From assembly GCA_030374765.1 (NCBI GenBank), contig JARGXX010000016.1, positions 558,001-622,000 of the forward strand: a DNA stretch of 64,000 nt, in the 5' to 3' direction. Below, piece after piece: positions 1 to 64,000 of the stretch (its first letter is position 1; each line of letters starts with the position of its first letter). A program made the position numbers and the translations under genes. Origin of the DNA: Agarophyton chilense. Lineage: Eukaryota > Rhodophyta > Florideophyceae > Gracilariales > Gracilariaceae. A model generated the notes under the pieces. That model was not told where the DNA came from. It did no database searches and saw only the letters and a list, made by a program, of their open reading frames with translations.

Positions 1-11
1 CTGAGGACGCC

Positions 12-27
12 TCTCCCGAAGGGGAGA
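12..27 (-). other. Hairpin just downstream of gag stop (element 1)
   Basis: A 6-bp stem with a 4-nt loop (TCTCCC-GAAG-GGGAGA on the plus strand) begins 18 nt past the gag stop in element orientation. Element 2 has a similar hairpin at the equivalent point (13694-13707). It could act at the gag-pol boundary; this is inference. Confidence 0.4.
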
Positions 28-45
28 CTCCCTCTATTCTTTTCC

Positions 46-2145
46 CTATACAGGGTCCTGGTCGGGCGAAGGCCCGACTTCCTCGGCAACGAGTGCATGA
101 TTCCGTTGCACGGTAGCTACCGCAGGAGCGGGTTGAGATCCACCAGCGTGGTTTGGCGCTGGTGCGGCGCGTGCCGGCTGAGCCGGTTTGTACCGAGAAT
201 TCGGAGTGTGAGCCAATGCGTTGGGGAAGTCCGTCTTCGCGCGGAGATATGACGTGAGTGGCACGGAGCCCTTCTCCTGCGGGGAGAGGGCTTCGTAATT
301 ATCCACCACTCGCGCCATATCGCGTAGCGATAAAAGGCATTGCGGGGAGGTGTGCCCGCGCTCGTAGCACAAGTGGCACACCAACGTCACTCCCGCGTTT
401 CGCGGTACGGAATTCCGAGCATCGGTGTATCTTCCGGGTTCCCGGTTTCCAACCCATCCAGGGCGCTGACTTCGTGTCATTCCGTTCGAGTACGGCATAC
501 GGGGGGCCGGAGTGCGGCGGTCATTAAGATAAAAGACCTGCCCGTTCTCCGTGTCCCTTGCGGTTGAGTCAACCGAGCCATCCGTCGTAGACGGTAATTC
601 CGTTGTCGGAATAGATAAGCCATCGTGATGGATGACATTCATATTGTCATAACTCTGTTTGGGGATGCCATCCGTCGCAAATAACGGTGAAGAAGAGTCC
701 GACTCAAGCAGCAGAGCCTTAGCGGCCTTCGACCGGGTTCCCGGATTGCGTGCCCGTAGTGCATCTCCCTCTGCGCGGGCAAACTGTACGAGTTAAAGGT
801 AGGTTACCTTCGGCTCTTGTTCCCTGTAACAGGCGACAAGAGTCTTGATGGCTGGATCCAAGGCATCAAGGAACATCGTACAGCGTTCCCCAGCGGGGTA
901 TACATTACCACAACGGTGGAAAGCCTTATTCAGGCGTACCGAGTAATCGGTCTCGAGCTCGCCGGAGCGTTGTCGAGTGTCTCGCAAAGCGAGTATCGCC
1001 GCTTGTATCGCGGTGTTGGTTGCGTAGGAACGCAGGAGGTACTGCACGGCCTCGGGCCAGCAGGTCACACCTCCTTCGGAGGCTCGCGACGAGCCCCGAA
1101 CCGACAAAAACTGATCTTCAACGACACCCCGTAGAAAGTAGGGTAGCGCCACGTAGGCTTGTCCTTCGTTCATTCCGAGTATATCGGCTTCCGCTACAAA
1201 GCGGTGTAGGAAATCCAAGACCAGAATTGGATCATCCCCAGTAAACGACTGGTTACGAAGTGAAAGCTGCATCCGCTTGATGCAGTCTTTCACTTTACCC
1301 GTGTCACGCGGTGTCCGACCTAAAGAGGAATCTTCTAGCCGGTAATACCGGTAGGACAGGAGTGTCCTGTACAGAGGGTTGGTGGGCTTCAAGGGTTTGA
1401 GGCCCGGATGTCGCCGACCCTTGGGGCGCGACCGGATGGCCCCGTAGGTGGCAGAGGACCGCTTTGAGCGGGAAGAGCGCCCATAAAGATCCTTTGGGTC
1501 ATCGCTCACCGACGAATCGGAACTCTCCGAGTCACTCGGTTTACCGTCCGACTCAGATGATGAGTCGGACGGGTGTCCGTACTTACGGTTAGAATCCCGG
1601 TTCTTCTGGCTCTTCCGGTTCCGCGACTGGGTCTCTCGATGAGAGACAACCGGTCTAGCCGCGTTCGCGGGCAAGGTTAACGTCCTCTCGATCGACTCAA
1701 GTCGGCTTCGGAGACGCTCGAAGCGATTCTCCATACCTTCTGCGAAGGAAGACGGAGCGCCAAAACACTCGAGTAGTGTATTGACGTCCGACCGCAATAC
1801 GCGGATATCCTCGGCTAACTCACTTGTAGGGGGGTTAGCGAGGCTTCCTCGTAAAGAGGTGAATTCCCTCGAGAGGGTATTGTGAGCAGCCCGCAGGGAG
1901 CGGAGCTGCTCTTCCAAGCGTACAATCCGCGCTTGGTCGACCAACCGCGGAGGCGGAGAAACCACCGTTGCGACGGTCGTTAACCCGGAATCGGGCTGCG
2001 GGTCTTCAGTGCCGGTGACCGGTATCTCCCGGGAATCCGGTGTTGGAGCCAGGGCCTGTGGAACATCAGTGCCCCTGGCATCACCGCTTTGGCGGAAACG
2101 GCTGCGTGTTGCAGGACGCTCCATGCTAGGCGGTTTCCTTGGCAT
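46..2145 (-). pseudogene. gag of element 1, interrupted by one in-frame stop
   Basis: This encodes the structural (capsid/nucleocapsid) polyprotein of element 1. A proline/arginine-rich N-terminus is followed by a coiled-coil-like segment, a Ser/Asp-rich acidic stretch, a capsid-like region and a CCHC zinc knuckle (CHLCYERGHTSPQC, near 337-378). The likely start is the ATG at 2145 (MPRKPPSMERP), matching the start context of element 2 gag; the frame is open upstream to 2301. A TAA at 793-795 interrupts the frame where element 2 has a Glu codon (TYL-stop-LVQFA versus TYLERVQYA). The rest continues in the same frame to the stop at 46-48, so this is a nonsense mutation, not a frameshift. Domain names follow the Ty3/gypsy family; the stop and knuckle are read directly. 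Confidence 0.88.
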
Positions 2146-2248
2146 TGGCCACACCGTCTCGACGGAAGAATAGAAAGCAAACCGGTGAGACCGGAGAAAA
2201 CCCGTTAAACGGGAAACAACCTCAGAGAGGACACAAGCGGTCTTGACT

Positions 2249-2266
2249 TCTAAGTCGGGAGACCAA
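2249..2266 (-). other. Primer binding site of element 1
   Basis: Directly inside the LTR the minus strand reads TTGGTCTCCCGACTTAGAAG. The core TCTC(C/T)CGAC(T/C)TAGAA recurs at the same place in element 2 (11428-11448) and element 3 (63962-63982). Its position and conservation mark it as the tRNA primer site. I cannot assign the tRNA; the core is not the initiator-methionine type (TGGTATCAGAGC). Confidence 0.65.
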
Positions 2267-2268
2267 TT

Positions 2269-3133
2269 TGTCGGACAATGACCCCAAGGGGGAAAACCCA
2301 CGAAGACGTCCGGATCTTCCTCTCACGAGGTAACCGGCGCGGTAGAGCCCTCCCAGGGATCGGCGCGCAATGCCGGGTGTAAGCCGGAGCTGAACCGTCG
2401 CGACGGGCGCAGGGAGGCTGAAAGAAGCCGAGAGTATCCGCCGAAGCGGTGCTTGCGTATCCTCTGAGGAGGCAAAACCCACGAGAGTGGCGAGCACGAC
2501 AGGTGTCAGTGCGAGCCGCAAGAGCGGGAATTGCCCAATGAAGGGGAGGAAAAGGGAAGGAAAATGGGAACGGAGGCAAAAGGGCGAGGTTGACCACGAG
2601 TCGCAAGAGGAGACTCGGGAATAGCCGGCACTGCCGGGTGTAGCAAACCGTATACACGGGCGGAACCACGAAAGTGGGAATAGATACCCAACACACGAAG
2701 GCTGCTTGAACGTCCAAGGGGGTTGGGAAGCCGTGCACCACGGGAAATCCCTCCGTAAGGAGTTTTATATCCGCGCAGGCGGTTCGACCCAGAGCCAAGA
2801 TCTGGAAGACCAAGATCACCCTTGTTGGGCAGACTTTACTGGACCGGCGGCCGCGAGGCCGGCGGCCTAAGTACTGTAGTCACCGTAGAATAGAATAAAT
2901 AAAGTCTATCCTAAATAGCTAAATGTCCGTCTAATAAAAGGGGCCAATCTGGCGGCCACGTGTCGCGCGGGCGCTGCGGCCACGTGTATGGCACCCGGTC
3001 CCGCCGGTGCATCACCGGCGTTCCGGCCATCGCCGTGAAAACGGATTACTCCTACTCATAACGAGGTTGCACGCCGGAGGCTCCCGAAAAAACTTAAGTC
3101 CCGAAAACCCTCCCTGGGGGATGTTGCTCTTCA
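2269..3133 (-). repeat. 5' LTR of element 1
   Basis: On the plus strand the repeat starts TGTCGGACAATG and ends GTTGCTCTTCA, so in element orientation it is TG...CA as expected for an LTR. It is nearly identical, at the same length of 865 bp, to the solo LTR at 8726-9590, which fixes both boundaries. A more distant relative lies at 37633-38468. A GC-rich self-complementary stretch near 2843-2870 is also present in the second copy. Confidence 0.93.
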
Positions 3134-4430
3134 CAGGCCGAAGAACGCAGGCGTCGCAACCGAGAACGCGCTAGAATTACGCGCGCATGGCAAACCAACA
3201 CACACTGCGTTTGAGTGAAATGGCGACTCACCGCGCGTTTACAGCTGACCACACAATTGCGCCCGTGGTCGCTGCGAGCCAAGTCAAAAAAGTACGGTTT
3301 CTCACACAAAGCAAGGTTTTTCACACAAAGCACGATTTGTCACACAAAGCACGGTTTTTCACATCTTGCGTATGATTGAAACGGCGCCTCATTGGCGCTT
3401 ACCGCTGGGCTCATCATTGCGCTCAGGAGCGCTGCAAGGGTGAGCTTACTGGGTGTGAAAGAGTTTGAACGAGATACGCCATGACACGTCCACGCACACA
3501 AACCGAACTCCTTGCCCAATTCTGCCGAACATACAGTCAATCAATGCAACTGAAGTTTTGAGAAGACAATAGCGTGGCCACGCAGCTGTAAGACGAAAAA
3601 ATGAATCGGTTGTACAGACTGAAAAGCGCAGGTGACGCAATGGAAAGAGAGACAGGAAAGAAGGGCCACATAAGACCACTACAAGGCGACAGACAAGATT
3701 CGAGAGTGCAAAACAAAGTTGACCTCAAAGTGGAGAGCGTAAACCCCAGAAAGAGCGCTCGCACGTAAGTGGAGGTGTAAAATACACTCACCGCCAAAAC
3801 GGCCATACTTGATCATTATTTTAAGCTGAAGAAAGGATTCATGTTAATTTTTCTACGAAACTTGGACATTTTAAAGAGCTTTATGAATGGGGAAATAGAT
3901 GAATTAGATGGGATGACAGCTAGCTTATTTTCTTTCTGTTAGCTACAAGTTGGTACAATGGACAGCGTTTTTGCATGCTGAGAATTCCCTGCGGACCTAT
4001 AGACGATTCGTTTTCAGTTTTCGTCTTAAGGCTTCGCCCTGACTACCAATAATGTACAGGGACAATCGTGTTCGAGTAGTGTTAAGTGTGGGAGTAGAGT
4101 GGAGTTTTGGAGTAGGGTTGAGTTCGATCTTTAAGATAACTGCTTTTCTCATGGCTTGATCTATGTCACTCTTTCCCGTAGTACATTTCAACATCAGAAT
4201 ATGCGTGAGAGGCGGTGATAGAAAATATCTCATGCAGGCTTTCCAGAACTTTTGCTGTGAAAATGTTTTGGATAATTAATCGTAGAGGATGAAATTGTTT
4301 TTCTTTCCCACTCTTACAATGCCTTTCTGAATTTGATGAACTAGCCGTCCTAAAAACATTTGTCTTTTTACAAGCCAGTTCTAAATTACAAACGCTACAA
4401 ACTACTTTTAAATCTTTTTCTCAACATATG
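3134..4430. other. Unassigned region with a short tandem repeat
   Basis: I see no convincing gene here. ORFs are short and lack recognisable domains. The only clear structure is the 19-bp tandem repeat at 3296-3368, listed separately. Confidence 0.5.
3296..3368. repeat. 19-bp tandem repeat, about 4 copies
   Basis: The unit is approximately GGTTTTTCACACAAAGCAC. Copies start at 3296, 3315, 3334 and 3353; the last is degenerate. Confidence 0.85.
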
Positions 4431-4539
4431 TAAACTGTCAAACGCGTGCAAAGCACGCTACGGAGCCACTCGTCTCTAACTACTAAAGCACATGTTTGTG
4501 TGTGTGTGTGTCGCTGCGTGTGATACGAATGGGCCACTT

Positions 4540-4830
4540 GGCCGCGGAACAAGAGTGCCACGGCATGGGACTTGTCAACGGTGACACACGTGTAACAGAG
4601 ACCAATAGCGTGCCGTGGCACTAGGCTGGGCGGCGGAACAGGAGTGCCACGTCGCAGGAGTCAAGGACGGAGACAAGTGTACTCGCGCTCGCCAATGGCG
4701 TGCCGTTGCACTCGCGCGGGCGGCGGAACCAAGAGTGCCACGGCACGTGATTGGAGGATGTCGACACGTGTGGGAAAGTGGGCCAATGGCATGCCGTAGC
4801 ACTCCCCGCAGGCTGAGGAATATTCGTGCA
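4540..4830. repeat. Minisatellite, about 88-bp unit, 3-4 imperfect copies
   Basis: Copies are marked by GCGGCGGAACAAGAGTGCCAC-like starts near 4541, 4631 and 4719, with a degenerate one near 4805. Each also carries an ACACGTGT-like and a CCAATGGCGTGCCG-like block. Just upstream is a (TG)n tract near 4495-4515. A direct repeat, GTGCAAAGCACG plus CGGAGCCACTCG, brackets the array near 4446-4472 and 4920-4950. Confidence 0.7.
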
Positions 4831-5038
4831 AGCGACACGTGTGCACTCGCGCGGTCAAGGTAGATGTGTGCAGTGCAACACGAATATTACGCTACAAATG
4901 CATGTTTTCACAGACAACACCGTGCAAAGCACGGATCGGAGCCACTCGTAATACATATAATTTTGGAACGCCCAGGTGTACACGGTGCACTCTGTCGGCC
5001 GACGAAATCAGGTGTCGTTGAAAGTGTTGGAGGCGTTT

Positions 5039-5530
5039 ATGGGCTACGCGGTAGAGAGTCACAGAAATGGAGAAAGGCAGTATGTGGATGAGACGGTGAT
5101 GCATCTTGCGAGACTTGATGCATGGATTGGATGTGTGGTGACCACGATGGATAGAGACGTTGGGCAAGGAGGCCAAAGGCAACTTTTGTTCTCGACGCTG
5201 TTTGGGAGGTTTCTGCCACTGGCTGTTGAGGACATATTGAGGGTTGCCTGGAACATAGTGAAGGATGAGTATGCTGAGGAGTTTGAGAATGATGGATTCT
5301 GTGGAGGGAATCGTAGAGATGTGAGTGGGAATAAGGAGAGAATCGCGACGGTTGGGCTATGGATACCGTCGAGAGAGAAAATCTATCTGGCGATAAGGGA
5401 GAAGTTTTTCATGGAGAATCTCACGAGAAGACTTGGAGCGGTGTTACATTGCTATATAGCGTCATGTGAACCAGACAAACCACGGTTCAAGCGCTTAGCG
5501 TTGGGGAGTAGGCAAGGAGTGGGAGAGTGA
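5039..5530 (+). CDS. Hypothetical protein
   Basis: An open frame of about 163 codons runs from the ATG at 5039; the frame is open from about 4976. The predicted protein is mixed alpha-type with normal composition (for example DETVMHLARLDAWIGCVV and FGRFLPLAVEDILRVAWNIV). I recognise no family and no secretion signal. It lies between a minisatellite and the 3' end of the Plavaka-like transposase, facing it tail to tail, so it might be an accessory ORF of that transposon or a truncated host exon. Coding status is suggested only by length and composition. Confidence 0.35.
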   Translation: MGYAVESHRNGERQYVDETVMHLARLDAWIGCVVTTMDRDVGQGGQRQLLFSTLFGRFLPLAVEDILRVAWNIVKDEYAEEFENDGFCGGNRRDVSGNKERIATVGLWIPSREKIYLAIREKFFMENLTRRLGAVLHCYIASCEPDKPRFKRLALGSRQGVGE

Positions 5531-5626
5531 TAAGGTACGGGGGGATAAGGGGGTAAAGAGGTGGAGCAAGATGGGGGTCGGCTATGGAAGAAAAGCAGCG
5601 GTGACTATTTTATTGGATCATGTGCC

Positions 5627-8332
5627 TTAGGAAGTATTATTATGGGTGCCACCCAGTGGTGGTGTTGTGCCACCAGTGGTGGTGTTGGAGAAGTACGGCT
5701 TGGCAGTTGGGTCTCGGTAGAATCTGTTGAGGTAAAATCGATGGAAGCGCCAGTACAATCGAGGGGTGAAGGGGGGTGTGGGGTAGTTTTGGCGAAGTAC
5801 ATGAACCGGGCCGAGAATGGAAGAGGATGGTACGAGGCCGAACCAGGAGGAGACGTTGTCGGAGTTGGAAGTGTTTGAGATAGGAAGGGGGTGGGCGGTG
5901 TGGTTTTGTTCGTCGTCTGTTGCCCATCGGAGGCAGATGCAATTGAGAGAGACATCGACGTGATCCTGGGGTGGAACGAGTTCGAGGAACTGAACGAGGG
6001 CGAACTCGTTATGAGTGGAAGGGGAAGAAGGGGTGGTGAAGCGAAGAAGAGAGTTGAGCTTGCAGACCCAGGCGGTGGGAGTGGGGTTGGAGAAGCTGGA
6101 ACCGGCAACGAGGATGTGGGAGAACTTTGGGGTTTTAGAGGGACCGAAGGAGGGAGCAGCGAAGATACGTTGAATGAGTGGGAGAGGGGAATCTTTGACG
6201 GCGAGCTCGTTTCGATCGGCGATGTAGTCGTCTAGGGTTGGGGTGAAGCCGCCGACGACGTATGCGGAATTGACGAATGTGAGACGGGTTTGGCGGAGAG
6301 TGGGGGAGTCCTGGCTGAGAGCTAGTGTTTCGAGTGTGAGTGTGACGAAGGAGGGGAGTGCAAGGGTTCCAATCTGTGAGATGATGGCGATAGTGTCTGG
6401 AGAGAAGAGGTCCTGAAGGGAAGAGATTGTTGAGTGGGGGTTTGCTCGAAGGAATTTGTGAGCGGTGATGAGATCGGAAAAGGAGGTGTGCTTGCCATCA
6501 CGGACGAAACCTGGTTTGCGGGCTTGGAACGGAGGAGGAGGGGCATGGGAGGATGAGGTGACGGAAGGATCAGCGGAGAGAGAAATCCAATTGTTGACGG
6601 CATCGGAGCGTTTGATGGCACGGATGGGTTCGTTGTGCGCGGTGGGTCTGCGCTTGGAGGTTCGGGAGTAATGTGCTTTGAAGAGGGTATGGGCTTGTTC
6701 GAAGATGCCTGCATCGTTGAAGTGGAGACCCCCAAAACGTCGAATGTCGTCTACGATGTGATCGAGGAGGTGGAATTTGAGGGTGCCAAGGTTGGAGGTA
6801 TGGTATGGACCGAGAACATCGACAGCTCTGTGCTTGAAGGAATGGATTTGGGAGGCGAGTTTGGCAAGAAGAGAAGTGGTCCATTCGGGGACGGAGTTGT
6901 AGCACATGGAGGTGAGGAGGAGGTCTGTGTACTTGGAGAAGACGGTTGTGATGGGAGCGGAATTGGCTTCGTCACAGCAGCGGTCGAAGAAGGCGCCGAT
7001 GAAGGGGAAGACCATGTCGAGGGCGCGGTAGTCTTTTGCTTCTAGCATGCCGCGGACGCCGTCAGTTGTGAAGAAGCCGTTGAGGGACTGCCCGCTTTCG
7101 GAAGTAGAGAAGTCGATATGGAGGCCGGTAGCTGGGGAATGATTTTCGATGGCGGTGAGGATGAAGTTGGAGTGCTCGAGGATGGAGGTGCGGACGGAGT
7201 GGAAGGAACGGCGGGAGTTTGTGGAGCTGATGGTGGTGAAGAGGTGTTCTGATCTGAGACGTTCGATGGCGGCGAGCTTGATGAGTTTGGAAACGCCGAG
7301 GTGGAAGTTGTGGAGGGGTTCGAAGGGGAAGATGTTATATGGGGTGAGGAGGGGGGTGATGTTGAAAAGGGGGTAAGACTCGAAGAGGTAGGGGTATTTT
7401 GCGAGGGAGAGGGAGTGGAGTGCTTGGAGAGCTTGTTCCTTGAAGTTGCGCGAGACTCTTGGCTTGCGGGCGAGGAGAGCTGCTTCGGAGTCCTTGAGGA
7501 GGGAGAAGTGTTTGTTGTGGGCTGCAAGGGTGAGGGGAAGAGATCGAGGGGGATGGGCGTGAGAGTGTTGGTGGAGTTGTGGGCGAGGGACAGAGCATCT
7601 GTGGCAGGGGTGCTGGGGGCGGGTGCCGTGGGAGATGGCGAGAATATCCTTCGCCTCGGGAATGTCTGCGCAGTAGCTGGCGATGATGAGGTGGCATTGA
7701 CGAAGAACGCCGTCTGCGTCGCGGAAGGGGAAACCGGGGAGGGCGGAAGAGAAGAGAGGTTGAAGGAGGGAGGAGATGGTCTGCTGTACGAGTTCCATTT
7801 TTGTTTGGCGGGGGATAGAGGAGGAATGAGTGATGATATCTGCATCTGGAGAAGGAGTGATTGGGGTAAAGAAGGTGGGAAGATAGCCGAAGAGTGTGAG
7901 ATTGTCGGAGATGCATTTGCGGCGAAAGGAGTCGGAGAAGTTGAGAAGGGTGATGTGGAGGGGGTAGGAGGTGATGGAAGAAGATTTGAGAGAGGTAGAG
8001 GACTTGTCGGAGTAGATTTGGACGAGGCCGATGAAGGAGTCGATACCGGTGGAGTGAGGGAGATGCCAGACGATGTTATCTTTTGTGGACTGCATGATGG
8101 CGGTCTTGAGTGCGGGGACGACTTTTGAGCCGAGGGTGGCTGCCATGGGGTGTGTGAATGCGGGGGAGCCGGAGACGGATGTTTGGGAGATGGGGTGGAA
8201 AAATGTGTTCTTGAAGTGTGCGAGGGCGAGCTGTTGTTTGAGGACATGGATTGCGTTTTTCTGGAAGAGGGTTGCGGAGAAGCGTTTGTGGGGATCGAAG
8301 ATGGTGGAGGGAGCGAAACCAATGGACCTAAA
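5627..8332 (-). CDS. Plavaka/CACTA-like transposase
   Basis: A long, uninterrupted frame of about 900 codons encodes a protein resembling Plavaka-type (CACTA/EnSpm superfamily) transposases. Visible signatures are SYCADIPEAKD followed by PQHPCHRCSVP (the conserved Asp and Cys pair), a central FPFIGAFFDRCCDEA block, and the C-terminal LKFHLLDHIVDDIRRFGG ... FEQAHTLFKAHYSRTSKR block typical of the family. The first ATG is at 8146, but the frame stays open and protein-like upstream (FRSIGFAPSTIFDPHKRF) to about 8332. There the minus strand reads TTTCTGTCGCCGCAG, a good 3' splice site, so a short upstream exon is likely. No frameshift is visible. The extreme C-terminus has a short GGT-rich repeat (5647-5690). 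The family call is by motif recognition, and a truncated 5' end is possible. Confidence 0.62.
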   Translation of the reverse strand, partial: FRSIGFAPSTIFDPHKRFSATLFQKNAIHVLKQQLALAHFKNTFFHPISQTSVSGSPAFTHPMAATLGSKVVPALKTAIMQSTKDNIVWHLPHSTGIDSFIGLVQIYSDKSSTSLKSSSITSYPLHITLLNFSDSFRRKCISDNLTLFGYLPTFFTPITPSPDADIITHSSSIPRQTKMELVQQTISSLLQPLFSSALPGFPFRDADGVLRQCHLIIASYCADIPEAKDILAISHGTRPQHPCHRCSVPRPQLHQHSHAHPPRSLPLTLAAHNKHFSLLKDSEAALLARKPRVSRNFKEQALQALHSLSLAKYPYLFESYPLFNITPLLTPYNIFPFEPLHNFHLGVSKLIKLAAIERLRSEHLFTTISSTNSRRSFHSVRTSILEHSNFILTAIENHSPATGLHIDFSTSESGQSLNGFFTTDGVRGMLEAKDYRALDMVFPFIGAFFDRCCDEANSAPITTVFSKYTDLLLTSMCYNSVPEWTTSLLAKLASQIHSFKHRAVDVLGPYHTSNLGTLKFHLLDHIVDDIRRFGGLHFNDAGIFEQAHTLFKAHYSRTSKRRPTAHNEPIRAIKRSDAVNNWISLSADPSVTSSSHAPPPPFQARKPGFVRDGKHTSFSDLITAHKFLRANPHSTISSLQDLFSPDTIAIISQIGTLALPSFVTLTLETLALSQDSPTLRQTRLTFVNSAYVVGGFTPTLDDYIADRNELAVKDSPLPLIQRIFAAPSFGPSKTPKFSHILVAGSSFSNPTPTAWVCKLNSLLRFTTPSSPSTHNEFALVQFLELVPPQDHVDVSLNCICLRWATDDEQNHTAHPLPISNTSNSDNVSSWFGLVPSSSILGPVHVLRQNYPTPPFTPRLYWRFHRFYLNRFYRDPTAKPYFSNTTTGGTTPPLGGTHNNTS

Positions 8333-8355
8333 CTGCGGCGACAGAAAGATTCACG

Positions 8356-8427
8356 CTAGTTTTACCTCCATCAAAACTAGAAAAACTGCAGATATGTGCT
8401 AGTTTTCCTTCCCATACAAACTAGCAC
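8356..8427. repeat. Inverted CTAGTTTT repeats upstream of the Plavaka-like transposase
   Basis: Two adjacent inverted pairs are seen: CTAGTTTT (8356-8363) with AAAACTAG (8373-8380), and GTGCTAGTTT (8396-8405) with AAACTAGCAC (8418-8427). CACTA-type elements carry arrays of short subterminal repeats that bind transposase; these sit where such repeats would be expected. I did not find a matching array at the other end. Confidence 0.5.
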
Positions 8428-8627
8428 TAATGAACGAATGAAAATATTTTCGGAAATTAACACCTCCAAATTTGGATAAATTCACGGGTTTTTCGGTCAT
8501 TTCAATTCGTCCTTTTTTGACCACTGAACTAGCATTCCGAGAACACTGACGTGTCCTTCAGTTCTTGTAATCCAGTTACGGCTTGTTTCAACTACAACTG
8601 GGTTTCATATTCAGCTTTTTTGGCAAT

Positions 8628-9900
8628 GTAGTTACGACAAAGAGCTGTGCCAAGTAGGTGTGATCCTTTCCTTTTATCTGTAGTCATACACTGTATTGCA
8701 AGTGTTGGACAAGGAGGTCTCTTTTTGTAGGACAATGCCCCCAAGGGGGAAAACCTACGAAGACGTCCGGATCTTCCTCTCACGAGGTAACCGGCGCGGT
8801 AGAGCCCTCCCAGGGATCGGCACGCAATGCCGGGTGTAAGCCAGAGCCGAACCGTCGCGACGGGCGCAGGGAGGCTGAAAGAAGCCGAGAATATCCGCCG
8901 AAGCGGTGCTTGCGTATCCTCTGAGGAGGCAAAACCCACGAGAGTGGCGAGCACGACAGGTGTCAGTGCGAGCCGCAAGAGCGGGAATTGCCCAATGAAG
9001 GGGAGGAAAAGGGAAGAAAAATGGGAACGGAGGCAAGAGGGCGAGGTTGACCACGAGTCGCAAGAGGGGACTCGGGAATAGCCGGCACTGCCGGTGTAGC
9101 AAACCGTATACACGGGCGGAACCACGAAAGTGGGAATAGATACCCAACGCACGAAGGCTGCTTGAACGTCCAAGGGGGTTGGGAAGCCGTGCACCACGGG
9201 AAATCCCTCCGTAAAGAGTTGTATATCCGCGCAGGCGGTTCGACCCAGAGCCAAGATCTGGAAGACCAAGATCACCCTTGTTGGGCAGACTTTACTGGAC
9301 CGGCGGCCGCGAGGCCGGCGGCCTAAGTACTGTAATCACCGTAGAATAGAATAAATAAAGTCTATCCTAAATAGCTAAATGTCCGTCTAACAAAAGGTGC
9401 TAATCTGGCGGCCACGTGTCGCGCGGGCGCTGCGGCCACGTGTATGGCACCCGGTCCCGCCGGTGCATCACCGGCGTTCCGGCCATCGCCGTGAAAACGG
9501 ATTACTCCTACTCATAACGAGGTTGCACGCCGGGGGCTCCGGAAAAAACTTAAGTCCCCAAAAAACCTCCCTGGAGGACGTTGCTCTTCACTTTTATATA
9601 ATAACAAGGAGTCATGTAGAACAGCACTGTAAGCATCGCAATAAGGACTGCCTATCCAAGAGCGCACAGCGTTCCAACAAAACTGCATGGCAAGCAGTTT
9701 TTGTCATCCAGTTACAGGTTTTTATCGCTCTTGGTTAGGTAGCTCTCCTTGCCATGCTTACAGTGCTGTTCTACATGACTCCACATTGTTCTATAAAAGA
9801 GACCTCCTGGTCCAAAACTTGCATTATTGTGTAAGACTACAGTTCAGAGGACAGGAGCACCCCTCTTTTGCACAGCTCATGCATTACAGTGTAAGTATAG
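8628..9900. mobile_element. Foldback (long inverted repeat) element, interrupted by a solo LTR
   Basis: If the LTR at 8726-9590 and one CTTTT are removed, the left arm (about 8628-8725 joined to 9596-9667) is an inverted copy of the right arm (about 9733-9900). A 29-bp block is a perfect match (9611-9639 against 9754-9782). The outer parts, such as GAGCTGTGC and GGAGGTCTCTTTT, match at roughly 80% by eye. The arms meet around a short loop near 9668-9732. No ORF is present, so this is a non-autonomous foldback or MITE-like element. Outer ends and target duplication are not resolved. Confidence 0.75.
8726..9590 (-). repeat. Solo LTR of the element 1 family
   Basis: This 865-bp LTR starts TGTAGGACAATG and ends TTGCTCTTCA on the plus strand, nearly identical to 2269-3133. 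It is flanked by the 5-bp duplication CTTTT (8721-8725 and 9591-9595). No internal retrotransposon sequence is attached, so it is a product of LTR-LTR recombination. The foldback arms on either side become continuous when the LTR is removed, which confirms the boundaries. Confidence 0.95.
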
Positions 9901-9905
9901 AGTGA

Positions 9906-10195
9906 CAGTCCAGAGTCTGGGACGGCGTCAATTCCGAGCTCCCTACCCACCGCCCGCCCGCTGCTTCTTCGTGCGGCTCCCCTTCCCTCCCTCCCCTTCC
10001 CCCGCTCCTCCTTCGATTCTCGTCCACTTTGACGGCCTTGCATCCCACCCCCGCCCCCGCTCCCCGCCGTTTACCACGAAACCATGGCAGCGTGCGCTCT
10101 CTTTCTCATCTCGGCGGCGTCGTCTCCGCAACAGTCTGCGTCGCCGTCTGCATCACGCGTGTCGCCGTCATCATCGTCGCACACCCTTTGACCCT
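9906..10195. other. C-rich region upstream of a MITE; possible host gene 5' region
   Basis: The sequence is C/T-rich with no recognised domain. A short frame from an ATG near 10084 is low-complexity. Because the region lies 5' of the cycloisomerase-like gene remains, it may include that gene's promoter or a decayed first exon; this is inference. Confidence 0.3.
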
Positions 10196-10454
10196 TCGAA
10201 TACGGCCCAAATATGGCCAAAAGAAAAACGAAATGTTGGCGTCTATGGCGATATTCTGGGAGAAAATATAACTACTGATAGTGAGCATATATTGTTGAGC
10301 TGTAGGATCATATTTCGGGTATATTTCGGTCATACTTTTGACTGTTTCTGAAAAACCAAACTTTCTCATATTTACGAATTATACGTTCTCACAGATTTTC
10401 GACGTAGACGCCCACAATTAATTCAAGTTACGGCCATATTTAGAGCATATTCGA
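10196..10454. mobile_element. MITE-like element with terminal inverted repeats
   Basis: The left end (TCGAATACGGCCC, then AAATATGGCC and TTGGCGTCTATGGCG) is an imperfect inverted copy, over about 55 bp, of the right end at 10398-10454. The interior is AT-rich with no ORF. It separates the C-rich upstream DNA from the first codons of the cycloisomerase-like gene. A target duplication is not clear. Confidence 0.6.
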
Positions 10455-10507
10455 TGTTCATAAGGACAAGACCTAGACGCTGCTGCCACAGTCACTGTGG
10501 TTCGCGC

Positions 10508-11425
10508 TGTAGAGCAACGCCCAGTTAGGGGATACTTGAAGATGCAACTCATAGAATGAGGATTGAACCCTCCGAGGGTTATGACTATGATCCCCTCTAA
10601 GGTGTGCTGAGGTGGCACTGTTTTCCGGTTAGAATTCGCCGATGAAGTGAAGATTCGGATGGCCCATGGTTGGATTGGCCCCGTGATACACGTGGCTTAA
10701 TTTTGGCTTCGATTTTTCGGATATTTGTAAGAACGTTGGATTTTTGGGCCCTGACAATGGGATCTCCACGTGTATGGCCCTGAGCAGGTGTGCACTACTG
10801 TAGAGTTTAGTTAGTGGGCCCTACTTAGGGAGACGAGATCTGACAGTCCGAAGCTCAAAGTAAAAGGAAAACCAAGGTTGGTCTTCGATACCTTTAGAGG
10901 TTCTTCGTCGCCATCGTTTCGGCCTTACAACTCGGAACGGGCTCTGGTTAGCAACGCCTGCGTAGGGACACGACTCCACTTGGAGAGTGCCCACGTTTGG
11001 GTTCCGTGCAACCACCCCTTTGGGACCGTTCAGACGACCTGCGTGCACGATACCCCGTGGGGGTTCTGCTTACTTGTTGCGTGCTTTTTGTGTTTCCTTT
11101 CGAGGACAGGTTTTCGCCCCTGTATTGGGTTTCTTTTGTTGTTTTGCCCCTTTTCTGGTTCTCGGGTCCGGTGCCTGTTAGTGCCCGACCCTCGCCCCGT
11201 TTTTCCTCTTCGCCGGATTTTCCCCCATTCTTTGGGATACCCATACCCATTCCCGACCCAACGGTTTCTACCCCTCACCTCCGTCGGTACTGCGAGAATC
11301 CCCCGTGAGAGTTACACCCCACACTACGGGTGGAACGGAGGGCTCTGTCTCTGAGTCTGCCTCCCCCAGGGAGCAAGGCTTCGAACACCTTGAGAGCACT
11401 TCCCGTCGCCGGGTTTTGCTCCACA
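10508..11425 (+). repeat. 5' LTR of element 2
   Basis: A 918-bp repeat begins TGTAGAGCAACGCCC and ends TTTTGCTCCACA, matching the 3' LTR at 21349-22236 apart from scattered substitutions and a 30-bp stretch near 11121-11151 missing from the 3' copy. Confidence 0.96.
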
Positions 11426-11427
11426 AG

Positions 11428-11448
11428 TAATCTCCCGACTTAGAAACC
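11428..11448 (+). other. Primer binding site of element 2
   Basis: TAATCTCCCGACTTAGAAAC follows the LTR by 2 bases. Compared with elements 1 and 3, the first bases (TAA versus TGG) have diverged while the core is kept, which could weaken priming in this copy. Confidence 0.55.
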
Positions 11449-11652
11449 GTTCTCGGACTTGTGGGTTGGTCATCCACGTGTTGGAATATCTCTTGGAAGA
11501 GGAAGCACCGTCGTGAAGATTTGTTGTAGTGGTCCCCTTTGGAAAGGGTGGAATTGGTTTTTATTTTTGTTTTGTGTTACGTCATCCGTTCTCCGGGAAT
11601 CTCGTGATCGAATTTCATCGTTACCCCGAATCGTCGGTGTCGTGTCTGCAGC

Positions 11653-13683
11653 ATGTCGCCGCCTACCCGTGGTTCCAGGACTGGATCGAACCGTCAAGCG
11701 AATTCAGTGCCCCCGGCCCCGCCTAGGTCGAGGAGCTCAATTCCCGAAGATCGGAACGATTCCGGTATCGATCCGGACACTCGGAGAGCACCCTCAGTGG
11801 TTTCAGGGCCTCGAGAGGTCGTGGCTGTGGGCCCAGCTCCAGTGGTGGAGACCCCCTCAGCAGCACCCCAAAGTCGGGCCGACCCTGAATTACAGCGCCT
11901 GGAGACTCGAATCGATATCGCCAACGCGGCTCACGTCGAGCTCCTTCAGGAGGTTACTACCCTCCGCTGCAAAGTGGAGGACGTTCAGGAGCGGGGAGTC
12001 GCCGATGACCTTCGTACCCTGAGGAGGGATGTGAACTCCCTTTTGGAAAGCTTTGGTACCCCTCGAGTCTTTGTCCAGGAGTACCGGAGCCTCGTAGAGG
12101 AACACCGCGTGCAAGCGGAACGCTTCCGAGCTCGGCTGGACACCCTCGAGGCCATTATCCGTATGGACGGAGACACAGAAGCCTCGAAGGATAAACCCGA
12201 CGTTTCGGAAGACGAAGAACACCGCTCCGCTAAACGGGACCGCCGCAAGTCCAAGAAGAGGGTTCACCTCCAAGAGGATTTATCGGATTCCGATCCCAAT
12301 CGCTCGTCATCGAGTTCGTCCTCCGAATCTTCGGATAGTGAAGATGGACGCCGGTCATCCCAGGCGACTCGGTCGAAGGCTACTTACACCTCTCAAGGGG
12401 CAATCCGTACCCGGAAGAAGGGTAGGAAACACCTTGGATTAAAGGAGCTGAAGCCGACGAATCCTCTCTATCGGAAGCTGCTATCGTACCGCTATTACCG
12501 GTTGGATAACCCTTCGGGAGATCGAACATCCCGCGGAACGGGTAAGGTCAAGGACTACATCAAAAGGCTGAGCATCACCCTACAGAAGAGGGAGTTCACA
12601 GGAACAGACCCAATTCTGGTGCTCGATTTCCTTGCGAGGTTCGTCCACGAGGCTGACATCCTCGGTATGAGTGAAGCGCAAGCGTATCTTGCATTACCCT
12701 ATTTCTTAAAGGGGATGGCTGAAGACCAGTTCAACTCCGTCCGTGGATCATCCCGAGCCTCGGAAGGGGGAGTCACGTGCTGGCCCGAAGCGGTGCAGTA
12801 CCTCTTGAGGTCGTACGCTACTGGAAATGCGATTCAGGAAGCAATCCTTGCATTAAGGGATACGCGGCAGAAGCCGATGGAAACCGAAACGGTGTATTCA
12901 ACTCGCTTGAATAAAGCGTTTCACCGATGCGGGAATGTATTCCCCGCCTACGAGAGATGCTCCATGTTTGTGGATGGTTTGGACCCCTCGATATGGGCAT
13001 TGGTTGCCCGACATCGGGAAGAGAAGCGCAAGCTGACCTACTTGGAACGGGTTCAGTACGCCCAGGCTGAGGGAGATACTCTCCGTGTCCGGCAGAACCG
13101 AAAGAGTCGGCCGACACGTGCACTCCTCGCCGATGGAGGTAACTCGTCTTTGTCACTCGCAGGAGGCCCTGCCCCTGTGGGGGTCAATGATAACATTCAC
13201 TTCATGGGAAGTAGCCCCGAATCTATGGGTACGTCTGAGTTGCCGTCGACATCCGCTCCGACTACGGATGAAGACCCTGCGCTCTATACCCAAGGACGGA
13301 GGGTGCCAGCCGCATCGCTACCTTTTGCGAATACCGCTGCTCGGTTCTCTTGCCCCGGATGGAGGGATACAGCACCACGTCGCGTGGATTCACGTCCACA
13401 ACCGAACCCGGCAGAGCTGATTTGCTATTTGTGTTACCTCCGTGGTCACAAAGCACCAGACTGCACATTTCCCCTGCGGGAGGGTTCACGAATTATCGCT
13501 CAGTACGAGGCTCTGACCCCTGAGGAGAAAGCTCGAGTCCCGAGTAGGTCCTATGAGGAACAAAGGATACTCCGAGCTCACCTTGCTGACAGGGATACAG
13601 AACTTGTACCCGCGAACGGGGAACAACCGGTCCCCTTCGAGGCAGCTGCACCGAATTCGGTGGGGTCCGCTTCGAAAAACTAA
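11653..13683 (+). CDS. gag polyprotein of element 2
   Basis: An intact 676-codon gag encodes the structural protein of the retrotransposon particle. The N-terminus is proline/arginine-rich, then comes a helical segment (ADPELQRLETRIDIANAAH onward). A basic KRDRRKSKKRVH block and an acidic serine run (SSSSSSESSDSEDGRR, near residues 215-235) precede the capsid-like domain with YRYYRLDN and GGVTCWPEAVQYLLRSYAT. A single CCHC zinc knuckle (CYLCYLRGHKAPDC, near 13421-13462) is at the nucleocapsid end. The ATG at 11653 begins MSPPTRGSRTGSN, comparable to element 1. The frame differs from pol, with no overlap. Confidence 0.92.
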   Translation: MSPPTRGSRTGSNRQANSVPPAPPRSRSSIPEDRNDSGIDPDTRRAPSVVSGPREVVAVGPAPVVETPSAAPQSRADPELQRLETRIDIANAAHVELLQEVTTLRCKVEDVQERGVADDLRTLRRDVNSLLESFGTPRVFVQEYRSLVEEHRVQAERFRARLDTLEAIIRMDGDTEASKDKPDVSEDEEHRSAKRDRRKSKKRVHLQEDLSDSDPNRSSSSSSSESSDSEDGRRSSQATRSKATYTSQGAIRTRKKGRKHLGLKELKPTNPLYRKLLSYRYYRLDNPSGDRTSRGTGKVKDYIKRLSITLQKREFTGTDPILVLDFLARFVHEADILGMSEAQAYLALPYFLKGMAEDQFNSVRGSSRASEGGVTCWPEAVQYLLRSYATGNAIQEAILALRDTRQKPMETETVYSTRLNKAFHRCGNVFPAYERCSMFVDGLDPSIWALVARHREEKRKLTYLERVQYAQAEGDTLRVRQNRKSRPTRALLADGGNSSLSLAGGPAPVGVNDNIHFMGSSPESMGTSELPSTSAPTTDEDPALYTQGRRVPAASLPFANTAARFSCPGWRDTAPRRVDSRPQPNPAELICYLCYLRGHKAPDCTFPLREGSRIIAQYEALTPEEKARVPSRSYEEQRILRAHLADRDTELVPANGEQPVPFEAAAPNSVGSASKN

Positions 13684-13688
13684 ACTAG

Positions 13689-16600
13689 GGAGTCTCCCCT
13701 GCGGGAGGGTCGTCTTCTAAGCCGGAGTTGAAGACGCCCGAGGCGCTCCAGCTTCGCTTACCAGCTGTGACTATCCTTTCAAGGAGAACGGCTGACACCG
13801 ACGTTAACTCGGGATACTTTAGTGTCCTCCGTCGCCCGTGGATACGGTCCCGTAATCTCCGTATTCCGGATCGAGTTATGGTAATGGCCAAGCGGAATTA
13901 TAAAGTATTCGCCGACTTCGGCCTGTCCAACCAGTTCATGGTTCGTCAAATATCTGTCCTGGATACAGGAGCCGCTCCTAACGTAATTCATGTTGAATTG
14001 TTACCCCCGCTGCTCCGGGTTCAAGTTCGTACCGGTCCACGTTTGGATATCGCCGATGCGAACAACAACCCGCTACGGACACTGGGTACAATTTCCCTCA
14101 TGGTGAGGTTAGGCTCCTATCTCGTTCAACTAGAGTTTATTGTATGCAAGTCATTTGCAGCACCAGTCATACTGGGTTGTGACTTTTGCGACCGCTTCGT
14201 GGAAGCCATCCGTCCTCGGAATAGAACTGTGGAACTCGAAGACGGGTCTACGATCCCAATCGTTCGTAAACCCTTACAGGGAGCAGCGCGAACACGCGTT
14301 CCTCTCCCTGTCGCGCAGGAATCTCTGAAGAAGGACCCAGTGTCTACACGGGTAAGGGTTGCGAAGTCAGTGGCTATCCCGCCAGAAACCCAGGTTTGGG
14401 TCACAGTTGTTACCAAGCAAATTGGTGTGCATGTGGTACAACCGAACCCGTCTCTGTATACGCGGCGTCAACTCGCCCTTGCGAATGGGGTTGTCTCCGT
14501 GGAACCGGATAAACCTTTCAAGGTTTTGGTAGCCAACTTTGGAAAGACAACGCAGCATTTGGTCAAACACCAGATCCTGGGTTCTGTTCTTCCACACCCG
14601 CATACGGTCGTACCTACAAAGATCTCTATCGCAGAGGTCCTTGGTGTGGCGGACCCTAAGGAGGGGGAGGACACTGCCGAAATCGCGGAAGACGGTGAGC
14701 ATACGACTGCAGCTCCACACGCTGAACACTTTAAACCTCAGGAGGTTACGGCCCCTATCACAGGAGCAAACCAGACGGATCCTGTTCAGGAATTGGAGAA
14801 ATGGGATCTCAACCATGTACCCGCATCTCATCGGGAGAAGCTGAGGCACATGCTTCGTGGATTTACCCCCATGTGGGATGGTTCCCTTGAAACTATTGGG
14901 ATTACAGAACACCGCATCGACTTGTTACCGAACACTCGGCCTATTGCCAAACATCCTTACAGGGCTGGACCGAAAGCTCGGGAAGAGGAGAAATCTCAGG
15001 TGGAGAAGATGCTTAAAGCGGGCGTAATTGAACCTGCCCAGTCCGCTTGGGCCTCACCCGTGGTGTTAGTTCCGAAACCGGATGGATCGTGGCGTTTCTG
15101 CATCGATTACAGACGCCTGAACGAGGTAACCATTAAGGATGTGTACCCGATCCCTCGGATGGACGAATACATCGACTCCCTTGGGAGCGCTACTGTTTTC
15201 TCTACCCTCGACGCCAATTCGGGCTACTGGCAAGTCCCTATTAGGGAGGAAGATCGAGACAAAACGGCTTTCGTTTGTCATCAAGGACTTTTCCGAATCC
15301 GCAGGATGCCTTTTGGGTTGACAAATGCCCCCGCAACGTTTCAACGGGCGATAGACATTCTGTTGGCTCCCTTCAAGTGGAGGACGTGTCTAGTGTATTT
15401 AGACGACATTATTGTCTTCTCCAACAACCTGGATGACCACCTCGAACACGTCAGGGACGTAATGAAGATACTCCGCGACGCGGGAATCACCTTGAAACTC
15501 AAGAAGTGCGAGTTTTTCACCGATTTGGTTAAGTATCTGGGTCATATCATCCGTCCCGGACAGCTTTCAATCGATGAAGTACGAGTGAAATCCTTGAAGG
15601 AAGCAAAACACCCGAAAACTCAAACGGAGTTGCGATCCTTCTTAGGTCTGTGTAACGTGTATCGCCGATTCGTCCCGAACTTTGCAGATATTGCCACCCC
15701 CCTCAACAGGCTCCTGACGAAGAGACAACCAGTTGAACTGGAACCTTTTGGCGACGCGGAAGCGTCTGCCTTCACGGCACTGGTGAATGCCGTAACATCA
15801 CCGCCCATCTTGGCTCTACCCAATCCTGGGCTCCCTTACGAAGTGGACACCGATGCTAGTGCAAACCAAGTAGGGTGTGCACTGTTCCAATCCTCTGAGG
15901 ATGGTGAACGTCACCCTATTGGGTACTGGTCACGTTCCCTGAATGTCCATGAAAGGAACTACTCGGTCTCCGAGAAAGAATGTTTAGCCGTTGTGTGGGC
16001 CTTAGCTACACTTCGCCCCTACCTGATGGGTACTCGTTTCAAAGTCCATACAGACCACGCATGTTTGCGTTGGCTCCTGGAGATCTCCGAACCCTCGGGC
16101 CGCCCTATGCGCTGGCGTCTCCGACTGTCGGAATTCGACTTTGAGATCCTGTACAAGAAAGGGAAGCTGAACACTCAGGCTGATGCACTATCCCGCTTGG
16201 GAACCAAAGCAGAAACGGAACCCTACGAGGACGATGACATCCCATGTTTTATGGTATCGGACCTCGAGGGAGGAGCTCAACCGCTGACGAATGATGTTTG
16301 TGACGATATACTCGTCAACGAGAGTCTGGATTCGCCGACCGGCTCTTTTATACCTATCTCTCCAGAGGAGATGATACGCGAGCAACAGCTCGACCCATTC
16401 TGTACACGGATTCGGGCTCGCCTCAACGGAGGATTTCAATTACCTTTCGAGGACGACGATCGGGGTTACCTAATCAGGACCGTTGGACCTCGCCCGAGGA
16501 TAGTGGTGCCGCACACCCTACAACAGAGTGTATTACACCTCACTTACTATGTGAAGGTTGGCGTCCACCCCGGGGGAAGAAAACTGTACCTCACGTTGAG

Positions 16601-18194
16601 AAGGGACTTTTACTGGCCGGCCATGGCATTCGACTGTTACGCCGTCAGACGGGCCTGCGCCAATTGCGCCAACAATGACGTCAAACTTCGGAAGCACTCT
16701 AAGAAGTTGACGCTGTTCCCGACACGGGCTCCACTCGAATTCGTGGCCATAGACATCCTAGGGGAGTTTATCAGGACGCCCCGAGGTCATCGGTATCTGC
16801 TTGTCATTTCTGACAGATTCTCTAAGCTATCGAGAACTGTGCCGCTGAAGCGGATCACCGCCGCTACCGTCGCGCAAGCGTTCGCGACCCATTGGGTGTT
16901 CGTATATGGACCGCCGGTGCAGTTGTTATCCGACAACGGAGGGCAATTCGCATCAAAGTTCTTTCAGGATGTATGTCGAATCCTTGATGTAAGGAATTTA
17001 TTTGTTACTACGTATCACCCTCAGGGGAATGGCCAGGTGGAGAGGTTTAACCGCACGATACTCAACGATTTGAGATCGTATGTTGCGGATCACCCCAAAA
17101 ATTGGGACTTGTACACAGACGCTATCACGTAGGCATACAACACCCAGGTACATCGGGTTACATCGTTATCCCCATTCGAACTGGTACTGTCGAGGACACC
17201 GCCGCCGGTCGCCATCGAGGCTCAACCGACGCTGTCGACGTACCCGTCACCGGGATTGTACCGAGAAGCCTGGAAGGAGTGGCTTACGAAGATGGTGCCG
17301 ATAGCCCGGAAAGCAATGAACAAAGCTCAACGCGCCTACAAGAAGGACTTTGACAATCGGGTTCGCAAACCTCTACCTCAGGTGGAGCCCGACAACTCCG
17401 TTTTCTTTCGAAAGGAATACTACAATCCTGAAAAGGAACGTAGGCACAAGCTTTCGCCAATTGTGGACGGACCCTATCGCGTGGTTTCTGTAGACCCGGA
17501 CACGGTGGTATTGAATATCGCTAACCGCCACGAACGGATCTCCAGGGACCGCATCACACGAGCGCCCAACCCAAATGTCGAAGTGGTGTCGGCACCAACG
17601 CCCTCCACAGGGGATGATTCAACGGAAGTTAACCCGTCAAGCGGAGATTCGAACACCCGCCCCGTTATACTTCCGCACCCGGAACGTGGTTTAACCGACC
17701 TACCGGAAACTTCGGATACTCCCGAACCTGGGCCCGCCCCCTCAAGGGCCCAGTCAACGAACTCTTACAGAGTTACTCCCCCACCGGAGGTAATCAAGCC
17801 TCCTGGCTCTCCGCCTAAGGAGGGGGAGGAGGACTTAGTTCCTTCGCAGGACGATGTTTTGGCGTCAGCCAGTCGCCCTAACAGGGAATGTAGTTCTCAC
17901 AGTGAGACGGCGAGCCCGACCGAGCCGGCGACAGAGAAGTCACAACCCCAGCGTATGGGTAGCGACATCACCGCCGACCCAGCCGAGCACGACGTCAGAA
18001 AAGATGACGAAACCCCGCCTAGGGAGAGTCGTGTGGAGAACTCCGCACCCGGAACGCCTACAGAGCCGACGATCACCCACCGCCGCGGACGACACACTGA
18101 GGTGTCGCACACTCAAACCCCGCTTTCTCGGGAACGAACTGTGTCAGCGGACCCGCACGGGGAAGATCTCGACGACGAGGTTGACCAAATTTAG
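13689..18194 (+). pseudogene. pol polyprotein of element 2, one in-frame stop in integrase
   Basis: This encodes the enzymes for reverse transcription and integration. Order seen: aspartic protease (VLDTGAAPNV, ILGCDFC); reverse transcriptase with RMPFGLTNAPATFQR and active site LVYLDDIIVFS; RNase H (VDTDASANQVG, SVSEKECLAVVWA, HTDHACLRWL); integrase with an HHCC-type finger ending CANC; catalytic D, D35E (FVAIDILGEF, LLSDNGGQF, GQVERFNR); and a GPY/F module (LSPIVDGPYRVV). A TAG at 17130-17132 lies where a Tyr codon is expected (DAIT-stop-AYNTQV), and the frame resumes unchanged to 18194. The frame opens at 13689 without an ATG near its start, so pol probably depends on gag translation. The C-terminal tail is long and acidic/proline-rich. 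Confidence 0.93.
13694..13707 (+). other. Hairpin between gag stop and pol (element 2)
   Basis: CTCCC-CTGC-GGGAG forms a 5-bp stem with a 4-nt loop, 10 nt past the gag stop (13681-13683) and just past the TAG that bounds the pol frame (13686-13688). A like hairpin follows gag in element 1. Confidence 0.4.
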
Positions 18195-18769
18195 CTCTCC
18201 GTTATGGAATGGGAATAAAAACTCCTATGGAGACACTGAAACCCTCAGGAATGGGAAAGAAATGAGTGAGACCCGTCGGGGACAGCTCAGGAGAGTGCTA
18301 GCGCGTGTCGAAAGCGCCACCTCACATCCGCTTGCGGAGTGGCAACCGGCGCCCGCGCATTTATGTGGCACACGTCGAATGGCACTGAGCCAATCAAAAG
18401 GCTCTGACGACCAACCGTCTCGCAAACCGCCTCAGTCGCACGGCGCGTTGCACGAGAGCAACCTTCGTCCCCGTAGCTCGGGTTGACGTTGAAGTCCTAC
18501 CCCCCCTGAGATTGGAGACGCTACCGCGTCGCGGTTTCTCAACCGTCACGGAATCTAAGGACACTGTTGTTATCGGGAAGATCTTACCTTTAAGAAAAAG
18601 CCAAAACTGGGCCGTTTTGACTCCGTAGACGGAAGTTACAACGTAGCCCACAGGCCACTCGGCGCCGTTTGGACGAAGTGCTGAGACCCGCTTGCAACAC
18701 GGAAAAGAACCCACCGGGGTGTGTCTAGACCCTACGTTGACACCCTCAAGGGAACTAGAGCGTTCCAAG

Positions 18770-19009
18770 ATGGAAGAGAAGCCCGAACAGGGAAAATTGT
18801 ACCCGCAGGAATTCGTTATCGATCGCATCGTGCGTCATATCTACACCCCCGAGGGAGAAGTCCGCTACCAAGTCCGATGGTACGGATTCTCGCCTAAGGA
18901 GGATACAGTGGAACCCATTGAGCACCTTCCGAGGTCTAAGGTTTTATCCTATCACCGACGCGCTCGGGTAACCTTTCCTCCAAGTCTGGATCGTGCCCAA
19001 GTCGTGTAA
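18770..19009 (+). CDS. Chromodomain ORF of element 2
   Basis: A 79-codon ORF encodes a chromodomain-like fold: EFVIDRIVRHIYTPEG, then YQVRWYGFSPKEDTVEP, then a short helix. In chromoviruses a chromodomain at the integrase C-terminus helps target integration to marked chromatin. Here it is about 575 bp past the pol stop and in its own frame, starting at the ATG at 18770 (MEEKPEQGKLYP). In element 3 the chromodomain is still in the pol frame. It may be expressed from a spliced or separate transcript; the intervening 18195-18769 has only a weak ORF from 18262 (MSETRRGQLRR). Confidence 0.75.
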   Translation: MEEKPEQGKLYPQEFVIDRIVRHIYTPEGEVRYQVRWYGFSPKEDTVEPIEHLPRSKVLSYHRRARVTFPPSLDRAQVV

Positions 19010-19179
19010 GCCACCACGGGAACTGGTGTGGATGGGATCTCGAAGTGAGGAGGATGTTGGACCTCTGAAGAGGAATTGAGGAGAGTATCCCGAACAACAC
19101 GTATTGAGAGGGAATGTCTACTGGCCCTCGGCCTAGCGCCGTTAACCGGGGAACACAGCACCGGTTATCGGGACAGTTT

Positions 19180-19345
19180 ATGATGAAAAAGGAAAAGAAG
19201 ACCCACGAAGTGGAGAAGAAGATTAAGAAGAAGATTGGACCCTAGGAAGGGAAGAAGATGAAGACAAAGATGAAGAAGATCCTAAGAAGGAATGAAGAAG
19301 ATGAAGTAGAAGTTAAGATCCCAGGAAGCAAGAAGAAAAGAAGTT
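19180..19345 (+). other. GA-rich (polypurine) tract
   Basis: About 165 bases are almost entirely A and G on the plus strand, built from GAAGAAGA-like units. It lies between the chromodomain ORF and the 3' end of the antisense ORF and is too far from the LTR to be the plus-strand primer. Confidence 0.7.
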
Positions 19346-19410
19346 ATGAAAATATCAGAAGTTTACTATTGTCGCCAAGCTATAGACTCTACAATTACCC
19401 GAAGGCGGAA

Positions 19411-21267
19411 CTACGGAAAGCCCGAGGAGGGACCCGCCCCACCGTTGGGATTCTGACCCTGATGGTACGCCGAGGCGAAAGCCAACATCTGGCTCACATC
19501 CGTCATACCCGGGGGAATCGAAATGCCCCCGTTCACGAGGCCTTGTCGCACACTATCTGCTTGCGGAGTGGCAACTGGCGCCTGCGCAAGGGTGTTCACA
19601 CCCCATCCGGGGGGAGCAGATGGACCGCCACCGGATGCATTCGCCGCCCCAGCTGAGGTCGTTTCCACTGGTTGGAAGGGTGCAGATGGCTCCACAGGGA
19701 GTACTCCACTAGGAGCTGGCATGTCGTTATCCAACGCTGGATCATCCAGGTCTACTGGAGGCTCGTGCTCGTAGTCGTCGGTATAAATGAACCCCGTCGG
19801 GTGTCCCACCGGCATCGGTCGAGGCGAGTCCATCAGCGCCCGTGCTTGCGCCGCGCTGATGCAAACCCCTTCGAAGGGATTGTAATATACCCAGTTACCG
19901 GAGCCCGGATCGTACCGGCCAGGAGACTTGTCTCGCGCGGATCCTTCCCCTGCGGGCTGATTTTCCACTGGAACTCGATCCCATTGGGTGTTGTCGATCA
20001 CGTCCAAGATTGGATACAGGTCTTGCACCTTGCTGACCGAACCCAACGCTGGGACAAGGTCGATCTGACGCATGAAGGTCCGTAGCATCGGAGGAATATA
20101 CCAGACACGGAAATGGTCATGAGCATCCCAGAGGAGGTGCGCCGCTACGCGGGCTGCCCACTCGGCTGCAACGAGGGCCCAGTATCCCGAGTTCGGGTCG
20201 TGCATCAAACGAGACCCGATATAGTAGATGCACGGGGGCAGTTCAGCAAAGCACCCTCGGGGGACCTCGACCTTACTCCACCAAGCTGGAAGGGGCACGA
20301 ATCGCCCAACCTTCGCCGTGTTACGGATACGCTCCAGTTCCACGTGAGGATACGGGACAAGGAACCCGAAACGGGAGCGCGAGCGGCGCTCGAAGCGCAC
20401 GCGTCGATCGAACCCATACTGGGTAAACTGCCGTTGAAGGTACCTAAATTCAGCCCGAAGAATGGGAGGACTCCATTGGAGCATATCTTCTCGGAGAGGA
20501 AAACCCGGTCCGCGGAACTCGGCTCCGGGAAAGGCTGCCAGGTTATCCCCGTAGGAGACCTCACCGTACGTGCGGTAATAGGCGACATCGAACCCGTACT
20601 CTGGGGGAACCAGATGGTCAAAGCGTGACCTCTCCAATCGCTGGTAGGCCAGAGCCGCCATCGCTGCGCGCGCCTTGTCCAGGGACTCCCCGCGACCGCG
20701 GTATAGATACTGAGGCTCTATGGCTACCCGCGCCCTCCAATCGGGAGAACGTACAACCTCGACAGGTAGGCCACCCGGCAATAAGCCGTCCTCCACGTAG
20801 GAGTCGATGAGCTCATCGTCGCGAACCGCTGTCGGATTGAACCACGGAGCGCGGGAATATATCACCGGATCGGTAAGGGGACTCCACCTTCGAAAGGATT
20901 CGTTCGAGATCCAACCTCTGGAGTTTGCTACCAAGGGCATCGCATGAGCGGAGTTCCACGCCACTGCGTTAATGGCCAAATCCTCCTGAGGATGTCGGTT
21001 GCTCGCCGAGGCGGAAGGTTCGGTACCTGACGGAGCCGCATCCAAACCGGAGAAATATCCACCCTGCTGGGGAGTTTCGTTGTCCGCCGGCGCGGAGGCC
21101 AACGGCCCCGAGAGTGGGTTGGTGACGTATGGGTTCATTCCTTTGAGAGGTTTGGTTGAGACTGCTGTTGCGAGAAGTTGCTTATCGCCGAAAGTCGGAG
21201 GAGTAGAAGAAAGTTGTACCGATGTGCCGGTTTTGTGGCGATCCCCAGAAGTGGTGAAGGACCCCAT
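19411..21267 (-). CDS. Antisense ORF of element 2, unknown conserved protein
   Basis: An uninterrupted antisense frame encodes 618 residues from the ATG at 21267 (MGSFTTSGDRHKTG); it is open to 21306. A second candidate start is the ATG at 21138. The protein has no motif I know. It shows a Ser/Pro-rich N-terminus, a central region rich in Arg, Tyr and Trp (SRFDHLVPPEYGFD, FRYLQRQFTQYGFDRR, FRVWYIPPMLRTF) and a Pro/Gly/Ala-rich tail. There is no signal peptide or clear membrane helix. A decayed homologue occupies the same antisense position in element 3 (54959-57115), sharing RDxEL...PxGL, W..VE...PP...YW and ALxD...G...GF blocks. A TATATATA motif lies about 10-20 nt upstream of the first ATG. 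Antisense ORFs are known in some plant Ty3/gypsy elements and in deltaretroviruses; no relation to those is claimed. Confidence 0.72.
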   Translation of the reverse strand: MGSFTTSGDRHKTGTSVQLSSTPPTFGDKQLLATAVSTKPLKGMNPYVTNPLSGPLASAPADNETPQQGGYFSGLDAAPSGTEPSASASNRHPQEDLAINAVAWNSAHAMPLVANSRGWISNESFRRWSPLTDPVIYSRAPWFNPTAVRDDELIDSYVEDGLLPGGLPVEVVRSPDWRARVAIEPQYLYRGRGESLDKARAAMAALAYQRLERSRFDHLVPPEYGFDVAYYRTYGEVSYGDNLAAFPGAEFRGPGFPLREDMLQWSPPILRAEFRYLQRQFTQYGFDRRVRFERRSRSRFGFLVPYPHVELERIRNTAKVGRFVPLPAWWSKVEVPRGCFAELPPCIYYIGSRLMHDPNSGYWALVAAEWAARVAAHLLWDAHDHFRVWYIPPMLRTFMRQIDLVPALGSVSKVQDLYPILDVIDNTQWDRVPVENQPAGEGSARDKSPGRYDPGSGNWVYYNPFEGVCISAAQARALMDSPRPMPVGHPTGFIYTDDYEHEPPVDLDDPALDNDMPAPSGVLPVEPSAPFQPVETTSAGAANASGGGPSAPPGWGVNTLAQAPVATPQADSVRQGLVNGGISIPPGMTDVSQMLAFASAYHQGQNPNGGAGPSSGFP

Positions 21268-21277
21268 TGGGAGACCA

Positions 21278-21287
21278 GTATATATAG
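21278..21287 (-). promoter_or_regulatory. TATA-like motif upstream of the antisense ORF
   Basis: GTATATATAG sits just outside the first ATG of the antisense ORF. A start site about 30 bp downstream would fall past that ATG and favour initiation at the ATG at 21138. The motif is symmetric, so direction is not given by the sequence alone. Confidence 0.3.
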
Positions 21288-21335
21288 CGACCGGAACGCG
21301 AGACACCCGCGGCTCGGAATGTTCTTCCTCGTCTT

Positions 21336-21348
21336 AAGGAGGGGGAGA
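21336..21348 (+). other. Polypurine tract of element 2
   Basis: AAGGAGGGGGAGA directly precedes the 3' LTR, the standard position for the plus-strand primer. Confidence 0.9.
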
Positions 21349-22236
21349 TGTAGAGCAACGCCCAGTTAGGGGATACTTGAAGATGCAACTCATAGAATGA
21401 GGATTGAACCCTCCGAGGGTTATGACTATGATCCCCTCTAAGGTGTGCTGAGGTGGCACTGTTTTCCGGTTAGAATTCGCCGATGAAGTGAAAATTCGGA
21501 TGGCCCATGGTTGGATTGGCCCCGTGATACACGAGGCTTAATTTTGGCACCGATTTTTCGGATATTTGTTAGAACGTTGGATTTTTGGGCCCTGACAATG
21601 GGATCTCCACGTGTATGGCCCTGAGCAGGTGTGCACTACTGTAGAGTTTAGTTAGTGGGCCCTACTTAGGGAGACGAGATCTGACAGTCCGAAGCTCAAA
21701 GTAAATGGAAAACCAAGGTTGGTCTTCGATACCTTTTGAGGTTCTTCGTCGCCATCGTTTCGGCCTTACAACCCGGAACGGGCTCTGGTTAGCGACGCCT
21801 GCGTAGGGACACGACTCCACTTGGAGAGTGCCCACGTTTGGGTTCCGTGCAACCACCCCCTTGGGACCGTTCAGACGACCTGCGTGCACGATACCCCGTG
21901 GGAGTTCTGCTTACTTGTTGCGTGCTTTTTGTGTTTCCTTTCGAGGACAGGTTTTCGCCCCTTTTCTGGTTCTCGGGTCCGGTGCCTGTTAGTGCCCGAC
22001 CCTCGCCCCGTTTTTCCTCTTCGCCGGATTTTCCCCCATTCCTTGGGATACCCATACCCATTCCCGACCCAACGGTTTCTACCCCTCACCTCCGTCTGTA
22101 CTACCGGAATCCCCCGTGGGAGTTACACCCCACACTACGGGTGGAACGGAGGGCTCTGTCTCTGAGTCTGCCTCCCCCAGGGAGCAAGGCTTCGAACACC
22201 TTGAGAGCACTTCCCGTCGCCGGGTTTTGCTCCACA
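21349..22236 (+). repeat. 3' LTR of element 2
   Basis: An 888-bp LTR starts TGTAGAGCAACGCCC and ends TTTTGCTCCACA. It lacks a 30-bp stretch found in the 5' LTR. It is followed by the CGCGC target duplication. Confidence 0.96.
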
Positions 22237-22515
22237 CGCGCCGTCCACGTTCAGGACCCACTACGAGAAGCGGTCGCTCACTTGGGCGCCACTGTACGTG
22301 CTGCTACTGCTCACCGTCATGCTGGGCACTTCGCTACGCCACGCGTACGGCCGCAACGCCTACTTCGCCATCTCGCTGCTGCAGTGCGCCTCGGCCGTCG
22401 TCGCCCCGATTCTGGCGCCAGCTAGCGCTGATCGCCACCTCCCTTTGTGCTCTCGATTCTGCGACAAAGCTTTTTCGAGGTTTGCTGTGTTCTCGTTCTC
22501 CGGCTATTACAGTGC
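22237..22515 (+). pseudogene. Cycloeucalenol cycloisomerase-like gene, N-terminal part
   Basis: Joined across element 2 (10488-10507 plus 22242 onward), the frame begins SLWFAPSTFRTHYEKRSLTW and continues with hydrophobic segments APLYVLLLLTVMLGTSL and AYFAISLLQCASAVVAPIL, then ASADRHLPLCSRF. Length, order and spacing resemble the N-terminal half of plant CPI1, which opens the cyclopropane ring of cycloeucalenol in the ER membrane during sterol synthesis. The coding frame breaks off near GYYS at about 22510, where a Tc1-like element begins. No clear start codon survives upstream. Identification is from remembered family features, not a search. Confidence 0.6.
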
Positions 22516-23511
22516 GTTTCAAAAATATATCTCTTGACAAACAATGCGCCAAAAAGGCATTTCATGTACTGTAAAACACATTTCACACCAAATAAAAACT
22601 ACCAAGTCCGAAACCCTATATCAAAAGTTTATCCTTTATACAATCAGTAGCTCAAGTATGGCCCATGGCATGTCTCCGACACGTTCTGAACAGCTGTAAA
22701 CCATGAAATTACTACTTCAGGGTATGATTCAAGCAGATATAACCCGAAAATTCAGAGGCCGCCCAAAAACAAACAACAAATGCATCAGAACTTTTACAAC
22801 CTGCAGAACAAAGCGCTCAACCAGCCGTTTTACGTGACTATCTACAGCCGAAAAACGCAGAATTAAGCGAAAACTGTGCCGTAAAACTTCATCTTACAGG
22901 ACAATTGTCAAAAATCTGAATTTTCTGCTATCAAGATCTACTATATGGCGTGTAGTTAACTGTCAAATTTGTTCAATTACACAAACATGATAAAAACTTT
23001 TATTTTAAAAGATCACCAAAAGAACAACAGTGTTGAATGTTGTGTTATAAAGGCCTACTGGAAAACTGCATCGAAAGATGCTATCTTTTCTGACAAGAAC
23101 AAGTTTAACCTTGATGATCCGGATTGCTATATATATTACAGGCATGATCTCTAAAAAAAGAGGAAGCAATTTTGGCATGTCATTCAGGGGGAGGGGGGGC
23201 ATCGGTTATGATTTGGAGTGGAATCTCTACAAAAAGAGAACCTGATATTGCTTTAGTTGAAAATACTACGGGGTCTGAGAAGTATGCTGTCGTTCTAGAA
23301 AACTATTTGCTACCATTTGCATACTGTATGTACGGGAAAGAATTTATATTTCAACAGGGTAAGCTCCCGGTGCATAAATCTGATTCTATTAAACGGTGCT
23401 TTAATTTAGCTTTGCTGTATCCAAAACGTCAATTTTCGAAAGTTCTGGGCAAGGGATATGATTCTGAAACAGACTTTACTTTTGGACTCGTTAATTTTAA
23501 TCTCTGTTGAA
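22505..23511 (+). mobile_element. Tc1-like DNA transposon, degenerate
   Basis: Recognisable transposase pieces lie between the two halves of the cycloisomerase-like gene. They include a GRPK-type motif with helix-turn-helix-like sequence (about 22755-22960), then AIFSDKNKFNLDDPD, GGGASVMIWSGIS, LENYLLPF and FIFQQGKLPVH. The first catalytic Asp is present (SDKNKF), but the second is Gly (QQGK for the usual QQD). Frameshifts and stops are present, so the gene is dead. The left end CAGTGCGTTTC follows TA as expected. The right end is not clear and may be deleted. Confidence 0.65.
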
Positions 23512-24078
23512 CGCCCGCTCTCTCTTCCACTCGTGCCCTTTCAATGACGTCCTCGTCGTGTGCTTCACATGCACCTTCTCCTCCTTGACCGTGTATTTCA
23601 ACATAGCCGTCGTCCTGTTGCGACTCGTCACACGCACCACTCAACACCTCTCCCCGAGTACGCGCGAGACTATCTGATGGACCGCCGTGTGAGTCCTTTC
23701 GTACGACGACGCCGTCTTCGAAGCCGTGTCAATTCAGCACTTTCCGCTGTACGCCGTGCGCGACAGACGTGCCTTTCTTATAATCGGCTCCGCGTTTTAT
23801 TCCATATACTTTGTTGTCGCCTTTACATTTTTTTCGCGCTTGATGAACATTGGTTTGCTCCCCTTTTTCCGCCGCCCACCTCGCTATGGTACGTCTTTCT
23901 TAGTGCCTGTGCCGCCTCGGCCATTGTCACCGTGCTGCTCGACTTTTGGAGTCTCGCGCTTGGCCCGCTCAACTGTATCACTGCCACAGCGACTCCCACT
24001 CACTTCGTTCCTCTTCATCTTGTCTACGGCATTGCACTTGCCTTTGCTCACTTTTTCGCTCGCCCCGACGCCCAATAG
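23512..24078 (+). pseudogene. Cycloeucalenol cycloisomerase-like gene, C-terminal part
   Basis: The gene resumes after the Tc1 element with FNDVLVVCFTCTFSSLTVYF, followed by FEAVSIQHFPLYAVRDRRAF, IIGSAFYSIYFVVAFTFFSR and, after a frameshift near 23870, SLWYVFLSACAASAIVTVLL ending LDFWSLALGPLN. These match in order the C-terminal half of CPI1-type enzymes (FPYYEFVDR ... FYAIYFIVSF ... DLWRLFLGPI). Two TGA codons near 23675-23692 and the frameshift show it is not functional as a single gene. Together with 22237-22515 it represents one host gene broken by at least two insertions. Confidence 0.65.
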
Positions 24079-24259
24079 TACAGTTTTGCTTTATGCTGCC
24101 CGCGCAACACATTGTAAATCGTTTACCGCTCCCGTCATTTTCCTTACCCCGCTCTCAATATGTATCTTATCTACGTTTCATTTCTTCTCTGCATTGCTTT
24201 TTGTTGTTGTTTGTGAGTTTCGCCGCACCCACTTCTTCCTAATTCTCACCACCACCACC

Positions 24260-24680
24260 ATGGCGTCACTCTCCGCGCCCCCGCCTTCCGCAACACCCCC
24301 GTCCCCGCCCCCAGCCATCCAATATCTCGTGCGGCATCCGCGCCACCACCCGCAAGAAACATCTTTCTGGCCAGAGAGCGTCGTCGTTTGGCGCGCGACC
24401 GACCAGTTCGCCGTTCACGATGGCTCTGGCATAGCGCGTGTCGACGTTCTGCATTCCACAAAAAGACCTTGCGTCGCGTGTTGCCGCCTTCGTATCGGGC
24501 GACTACGTGCTCGTGATTGTTAGAATTGTCGCCCGTTTCCACGCATTTAGCCTTGGTCTTCAAGATAACACCGTGCCTCTCTCCCATGCCGCCTATGTTG
24601 CCGCCGCAGAGAGCGCTTGGTAGCTGGAGATTGTCGACGCTTTCCTCACTGCATTCCGTCGCTGGCCTACGCCCCTCCTT
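24260..24680 (+). pseudogene. RMI2-like OB-fold gene remnant
   Basis: A frame starts at the ATG at 24260 in a good context (CACCACCATGG). It has a proline-rich N-terminus and then VVVWRATDQFAVHDGSGIAR, an OB-fold-like strand pattern. After a frameshift near 24455-24480 it continues GDYVLVIVRIVARFHAFSLG and AAYVAAAESAW, then a TAG (24620-24622) before LEIVDAF. The GxYVxVxxxV and ESxWxLExxD features resemble RMI2, a partner of RMI1 and topoisomerase III in the BLM/RecQ dissolvasome. The match is by pattern only. One frameshift and one stop make it a pseudogene unless the assembly is wrong. Confidence 0.42.
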
Positions 24681-25039
24681 TCTTCCGCTCTACTTCGTGT
24701 GCAAAGAAGACACGCATTTTCAGGTGCAGCTTTGTTATCGACAATACCTAGATCGCGTACAACTCCCATAACTACGCTATTTATTAGGACTATGGCATAG
24801 GCCCTTTGTGAACGATGAGCTTTTTGAATGCATAGACTATCGCGATTCAATTATTTGCCCTATGCATCCCGCTCGTGCTTCATCACCAAACTTTATAGCA
24901 CAACTTATAGATTGCTGTGTCCCTCGGCCACACACGAGGCCTTGCCACTTCTACTTTCACGCCCGCTTCCTGACGCCTCCACCACATCAAGCAGCCGCAC
25001 TTCGGCCTTTTGCGACTCATTGAGGTCTCCCTGCCCCAC

Positions 25040-25540
25040 TCAACGGTACTCCACCTCATTCCTGCGCTTCTCGTGAATTTTCTTTGCCGACTCCTCGGCC
25101 TTCTTCGGAGCATCCCGTCGCCTCCTCTCAAACCATTCGAACTCCGCCCTGAGCGCCCCACACTCCATGCATTCCTTCTGCCTCTCCTGCACATTCTTCT
25201 CTTTCTCCCGGAGCTTCTGCTCACCCTTCTTCGCTTTTATTTCTGGCGCCACCTCCTCTTTTTTCAACATCAGCATCTGCCGACTGGCCTTGTGCAGCTC
25301 TGCCGCGTTCTGACTCGCAATCCTGGCGAGACGCCTGGAAACCACCCCGAGCTCCACAACTGTTTTCGCTTGTTATCGATTGCAGCGCTTTCCTCCACGA
25401 TTTTGTACGGGCTCAGTGCCTCGGCTGTCCAACATCCACTTCGATTTCAGCCACCATTCTGTAAGCCTCCGTGCTCACCGTCGTGGTCGCGTCGATGAGC
25501 GAGTCCACTTCAGTGTACGTGTCCAGGGCCGCCTCCGGCG
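25040..25540 (-). pseudogene. Coiled-coil protein gene remnant
   Basis: Three minus-strand frames line up end to end: ALDTYTEVDSLIDATTTVST onward, then AEALSPYKIVEESAAIDNKR, then VVSRRLARIASQNAAELHKA. The last runs into a highly charged helical region (KKGEQKLREKEKNVQERQKE) and ends at 25040. The pattern of one protein split over three frames suggests two frameshifts. The family is not recognised. Confidence 0.4.
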
Positions 25541-25960
25541 CCGTGATTGAGTTTTGTTATTACCAGAGAGGCAACGGCGGGATGAAAAAATAGTTATGTG
25601 TTCCGAGGCGGCGGAAAGTGGAAGATGAAGAAAACGTTTTTGACCAAATGGATGCTGAAACGGTGACGCTAGTGTTGTTCGTGAATGGGAAACTATAGAG
25701 AAACGGGAGGAAACATTCAACTGGCTCGAAGTGCGACTAATAATGTGGCTTCTAGTGTCTATACGACTACTGGCCTCATATGAGGCCAAAATTACAACAT
25801 CGATAATTTTTGTAAGATTTTCTCAATTTCCTTAAATTTTTGTTCCTAGACGTTTTCAATACTCTTTTCTTCTCTGGCGTCAACCTCAAAGATCACGAAC
25901 GATCTTCCACAACCTGTAAACAACATCATCTTTACTTCATTCTTTCATAATTTATCAAAT

Positions 25961-28087
25961 ATGTCATCAACTATGGATCCCCGTCGTGGAGTGACAAACA
26001 GAGTAAACACCCGCGCACGTCTTATCACGTCAAAGAACGACTGTAAACGCTTCTTTAGCACGCAATGACAGGCAAAACTGGTAAGCGGAATTGTTACAAA
26101 AGTGGACGTTGTTGTCAATAATAATCGGAGACATACTTTTGTCACTATAAACTTCGAGCTACCTGGTTGCGAGAAAGTATGCACTCTCCAACTTTGCAAT
26201 GTGAAAGCCGGGGATCATGTCACATTTAAGGAAAGTGCTCAAGAAGCCATCAATTCCAACGTGGAGATAAATGGTGCTGCTGTTACTAATAAAGTTTCGA
26301 ATAATGAAGAGCAGCATACTCTCACGGATGGCACTCACAGTCACACAATGATTCCGTTGAGCCCTCCTACTGTGACAAACAGTGACACTTAAGACAGCTT
26401 TGTGGAAGGTCATTCGACGAAATGAACAACGAAAAATGTACCCTTGACTCTGAATGGTCCAGTGCAAATGCATCAATGGAAAGTCACGGGCCCTGATGGA
26501 GATTTTATCTCCGCCATTCATGCATCTTCGGGACTTTTTCCATACGATTTCTTCATGTGGATGTTTCCTGTAGCTCATTTGGAAAAATAGCTCGATCTAC
26601 CAACTCTCTGCTGGATGGAAAAGGCTTAGACCACACTACAGGAGGTGAATTTTTGAAGTTTTTCGGTTTGATGGTGTTAATGGCACGCTTTGAGTTTTCA
26701 AACAGAAGATCACTTTGGTTAAAAGACATGTTTTCTAAATATATTGACTCTTCGCAGCTCGGAAAGATCATGTCACGAAATCAGTTTGAACCTATACGGC
26801 AATTTATCGTTTTCAGTGGCTCTGAAAACGATCAAAAATCAGAAGAATGCAGATGGTCATGCGTTTCTGAGTTTATGAAAGCTATAAATGACCATCGGAA
26901 AGCGTTCGTAACTCCTACACATACTTTGTGCGTAGACGAAAGTATGTCACGTTGGTATGGACTTGGAAGGAACCGGATTGAAATTGTAGTTTCACACTAC
27001 ACTGCTCTTGATGGGAAACCTCAAAATGGGTGTGAATTAAAAACACTGTGTTGTGGACGAAGTGAAACTATTCTTAAAATATAAATTACTATAGAAGCTA
27101 CGCAAACAGATGTACAGCCTTTTGAATCGAAACATGCGCATGGAACAGCTGTTTTAATGAGACTTGCAAAAAATTGGTTCGCAACTGATCGAATCGTTTG
27201 TGCCGATTCATGTTTTGCATCTGTTGAAACAGCTGAAGAACTTTTAAAAAGAGGAACGCCATTTATTGGGGTTGTAAAAACAGCCACCAGAAGGTTTCCT
27301 GTGAAACAACTTGCCGAACTTATGATGACGGCACGAGGCCAGCACGTGTCAATCGTCTCCAAACTGCCTTAATTGGATCGGAAGATGATCTTTGTGCTCT
27401 GGGTGGACCGTGAGAGGAGATATTTCATCAGCACTTGTAGCAGTCCCCAACCAGGAACTCCCATTTCTCGTGAAAGATGGAGGACAAATGATGGAATAAC
27501 AAAGAAATTTCCGCTTTCCATTGCTATTCCAGAGGTTGGCGAAGAGTACTATTCTTGTTGTTCAAGAATTTATAGGAATAATAGGCCACGTCAAGATGAT
27601 ATAAATATGAAAAAGAAGTTTGAAGTGAAAGAATTTGTCTTTTAGAATGAATATTTCTTTGCTGGCAATGTACGTGGTGGATGCTTGGAATCTTTAGAAG
27701 GGTGCATACGGAAACACATTGAATCTTACACCCCATAATTTCTATTGTAATCTCGCAGACGGATTAATAGATAACAAATGGGATGCAATTCGAACTATAA
27801 ACAGAAAATGTAAGGAGGAAGATGAATTAGAAAACCCATATATGGCTGGTACCGGCATTCATTTAATGGAGACCAATCTAGAAAGAAGGAAATTGGATGG
27901 TTCTTTGACGTCTCAAACATATCAAGGACGATGCAAAGCCTGCAAAACCACTAACAAATCCAAATTTGTTTGTTCAGAATGCAAAAAGCACAATGATATT
28001 GATAATTATATAGGTCATAGTGGAACCGGTCGTGAATGCTCTATAGATCATCTGCGTGACATTCATCAAATTTTAAGCAACATTTAG
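25961..28087 (+). pseudogene. piggyBac-like transposase
   Basis: The frame starts at the ATG at 25961 (MSSTMDPRRGVTNRV), with an in-frame TGA near 26066. Domains follow in several frames: an N-terminal module (SGIVTKVDVVVNNNR, TFVTINFELPG), the DDE core with LCVDESMSRWYGLG and ALDGKPQNGCELKTLCCGRS, the second Asp block RIVCADSCFASVETAEELLK, and a C-terminal Cys-rich finger (GRCKACKTTNKSKFVCSECK). At least three frameshifts separate these parts. The reading of DDE and finger order follows the piggyBac (DDE_Tnp_1_7) family. It cannot make a full protein. Confidence 0.78.
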
Positions 28088-28361
28088 TCAACAAAATTGA
28101 TGGTCGTGTGTCAAAAAGCGTTTTTTAAGGCTTTTTAAAAGGTCTTTTTAAAAGAATAAAGCAAAACTACAAATTACCTTAAGCCCCCTACTAATTCAAT
28201 CCGCGTTATTCAATTTGCTAGATATATTATGGTCTCTGACGAAACAATCCCTTTATCAGATGTCACCTTATTCTGTCTGCTGTCCAAGTGGACGCAAATG
28301 CGTTCTTAGACCAAAATAATTTTTAGAATTAGTCGAGCTCCCGTAGAAGCTTTCGAGTTAC

Positions 28362-28435
28362 AATTAACTCAGCGAGGTTTGAACCCCGTGCTTATCAGTC
28401 TCCGAGCTATTGTGAAACCACTGAGCTGCTGTTAC
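28362..28435 (-). ncRNA. tRNA-like sequence inside the piggyBac element
   Basis: On the minus strand an A box (AGCTCAGTGG, 28418-28427) and a B box (GGTTCAAACC, 28376-28385) are spaced as in a tRNA, with an anticodon-arm-like ACTGATA between them. The acceptor and T stems pair poorly, so it is more likely a tRNA-derived SINE head or tRNA pseudogene than a working tRNA. Confidence 0.4.
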
Positions 28436-28636
28436 TGAAGACAACTCTATAAATAATGTACTTAAAAGCAGGAGGAACATGGTTAGAAATTAGGTTTTTA
28501 CTTAGAAAATAGAATACGCCGCTGCAGTATGGAAGCCAGCGAATTTTATTAATTTTTTTGGAAAATAGAACTGGCCCCATATGAGGCCAAGCTGGCTTCA
28601 AGTGAGGCCAATCCGCCGGGCGTGTAGACACTAGGG

Positions 28637-29073
28637 CGCTTGGAAACGGCATTTCCTAAACTTGTATATATTTTTTATTGCAACTGGTGAGAACTGGCGT
28701 GAACTGCAATTCCACTAAAATTTCCGGAGTTTGCGCTTCAACATAGCTATCTAGCACACTAACCTAGCATTTCGAAAACACAGACGTGCAAAACATTTTG
28801 GTCTTAAGCTGTTTTGAACCACAATAGAAACCGCAGTCCGAATATTGATTGTTCGTCCGTGAGCCATTTAGGTATTGGTAGCTGCATGTGATTTTCATTC
28901 CCTGGTACCTGTTTGGCCATTGGAAATTCACACAGAATACTCTATGTGGCCAGCATATAGTACTTGAAGCTCAGGTCTTTTATGATCTCCCCCTGATTTG
29001 GTCAAATGCGATGTGAGAGTGAAAACTCCAACTCGGGGTCAGAGCCTTCCGAATCACTCGAGTCGGGCTGCTT
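28637..29073. other. Unassigned AT-rich region
   Basis: No gene is seen. The stretch near 28766-28798 (CTAACCTAGCATTTCG, ACAC, GACGTG) resembles 8524-8556 next to the Plavaka-like element. Confidence 0.4.
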
Positions 29074-29933
29074 TTATGAGCTCGAAACCGAGTGATCCGA
29101 ATCAGAAACCCCACGTCTCATGCGGGTAACGTTTCCCCCGATCTGATTTTGGTCTGAGGAACTATTGCGTCCCAGATTGTCGCGCCGCGATTGGAAAACG
29201 CGATAGGTAATTTTTGTCTTTCCTAAGGGATTTGTTCTCAGGTCGGTTTTGTCGTTTTGGGCGTCTTTCAGGAGTCCGAGATCTGTATCAGACCTCAAAA
29301 AAAATTTGACGGTTGCCAAACCAAAACCGCTGGCTGATTATGCTCTAGTTGCCCGTACCCAGCGGGGATGGGCTCGAAGCAGCGTTGTACTTCATTTTGA
29401 ACACTGCTTGCAATGATTCCCTCCAAAATTCCGGAATTAGTCAGTTGAGATGCCACGCTTTTAACAAGGAAATACATTTCGTCGCTCATTTCCGTGCTAA
29501 TCATTGAAGGAATTCGGCGATCCATCCCGCAGCTGACGATTGCCCCCACGAGTGGCATCAGCGCAACAAGCAGCCTATTGGGGAGGACTGCGATGCCCTG
29601 GTATCGGAGGGTGTCGATGCTTCCAAAGATTGTTTTAGGGATTTGTTTGGTCTCATCGAGGGCGTCTGTCGCTGGATCCTTAGTACTAGGAGTAGGTGGC
29701 GGTCTCATAGAGGCTTTCGGATGCACTGTCTTCAACCGATCTCGAAATTCGATGGGGGTGGACTGCTGGAGTGTGCGCTCTGGGATATCCACGATTTGCA
29801 AGATCCGTGCGGGAGTACTACGAGTACTGTGGGCGCGTGAACAGGAAGTTCGTGTCACAAGTGCGGTGGTATAATCTCGAGTGGTTTTGTGGCACTGGGC
29901 GTGGTCCTGAAAGTATTTGGAGGGGGTAGTCAC
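29074..29933 (-). pseudogene. Hypothetical protein gene remnant
   Basis: A 212-codon minus-strand frame (29295-29933) runs into an 8-T tract near 29302-29309 and then stops. The adjacent frame continues SDTDLGLLKDAQNDKTDLR to a Ser/Asp-rich end (SDSDHSVSSS). A single frameshift in the homopolymer would join them into about 285 codons. The protein has a hydrophobic LLVALMPLVGAIVSC segment but no known motif. It could be a host gene or a retroelement gag. A sequencing error in the T tract is an alternative to real decay. Confidence 0.38.
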
Positions 29934-30639
29934 TCTGGTAGTTGGGGGGGAGTTTTTGTCTGGCTTGCGGCAGTTAAAATCCCAAAGAGTTTTTCTTCGA
30001 AACTACCAGACAGAAAAAACTCGACCACGAAAGGCGTAGGAATTCCCAGGAAAGGTAGTTCTAAGTAGAAAAACTAGTTGAAAAGCACCTGGTCAGTGTA
30101 CACTCTATGACGCCCAGTAAGGATAGCATACGCACAAAACCAGAGCAGGGACGAAGGAGCAGTCTGAAATTTGAGAAAAAGGCCACAAGCCAGATACAGT
30201 GCACTGGTACCAGCGAAAGATGACCCTTTAGGGAAGATACTATAAATTGAAAGTCGATTAAGATTCTAGAGGGTGCTTGAGGTTTACCTTGGCGGAGCTG
30301 GCTGGCCGGGAGGTATCTAAGTACGCATCCGGCGGCGACAGCCACGTGTCGAAAAGAACAAACATTCCGCCTCCCACGGGGCCATTGACGGCCTGCGCAC
30401 GGATGCTGAGTAGGCTTTACACGAGGCCCACCTGCGAGAAGAAGCACCTCAAGCATACTATTCCAGTACTATATCCACTACACATCTCTTACAAAAGGTG
30501 CCTCAATTACACTTTAGCCGTTTTTAAATTGGCATTTCTTCTTTGCAGATTAACACTTTATTGCTGGGCAGTTGTTAATTCGCCGGTAAGGGCAAACTTT
30601 CAATTATTTGTGTATAACACGTAGAGGCCGGGGTTACAC
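29934..30639. other. Unassigned region
   Basis: Only short ORFs without recognisable domains are present. A frame near 30277-30450 (FTLAELAGREVSKYASGG) is protein-like but too short to name. Confidence 0.4.
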
Positions 30640-31743
30640 TTGATGTCATCTTCTTGGAAAAGAGCGAGGCGCATTCAGTTGCGCATACTCGCAGAGATGG
30701 ATGATATCGTCCTTGCTTTGTGCATGTTTCAGAAAAAGCAACAAACAGCCGTGCACACGGAAACGGTCGTTCAAGAAAGCGTCCTTCCCGCGAACGACAC
30801 GAACGTAACAGAGTACAGCAGTCGCGAAAGGGAAGCGGAAAGTCCAGGAAAAGGCAACTACTTGTGCGGGTCCAAGGCACCTTATGCAGTACTTATACCT
30901 CAGGATCTTCTCTACAACATTCGAAATGTAGATTATGATATTATACTGTTTGAAAAAACGATTGATATGCGTGGTGGAGTTTCAAGCACTACATGATATG
31001 GTGTCATCTATAATTGCTGGTCCCATAGGTATACGAGGTAAAAACACTTGCTCTGTCCTGCGTGTTTCCTGTAGACGCAAATCGACTAGTGAAAAGATGC
31101 TTTTCATGTTCTTAGATCTGCTTGGTGAGAGCAACGAAGGGGGTCTGGGCGTCGAGCATGTTGGACATAAGTACGGATTATCAACGGGGACGATATCAAG
31201 CTATTTTCCTCACTTCTTGTACGCTGTTTCTTCCGCACTGGACAGCATCACTCCCCGACTCATTCAAAAGCCGTCAGAGACGGTGCGAGTGGGAATAGAA
31301 GGAATGATCCTAGGCTTCCCCAAATGCGTTTTTTCGTGGACGAAAACAAGTGCAAGCGCTGTAGTTCTAAGAGTAAGCGGGAACAAGAAAGAGCGTACGA
31401 TTGTTACAAAAAACCCCAAGTATGGGCGATTGTGGTGTTTAGTGACCTCTTCGGCCGCTTTATTCGTCTGGAGATATCAAAAAGGCGCCGAGAGCGACCG
31501 CAACCTCTATACAAACTTGGAGGTGTATCGAAACGCCTTACGGTTTCTATAAAATGGTCAGGACGGGATGGAAGACATGGGATGTGTGGGAGATAGGGCG
31601 CTAGTTGTTCCGTACAAACGCAACGAGACCACAGATTGGATGCATCGAGTTCTGCACAATCGCTACATCCGCAAGCATCGAATGGTGAACAAATGGGGTA
31701 TTGGGTTTTTGAACAATTGGTACAGGCTGTTCTTAGGAAGATA
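30640..31743 (+). pseudogene. PIF/Harbinger-like transposase
   Basis: Overlapping plus-strand frames carry the Harbinger (DDE_Tnp_4) pattern. An N-terminal region is followed by HKYGLSTGTISSYFPHFL (helix-turn-helix-like), then FPKCVFFVDENKCKR around the first Asp and DCYKKPQVWAIVVFSDLFG and GRFIRLEI around the second. A YTNLEVYRNALRFL block and a C-terminal GDRALVVPYKRNE through KWGIGFLNNWYRLF follow. Frameshifts occur near 30990, 31320 and 31550. The Glu expected before the final block is not evident. The family assignment is by motif order. Terminal repeats were not found. Confidence 0.55.
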
Positions 31744-34700
31744 AAGGTTTCAAAAAGAGCTCTTTACTATTGCCTGAACTACTGCAGCCATGTTATTTAA
31801 CTGTAAATTCTGCAAACGCGGAAAAACCCTGCAATCAAAGGAATAGTATGCGGCTAAGATTGACGCGCACATGCACATATCAGACTCGGAGTCGGAAAGC
31901 GATAAAGAATAAAGATTTATACCTTTACTTCACTATAATGTTCTTGCGCCTCTAACGTCATCCCGAGTAATCGAAGGGTGATGCGGCCGCAGAGCAGGTC
32001 CTAGCCACTACGTCGTCGACGGGTGAGTTTGAGCTTTTCTGTGGGGCCGAGGTCGTTACCAAAGCAGGGTCCATCAAAAAAGTTCAGAAAGCGATGGAGG
32101 CAAAAGAGTGGCTGGCAGCTGCTGAGAAAGTTTGTGGCTCTTCTCGAGCATATTGGTGAGTATGCCAAACTGATCACTCTGGTCCCTCTATAGGAGAGCA
32201 CTTGCGTTTGCTGCATTAGAAATTCGAGTTTGAGCTCGTAGAATCTGCAACTGTGAGGCAGACTGAAGTTGGTCGCGCTCGTCTCTCGCATATGCACGCT
32301 ACCTCTTGCTTCTTTCAAACGACTCCCTTCGCTCGCAATTGCACTTTCAGTTCTTCGTGACTGACTTGTGCAGCTTTAAGAGCGCTTTTAATGCGCTCTC
32401 GTTTGAAATAAACGTTTGATTTGAAAATGAATGCCTGTAGTCCAGTACTGCTTGGTGGAAATCTTGCTGCGCGTCGCCATCTTTTCCACGCGCTTTCGCG
32501 ATTGGCCCCTCAAAGTCGCCGTCCACTTCCCTCATGACGTTCACAACAAACATCTTAGCCAACTTTCTGTTTCTGTTCGCCACATGGCAGACGTTGTCGG
32601 GACTGATGCCTTCTACGGAGCCCTTCCTCCAGCTCATTCCGTGATCTTTATGCGCTCCTAGATGATAGAAGAGTCCGTACTGTGACGCATCTTGACATCT
32701 TTAGCTACGTAAGCTCATGTGGCATCAAGGTTTTTCATCTTTTGCAGCGGTGTTTCAAGTTCTTTTAGTTGCTAAATGATCCACACCTTCTGCACGTTGT
32801 TTACGACAACCAAGTCTGTTTTGGATTTAAGGGGTTGTAAGCAAGCTTACCGGAAGGCGAGTCGGCGCTGGCACCAATGATGTCTACATTTTTCGCTATG
32901 GACGGTTCTTAAGCTGTTGTTTCCTGAATCAGTGCGTCAACTATTTTGATGATAGTCCAGCAGATAAGGAACTGCGGGGGCGCGGGATGGAGGGAGGGGA
33001 GTGGCGTAGTCGATGGCTGATGATCTGCAGCGGCGTGGTCGTCGCCTGTAATGAAAGGACATATTTAGTGAAGAGTGGCAAGGCTTGCTCTTAGAACCTT
33101 GCTTATTTGTAATTTAGGCCAGAAAACAAGAACTATAGGGTTGCTAAATAAAAACGGGACTTTCCGAAAGCGGCCCTTATTCCCGAAAGTTTTCCCTTTT
33201 TTAAAAAGGGCTTTTACATTTCACTATTACAGAGTTCTCAAAGGCCAGTGCCCTCTACATCATTGCGTCCAACAAGGTTGGTGATTCCAATTCCTTAGCG
33301 TTTCAGTATTCCAGTTCTGCGTTGCCTGCCAATCGATTCAGAAAATCTCGGGTACTTGTAGGCTCAAAACCGATCGTACTCCGATTTATAACTGGTGTCA
33401 AGAATAGTCCAAACCACAGATAATATACAACAAGAGAGAAAAGACCACTACTTTACTTTCAGTTTGACCTGAAACTGATTTTATTTTCATACGTCACCTG
33501 CTTATTCGAATTCTCTACCATTGTATCTAAACGAGAGACCCAACTCGTTTGCGTGATTAGGAGACTGGACAAGAACAGCGAGTAGATAATAATTCTGGAC
33601 TCAGTGGAACTGTGGAAAAGAGCGCGAAGAAAAAACACGAGAAACGCGGAAGAGGAAAGGGGAAAGAGGTGCCCGGCCAAGTGTTCTGCGGAAACCGGGA
33701 AGCGCAGGCAACACGTGCAAAAACGGCCCCTAGCCAACATTTTGCCGAAAACTTAGCAGCCATTTTTGCTTCTTTTTCAAACCCAACAAAGAAATCTTCA
33801 TCTTTACTCCCTACGCCGCGGTTTTCCTTAACGTCCGATGTCAAGGCTGCCATACTTGACTCAAGTGCAGCAGAAGATTTTCTGCAAGTCGACTCCCCCT
33901 CGCTAGACATCGCGTAAAAAGCAAAACGTAACTTTTTTCCGAGCCGCATCGAATGTCTTTCGTTGCATAATACGGAAGTATTATTTCGCTTTGGGAGACC
34001 AAGAATCTGTTAGCCCTAATGTGCGCGGATGTCTTGGAGTGAGAAAGAGAATTAACTGGACGAGACCTAGGAAGGCTCGTTAACGGCGCCTTTTATAGGG
34101 GATAAATGTTTCCCAAACAGGATATTGTAGGAGAGTTAAATTATCTACTTACTACTTATCATCTACGTAATATTACCTGTCTATAACTCCACGTTCCAAG
34201 TACTAGCATTGCATCAGTGTGATTTACAACAGCGTTTCCTCACTCACGGTCGGATTATTTGATTATCTCTGACGGAATCGCCGGGTTTGTGCGAGAATAA
34301 TATGATTTCATTATAGCGCAAAAGAACCTCCTTTCGATCTTGCTGCCCTACTATTGCCTTCTTCGTGAATTTAATTTTCTTTTTCACGTTGAGAGCATTC
34401 AGAGCTCCTGCGTTCGCTCTATGGCGTCTCATATGTCGACTCATAGATCAGAGTTATTGCCTAATTTTCGTACAGCTAACGTATTCAACGTCTATTCTGG
34501 ACATTTATCTGCGTTTCTACTGTTCATCACTGATTTGGTACATATATTTAAAGGTTTATGTGGACTTGGAGCCACTGCACTGCTTTCCAGAAGACTGAAA
34601 TCTCAGTTTGGAGCAGTTTTACATGACATTGTTTTTGTAAAAGCGCAGTATCTTCCAGGCGTCTGTACACTTCAAGGACTTTTCAATGTTTTCCTCTGCA

Positions 34701-34754
34701 TCAATAATCTTCTTTCTGTTCTGTAGGTTAGTGAAAACGCCGATGATGTCACCT
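31744..34754. other. Unassigned AT-rich region
   Basis: No gene can be supported. Minus-strand frames at 32347-32637 (MSWRKGSVEGISPDN) and near 33730-33910 (MSSEGESTCRKSSAA) have ordinary composition and might be exon or transposon fragments, but nothing identifies them. Confidence 0.4.
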
Positions 34755-35099
34755 TCAATAATTCCAGTTGGCTTTGAGGTCACTATTTTTTTTGTGACAA
34801 GCGGAAAAGCGCACGCAATTATTGAAGATTTGTTTCACTTTCGTAATGAAAGATGTCATTGAACCAACTAGAAAACCTGTTGGTTTTAGTACCTTATTTG
34901 GCTTCCAAACGGTCTCGTAGAAATTAGTACTTTTTTGCTCCACACCGACAGTAGGGTTTTCAAATGCACGAATCCAAGCACGTGCAAGAGAGCAATCTTC
35001 GGCTATGCTGTAGTTGTTTTTTTCAACTCTGAGCCATGTTGAAAGATGGGTGGTAGAGTGAGCTTTGCTTTTAACACTTTGAGCTGTAACAACGCCCAT
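34755..35099 (-). pseudogene. Myb/SANT-like (trihelix) domain fragment, Harbinger-associated type
   Basis: The minus-strand frame has NNYSIAEDCSLARAWIRAFE, NPTVGVEQKSTNFYETV and LVGSMTSFITKVKQIFNN. This spacing (W in helix 1, a VGxEQKSxxFY signature, S.....I..V) is typical of the Myb/SANT-like DNA-binding proteins encoded as the second gene of Harbinger elements and of related plant proteins. It ends at a stop at 34755 without the usual C-terminal region. It may belong with the Harbinger transposase at 30640-31743, but 3 kb of other DNA lies between. Confidence 0.42.
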
Positions 35100-36699
35100 G
35101 AACAGTTCTCAGCATGCTCGCTGAGATCAATAGCGAAAGCAGTTTTCGCCAAATCACCAAAGTGCACAAAGGAAAACCTACGAAGGCAGCAGACTCGGAA
35201 GCTTCGGTTGTTGCAAAGAGGCGAATGGGTGAGGCATATTGCCCAAATATGCCTCCATATATAGCCTCGTGGCAAAATGATTTGGTGTTTTAATGATTTC
35301 ATGTTTGCCGAAGGGAGTTGCCAAAACAACACTTTTCTATTTATTTGACCATTTGGCCATTTGATGCCCAGCGATAGAGATACTTTTAACAATATATTCT
35401 GGTACCAAATGATTTCATATTCATTCGTTTATTCTTTTGAGCAATTGGAAAATCAGACAGAAAAGCTCTGCGACTTGCTCTCGATTCCAACTTTCGGCTC
35501 TAAATTTGTCTCAAATTTGCTTGCTTCTTTCTCTCGATGACATTCACAATGTTTGCACATTTATTTTGTATGATCCGGGTTTTTTCTGTTAATCGATGCA
35601 GCACTTTCCCGCGGATAAGGCTGACGTTCATTGAAACTGACAGAAAACTGTGTGTCTTAATTTATAAAAAAAGCAAGGGACGCGAAGATTGCTTATCGCC
35701 ATAGATGAGAAGCCACTAGATGAAGGCAAGGCCAGTACCGACGGAGGACGCAGTGAAATTGTGTCGAGGATACTTTTTTCTGGTGCCTTCGCGTTATGTA
35801 GCACTCAATAAAGTATTCAGTAGTTATTTTCTGTATGGGTTGAGACCTTTCTGTGTACTTCTCTATTATCTTTTCACATATTTTGTGAATCAAAGACAGC
35901 GATTCCGTTTGATTAAGTAACTGTTATTCTGTGCGACGAGCATAAAAAAAAAGTCTTCACTCATGTTAATGAAGGTAATTATTTACCCCAAGACACGGGG
36001 ATTTCGTCTCAAGTTTTCTTTCAGAACTTGCTCTGATTGCTTTATAGGTCCTTTTAGACGAACTCTTGTTTCATTCATCCCCATTCCAAAAGCATATATA
36101 TATATTTATATCGCAAATGATTCGTACTTCATCAACATTTATAATGGCTCTTTGGTAGAGCTCCAAAGCTTTCAGACCACACTTTACTAGCAACGCTGGA
36201 ACAGGAAAGGGTTGGATGGTATTGCTCTCTTTCATGGCTTTTTATTGATTGTAATCATTTTACGGAACGAAACCACTTTGTTTCCGCATATATTCAAATT
36301 CAAATCCGATTAATTTTTTCCTCTCATTGACTACATGACAGCTCGCTACGCTCGTACTATTACGCTTCGCATTTTTCAACAAACTACTATTGTCAAGGTA
36401 AAAAATAATTTTTTGACAACAACATTTCAATTTTTAATACGAAGCTATAGTGTTTTAAACTACCACGCGATGGAATCCGAGCGACTTAACCAAAAAATAA
36501 CTAATTCCCAGCCAGCTCACCCCTACTCCCCAAAAACCAATCCTAGACCAAAACCCATTAAATTCCTACACCCAAGTCCACTACTACAATCCAAACTATA
36601 CTTCCTTTTGATACAGGTTCCAAGCTCTAAGTTGATATTCCAGGAGACAGTTTTCTGTTATAATGATTTTTTCAGAAAACTGATTCCGAGTGTCAGAAT
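35100..36699. other. Unassigned AT-rich region
   Basis: I see short ORFs only and an AT microsatellite near 36092-36112. No feature can be named. Confidence 0.4.
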
Positions 36700-36757
36700 T
36701 CTGCGAGTCGGGTGCAGAATTCTGACGAACTGACTTAAACGAAAAACGATTTTCGGC

Positions 36758-37632
36758 TTAAGTTTCCACATGATAATCCAAACCCCCAGCCCAATCTGGC
36801 GGCGGCACGTTGAAAGATGTGTATGCCCTGGTGTAAACCGCCTCAAATGACTGACGTTGAGCCGGGGATACTTCGTTGAGCGCTTGGTATAATTTGTGTG
36901 GTTGAATATATCCCTTAAAATTATTATCGCTTTGCCAACGTCCTCGGCATTTAATATCCTGGTCGGCGAGACGAGCATAAAGCTTATCGGTGGTCGCCCC
37001 GTCGTACCTAAACATGTGTGGAATGATCGCGAACGCAATCCCAAGACGTTCGACGGCTCTTCGGAGACCGGCCCGAAACAGGGCTGGCTGATACAGGAAA
37101 AGAACTTCTGCTTCTGCCAACCTCCTTCTTCTGACTAATTTTCTTAACAAAACCGCCAAGAAATACGGCCTTATCGAGACAGATTCATTACGACCACGTT
37201 TTTCTATCGCAATGTTGAGCATCCCATAGTGCGGCCGCTTTTCGCTTAGCGGCCGCACGGCGACGTCCAATACTTTTAGATGGAATAAATCCCCTAGCCT
37301 GAGATACCCATCAAACAACAGCAGCAATCCTACCCCCAGATCCGGATCCCCGTGTTTAAAAAGATCCAATGCCAATCCGTATACAACGATTTCCGGAAAC
37401 ACGCCAAAATGAAGGTTAGAGCGCGACGCTGTCCAGCCCTGTATACTTTGATTTTCCAATACCAATTTCCCGCTGAGTTCGGGGGGGAAAAATTCCAACG
37501 CTGATTTTTCCTGAGCTACACCTCCTGCCTTCAATTGTTGATTACCATGAAAAAGATCAATGCAATACCTCGTGAACAATGTATCAACTTTTTCTGCGTT
37601 CCTACATCGACGGCGAGCGACTGGTTGCTGCG
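36758..37632 (-). pseudogene. Tyrosine recombinase of the DIRS-like element
   Basis: This part cleaves and rejoins DNA to integrate the circular cDNA. The catalytic set is visible and looks intact: Arg in FDGYLRLGDLF, HxxR in IIPHMFRYDGATT, Trp in CRGRWQSD, and the nucleophile Tyr in FKGYIQP. The C-terminus is WAGGLDYHVET before the stop at 36758. The N-terminus is cut by the LTR at 37633. If the LTR and one copy of CTGCG are removed, the frame joins RNase H without a break (the WLAQ end continues QPVARRRC), so recombinase was part of one pol protein. Confidence 0.82.
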
Positions 37633-38468
37633 TGTAGTGCAATGCCCGCGTGCGGGAAAACACCACGAAGACGCTCGGGATCTTCCTCCACGGAGGTAGC
37701 TGAGCGGGAAAGAGCCCTCCCAGAGGTGACACGACTTAGCCGGGTTGTAAGGCCGGGGTCACCCGTCGCGACTTGCGCAGGGAGGTGAAGAAGGGCTCCT
37801 CTTGTGCGTGTGCCTCGGATTGAGGAAAAGGTCCACACGGTGGCCGTGATCCGACGTGTCGGTACAGCCGCGGATAGCGGGATGCTACCCGTAATCGGGG
37901 AACGAGGAAAAGGAAAAAGGGAAAAAGGGAGAAGGAGGGGGACGAGGGGCGATGGCACCGAGTCACGCGAGTGGCTCTGTATGATACGGCACAGCCGGAG
38001 ACCAACCCTTAACAAGGCGAAACCCAACAACAGTTGGAAAAACACTCCCAGCGATGGGTCTCTTTAGGCGGGCAAGGGGGATGGTCAACCCGAGTGCTAC
38101 GCGCTACTCCTCGTGAGAGGTGATTAGCCCGCGTAGGCGGTAGAGACCAGAGCCAAACCCAGATCGGCAACCTTGGGGAAGATTGAGATCGGGACCCTTG
38201 ATGGGGGAGTTTACTGGTGCGGCGGCCACTGCTGTCGCACTAAGTACTGTAGCTCCCCTAGTGTAATAACTAAATAAATAAATAGATAGGGAGTTCCTAT
38301 CCACACACCTACTGTGGTCATAACTACACCTGCCAACCGTCCCACACGTGTAGACATTCCGGCATTCCGGTGAACGGTCATAGACTGTACTCATATAATG
38401 AGCAAGTGCCGGATGTTCCGGAAAAATACAAAGTCCAAGAAAACCCCCTTCAGAGGGCGTGCACTTCA
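37633..38468 (-). repeat. Solo LTR inserted in the DIRS-like pol gene
   Basis: It starts TGTAGTGCAATGCCC and ends GTGCACTTCA on the plus strand, with 5-bp duplications CTGCG at 37628-37632 and 38469-38473. Internal blocks (CACGAAGACG, AGAGCCCTCCCAG, CGTCGCGAC-like) show it is a diverged relative of the LTRs at 2269 and 8726. Confidence 0.93.
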
Positions 38469-40476
38469 CTGCGCCAGCCACTCCACGAAATAACTAAGGT
38501 TCTTACGGTATCCTTGCAGTGTTGCCGCTTTTACCCCCCGGTGACCTAGATCAAAAAGCCCGTGACGGTTCATCGTCTGGATTTTCCAGCTAGGGACATA
38601 AAAATAATCCATTGTTAGGTCACCAACGTGTACCAACGCGGCAACGCGCCTGCAGATCCGGTTAAAGCTTCGCTTACTGCTGCTTCCCTTTAGCAAAGCT
38701 CCAAGAAGCGACTGGTTATCAATAAACATAATTACCCATGTTCGATATTTATTCCGATTTCGAAGAAGCCAACGCAGACCAAGAATGACTGCTTCGCCCT
38801 CTAGAATGTGTATCGGGTGTTTTTTCTTCCAACGATGTCGTATCGCAGTTTTCCACTCCTGTTCTTCAATCCATTCAATCCGATCCGATCTTTCGCAAAT
38901 TTTCAAAGGATCTCGGCACTCGGTATAAACTACTCCTCCACCAATTAAGCTTGCGTCTGTACAAAGGATTGTTGTGTTGAACGGCGTAGAAATATTAATC
39001 TGGATCAACGGTGCTAGTTTTAAAATTAATTCTAGCTCCTTCCGGCTAACAACGTTGCCGCCAACATATTCTTCGGTTGAGGACGAAATGGAATATATTC
39101 TTTCGAAGACCGAAAAGAGTGGCCTCCTTAAGAGCATAAACCAAGCCCATTTTCCAATTATGCTTTGTACTTCTTGTACCTTCCATATCTTCTTTCTTCA
39201 GCATGTTTTCTGTACTTGTTATCAGCGTTCTCATTTTTTCCCGTTTTGGCATCAATACGCCATTTTTCCCGACTTCAATTCCCAAGACTTCTGTACTTCC
39301 TCCTTCTGCAGGCCATGATACTTTTGTCGCCTGCGAGGGCAAAGAGCTACGCTCAGACTCCTTTATCTCGGCCCGCAGATTTCTTTCCGACATCTCTTTG
39401 CTTGTTCCAAACGAAAAATAATCGTCCACGTAAGCTCCAAATTTATATTCGCCAACGGAAATTGAATCCGCTACCCAGTCGTCCATGGAAAGCTTAGCGC
39501 GAGCTAAGATTTCTAGATGGATTTCTTGAGCCACAAAGACGGATTGTGACCACCCCATGGGCATTGAGAGCATGACGAGGAATAATTTTTTCCTTTCGAC
39601 TTCGATTGGTGGCAAACCAAAATACGTATTCATCCATCCTGGTAATTTCATTCGGTGGTATTGATTGTCCATGTCTGACTTTCCAACATAAAGCGTTCGT
39701 CCTTCCGGGATGTGTAATCTCGCCAGATACCCTGGGTTAGGAAGATCGATTTTTGGTGGATCGGTAAACTGAAGGTTAGAGTTCCGAGAGTCGTTTATGA
39801 GCCTTTGTTTTCCCTCTTTTTTAGGGACCGCAAAAACACCATTTACAACTTTCGATTTTCTTTCCCTCAGATCTACTAACCCCCCTTCCACCAGTCTTCT
39901 AATCAGGGCATTGTAATCTTTCGCCTTCACTCCACAAAACGGCTTCTTAGCTCTTTTCACCTCTTCATCTTCTCGGATAATTTTTCTAGTCATATATAGT
40001 AGCTGCATATCCCCTGGTAGTAATGAGATAATATCAGCCGAGGCTGCCAGACCATTTTCTGGCAATGATACTCGGTCCGGATTCAGCCAGACCCATTGGT
40101 GTGGGTCAGTGTATTCGAACGTAGAATCAACCTCTCCTACGGACTCCTCCGCAACGAAATAATTTCGGCGGTATGAGTCCTCCCCGATGCCTTGCAAGAT
40201 ATTTCTCGCCAGGCTTTGGACAGCGTTCCTCTCTTGTACCGGTAGAAAGGGGTAGACATGCCCGGCATACAGGCAATTAAGCCCACTTCGAAGTCCCTCA
40301 AGTAAACTTTGGATTTTCTTCTTGCGTCTCCACTTTTGTCGATGTCGTGCGCTTGCTTTCTTTGTATCCCCGTCCTGTATTTCAGACGACCCTGACACAG
40401 GAAGCACGTCCCGCATGCCCGTCAAATTAAATTTTTTTGTTGTTGTCGTTGTTTTTATATTAATTTTTGTTCCCAT
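38469..40476 (-). pseudogene. Reverse transcriptase and RNase H of the DIRS-like element
   Basis: The RT domain shows MPMGWSQSVFVAQEIH and active site FGAYVDDYFSFGT. RNase H follows with LCTDASLIGGGVVY, HILEGEAVILGLRW and IMFIDNQSLLGALL. The RT frame starts at the ATG at 40476, overlapping the last 17 bases of gag, and ends at 39046; RNase H is in another frame open from 39137, so one frameshift separates them. The pol start overlapping the gag stop suggests coupled translation. RNase H runs to the LTR insertion at 38468. Confidence 0.85.
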
Positions 40477-41554
40477 CTCCTTGCTTCCGCAAGGCAGACT
40501 TATCCTTCTTAAACTCCTTACGAAGTTTTGCCGACTTGTGAAGCCTTCGCTTCATTGACTCGCTTATCAAAACCTCGTGTTCCTCTTCGAGTTCTCTGGC
40601 CGCTTCCCAGTTGCCAGTCTTATCAACCATTGTCACTGCAGCCAATCTACAAATTGCCAACTCCACCGCCAACTCATTTTTAGCGCGCATAACGCCCAAA
40701 GAGCTGATGAGGCAGTCGATAACCCGAGCTATTGTTGCAGCTTCCCGGCGGTTCCGAATGCCCGTCAAATGACGAGCTTCAACCCACGCAGAGACCGTCG
40801 GATAATTCGTCAGGGCTTTACGGAGCATATCTTTCCCTTCAAGACTGTCAACCGAAACATATTGTTCAGGAAACAGTTTGCTAGCGAAAGCAACCCAGAA
40901 CTTCTTGTTCGCCTTCTGCCGTTTCGAATTCAAAGCCTTCTTAGCAAGGCTCGAAATCCCCTCATCTCCACCGTCGGACTCTGAGCCAGTGTCATTGCCG
41001 GAATCGACAACAACTCCTTCCATCGCCTGTCCGATGTCGACAAGAAAATCCTCCCCCTTTGACTTCTTCTTTGAATTTTTCCGCGACTTCTTCAATTCCT
41101 TAATGTCTTTAGACATGCGTTTCTGCGCCTTCTCCAACCCCTCCATGAAAGAAAGAATTTTCTGCATTTCACTGAGACGCATAGTAGCCTCTTCCTCAGA
41201 GTCAGAATCCGGAGCGGACTCGGACTCGTATTCACTCGAGGATTCACCCTCTTTGCCCCCCGTCACGCGTTTCGAACGCCCTCGAGGTTTTTGATCCAAG
41301 ACGGTTACAACTCGAGTACTCGCTACTCCCTTAGAAGACCCCGCTTTCGGCTCACTTCCTCCGACACTCAGTGAGTATGTTTTATCTTCAATGCAATGGA
41401 ACAAGACGTCCGTCTCTCCCTCTTTAGAGATTCCCGGAATCTCATTCCTGATTACACGAAGGAGAGCATTTTTGCTCTGTGACTTTTCTCCAAGGTAAGC
41501 TGAAAGCCTGCCCCGAAAAGCTTCTCTTACGACTCCTAAGGCGTCTTCCCCCAT
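40460..41554 (-). CDS. gag-like ORF of the DIRS-like element
   Basis: An intact 364-codon ORF begins MGEDALGVVREAFRGR. It contains an acidic Ser/Glu/Asp-rich stretch (ESSSEYESESAPDSDSEE), a basic helical segment (KDIKELKKSRKNSKKKSK) and a C-terminal helical region with many charged residues. It has no zinc knuckle, as is usual for DIRS gag. It overlaps the RT ORF in a different frame. The name rests on position and composition. Confidence 0.68.
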   Translation of the reverse strand: MGEDALGVVREAFRGRLSAYLGEKSQSKNALLRVIRNEIPGISKEGETDVLFHCIEDKTYSLSVGGSEPKAGSSKGVASTRVVTVLDQKPRGRSKRVTGGKEGESSSEYESESAPDSDSEEEATMRLSEMQKILSFMEGLEKAQKRMSKDIKELKKSRKNSKKKSKGEDFLVDIGQAMEGVVVDSGNDTGSESDGGDEGISSLAKKALNSKRQKANKKFWVAFASKLFPEQYVSVDSLEGKDMLRKALTNYPTVSAWVEARHLTGIRNRREAATIARVIDCLISSLGVMRAKNELAVELAICRLAAVTMVDKTGNWEAARELEEEHEVLISESMKRRLHKSAKLRKEFKKDKSALRKQGDGNKN

Positions 41555-42540
41555 GCCCTCGATTTTCTGCCCGAGAGCCCTGCAGTTTTAAATTTTGTTT
41601 GTAGCAGGTCCATCACCTCTAAGGACGGTCAACCCATTCCGTCCTCGGGACTACTTTAACCGTTAGTGCAGGCTTGCGCTTTTAGGAGGGCTGCTCCTGG
41701 CTGAGCGCGTGACCTAAATAGGTCCAGCCGTCACCCGACCCCCATACAAGTGGAATAAGGTCCGGACCTTGTATCCGCCAGGTCCCAGAGATTCGTGCCT
41801 CGACAACACTACGCACAGTTACTACTGGACAGACCTTGGTGCTTTAAACACCCCGCCTTACGTCATTACGCAAGGCGCATGGTACAGAAATTTGAACAAT
41901 AGATTTTCAGAAAAACTTTCAAAAACCTAAACACCAATATCACAAAAACCGTTAATTCCGATATGCAACTTCAAAAAACTTTAAAGGACTCGATTAAAAA
42001 ACACGCAGAACCCCCAGCCAGATACGACCTTCACGCAAGCTCCCGGATTGCACTGACGATAAACTTGTGCACGTGGGAAAACCCCCTGATAACTCAATTA
42101 AGGAAATACCTTACATAATTCCGTTTCTGGACTCTAACACAAGCAACGCCAGCAAAGCCCGATGGACAACAACCCATACGGGAACTCACTTAAGCTCTGC
42201 ATTTCGTCGAACCTAGCCTTAGAAAATTAATTTTTACCAGCATACCGCAACGCCCGGTCTCGAATTAACGATAATTTAATTTTCTCAGAAAAATGAAACA
42301 CGTCTCAAGAATTCCGAAAAAAACACCAACTTGATAGGGATCACTGGCCTACGGAGGCCTGATCACTTCCCAATCCAACAGGGATCCCTCCCTGACTTAC
42401 TCCGTTAGCCAGCTTACGCTGCCCAGTCGACACCACGAGGAGGTGGAGTAAAGCTTTAGTCGACCAAACGCAGAGGCGTCAATTTTTCGTCAAGTCTCCG
42501 GAAATAATAATCCCTACGTAGGATCTAGATTAAAACATTA
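41555..42540. other. Noncoding region 5' of the DIRS-like gag
   Basis: No ORF of note is present. Several short inverted repeats (for example GGCCTACGGAGGCC near 42349) and a gag-proximal GC-richer part suggest leader and terminal repeat sequence of the element, but I could not match it to the left end convincingly. Confidence 0.35.
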
Positions 42541-43429
42541 TTGCCCAAATGATTTGCATTTATTGTTCTTTTTAGTCTAAGTTCCTTTCATTCCGATAAC
42601 ACAAAAACTTTTTACGTGATTTCATTTTTAAGACCCGTGTTTGAGATCGACACTTACGTGGATCTCCTTCAAAGAGCTCCTCTCTCACATGAAATTTTAT
42701 GCTATTTGGACAGCTCACCAATACTTTGCCACATAACATGCAAAAATCCCGCAAAGGGCATACAAGTATTTGAATAATTATTTTCGATTATGTTCGTTAT
42801 TTTTTATTCAAAGAAGGTTCTAAGTATCACTACGTTATTTTCAACCATCTGATAGAAAATGAGGTACCTAGGGTACCCATTCAACTAGTTGGGAATGGTT
42901 TTTGTGGGATACGATGAATATATGATGAAACAAATATCTATATCTATGTGCCTTAGCACAGTCTTGGAAGAGGCCGGCCTGCTTTCTGCCGCGTATGGGA
43001 TGGCGATGTAAGAGGCAAAGAGCGTTAAACGAATACTTTGAGGAGAATGTTTGTGTCCGATATGGGAAAATAAACTGGTGAGTAGTTTATAATTACTATC
43101 TGCAGGCAAGTTCGATAAAAAAAAGAGCAGATAATAACTCTTATGATCTCGTACGCGTGATCAATAACAGCAAATAGCAATAACAAACATGACAACAAAG
43201 CCAGACACAAAGAATTGCAAAAGGCAAAAGAAAGATAAAACGATCAAAAAAACATCTTAAACAATAATTGAAATTGAGAAAGCCCTTCGCAGGAACATGA
43301 CGAGATGGAATAACCTACCAAGAGAGAGACTATGCGGGTTGGCGAGACGTTGCAAAATTCGCTCGCTTTCAGAAAGAACAAAAACAGGCAAATGGAACGA
43401 TGATCGAGAGATTCTGTGTTCTCCCAGCG
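42541..43429. other. Unassigned AT-rich region
   Basis: No feature that I can support. Confidence 0.4.
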
Positions 43430-43963
43430 TCCGAGCTTTCCTTTTGTACACTATGTAGCCAAGATTTTTCCATTCATGAAAGCGTAGTCTGAGAGCTCGC
43501 TTCTGCAGCTCACGCTTCTTCATCGTGTAGAGGTAGTTTGGAAATACTCCAGAAAGATCTTTGGTTACATTTCCGATCCAAAGTCTTATGGACATCGTCA
43601 GGAAGTCCTTCCAATTCGACTAAAACTTCCAATCCACTTGGACCATCTCGAATATCACGAAGCGCGTTTGCTTTCTGTAGCTCCATCTCATTTGTGTGTG
43701 AGTATTCAATCAAAGCAGGACAGTACCAATCTGGACACATGTACCAACTGTTTTTTCTGGTTTAAGAGATCCTCTACTTCCAAAACTAAATCTGACTTGG
43801 TAGAAAAAACGCGACGCGGACATTTCCCGATAAGCCTTAACTTATGAGTACATCTTGCAATGGATTCTCGAACCAAACCGAAAACTCCACCGTTTATCTC
43901 ACTGCGACGAACACTTGTCCAGTTGTTTTGACGTCCAATACGTTTTGCTCCGATCTTTTTCAC
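43430..43963 (-). pseudogene. Ty3/gypsy integrase C-terminus and chromodomain fragment
   Basis: The minus strand carries KLRLIGKCPRRVFSTKSDLV and EVEDLLNQKKQLVHVSRL, which match the GPY/F-type end of gypsy integrases. After a shift comes GLEVLVELEGLPDDVHKTLD, a chromodomain-like strand pattern, and then a helix (YLYTMKKRELQKRALRLR). It is a short, frameshifted relic of a lineage different from elements 1-3. Confidence 0.5.
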
Positions 43964-46133
43964 CGTTAATTGAACAGTCTTATGAGTATCATGTAGTGAA
44001 TGGTTCTACCGATCTGATCGATCCCCAGTTTTACTGTTTGTAGTTTAGGCTGCCCTCTATAGGCAGCCAAACTATCCTCCAGCTTCAAATCACTGATCAC
44101 AGGCTATTCAAAAGTTGTATGTAGTTCCTATGGTTTTGGATACAAACTTTGTGCCACTATTTCGATACAGTTCCTACAAGCTGTAGCCGTTCTTTTCCGA
44201 TTGTATCGATCAATTCTCCAACACTTCCTGCGAGACTTGGTTCTGGTTTGTTTGTGATCTTTGAATGTGGTAGATTTCGGCGTTGGGGAGGTTAAATACT
44301 TACACTTTTCATTTGTCGTTCTTGTTCTTTAATAGAATGCAGTGTGTGTCCGTCCACACCCATATCTGTTTGACGGCGAACTAAAGTGTCGAAGGCTTTT
44401 TGTGAGGCGCACCTCAATTGTATGAATGTTTTCTTTTTTATGCGTCAAAATCTAAAACCTGCAAAAGCAAGGTACATCCTCATGATACCGATCAGTAATG
44501 CACGTCGCGTGCCCACTAGGATATGCATCGCAGTACAACGTGCAAATGAGGGTCGAACGTATCGCTCAGCTTCAAAAGGTTACAGAAATGGTGCCGAATT
44601 GATGGCCAATTCAAAGGTGTTCTCATCCGAACGTATTTTAATTCTTGAGTGCGGACGTCGTCCAGAACAAGACCTGCTCGAAAGAGGATGGTTTCACTGT
44701 CCGCTACTGTACTAGTTGAGCTCGGTTGTTGATTGTGCGGATAGCACAGCACAAACTCAAACTCTCGACGCAGCGCAAAGTGTGCTGTCCATTGTCTGCA
44801 GAAATAAACATGGGGCAGCTGAAAGGCTGCTAGTCTGAAACTGCATCGATATGGAAATGCAAAGGAATGCGGATGGTGCTATGCTTCGTACCTCGCGGTT
44901 GGGTGATGAGAGCACGACTCTTGAAAGCGCACATGAGAGGTGTGCACCAATGAGGTGTAAAATGCGTCGAGCCATATGTACAGTAAAAGGTTGCTGGAAT
45001 ACGCTTGAATACACAATGGCGGAAGTGCGTACACGCAGAGTGACGTGGTTGCGCGCTGTCAACGGTAACGGCAACTGAATGGGGTAGCAATCCTAGCCGT
45101 TGTGTGACATGTGGATCAAGTCAACACCAAATACGCGCCGTAAATAGTTGCAGCTCTGAGAAATTGGTTGGGCGATGCAACTGCACATGCAATTGAAGCC
45201 GCAATCTACAAGATTCTCAAGATTCTCAAGATTCGGTGAATCCCGGATCACGTCACGTCGACAAGCACCTCGAGACACCGCCCGCTGTCCCCACAGGTGA
45301 GCTTTTTGCCAACTCTCCTGCCATTGCGCGCTCTCTTGGTTTTCGTCAGCACACTCACCTTCTTCCGACCATGCAGCGCTCAGCATGTAACGAATGTGCG
45401 AAGGGTGCATACACTTAATCGCCCCTTTGCATCATCACCACTTTCGATCACTGAACATAACCGCTCCGTCTTTACCACAAGTATCACAAAAAGACTACCT
45501 ATCTCCTCTACAGAATCACCTATTAAGAATACCTGCAGTCACGAGCCCACACCCTCCCGTACGCCCCATCGTTCGCACCATATTTCCCTTCAATATATCC
45601 CTTCCGTTACGTCCGTTCATTCTTGGCCATAGCCAATCCATCCATGGTTCTCAAGAGTATCGTATACATCGACTCAACCTCAGTCACAAGCATGCGCCTC
45701 CATATTCGAATCTTGTTGTCCTAGTCCCGCCACTTGTGCTCGCTGCCCTTTCTTATATTCAGTATAATTCTACCCACCTCTTCTGATGACTTTATTCATA
45801 GAGACCTTGTCACGCGGCCACCGCAGCCTATCGCGTGTTCTTTTAATTGTTCCTCCTCTCCATGTGCCTTATTGGCTCTATTTCAGGCTCACGGCCTGAC
45901 TCCCAGATATCGAGAGCCGCATTCTGGCTGTTATCCGGCGTCACATGCGGTCACTCCAATGCCACTTAGTCTCGATCTTGCTGTTTGCACACCTCATTAT
46001 CACTCACATACACCACAACCCACAAGATTCGATTATTCTCTGCCACTCCTTGTAAGACCAAACCACTCTTCGCATCCCCTTTCCAACACCTTTTCCCAAA
46101 CGCACAAGCTCTCGTAGCTGCCGGTTTCATAAC
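43964..46133. other. Region upstream of the alkaline phosphatase gene
   Basis: No gene is recognised. A 9-bp tandem repeat (AAGATTCTC, three copies near 45208-45234) is present. The last 700 bases before the ATG are pyrimidine-rich and likely contain the promoter and 5' UTR, but I see no definite TATA box at a fixed distance. Confidence 0.4.
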
Positions 46134-48344
46134 ATGAAGTTCGAGGCCTTGCTTCTCGCTTCCGTTGCTCTCTGTGCATCTGTGTACGCTCTCCAGAATC
46201 CGGAGCGTCATTTTGGCTGCCCGCCAGGCAAGAACGCTTGTATCTATCCTATTGATGAAGCCAATTTGCAATGCGAAACATTCTTTGACTTCCAGATCGC
46301 TCTTCACATCCCCACTAATGCCACCATTAACAAGAACTTCCGCCACACTATGGACATCAAATTAGGTCTCCCGTCTGGTGATGTCCTCACCCCAGAATCT
46401 CTCTTCGGTAAAGAGCCTAAACTCAGGAAATGGGCCCTTAAAATCTTTAAGGATCAAGCTGATGAGAACCCTCAAGGCTTTGATTCATACGCCGTTATGT
46501 ACCGCAATGTCATGATCCACAAGAAGTATGGAAAAGGTCCTGTCAAGGTCACTGTCTCTGCCCGCGGTGTAACCACCGAGGTCACCTATATTGTACGCGA
46601 GCCCTCCAAGAGACGCGCAAAGAACGTCGTTCTCTTCGTCGGTGACGGTATGGTCCTCCCAATGATGGCCGCCGCACGTCTCGTCTCCCGTGGTATGGTC
46701 CACGGCAAGTACAAGGACCTTCTGAACATGGAGAAAATGCCATATTTCGGTCTTCAGAACCCCTCCGGCGTTGATTCCATCATCACCGATTCCGCCAACT
46801 CAGCTACCTCCATGAACACCGGGCAAAAATCTTCAGTGAACGCCCTCGGGGTATACGCCGACTCTGGTGATGATGACTTCGCCCACCCGAAGCAAGAGAC
46901 TATCGCTGAGCATATCAAGCGTAAGTTCGGTATGTCTGTTGGTGTTGTCACCACTGCTGAGATTCAGGACGCCACCCCAGCCGCCGTCTGGGCTCATGTT
47001 CGTCGCCGCACTGAAAAGGCCGCTATCATTGCCCAGGCTATCAATGGCTGCAAGGACTGCGTGTTGCCGGTTCAGCCAGATGTCATCATGGGAGGAGGTG
47101 GCAGGTACTTCAAGCCTGATCGCTCCGTCGATGGCTCTGACATGTACATGAACTATTCTGCCAAGGGTTACACCGTGACTCACACCCGTGCTGAGATGTT
47201 GGCAGCCGCTGAAGATGAGAGCACTGAGAAGCTTCTCACTGTATCTCACAACGGAAACATGGACGTGTGGCTTGACAGGAATGTGTACACTGACAACATG
47301 GACGATGCTGACAACTCGCCTACGGTTGATGGTCCAGCTCCTGTTGACCAGCCCAACCTGGACGAGATGGTTATGTCCGCCATCAAGGTCCTTTCCAAGA
47401 ACGAGAACGGGTTCTACCTCATGGTGGAGGCTGCCTCTATCGACAAATCTGCTCATTCCCTTGATGTTCCTCGCACACTTTCTGATTTGATTGAGCTGGA
47501 TAACACCGTTGGCCAGGTTAAGGCGTGGGCCAAGGACCATGGCGATGATACGCTCATCATTGCCACTGCCGATCATGGTCATGGTTTCGATGTGTTTGGT
47601 ACGGTCGATACCAAGATCTGGGACGATGCTGTAGCTGCAAGCGAGGACAGTCCGGTATCCGATGTTTCCAACTACTGCGGTGCTGTTGTGGACAACAATG
47701 GCACCGTTTTCAATGCGTCTGTCGAGGAGACTACTGGTATGACTATTCGTGAGGCAAACCGAGCTCGGCGTGCCGCCATTGGTACCTACTCCGACGCCGG
47801 CTACCCTGACTATGTGGACAGTGACGGCGATGGGTTCCCGGATACATGGGACGTGCGTACTACACTTGCCGCTGGAATGAACAATTTCCCCGACCACACT
47901 GAGGATTACAAGGTCTCTACCTCTATCAGGACGCCGGCCTTTCGAACCGGTCTTGGTTATTTCAACAATCCGGAAGATGATCCGAACGGTATTTTCCTTT
48001 CCGGTAACATCGGTCCGGACGGCTCCACTGGTGTGCATACCATGCAAGATGTTGGTATCTTCGGATACGGTCCAGGCGCTGAGAAGATTGGTGGCATCAT
48101 AGACAACACCGAAGTGTTCCACATCATAGCATCAGCTCTTGGTTTCGGTACCGACGGTGAGATGGACACGGATGAGCATTTGTACAGCGACGTTATTAAG
48201 TGTAGGCATGATGATGAGATGTGCCATTGCGGTGAGGTGGCAGCAGGCTACGCCTGCGCTTGCAACCGAAATGGACCGATTGCATTCGTTTTGCCGACCA
48301 CCAAGGTTTGCTACTTCAAGGATGGAAGTTTGATGCCGATGTAA
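46134..48344 (+). CDS. Secreted alkaline phosphatase
   Basis: This intact, intronless 736-codon gene encodes an alkaline phosphatase of the PhoA family (PF00245), which releases phosphate from organic monoesters outside the cell or in the wall. A signal peptide is clear (MKFEALLLASVALCASVYA). The catalytic core starts after an N-terminal domain of about 140 residues. It shows metal-binding D171 (LFVGDGMVLPMM), nucleophile S220 (ITDSANSATSMNTG), the EAASIDKSAH motif (E432, D437, H441), TADHGH (D480, H481) and a late His in TGVHTMQD (H635). An Asp-rich loop DSDGDGFPDTWD (562-573) resembles a calcium-binding repeat. The C-terminus is Cys-rich (CRHDDEMCHCGEVAAGYACAC). At 736 residues it is longer than bacterial PhoA (about 470). 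All key residues are present; this is the one clearly functional host gene here. Phosphate-dependent control is plausible but not visible. Confidence 0.93.
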   Translation: MKFEALLLASVALCASVYALQNPERHFGCPPGKNACIYPIDEANLQCETFFDFQIALHIPTNATINKNFRHTMDIKLGLPSGDVLTPESLFGKEPKLRKWALKIFKDQADENPQGFDSYAVMYRNVMIHKKYGKGPVKVTVSARGVTTEVTYIVREPSKRRAKNVVLFVGDGMVLPMMAAARLVSRGMVHGKYKDLLNMEKMPYFGLQNPSGVDSIITDSANSATSMNTGQKSSVNALGVYADSGDDDFAHPKQETIAEHIKRKFGMSVGVVTTAEIQDATPAAVWAHVRRRTEKAAIIAQAINGCKDCVLPVQPDVIMGGGGRYFKPDRSVDGSDMYMNYSAKGYTVTHTRAEMLAAAEDESTEKLLTVSHNGNMDVWLDRNVYTDNMDDADNSPTVDGPAPVDQPNLDEMVMSAIKVLSKNENGFYLMVEAASIDKSAHSLDVPRTLSDLIELDNTVGQVKAWAKDHGDDTLIIATADHGHGFDVFGTVDTKIWDDAVAASEDSPVSDVSNYCGAVVDNNGTVFNASVEETTGMTIREANRARRAAIGTYSDAGYPDYVDSDGDGFPDTWDVRTTLAAGMNNFPDHTEDYKVSTSIRTPAFRTGLGYFNNPEDDPNGIFLSGNIGPDGSTGVHTMQDVGIFGYGPGAEKIGGIIDNTEVFHIIASALGFGTDGEMDTDEHLYSDVIKCRHDDEMCHCGEVAAGYACACNRNGPIAFVLPTTKVCYFKDGSLMPM

Positions 48345-50884
48345 AGCATGTGGAACGGATTGTGATAATTGAAAGAGAGAAAGATGCCGCTGAAGAATGG
48401 TAAATTGTTTCGTAGTCTTATTCGTTTGTGTTTTCTTTCTTAACATTGTCCATTTAGCTCAATGGTAATTTCTTTGTCCGAGCTGCGTCCGCTATAAAAG
48501 CTATCTTTTCTTTTAAGTAATGAAGCAAGTTTGCAATTCTGCCACCACCGCCTTGATGCGAGAGAAAAGTTTTTGAATCCGAATGTCTCAGCTCATTCGT
48601 AGTTCTTTGTGCAATGCGCCGCCCTTCCATGGAGCAACGCGCGTTCGACGCAGTGGATGATTTGCTTTTTCCATGCACTATCTATACAGCGGATTGGCTT
48701 TACTTTTCACTAAACGGTCGATGACGGAACAAGCACAGGATGCAGTTTTCACCACCGTTTTCTTTTTGTACAGATGGCCAGGTATCCGTTGCTGCGGCTA
48801 TCTGTAATTTTTCTGATCTCAACGACGATAGATGAGAGGCCTCGAAGCCAGATTTTTGCCTGAACGAGTTTTCGCGCCTGGCCGTGTAACTGCTAGACAA
48901 CGAGGGATGTCGGTATGCTTTACTAAAGGCATCTGGGTAGAGCTCAGTCCGGCTGAAGTGGAAACAAGCTTTGCTCGTCAGAATTTTTGGAGAGCTGTTG
49001 AAATCCGATTCAATGATGAGCACGTGTACTCACGCGAATGCTTCAGAGGACATTTGATTGAAATTGCCTCTAACCAGAGAGCGTTGTTTCACAGAAGCTC
49101 TTCATTTCTAACGAAACTGGTCTACCACGTTCAAAAGAGTTTTAAAAAGGTAAGGGAAAAGTGGGAAGAGTCGGGATAATGTGATTCGAAAAGAATCAAT
49201 CAGTTCTTTCAAATGACTGCTGCTAGAGATCAGAAAATGGATTCAAAGCGATTTCTAGGTTTTTTAATATATGCAAAATAGGTACACCACAAGAGGATTC
49301 GGACCTCCTGTGGGCCGCTTCGAAGTGAATCGGAGCTGTAGAGGATAGACGTGTAGAAGGAGTGGTTATAGTCGATAAATAATAATATAATTGTACTTGT
49401 CTGCGTCGAAAAAAGGATAGTTCCGGACGCAAGAGTGACGATGAGAAAAGAATTTCTCACAGATGATGGATAAAATCCAGGCAGGTTATGGAGGAATCGC
49501 TGGAGATCCAGAAGTCCCAGTATAGTACAAGCGCAGAGAAAACCAATCGCATCACGGACCGGGCAGAGGAGAAAGCACAGGTGTTTAGACATCGTCATGC
49601 CCAGCGCGCATCCATGTGAGAAGGCACTAAAGTTTGTTGACGAGATATAGAAGTTCGGGTTTGTTCTTCTCGGACGTAACAAAAAGCGTTTCAAGACATA
49701 TTACGACAGGTTTATCGACGGTGACAGGGTATCTAGAATTATGGAACGGAAGGGGGATGATTAACTATTTTTGCTGTTTCTTTTTTCCTGTGGTAGATAT
49801 AGGACTTAGCTTAACGTACATATCTTGATCACGGTGACGTATTTTGATACGTCACTGGGTGGTCGAGGGAAATATCACACAGCTTTGGGGCATATGTAAA
49901 TTGATTTGTAGACAAAACTTTGCGCACCTCACTATTTTTCCTTTTGAAATGCACTTCATGGTCGCCTGGCTGAGCCTACGTGAGCATAACTACAATTTTT
50001 CTTATTGCATACAACGTGCTACAAGAAGAGAAAATGTAGTCATGATCAAAGTGAGGTGGTGTTTGGGAACCGAGGCAACGCTGAGCGTATTTCTAGTTCC
50101 GATTACAGAGAACAGGGTAGTTATCGCGAGAATTGTAGAAGCCTGCAGATTGCCATACTCGAAGTTTAGCATTGAAGCAACAGATATCATTCTCCGGCGT
50201 AGCCCCTTGCTCTTGATTACCTCGGCAAGTTTTTCATGTTTAGTTGATAACGGAGAATGCATCGCAGTCCGATAGCATCAAATATGCCGTCTCCACAAGT
50301 TTGATGACCAGCGTTCTACCAAGCTCAAACTCCTTGATTTGTTTTGCCTACTTCCTCCATTGAGATACACTTTAACTCCTGGTCCTTATGATCAATGGAG
50401 AAGTTGTTAAGGTTTATACACGGCAAAACGATATCCGAACTGATTGCCACTGAGGTCTCCAGCTTGCTTAGAATTGTCAAACGCGTAAACAGTATTGCGA
50501 ATGCCTGTTATACATGCTTTCGGAGAGGAGAGAGGTAGGCGTGGAAGGATCTTCCCGAAAATGCTTTACCCGAGATTGAGGAATCGGTAATATTAAGCTT
50601 TCAGTACATAAATATGTCTCATTCCCCTCAATCTAAAACTGGCTCTGACGCTTATCACTAGGGACCCTTAAATTGAAGATACCCGTGACGCAGTTTCATA
50701 TTTATACATAATCTCTTGGGAAATGTACCCAATCTAAGTCGTCCGCAATTAACTAATTTTGCAAGTTGTGGGCTTATGACACAGTGGTTGAACGTGCAGA
50801 ATAGTCACCAGGAAGGAAAAAATATAGTGCCAACTCACTCATAATGTCAAGTATGGCCTGAAGATCAACGCTCGTCATGCTAAC
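48345..50884. other. Unassigned region downstream of alkaline phosphatase
   Basis: The 3' UTR must lie at its start. A 115-codon plus-strand frame at 48832-49179 (MRGLEARFLPERVFA) and one at 49844-50275 have no recognised domain. No RNA gene or repeat is evident. Confidence 0.4.
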
Positions 50885-51967
50885 TTGATTTATGTTTCCT
50901 GCGTAATATGTCGATTATGTGTAGTCTTCGAATGTGAAGAGAAGCCAGGCAGGAAGAGGAAGGCAACCGATAATGTAAAAAACATCACCTCGTTTGTCAC
51001 CTCCAACTACACATCACATGTAGAAGGTCAGAATTCAAGGAAGTGGAACGAGTGCCAGGACTTAAAGACCGACAAGGAGGGGAGGGTCTTCTTTGAAGAT
51101 GTAGGTGGGCCTTTTTGGATCATGGGGACCTCTCACTTCGAGGTTGACAAAACCATTCGATTCCTCAAAAACGCACGAATTGTCGATGTCGTCATTGTAT
51201 ATCTTCTCTTGCATCCCGATGATGTCCAAGCCGTCATGCGCGGACGAGCTCTCTCTTTGTTCGAGCGACCTGAATCTGCTGGAGAACGATGCTCTGGAGA
51301 CTTTTTCGTTGACGGTATATTGGATCGCGACGAGTTTTTCGGGGAGATAAAGACTTCCAGGCGCTGTAACATTCTTGTCATGTTTGCCGTCTGTGAAGCG
51401 ACGTTTGGCATGGCCGCTGGTCTTATGAATTGCACTCGTGAAGAGTCTGGCATTGCCATGTATGGCGGCTGTAGTGAGGTTTTTGCTTCCAACTATACCC
51501 GCGTCGTGTGTGAGGCAAGTCTGCAGATCGTTTCTGAATGATTGAGTAATACCTGGGCCTTCTCAATAGCTCTTGATGGGTCCACGCATCAGAGCATTTC
51601 TTATCTCGACTTCTGTGTTAGTTTCCAAATGAATTCCGTTCTACAATACATCCATTTGATGACATTTTCGCTTTTCGGGCGTCATACTGGTGAGGCGATA
51701 TTCGGTACTCTTTCCAAGTTTGTAGAAGCCGCCGTTGCATGCTGGAAAACCTGCACTATCGCTGGGGCTACCAGCAGAGATGAGAATATGACCGGAAGGA
51801 AAAGCATCCTTACTTCGCGCCTCCAGCAAGTCTGTGAACCAGGATTGATTCTAATATGGTGTGGGCTGCCCCAGCTTGATCTTGTGATGCAAGACGGGTA
51901 CTTGTCTGCACTCAACGAAGATTTCTATTCTACTTTGAATGGCCTGATCGGAAATCTCGGCCAATAG
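50885..51967 (+). pseudogene. hAT-like transposase remnant with in-frame TGA
   Basis: The frame holds KPGRKRKATDNVKNITSFV and HVEGQNSRKWNECQDL, then after a TGA (51539-51541) continues unchanged with SNTWAFSIALDGSTHQSISY, YIHLMTFSLFGRHTG, ENMTGRKSIL and LIWCGLPQLDLVMQ. The W.FS.A.DGSTH, HL..F..RHT, MTGR and WCG.QLD signposts fit hAT-like transposase-derived proteins common in protists. Further similarity (MRTTCPK, NTRCVTKF) runs past the next stop to about 52035. The C-terminal dimerisation region is missing. Confidence 0.5.
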
Positions 51968-52310
51968 CAGAGTTTTGTCAGCGATATGAGGACAACATGT
52001 CCCAAGGTCACTAACACTCGATGTGTAACAAAGTTTATTCTCTGAGGGTCGATGCCGAAATTATCTTTTGCGAACCAAGGTGAGTGACCAATTTAAAGGT
52101 GTCCCGTCAGTCTCCTCATAGCTTACGACTAGAATTAGAATTAAACTATCGGGCCCTGCCCACACTGTACGTTCTTCAATTCGCGGGAGTTGTGAATCGA
52201 ACCGAACTGTTCGAATGCGTCCCAGCAACAAAGACTCTTTCTCGTAGATTGAATGCAATTTCGGACGTCCTGTCCTACCTAAAAAGACCTATAAACCATA
52301 ACTCTTCGAT

Positions 52311-52341
52311 TCAACACAGAATCAAAGATTCTGAGTGTTGA
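52311..52341. repeat. Imperfect palindrome
   Basis: TCAACACAGAATC-AAA-GATTCT-GA-GTGTTGA can form a hairpin of 13 bp with a 2-base bulge. It lies just outside the gypsy remnant at 52380 and might mark an element end. Confidence 0.5.
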
Positions 52342-52379
52342 AAATTTGCACTTGAGTGCTCCGTGTTAAATCGTATTGG

Positions 52380-54190
52380 TTACGAAACGTGAGACCAATC
52401 ACCCTTCTTCAGTATTGTTGCAGTACTGCCTCCTCCTGCTCTGTTTACGTCCACGTCAACTTTGTGAAGATGGTCAAGGAGTCCGTCTTCCACGATATAC
52501 TTGTGAAAAGCGTCCGTCAGTGTTCTGTTTTCATCTATAAAGTCTCTCGAAGGCTGCCATTCAGGCTCCTTGTTTAATGCGCCGTTCAAAAGAGTCAAAA
52601 ACTGATAACCACGACCTCGCTTTCGGTGCTTTAAAATCTTATGCACAGTATACAATAGCTGTCCAGTCCCACTCTCTGGGATGGGCTCGGGTCGTGGTGT
52701 TTCAGGAAACGCAATGTTTGCAGGCTGGTGCTTAAACGGTGTGTTATGTGAAACATGCAGAACAGGATGAATCTTGATATTGTTAAGTAGGTCGAACCGA
52801 ACAGCATTCTTTCCAATCAGCTTAATCACCTTGAAAGGACCAAACGAGGAGCACTTAGCTTATTGGACTGTTGGCTCTTGGCAACAGTATCACGAAAAAG
52901 AGATCGGTTAATCCAGACCTTTTCACCAATCTCGTAACAAGAGGGCTGACATTTCTGTGCGAAGTATGCTGCCTGTCGCGCTTTAGCAATGGTATGAGCG
53001 TAACGTGTATTCTCTACTCCAGACTGAAAGCGGTTGTTAAAGTCACTCAAGGATTCAATAAAGGAATCTGTTTGGCCTTAGAGATTTTGTGTTGATTTGG
53101 GGTTCCACCCCAGATCAACTTCGAAAGGTGACGCTCCCAAATCTTGCGAAACAGCTGAATTGTGCGCAAATTCAGATGTTGGTAGAAGTATGTCTCAATC
53201 ATCTTGTGCAAGAGAACAATAGCAGCGCAAATAGTTTTCCACCATTCTGTTCATAATTTCGGAGGTTCTATCTGTGCGAGGGTGGCTGTTGGTGCTCATA
53301 TGCGAAAAAACCCAACACAACGACATGACAGGAGTCCAAAATATTGGAGTATACTTCGGATCTCTGGCACTCACGAGGTAATCTGGAAGCTAGTGTAGTT
53401 TGAAAACGTTAGAGAAAAACGCATCAGCAGTCTCGACAGTAGTGTCTGTTTCTCTGCCTGCTATGAAATGCACCGTTCTAGAAAGAAGGTCCACACAGTT
53501 CGTAATGGCGTAGTGACCTTTCTGCTTCTTGGGTAAGGAAACCGAAGTAAGTACCAAGAGAACCCACCGTCGTCATGAAACATGAAGCGGGGTTTGGTCA
53601 ATGAACTTCTTCTTTCCGTAATCCTTCTGCTGCTGGGAAGTACGGCATCCTTCACTGTATCGTCGAATGATTCGGGTCTTATTCTTCCAATGAAATGAGT
53701 TCAAGCGAGAGAGCGTCTTTTCAAAACCAAAATGTCCAGCTGTCTTCATGTCATGCGCCATGAATAGTATATCTCGCACTTTCTTACGGGGAACGCAAAT
53801 CTTGTTGCCGTTGTACAGTTTTCCATTCTCGACGCGAAATAGATTTTGCATCAACTGTATTCTATTTCTTGAAACAGGTTCGTTCAGCCAAACCTTCGTG
53901 AAGGATCTCCAGATTGAGACAAAAAACTGATTCTCCTCTTAGTGATCTTCACAGTCCAGATGAAGGACAGGCGAAGAGAGCTGGGAATTGTTGATATCTA
54001 GGACAGTGTCGCTCATCACTTGTGGAGCCTCGAGAGAACGTCCTCCATATTGTTCAATCTTGTAGACCCATGTCTTTATGATAATGAAGTCTCGAAATCC
54101 ATCTAATGAGTCTGACTTGTTCGGCTTGAGATGGATCGACCCAACGCCTCCCGCCGCGGCCATTTTGCAACAAATGAACAAAAACAACGT
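52380..54190 (-). pseudogene. Internally deleted Ty3/gypsy remnant
   Basis: Reading the minus strand from right to left, a gag-like N-terminus (MAAAGGVGSIHLKPN, KTWVYKIEQY) is followed with little between by an RNase H/integrase junction (MMQNLFRVENGKLYNGN). A zinc-finger-like HDMKTAGHFGFEKTLSRL follows, then a C-terminal integrase segment (ARQAAYFAQKCQPS, GEKVWINRSLF) and a chromodomain (LYTVHKILKHRKRGRGYQFL and KEPEWQPSRDF). Protease and RT are absent and stops and frameshifts are frequent. It is a non-autonomous or decayed copy from a lineage different from elements 1-3. The gag call is the weakest part. Confidence 0.55.
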
Positions 54191-54319
54191 TTGCGGGTTG
54201 AAAACCCGCGATTTTGTAACGTAATTACTTGCGTGTCATCGTACTGGTCTAAACAGGTGGTAGCATGGTAGAGCGGGTCCTAAGGTTCGAATCCTTAACG
54301 GCGGCACTCCCAGAGTACT

Positions 54320-54658
54320 TGGTGCAATGGGCTGGCGTTTACTGCGTAGTCGTACAGGTCGGAGATACGGAAACGATAACTTGAAGACCAATTGGTGGAG
54401 CTAATGTACCAAAGGGGGTAATTTAGTATCCTAACGGTGCCTACCTTAGTCTAAGGGAGAAGCGTCACTCGAGCCAAATAACTAACAATGGCGAGGCGCT
54501 GAAATCTCCCTGGTACTGTAATGCTTATCGTTTACACTATTTAAAATAAAATAATTTTTTAAATGAGCCCAGCCGAGGTCGACCAGTCCACGTGGCGTCT
54601 GTAAGATACATCAGGCCCCAGCGGCTTACAAGGCTCAACCGTTATTGTTGCTCCTTCA
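54320..54658 (-). repeat. Probable 3' LTR of element 3
   Basis: The end at 54658 reads GTTGCTCCTTCA on the plus strand, like the GTTGCTCTTCA end of the LTR at 2269-3133, and is followed by ATCTCCCTGCTTAGG, a pyrimidine stretch as expected opposite a polypurine tract. The other end is uncertain; TGGTGCAATGGG at 54320 resembles other LTR ends. The 5' LTR needed for comparison is outside the window. Confidence 0.45.
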
Positions 54659-54958
54659 TATATCTCCCTGCTTAGGATTCAACCGTCACGACGAAGTCGA
54701 AATGGCCTCATGATTGACCCAGGGGACGCGAGCACTTCTTTGCTCCTAGTACCGTTGGGCGCGACGGGACGTCGCGTCTTCATCGCTTGCAGGGATGGGA
54801 GGAAGCATGAGCTGACCATTGGCGCCGGAGTGGCAATTATTTTGCCTAATGACTGAAACTACAGCGCGCCGTGAGGGCTGTCCATAGGTGCATCGCCGGC
54901 GTATTCCTCGCGTCGCGTTGCCGAGATGGTTCATTGGCTTCTTCTCCCCTGACGGACA

Positions 54959-57115
54959 TTGGGGCCTTCCTTAGTCTCCGTTCTTCTTTTGGCGACCCTC
55001 CGCGCTTCGTCCACCGTGGTTCACGCCTGTCAGTCCACTTGGGTCAGTTCCGTCGTCTCGCCTTCCCATCATGGAACTTTTCCATTGGTCGCGCGCGATG
55101 CCGAACTCGCCTTGTTAGCCCGTCGGATACGCTATTCTCCATCCGGACTATGTCGCTTCCGTCGGCTTTCCTATCCATTTCCCGGCGGACCAGCCTGTGC
55201 ACAGCGACACCATGGCTTCGAAAAACCAAGCGGGGAGCTCCTCGTGATACCAAGTGGCTTACGAACGCCCCGGCGACGGCTATGACCATACCATCGGACG
55301 GAATCCGCGGGCAGTGCGTCATGCCATTCTGCCGTCCTCAGTGCAAGAATAACAGCGGTTCTGTCGTATGTATCTCGACGCCCGAAGGTTTGCCAAGATA
55401 CCCGACTTCCGGAGGGGCAGCAAGAACGCGCGCAGCGTCTCGTGGTATAACCGATGGTTGCAATATCCTGTGGATCCGCGTTCGGCGACGAGCTGTCACA
55501 CCCTCATCCATGCGGAAATGCCGTGCGTCCGCTGCGAGGAGGAAGCCGAATACCAGTTCAGGGTGAACAAACGCCTTTCAGACCTATACAAAGACTTCGT
55601 CTCGCCTCATGGGCGATTTTCTCCGGCGGGTCACAACCTCTTGGCGCGTATGTGCTTCCGTCCGCCCTATGACCGCCTGTTTTGGATGTCCAATAGGGTC
55701 TATTGGAACGGGATGCGAGAGCCTGATGGTCGTTAACGTCAATCCCTGGAGTTATTCTTCTGCTGGCACCAGGTGGAGTTTCATGAAATGAGCGCCGATA
55801 CCTGTCCTCCGTTATACATCTCGTTTTCCGGTGCGGATGAGAACTAATAGGCCATGTACTGGCGTGTCTCGCCGCTTCTTTTGGTCCCCACGCTGTCTGT
55901 GGTGGCTTATCCTTCGTCCCAACTCATGGGTGACGACAATGACAGAAGTTCTTCGTTGTCCTGGAAGGTACTCTTCGTTGAGTTTGGCGTGATGTCCCTT
56001 ATGGCCTTTCTGGATAACGCGAAACACGGCTTCCGTGGTAGTGTTCGTTCGAGGGATTGGAGGGTATGGCATGAAGAGAACTTACCCGGTCTTCGAGGTC
56101 GTTTACTTCCACTTCCGGACATGATGATCCAATTCTAAAGGAACCTGGGCATCCAGAATATCGTTCGTGGGATCCAGTTCGACGTCGAAGAGGCTGAGGC
56201 CCTTTTGGATCATGTCCTACAGGTCGAGTGGGGCAAGACTCCCGGGTTCCTTTGGTAAGGCCACGATACCGACTCGTTCACCCCGATTCCGCTACATCCG
56301 CAAGGCCGGGACGACGCTCGTGCCTATCGTGCCAAGCCTTTGAGGAATCAACCATCGGATATTCCGAAACGTCGCCTGATGTGGAAGCCCCGCCGTTGGT
56401 TCCAGCTGGTATGTCCGATGGAGATTCCTTCGAGAAAGATCCCTTCGTCCTGCCCGTAGAGGGCGTCAATCCTCCGGTCGAGTCCGCTGTTGTGTTGCCG
56501 ACCGCTTCCCCTCCTCCAGCTTCTTCGGGCACTTCTCCTCAGGATGAACTCTCATATGAGCCGCTTGTCGCCCAAGTTGACATCTCTCCTAGCGAGGTTA
56601 CTGTCGAGGCCGAAAGTCCTGCAGGTGATGCGCTGGCTCAAATGTCCACTGGGGGCGTCCACATCGCTCCTCCTGCTCCGTTGCCACACTTTCCGGCTGC
56701 GGTCACGGGTGATGCTTCGGATCTCCGTCATCTCTGTCGTACCGTTGGTATTACGGCATTGATGGACATTGCCACAGTTCTGAGAGAAGCTTGCTCCTGG
56801 GCTCGTCGCTCGGCGCGCTACGCCGCGGTTGTCCAACAGGCTTAGAATCTGAAGACCGCTATGGTCAATATCCTGCAGCAGAATGCCCAAGTGATATCCC
56901 AAAGGGTTACTGCCCACTTGGATGCCCGGTATGGTCTAAATTTGAGCGACCGGGAGGCTTCCGATGGTGACAATAGCTCCTCACGTGAATCTCCGCCAAA
57001 CAAGCGTGCTCGACTCGCCGGGACCGGTCCTAGTGGTACAGTAGGCTCTTCGGGGGACCCTAGTCTCGGTTCGCTCCAACGGATTCCACTAAGAAGGACA
57101 GAGGTACTTCTGTAG
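54959..57115 (+). pseudogene. Decayed antisense ORF of element 3
   Basis: In antisense to element 3, plus-strand frames line up with the antisense protein of element 2. ARDAELALLARRIRYSPSGL matches RDDEL...PGGL, YERPGDGYD matches YRGRGESLD, and EAEYQFRVNKRL matches RAEFRYLQRQF. CWHQVEF...PPLYI...YW matches WWSKVEV...PPCIY...YW, and EALLD...WGKTPGFLW matches RALMD...VGHPTGFIY. One frame (mod 0) holds from 55212 to about 56400 with six or more stops; frameshifts join it to 54959-55285 and 56228-57115. The last part adds a C-terminal region with a basic PPNKRARLAG motif (nuclear-signal-like) that element 2 lacks. No function is known. Confidence 0.65.
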
Positions 57116-57457
57116 CGCCCCTATGAGTCTTGTTGGTGTTCGGAGCGCTTTCTCGAACATTATGGTCATGGGGAGGGCTGTTTGGCCTCTGTTAGTCAAA
57201 TAAAATAATTCTTGTGATTTCACAAGGTTGCTTCTGTATCTCAAACTTGAATGCCCCGGGACGTCGTTTAACATTGAGAGTGTCTCAAGTCTTTCTCAGG
57301 TGTCTCCTAAGGAGTGACTTTGTTCCCTGATGCGGGTGCTACGACGAACGGTCGTGCTCCGGCGAACCGTCGTGTCGGGAGGCGTTTCGAGAGGCGTTTT
57401 GGCATTATTCGGGCCAATGGTTACCCCCTCCTAAAACCTGCGCTGCGTGCTGCCGAT

Positions 57458-60400
57458 TTAGCGCCAATAGCGGGCGATAAAACCAGCCGGAATGGTTTGA
57501 GGCTCTTGCCAAGTGTCTTTCTCAGGTGTGTAGCCGAACCACTGGACGCGATAGCTCATGGTTCCATCTTATCCCCGACTGGCGGAGATGATGCGTTCAA
57601 TCACGTATTCGGGTTGGTGTTCATTCTCCGGAAGGAGAGTGTGATCCAGAAGGGCGAATCCATCGGAGTCGGTTGGAAAAGATGGATCATCTTCATTGCC
57701 ATCGACCATCGGGTCCATGTGGCTAGTAAGGTCCGCGGGAACTGCCTTAGGGGGTTTCGGGACTTGAGCCTTGACCTGAGATCGTGGTGATTTCGTTGGA
57801 CCAGGGGGCTGGGACTTTGGTGATTCGGGAGAGCTGGGGGCTCGTGTCACCTGATCAATAGATACGTCGTTCTGTGAGCCGTCAATTAGTAACGTAATGG
57901 TATGTTGATTGGCCTTAATGAATTTGTATGGTCTCGTAGAGCGGGGTAAGAGCTTCCGCGTAGTGTCCTCGAGTTCACCACTGTCCTTCGATGGCCGGTC
58001 TAGGTAAACCAATTCTCCTTTCCCAAAGGTAGCTGTGTTCCAGACGGCCTTGTCGAAATTGACCTTGTAACGCCGTTGGGCTTTGGCCAGTACAGCTCTA
58101 GCCGATTGGAAAATGCGGTCGATGCGTCGGAGCGAGTAGCGCTTCGCCAGGGTTGGATTTATTTCTTCGGTTATTTTCTAGCGTCTAATAGACTCCTGAA
58201 GGTCAACAGCTATCGGCGGCGGCGATCTCGTTAGAGTTAAATCCAAAGGTGTTCTCCCTGTGGAAACGGGCACCTGCGTGTTGCAAGCATAAACCAGTGG
58301 CTCAATGTAGTCGTCACTGTCCAATTGGTGCTCCAATACGTATTGTGGAAATCGCTCCAGAAGGGTGCGGTTGGAGCGTTCGGCCTGGCCATTGGTTTGC
58401 GGGTGGTACGCTGTGGTGGTCACATGTTTGATACCTAAGGTAGTACAAACGTGTGACAAGGATTTGGATACAAACTGGCTGCCGTTATCCGTAAGGAGGT
58501 AGAGTGGCATGCCAGATGGATATACTCAGTGGGACAGGACGGTTTTGGCGACATTCGTGGCTGCTACCTTCCCTAGTGGTAGGGCTCGGGTAAGTTTGGT
58601 AAACCTATCTGTTATAACCAAAACAAACTGTTTCCTATCGGAAGACTTAGGCAAATGCCCAAATATATCCGTTACAACAAATTCCATCGGACCTGCGGCG
58701 GGGAAGAGCTTCAATTTGGCCTGATGGTTGGCGCAAAACCCTGGGATTTATGCGCACGATGTACAGTTCCGTGCGGTTTGCCATAGTTCATGCGCCATTA
58801 GTGGCCAGTACAAAAACTTTCTCAGGGTCTGGTACATTCGTCGGCCTCCAGGGTCACCAGCCAAGCGAAGGAAATGGGCGAGGTATATGAATCGCGCCAT
58901 TAGTGAACTTGGTATCACCCGTTGGAGTGCGCCATCCAACGGTGAGCGGCGACACAGTCGTCCAAGTAGGTCATAGTCGAATAGGCATCCAGGGCTTCCT
59001 ACCAATTGGGCTGTTTCCTTGCATTACTCGTCTTCGATCTGCGCCTGTAGGAGTTCCTCAATTGTTATAGAGAGGAGGTCTTTTGCCTCCGGGGCTATCG
59101 TGTTAACTTGAGGTGGTGTCGAATTGAGTGGTACTGTCTCCCAGTCCAATACGTATACTTCGTTCTCCTTTACCTCAAAATCATCCACATTAACCTTTCC
59201 CATAAGGTTATCCGTTTCCTTATAACCCTGAGGTCCATTATCTGTAAAGGAAGTATTAATGAGTTCAGCCAATGGCGTGTAATCAATTCCGTCGGTAATG
59301 ATTCGAGAGAGGGCATATGCTCCCTGGTGCTTGATGCATGGCCTATGGGTTATCTCGTAATCGTATTCTGACAGCCTGAGGCGCCACCGAGAGAGGCAAC
59401 GTGATGCATCGGTCATATTGAGTAACCAGCGGAGTGAATCGTGTTCAGTCCTAATCGTAAACTTAGTTCCCTAGAGGTACGGGCGGAGTGTGAATATGGA
59501 CCACACGAATGCCAGACATTCCTTGTGGGATGTATTGTAGTTTCGCTACGCGCTGGTGAGCGTTCTGCGCCGGTATCCAATAGGTTGATAGTCCTTCGGT
59601 GACTCCTGTTCCTGTAGCAGTGCCCATCCCACTTGGACATCAGAGGCGTCTGTATCCAGGACAAAAGGCCTATTGGCTTTTGGTAAAGCCAGTATAGGTG
59701 GGTTCAGCAATTTGTCCTTCACGGTCTGAAATTCTTCGTACCGGTCGTCCGTAAGGGCTTCGAACTCCGAAGGTGTTCCCTTCTTCAGCATCGCGTTGAG
59801 AGGGGCCGAGATCTTGGCAAACCCTTGGACGAACCGTCGGTAAACGTTGCACAAGCCCACAAAGGATCGTAGTTGCGTTTGGGTCCTAGGAGGCTTAGCC
59901 TGGCGAATTGCATTCGTTGTCCGTGTGGCCACCTCTAGCTTTCCTGGGAGGACGAAGTGACCGAGATAGTCCACTGAGACCTGGAAGAAAGCGCATTTGC
60001 GGAGTTTTAGAGTTACCCCAGCGTCCTGTAGAAATGTTAGCACCTTCTTCACGTGGCGAAAGTGTTCCTTTACGGTCCGTCAGAAGATAATAATGTCAAC
60101 CAAATAGACCAGGACGAACTTCCATTTGCCTCTGGACAGTATAATGTCCATTACCCGTTGGAACGTGGCTAATGCATTCTTCAAACCAAAAGGCACGCGA
60201 GTAAATCTGAACAGACCTTCATGGGTGGTGAAGGTTGTCAGTGCTCTCGGGTCTTCGGCCAAAGGGATTTGCCAATATCCCGAGTTAGCGTCCAGTGTGG
60301 TAAACACGACAGCTTCGCCTAAGGAATCCAGACAGTCGTCCATGCGGGGTATCGGGTATGGGTCCCCCTTGGTTACTGCGTTCAGCTTCCTGTAGTCGAC

Positions 60401-61594
60401 ACAGAACCTGACGGAGCCATCTTTCTTCGCCACAAGGACAAGGGTACTTGCCCATTCGGATTGGTTTGGAGGCGCCGGCTCTATGACTTGAGCTTTGCGC
60501 ATCTTTTCCATCTGGTCGGCGACAACTTCGCCACCTTAAAGGCCGGTACGGTATGGGTGCTGGAACTGTGGTTTAGCATCATTCTGAAGATCAATGCGGT
60601 GTGTAGTGGCTCTGATTGTGCCCAATCTACCTGACCAAATGGACTGGTATTCACCGAGGAGATCAAGTACCTGGGGCCTATAGGATTCGAATTCTTCGCC
60701 GGTGGCGACAGTCCCCTCCCAACAGTCGGCGTCCTCGTCGGGAGTTGGCGTAGCAAGATTATCCATTTGGGCCTCCATAATGGCCACGGGGGCGGGTATA
60801 GTGATGCCAATCACTGTATCTTTAGGTAACCGCACGTGTTTATCTCGGAAGATGCTGATTGTGAGCAAGAAAGATCGGTTGGGGTGGATGTCCATTACTC
60901 CATTGGCCATCAAGGTAAGGTGCTTCAAAACCGTTTTCGGGTGGTTCTGAATCGTTACGAGACGTGAGGACTGGGAATGGACCGATACAGCGATTTGGGT
61001 CATCGGGGCTATCGTTATGGACTTTGACAGGGGAACCTTATTGGACTTTGTGTTTTTGGAGACAACCGCTCGTTTGCAGTTAGCTTCTGGCCTTGGGGTT
61101 GAACCAGTTATGGAGATGGACGGTGCGCGGGGAAACGCGACTTTCCTAAGGCCTGGATAAATGGCCTTAATGTATCGGTCGATAAAGGAGGTCCCTAGGA
61201 TTGACTAAGCGCCTAAGTGAGGACATACAAGGAACCACGTGCGGAATTTGAATTTTCCTTCCCGGAGGTAAAGTGGTACTATCCCTTTAATGTCCTTTGG
61301 TCTACGAGACGCATCGGTAGTCCTTGGGGTATTCCTTGCCTGAACAAAATCTTTCCAACCCAGTGGAAGCAGCTTAGGATGGACCAAGTTGGGACCAGCG
61401 CCTGTGTCCAATACAACTGTGGTCACTCGAGAGTTGTTGGAAAGAAGTCCTACGGTTACTCGAGCTTTATAGTTCTCTTTTCTGAGGACACAGACGGGGT
61501 CGTTACTGTGTTCCAATTGGGGTTCATCCTGAGTGGTATATTGTGGGTGGTTTGTATTCGGATGTGAAGAGCCCTTTGGCTCATGACCGTCCAA
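57458..61594 (-). pseudogene. pol of element 3
   Basis: Pieces in order: protease (TVVLDTGAGPNLVHP), RT (VRFCVDYRKLNAVTKGDPYP, FTRVPFGLKNALATFQR) with the active site changed to LVYLVDIIIF where YLDD is expected, RNase H (VLDTDASDVQVGWALLQ), and a finger-like NCTSC. These are followed by integrase core (FVVTDIFGHLP, LLTDNGSQFVSK, GQAERSNRTLLE), a GPY/F-like end and a chromodomain (EYVIERIISASRG, stop at 57569, then SYRVQWFGYTPEKDTW) reaching 57458 in the same frame. Many stops and shifts interrupt it. Here the chromodomain is directly fused to integrase, unlike element 2. Confidence 0.85.
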
Positions 61595-61644
61595 CTGGTT
61601 GAGGCAGGGGGTTAAAGAGGGAGGATTTGCCTCGAGTCGTCTCT

Positions 61645-63861
61645 CTAGGAGTTTTTCGATGGGGTTTCCGTTTCTTCCTGAGTATAGGGATCTTCCACGG
61701 GGTCGTCCGTAGAATCTAAAATGGCGTGGACCTGAGGAACTTTGATCTGAGTGTCCGGAGGCGTGGCATAGCGTGAGATTCCAGGGGTCTCCGTGGTTCG
61801 TTGCTGTGCCCTGGTATACATTCCTTCGGATCTCCGCACCCGGTAATTCTCTTCCCTTAGGACTAGGAGGGTTTTACTTGCGTCCTCAGGCGGATACCTC
61901 GTACAGTCACAAGGTTGGGTCACTGACAGGCAGAGGAAGCAGTCCCTTTGGGAGCGAACAAAAACGTCCTTGCAGGGTGGAAAGGGAGAATACTTAGATG
62001 TGGGTGGTCCATTGGTCACTGTAGTTCCCTGGGAGGTGTATGATGGGGGACCGGACGGAGGAACACTAAAATTGACCGCGAGGACATCCTCCGAATCGGC
62101 GTAATGGAGTGAAGCATCCATGTCCGACTCCGTGGAGCTAACCAAATGGGATTGGTTGGGTTTACGCAATGGTGATGCGTGTCCTCTGGTTATATCAGCG
62201 TTGCTCCTGGAGGTCCTGTAGGTTTTGCCATAACCCTCAGCGTAGGTAAAGAGCCTTTGGAAGGAGTATTGCGGGTTTTCCGTGTGGTAATTGCGCACAT
62301 GTGTCAGAATGGCAGGGAGCAATCCTCTGATGAAGTGACGTTAAAGCCGTCCTTCGGAGAACAAGTTTCATCATCGGTAAGCCCACTTCCATAGGTCGTC
62401 TGCTAAAGCCGATTCGGTCATGTTGGAGCTCTGCCTAAAAAATATTACGTCCTGATGAGCATTCATTCTAACGTCATCCGTGGCGTATGTTTCCAAGAGG
62501 TAATGAACAACCTGAGGGTATGACCTGAGAAGCTCACGGTCTTGATCATCCACCAGGTCAGTTGTACCAGATAACTTCGAAACCACTCGGTCACGCGCCT
62601 CTCCTGTAAGGAAGAATTGGAAAAGGTATAGAGCGGCGCCTTTGTGGACACCGTTCTGATCGCAGGCCGTACGGAACAAACTGAGAAACCTAAGCACAGT
62701 AATGGGACCGGAACCCGAGAACTTGTCCGTAGTGGTTAGTTGAATCCGTTTGGCCCATTTGGCGACTCTGCGAGCCACCGAACCAGAATATTTCGGGGAC
62801 CTGTCAGCCAGCCGGTAATTCCGGTAGTCTAGAACCTTAAGGAAAAGTTCGTTTGTGGTTGTCGGTGGTCTGAGGCCTCTAATGGCAGGCTCATCCATTT
62901 CCGAGTCGGTAGTTTCGGTTGAGGCCGATTCGGAATCACTCGTGTCCGAATGCTCTCTATTCTTGCTTCTTCTGTTCTTCTTTCCCTTACGGTTGCTTCT
63001 TTTCTTCTTTCTAGCGGAGTGGGGACCTAAAGGATCGATCTCTCTATCAGATCCGATGGCGCTGTGAGGTTGCTGTACCTCGTATAATCCGTCGGGTGGG
63101 CCAAGCGGTCTCCCTTCTAGACGCGGAGCTTCTCTTCTGCTCCTCGCTTGTCCCTCCTTTGGATTCTCCTGATGGGCAACCTGTCTCTCATCTAGACGCG
63201 GAGCTTCTCTCCTGCTCTTAGATTGTCCCACCATGGGGTTTTTCTGATGTTATTCCCGGCCAGGGGCGGATAATTTCGCCGCTCCTTAGGGTTCAGTAGG
63301 GGGTTTCCATATGGAGACCGGATGCTTAATTTGTTTTGGGGTGGTCTTAGGGATCAAATTGCCTGCCTGGCAGTTGACGGCTCCTTGAACGCCCTGTAGG
63401 GGTGAGTCTATGAATAAGACAGGCTCCAATATCTTAAGGACGATTCGCGCGATCAGAAAATCCGTATGGTCAGCGATCTCCGTAGCGAGTCGCACGTCCA
63501 TAATGGAATCCACGTGGGTTGAGCAGAGCTCACGGAGGCGGGGCCAGAGAAGATCGCCAGGACCCGCGGGCAGGTTTTCTCGAATTCCTTCGGTCTGGAG
63601 GGTTTCTCCATGAGGTGTCCCTGGCCTAGAGTTGGCCCTGGTGAGGCATTCTCGTAAACGCGCTGCCACTGTGGGTTCTCGGCGAATCCTTTCAGGGTTA
63701 TCCAGTGGGGTCAGCACTTCTTGCGGCTGGCTCCTTGTGCTCTTGCAATCCCTAGTGGTATCAACCTGAGGGTCAGGCGACATCGCCGGCGTTGTAGTCG
63801 CACTTCGTCCTGCCGTAGGAGTCCTATGGTCGGGTCGGTTGGGTGTTTTTCCTGCATCCAT
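61645..63861 (-). pseudogene. gag of element 3
   Basis: The likely start is the ATG at 63861 (MDAGKTPNRPDHRTP). The middle frame (62371-63234) has a basic/acidic stretch (KKKRSNRKGKKNRRSKNREH, then SDTSDSESASTETTDSEMDE) and capsid-like YRNYRLADRSPKYSG, paralleling elements 1 and 2. The C-terminal part (61645-62322) has only a degenerate Cys cluster (CFLCLSVTQPCDC) in place of the zinc knuckle. Stops near 63280 and 62325-62370 break the frame. Confidence 0.78.
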
Positions 63862-63961
63862 AATGGCCGTTGGTTCTGTACTTTTGGTCAGTTGGGCAAT
63901 TAAACCAAAGGTTAGAATCCGGATAATTCCTCGTTCCAATGGTCCGTTTAATTATTCCAAA

Positions 63962-63985
63962 GGTTTCTAGGTCGAGAGACCAAAA
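63962..63985 (-). other. Primer binding site of element 3
   Basis: The minus strand reads TGGTCTCTCGACCTAGAAAC just inside the LTR edge at 63986, matching the PBS core of elements 1 and 2. Confidence 0.6.
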
Positions 63986-64000
63986 TGAAACGCAATGACG

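Follow-up and report, generated by a model that had tools for sequence, protein, structure and literature searches.

A selected antisense accessory gene in chromoviruses of the red alga Agarophyton chilense

Introduction

LTR retrotransposons are known to carry antisense accessory ORFs, which are as yet unexplained. In plant Ty3/gypsy elements, aORF-3R (maize Grande gene23, rice RIRE2 and Silene Retand) is a long extra ORF, present in most copies and conserved to the degree of other retrotransposon proteins, that runs antisense between pol and the 3′ LTR, and GENE23 of Grande has been reported to be a nuclear protein (PMC7264820). Retand belongs to a non-chromovirus lineage, and its antisense ORFs mostly contain a TRP28 domain (PMC11963269). 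For GENE23 and the Retand ORFs, proposals include a nuclear action on the element's expression, or on its cDNA or integration (PMC7264820, PMC11963269). The Boty-like retrotransposons of Botrytis cinerea carry an antisense extra gene, brtn, beside a Ty3/gypsy gag-pol with a CHROMO domain (PMC4227169, PMC8365987); as described there, Boty is a precedent for an antisense gene in a chromovirus. In retroviruses, the 3′ LTR of HTLV harbours an antisense promoter (PMC7264820) and the HBZ protein of HTLV-1 is nuclear (PMC11963269).

Here we describe an antisense accessory ORF (aORF) in the red alga Agarophyton chilense, within a window of 64,000 nucleotides (positions 558,001 to 622,000 of contig JARGXX010000016.1, assembly GCA_030374765.1). 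Like aORF-3R, the aORF is antisense to gag-pol and lies between pol and the 3′ LTR; it differs in its red-algal host, in a carrier element with a chromodomain, and in having no Pfam domain match. It also differs from the Retand ORFs, as it lacks TRP28 and is carried by a chromovirus, whereas Retand is a non-chromovirus. Grande and RIRE2 are likewise not known to carry a chromodomain. The likeness to brtn of Boty, also an antisense extra gene in a chromodomain Ty3/gypsy element, is one of architecture, and the host of brtn is fungal, whereas that of the aORF is a red alga. HBZ and other retroviral antisense genes share the antisense orientation in a different class of element, and may resemble the aORF in function.

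Results

A complete chromovirus carries a long antisense ORF

Element 2 (10508–22236 of the window) is a complete Ty3/gypsy chromovirus, with the order reverse transcriptase–RNase H–integrase, a chromodomain 3′ of the integrase, LTRs, and a 5-bp target duplication, CGCGC, read directly on the left (10503–10507) and, identically, on the right (22237–22241). Both LTRs start with TGTAGAG and finish with CTCCACA. The 5′ LTR (10508–11425, plus strand), delimited by blastn against the 3′ LTR (21349–22236, plus), differs from it by 17 mismatches and one gap opening over 918 columns, or about 1.9% substitutions. The gag-like ORF of 676 aa (11653–13683, plus) is assigned from its position and from its 49% and 29% identity to two further gag-like stretches within the window, and matches no Pfam family over the cut-off. 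The pol region (13728–17132, plus) has Pfam matches to RVT_1 (8.7e-39), RT_RNaseH, rve (the integrase core) and Integrase_H2C2, and a weak protease-like part that matches gag-asp_proteas at E 0.07 only. It is followed by the C-terminal part and tail of the integrase (17256–18194, plus; 39% identical to family B, described below, over 109 residues), the chromodomain (18812–18958, plus; Pfam Chromo, 1.3e-8) and the polypurine tract AAGGAGGGGGAGA (21336–21348, plus).

The aORF occupies 19411–21306 on the minus strand. Within the element it lies past the chromodomain and short of the polypurine tract, which falls within the putative 5′ leader of the antisense gene. The frame measures 640 codons from stop to stop, 631 from a GTG and 618 from the first ATG, so that the 618-codon stop-free frame between chromodomain and 3′ LTR claimed in the first-pass annotation is confirmed. 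Because the relative P0001 begins at an MNP equivalent to the ATG at 21138, this ATG may be the start, which would give a protein of 575 aa. In simulations of the region, the longest frame was 375 codons in 2000 first-order Markov runs and 583 codons in 2000 second-order runs, and 640 codons was never reached. A single plus-strand ORF of at least 150 aa, of 171 aa, is listed within the stretch.

Three element families carry a long antisense frame

We searched the genome assembly (79.8 Mb, 135 contigs) for further copies. The scored matches are the best-scoring subset of each search, and the copy counts are lower bounds; all the places scored for family A, family B and the element 3 family, E3 (at least 70, 75 and 98, respectively), were located via the ORF itself. 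Similarity and, for the most part, an open frame decided which copies were fetched (open in 18 of 20, 7 of 7 and 6 of 6), and their stop counts are biased accordingly. With the element 2 protein as query, the best 70 scored of 1877 candidates, family A, are 93–100% identical; all 70 span at least residues 7–630 of the 631-aa query and 37 have no internal stops. P0002 and P0001 as queries gave at least 77 and 75 scored places, and those checked by coordinates are family A places.

Family B was found with the relative P0004 as query, the best 75 scored of 1644 candidates being 38–41% identical to it; 21 of the 75 places are stop-free in the matched stretch, as are all seven fetched copies. L059, the family B copy examined with its flanks, has pol and a chromodomain on one strand and, directly past the chromodomain, a 611-codon frame on the other. 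The aORF-3R placement, antisense between pol and the 3′ LTR, is found in element 2 and, on the chromodomain side, in L059. Chromo scores above the Pfam cut-off in the elements of A and B, and under it (21.7 vs 25.1 bits) in the E3 relative L011, the piece of which ends within the domain. The aORFs of A and B are 35% identical in amino acids over 583 codons, with identities at codon positions 1, 2 and 3 of 0.51, 0.56 and 0.30.

In E3, the best 98 scored of 995 candidates are 70–79% identical to one query copy, itself excluded, and nine of them are stop-free; in copy L066 the antisense frame is open for 748 codons. Other elements of the same genome, in families A, B and E3, hence carry the antisense frame, which is open in some copies.

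Three copies have features of their own. In L059, part of a third protein related to the aORF product, closer to P0001 (47% identity), lies at 7206–8141 (plus), adjoining the B-family element in the orientation opposite to the B aORF. In family A, L005 has the usual aORF and LTR, but its integrase tail is unrelated (about 51% different) and its chromodomain is 20% different, and L003 has an LTR that is 18% different, which suggests from the sequences that both are mosaics formed by recombination between subfamilies.

The frame in element 3 is a likely remote relative

Element 3 lies on the minus strand of the window. Its broken pol (58295–61501, minus; located by tblastn) is 39.6% identical to that of element 2, and the region holds short ORFs only. 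The first-pass annotation had placed a decayed antisense frame at the same position as in element 2; the window copy (54871–57150, plus) is indeed broken and very divergent, and some of its kin, as noted above, retain open frames. It is identified as a likely aORF homologue by the family profile, by hhalign and by those open kin.

In tblastn, neither the A protein nor P0001–P0004 matched the element-3-family loci at 1e-4, and the link between E3 and A therefore rests on profiles. Nine proteins, from A, B and the databases, were combined into a profile, which was run against pieces of 30 element-3-family loci. It gave nine matches at E<1, all on the antisense strand and at profile positions 228–400, and 23 of 25 matches at E<=10 fell on that strand; a 3-mer-shuffled control gave five matches, the best at E 3.8, so that the profile search outperforms its shuffled control. 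In hhalign, seven E3 open frames aligned with the A/B profile at E 8.5e-5 (probability 60%, 199 columns, 19% identity); DHFRVWY is set against SEDWRVWY there, and ILDVIDNTQWDR against LLDHVLQVEWGK of element 3. The E3 antisense frame is thus likely, not certain, to be a remote homologue of the A/B aORF.

The motif blocks first proposed as shared between elements 2 and 3 fared unevenly. The WxxVE..PP..Y block fits the profile alignment, but AEF and AEY are paired otherwise and RDxEL falls, unconfirmed, outside the aligned part. For the last block (ALMD..GFIY with ALLD..GFLW) the register was probably wrong, since the profile alignment pairs LLDHVLQVEWGK with ILDVIDNTQWDR. The relationship between A and B is closer than that between A and E3 in both pol (53–57% vs 40% identity) and the aORF (35% vs 19–27%), as expected if the two were inherited together.

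Relatives, domains and motifs

Four relatives of family A were found in protein databases, at E 1.5e-154 to 3.0e-68 (all those at E<=10; 7997 candidates scored), the sole named one being BWQ96_10156 of Gracilariopsis chorda. An alignment of five aORF sequences has 80 invariant columns, for example in PILRAEFRY. The E3 protein has three relatives, all from Agarophyton chilense. P0006 matches this genome at 98–99% over residues 155–410, in two pieces, and its first 146 residues at no more than 76% among the matches listed.

In agreement with the first reading, which recognized no domain, Pfam shows no known domain for A, five members of A1, B (L059) or E3 (L066), the TRP28 (Transposase 28) domain included, and NCBIfam none for the antisense protein. 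The best match in a PDB sequence search (E 0.64) was taken as chance, and of nine stretches in IMG/VR viral contigs that fit a pattern from the protein alignment, none encodes a relative. Three protein searches, with sensitivity limited to shared five-residue words, found no named relative outside red algae and, among their matches, no protein named as fungal. This narrow distribution is what a fast-evolving anti-host factor would leave, and so suits a host or foreign gene captured once, in reverse, by an ancestral chromovirus and kept for disarming host silencing. We consider such a capture quite unlikely; no separate host homologue is recognizable among the scored matches, a weak point against it given that these are mostly element-like and few were examined with flanks. 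Inverted repeats that might mark a nested old DNA transposon amount, near the aORF, to four short imperfect pairs, none of which flanks the ORF.

Close to their C-terminus the E3 proteins have a basic motif, PPKKRARL, that resembles a nuclear localization signal (NLS). Of 36 E3 copies, 18 keep its KKRAR core where the C-terminal stretch is aligned; the majority of the rest depart from it at one or two positions. None of P0001–P0007 contains the pattern K[KR]x[KR], though six of these seven have looser basic clusters.

The antisense protein is under selection

Variants between copies fall into two classes, those that change the amino acid (N) and silent ones (S), and w denotes the observed N/S ratio divided by that expected from the same mutation types, including CpG context. 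In the 26 of 30 E3 loci that have sufficient integrase flank, w of the antisense frame falls from 1.17 for single-copy variants to 0.70 for those in at least two copies, 0.37 in at least four (124 N, 164 S) and 0.18 in at least eight (20 N, 53 S). For the same four classes, the integrase end and chromodomain of these 26 copies give 0.98, 0.84, 0.47 (74 N, 70 S) and 0.36 (13 N, 17 S). Constraint on the aORF is thus similar to or stronger than that on the integrase and chromodomain, with smaller counts for the latter. A set of 36 E3 copies, six of them picked for open frames, shows the same pattern of w in the aORF. Private variants of E3 look neutral. The picture is one of neutral decay of each copy once inserted, with the protein preserved in the lineage that goes on transposing.

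The other frames of the E3 aORF stretch have w of at least 0.94, except the mirror frame on the gag-pol strand, which drops to 0.28 at eight or more copies. In the integrase control, the mirror frame has w 0.30 against 0.36 for the true frame, and one more frame has 0.63 at eight or more copies (28 variants). Since the mirror is low in both regions, w alone cannot separate a frame from its mirror; the two are told apart by the length of the open frame and by homology between species. The reduced mirror value could hint that the aORF is a chance frame or an artefact, such as a shadow cast by a coding sequence of the gag-pol strand. The same echo in the integrase control, the sole 171-aa ORF listed on the plus strand, the simulations that never reached the aORF length, and interspecies homology in the antisense frame all speak against this, and we give it virtually no credence; a chance frame is already refuted, as judged from sequence, by conservation across species.

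That antisense RNAs might regulate plant LTR elements has been discussed (PMC7264820), and a selected antisense RNA that controls the element through dsRNA, with the long frame incidental, might be considered. The constraint acts at the level of amino acids, however, with third codon positions less conserved between A and B than first and second ones, and w drops in the antisense frame and its mirror only; we regard an RNA product as highly improbable.

The family A set comprises 28 copies, namely eight loci (window copy included) and 20 chosen copies, 18 of them stop-free, and apart from two gap columns in one copy none has a deletion relative to the window copy. Here w is 0.87 for single-copy variants and 0.64 for those in at least two copies; the latter divides into 0.53 for the core, 0.15 for the C-terminal part and 2.80 for the first 95 codons past MNP (13 N, 2 S). 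Upstream of MNP, w is 1.62 (22 variants). Variants in at least four copies show no constraint (w 1.27; 19 N, 6 S). Family A is young, and its constraint, modest in amount, sits in the core and tail. Seven B copies, which are not informative, give 0.94 overall and 1.69 at two or more copies.

Two lines of argument were discarded. The unconstrained stretch upstream of MNP was dropped as evidence for the start codon, as the 95 codons downstream are equally unconstrained in family A. An apparently far slower change of the aORF than of the LTR and integrase tail in L001–L008 is mostly due to the two mosaic copies, and the remaining difference is small.

In sum, the aORF is a real protein-coding gene, antisense, fixed in place and selected. 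The past selection that had been proposed for the antisense protein is upheld by three divergent families, by red-algal homologues and by a frame-specific constraint comparable to that of the integrase. As to dN/dS, shared E3 variants bear the proposal out, but single-copy E3 variants and the family A variants in at least four copies do not.

Other features of the window

Direct repeats of about 670 bp, 97–98% identical (2267–2936 and 8724–9392), flank a minus-strand ORF of 839 codons whose product has a Plavaka transposase domain (5627–8146), and a gag-like ORF that is 49% identical to the element 2 gag (793–2301, minus) adjoins them; the whole has the look of an LTR element that a Plavaka transposon has interrupted or joined. 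At 26557–27084 (plus) lies a transposase fragment (Pfam DDE_Tnp_1_7, 1.2e-17), which we take to be of piggyBac type. A reverse transcriptase-like ORF at 39046–41554 (minus; RVT_1 E 0.0013, under the Pfam cut-off), with a 364-codon ORF ahead of it, possibly belongs to a DIRS-like element. The single-exon alkaline phosphatase gene at 46134–48344 (plus; Pfam 1.8e-74) is probably a host gene. A fragment at 52380–52829 (minus), with a weak SH3_Tf2-1 match (E 0.0048, under the cut-off), may be an integrase tail from a further gypsy element, located just outside element 3 on its aORF side.

Discussion

The three divergent families, the red-algal homologues and the integrase-like constraint support the earlier suggestion of an accessory gene belonging to this retrotransposon lineage. 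The aORF has probably been passed on with the element from a time before A, B and E3 diverged. We favour, with moderate confidence, the view that it is a real accessory gene of red-algal chromoviruses, encoded antisense, whose product is probably a nuclear regulator acting on element expression or on the incoming cDNA/integration complex. Transcription would start at a putative antisense promoter located within the 3′ LTR or next to it, because the frame begins just inward of the 3′ LTR; we propose the 3′ LTR as the seat of the promoter. The protein would act in the nucleus, as the NLS-like KKRAR/PPKKRARL motif of the E3 proteins suggests, and there it may regulate expression of the element or act on the incoming cDNA/integration complex, by analogy with GENE23, the Retand ORFs and HBZ. 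The nuclear and regulatory step is thus one that we infer from analogy and from one motif of the E3 family.

The main rival to a regulator is a structural or cDNA-handling protein, such as a capsid partner, a nucleic-acid chaperone or a targeting cofactor of the chromodomain integrase. Integrase-like constraint and spread over widely diverged families suit a core part of the element's cycle, and nothing in the sequence speaks of regulation. Antisense coding, however, uncouples expression from gag-pol and is better suited to a regulator than to a part of the particle, and the NLS-like motif of E3 likewise counts against a structural role, which we judge rather unlikely. A more far-reaching reading, which we judge less likely than not, is that red-algal chromoviruses as a group possess an ancestral antisense gene, as essential to them as integrase and retained over most of their radiation, which would be an independent counterpart of HBZ with a fold unrelated to known families.

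The first-pass annotation had called the gene a new feature. The architecture is already known, and element families with about 40% pol identity share it; the protein family and the red-algal hosts appear new, the comparison with BRTN being one of architecture. A literature survey of titles and abstract openings, mostly of papers outside subscription, gave no report of an antisense ORF in red-algal elements.

The aORF adds a protein family without a known domain to the small class of antisense accessory genes. Three families in one 80 Mb genome, with more than 200 scored places and a comparison with integrase in the same copies, provide direct evidence of selection at the protein level, and the role of backwards accessory genes becomes testable in a cultivable alga.
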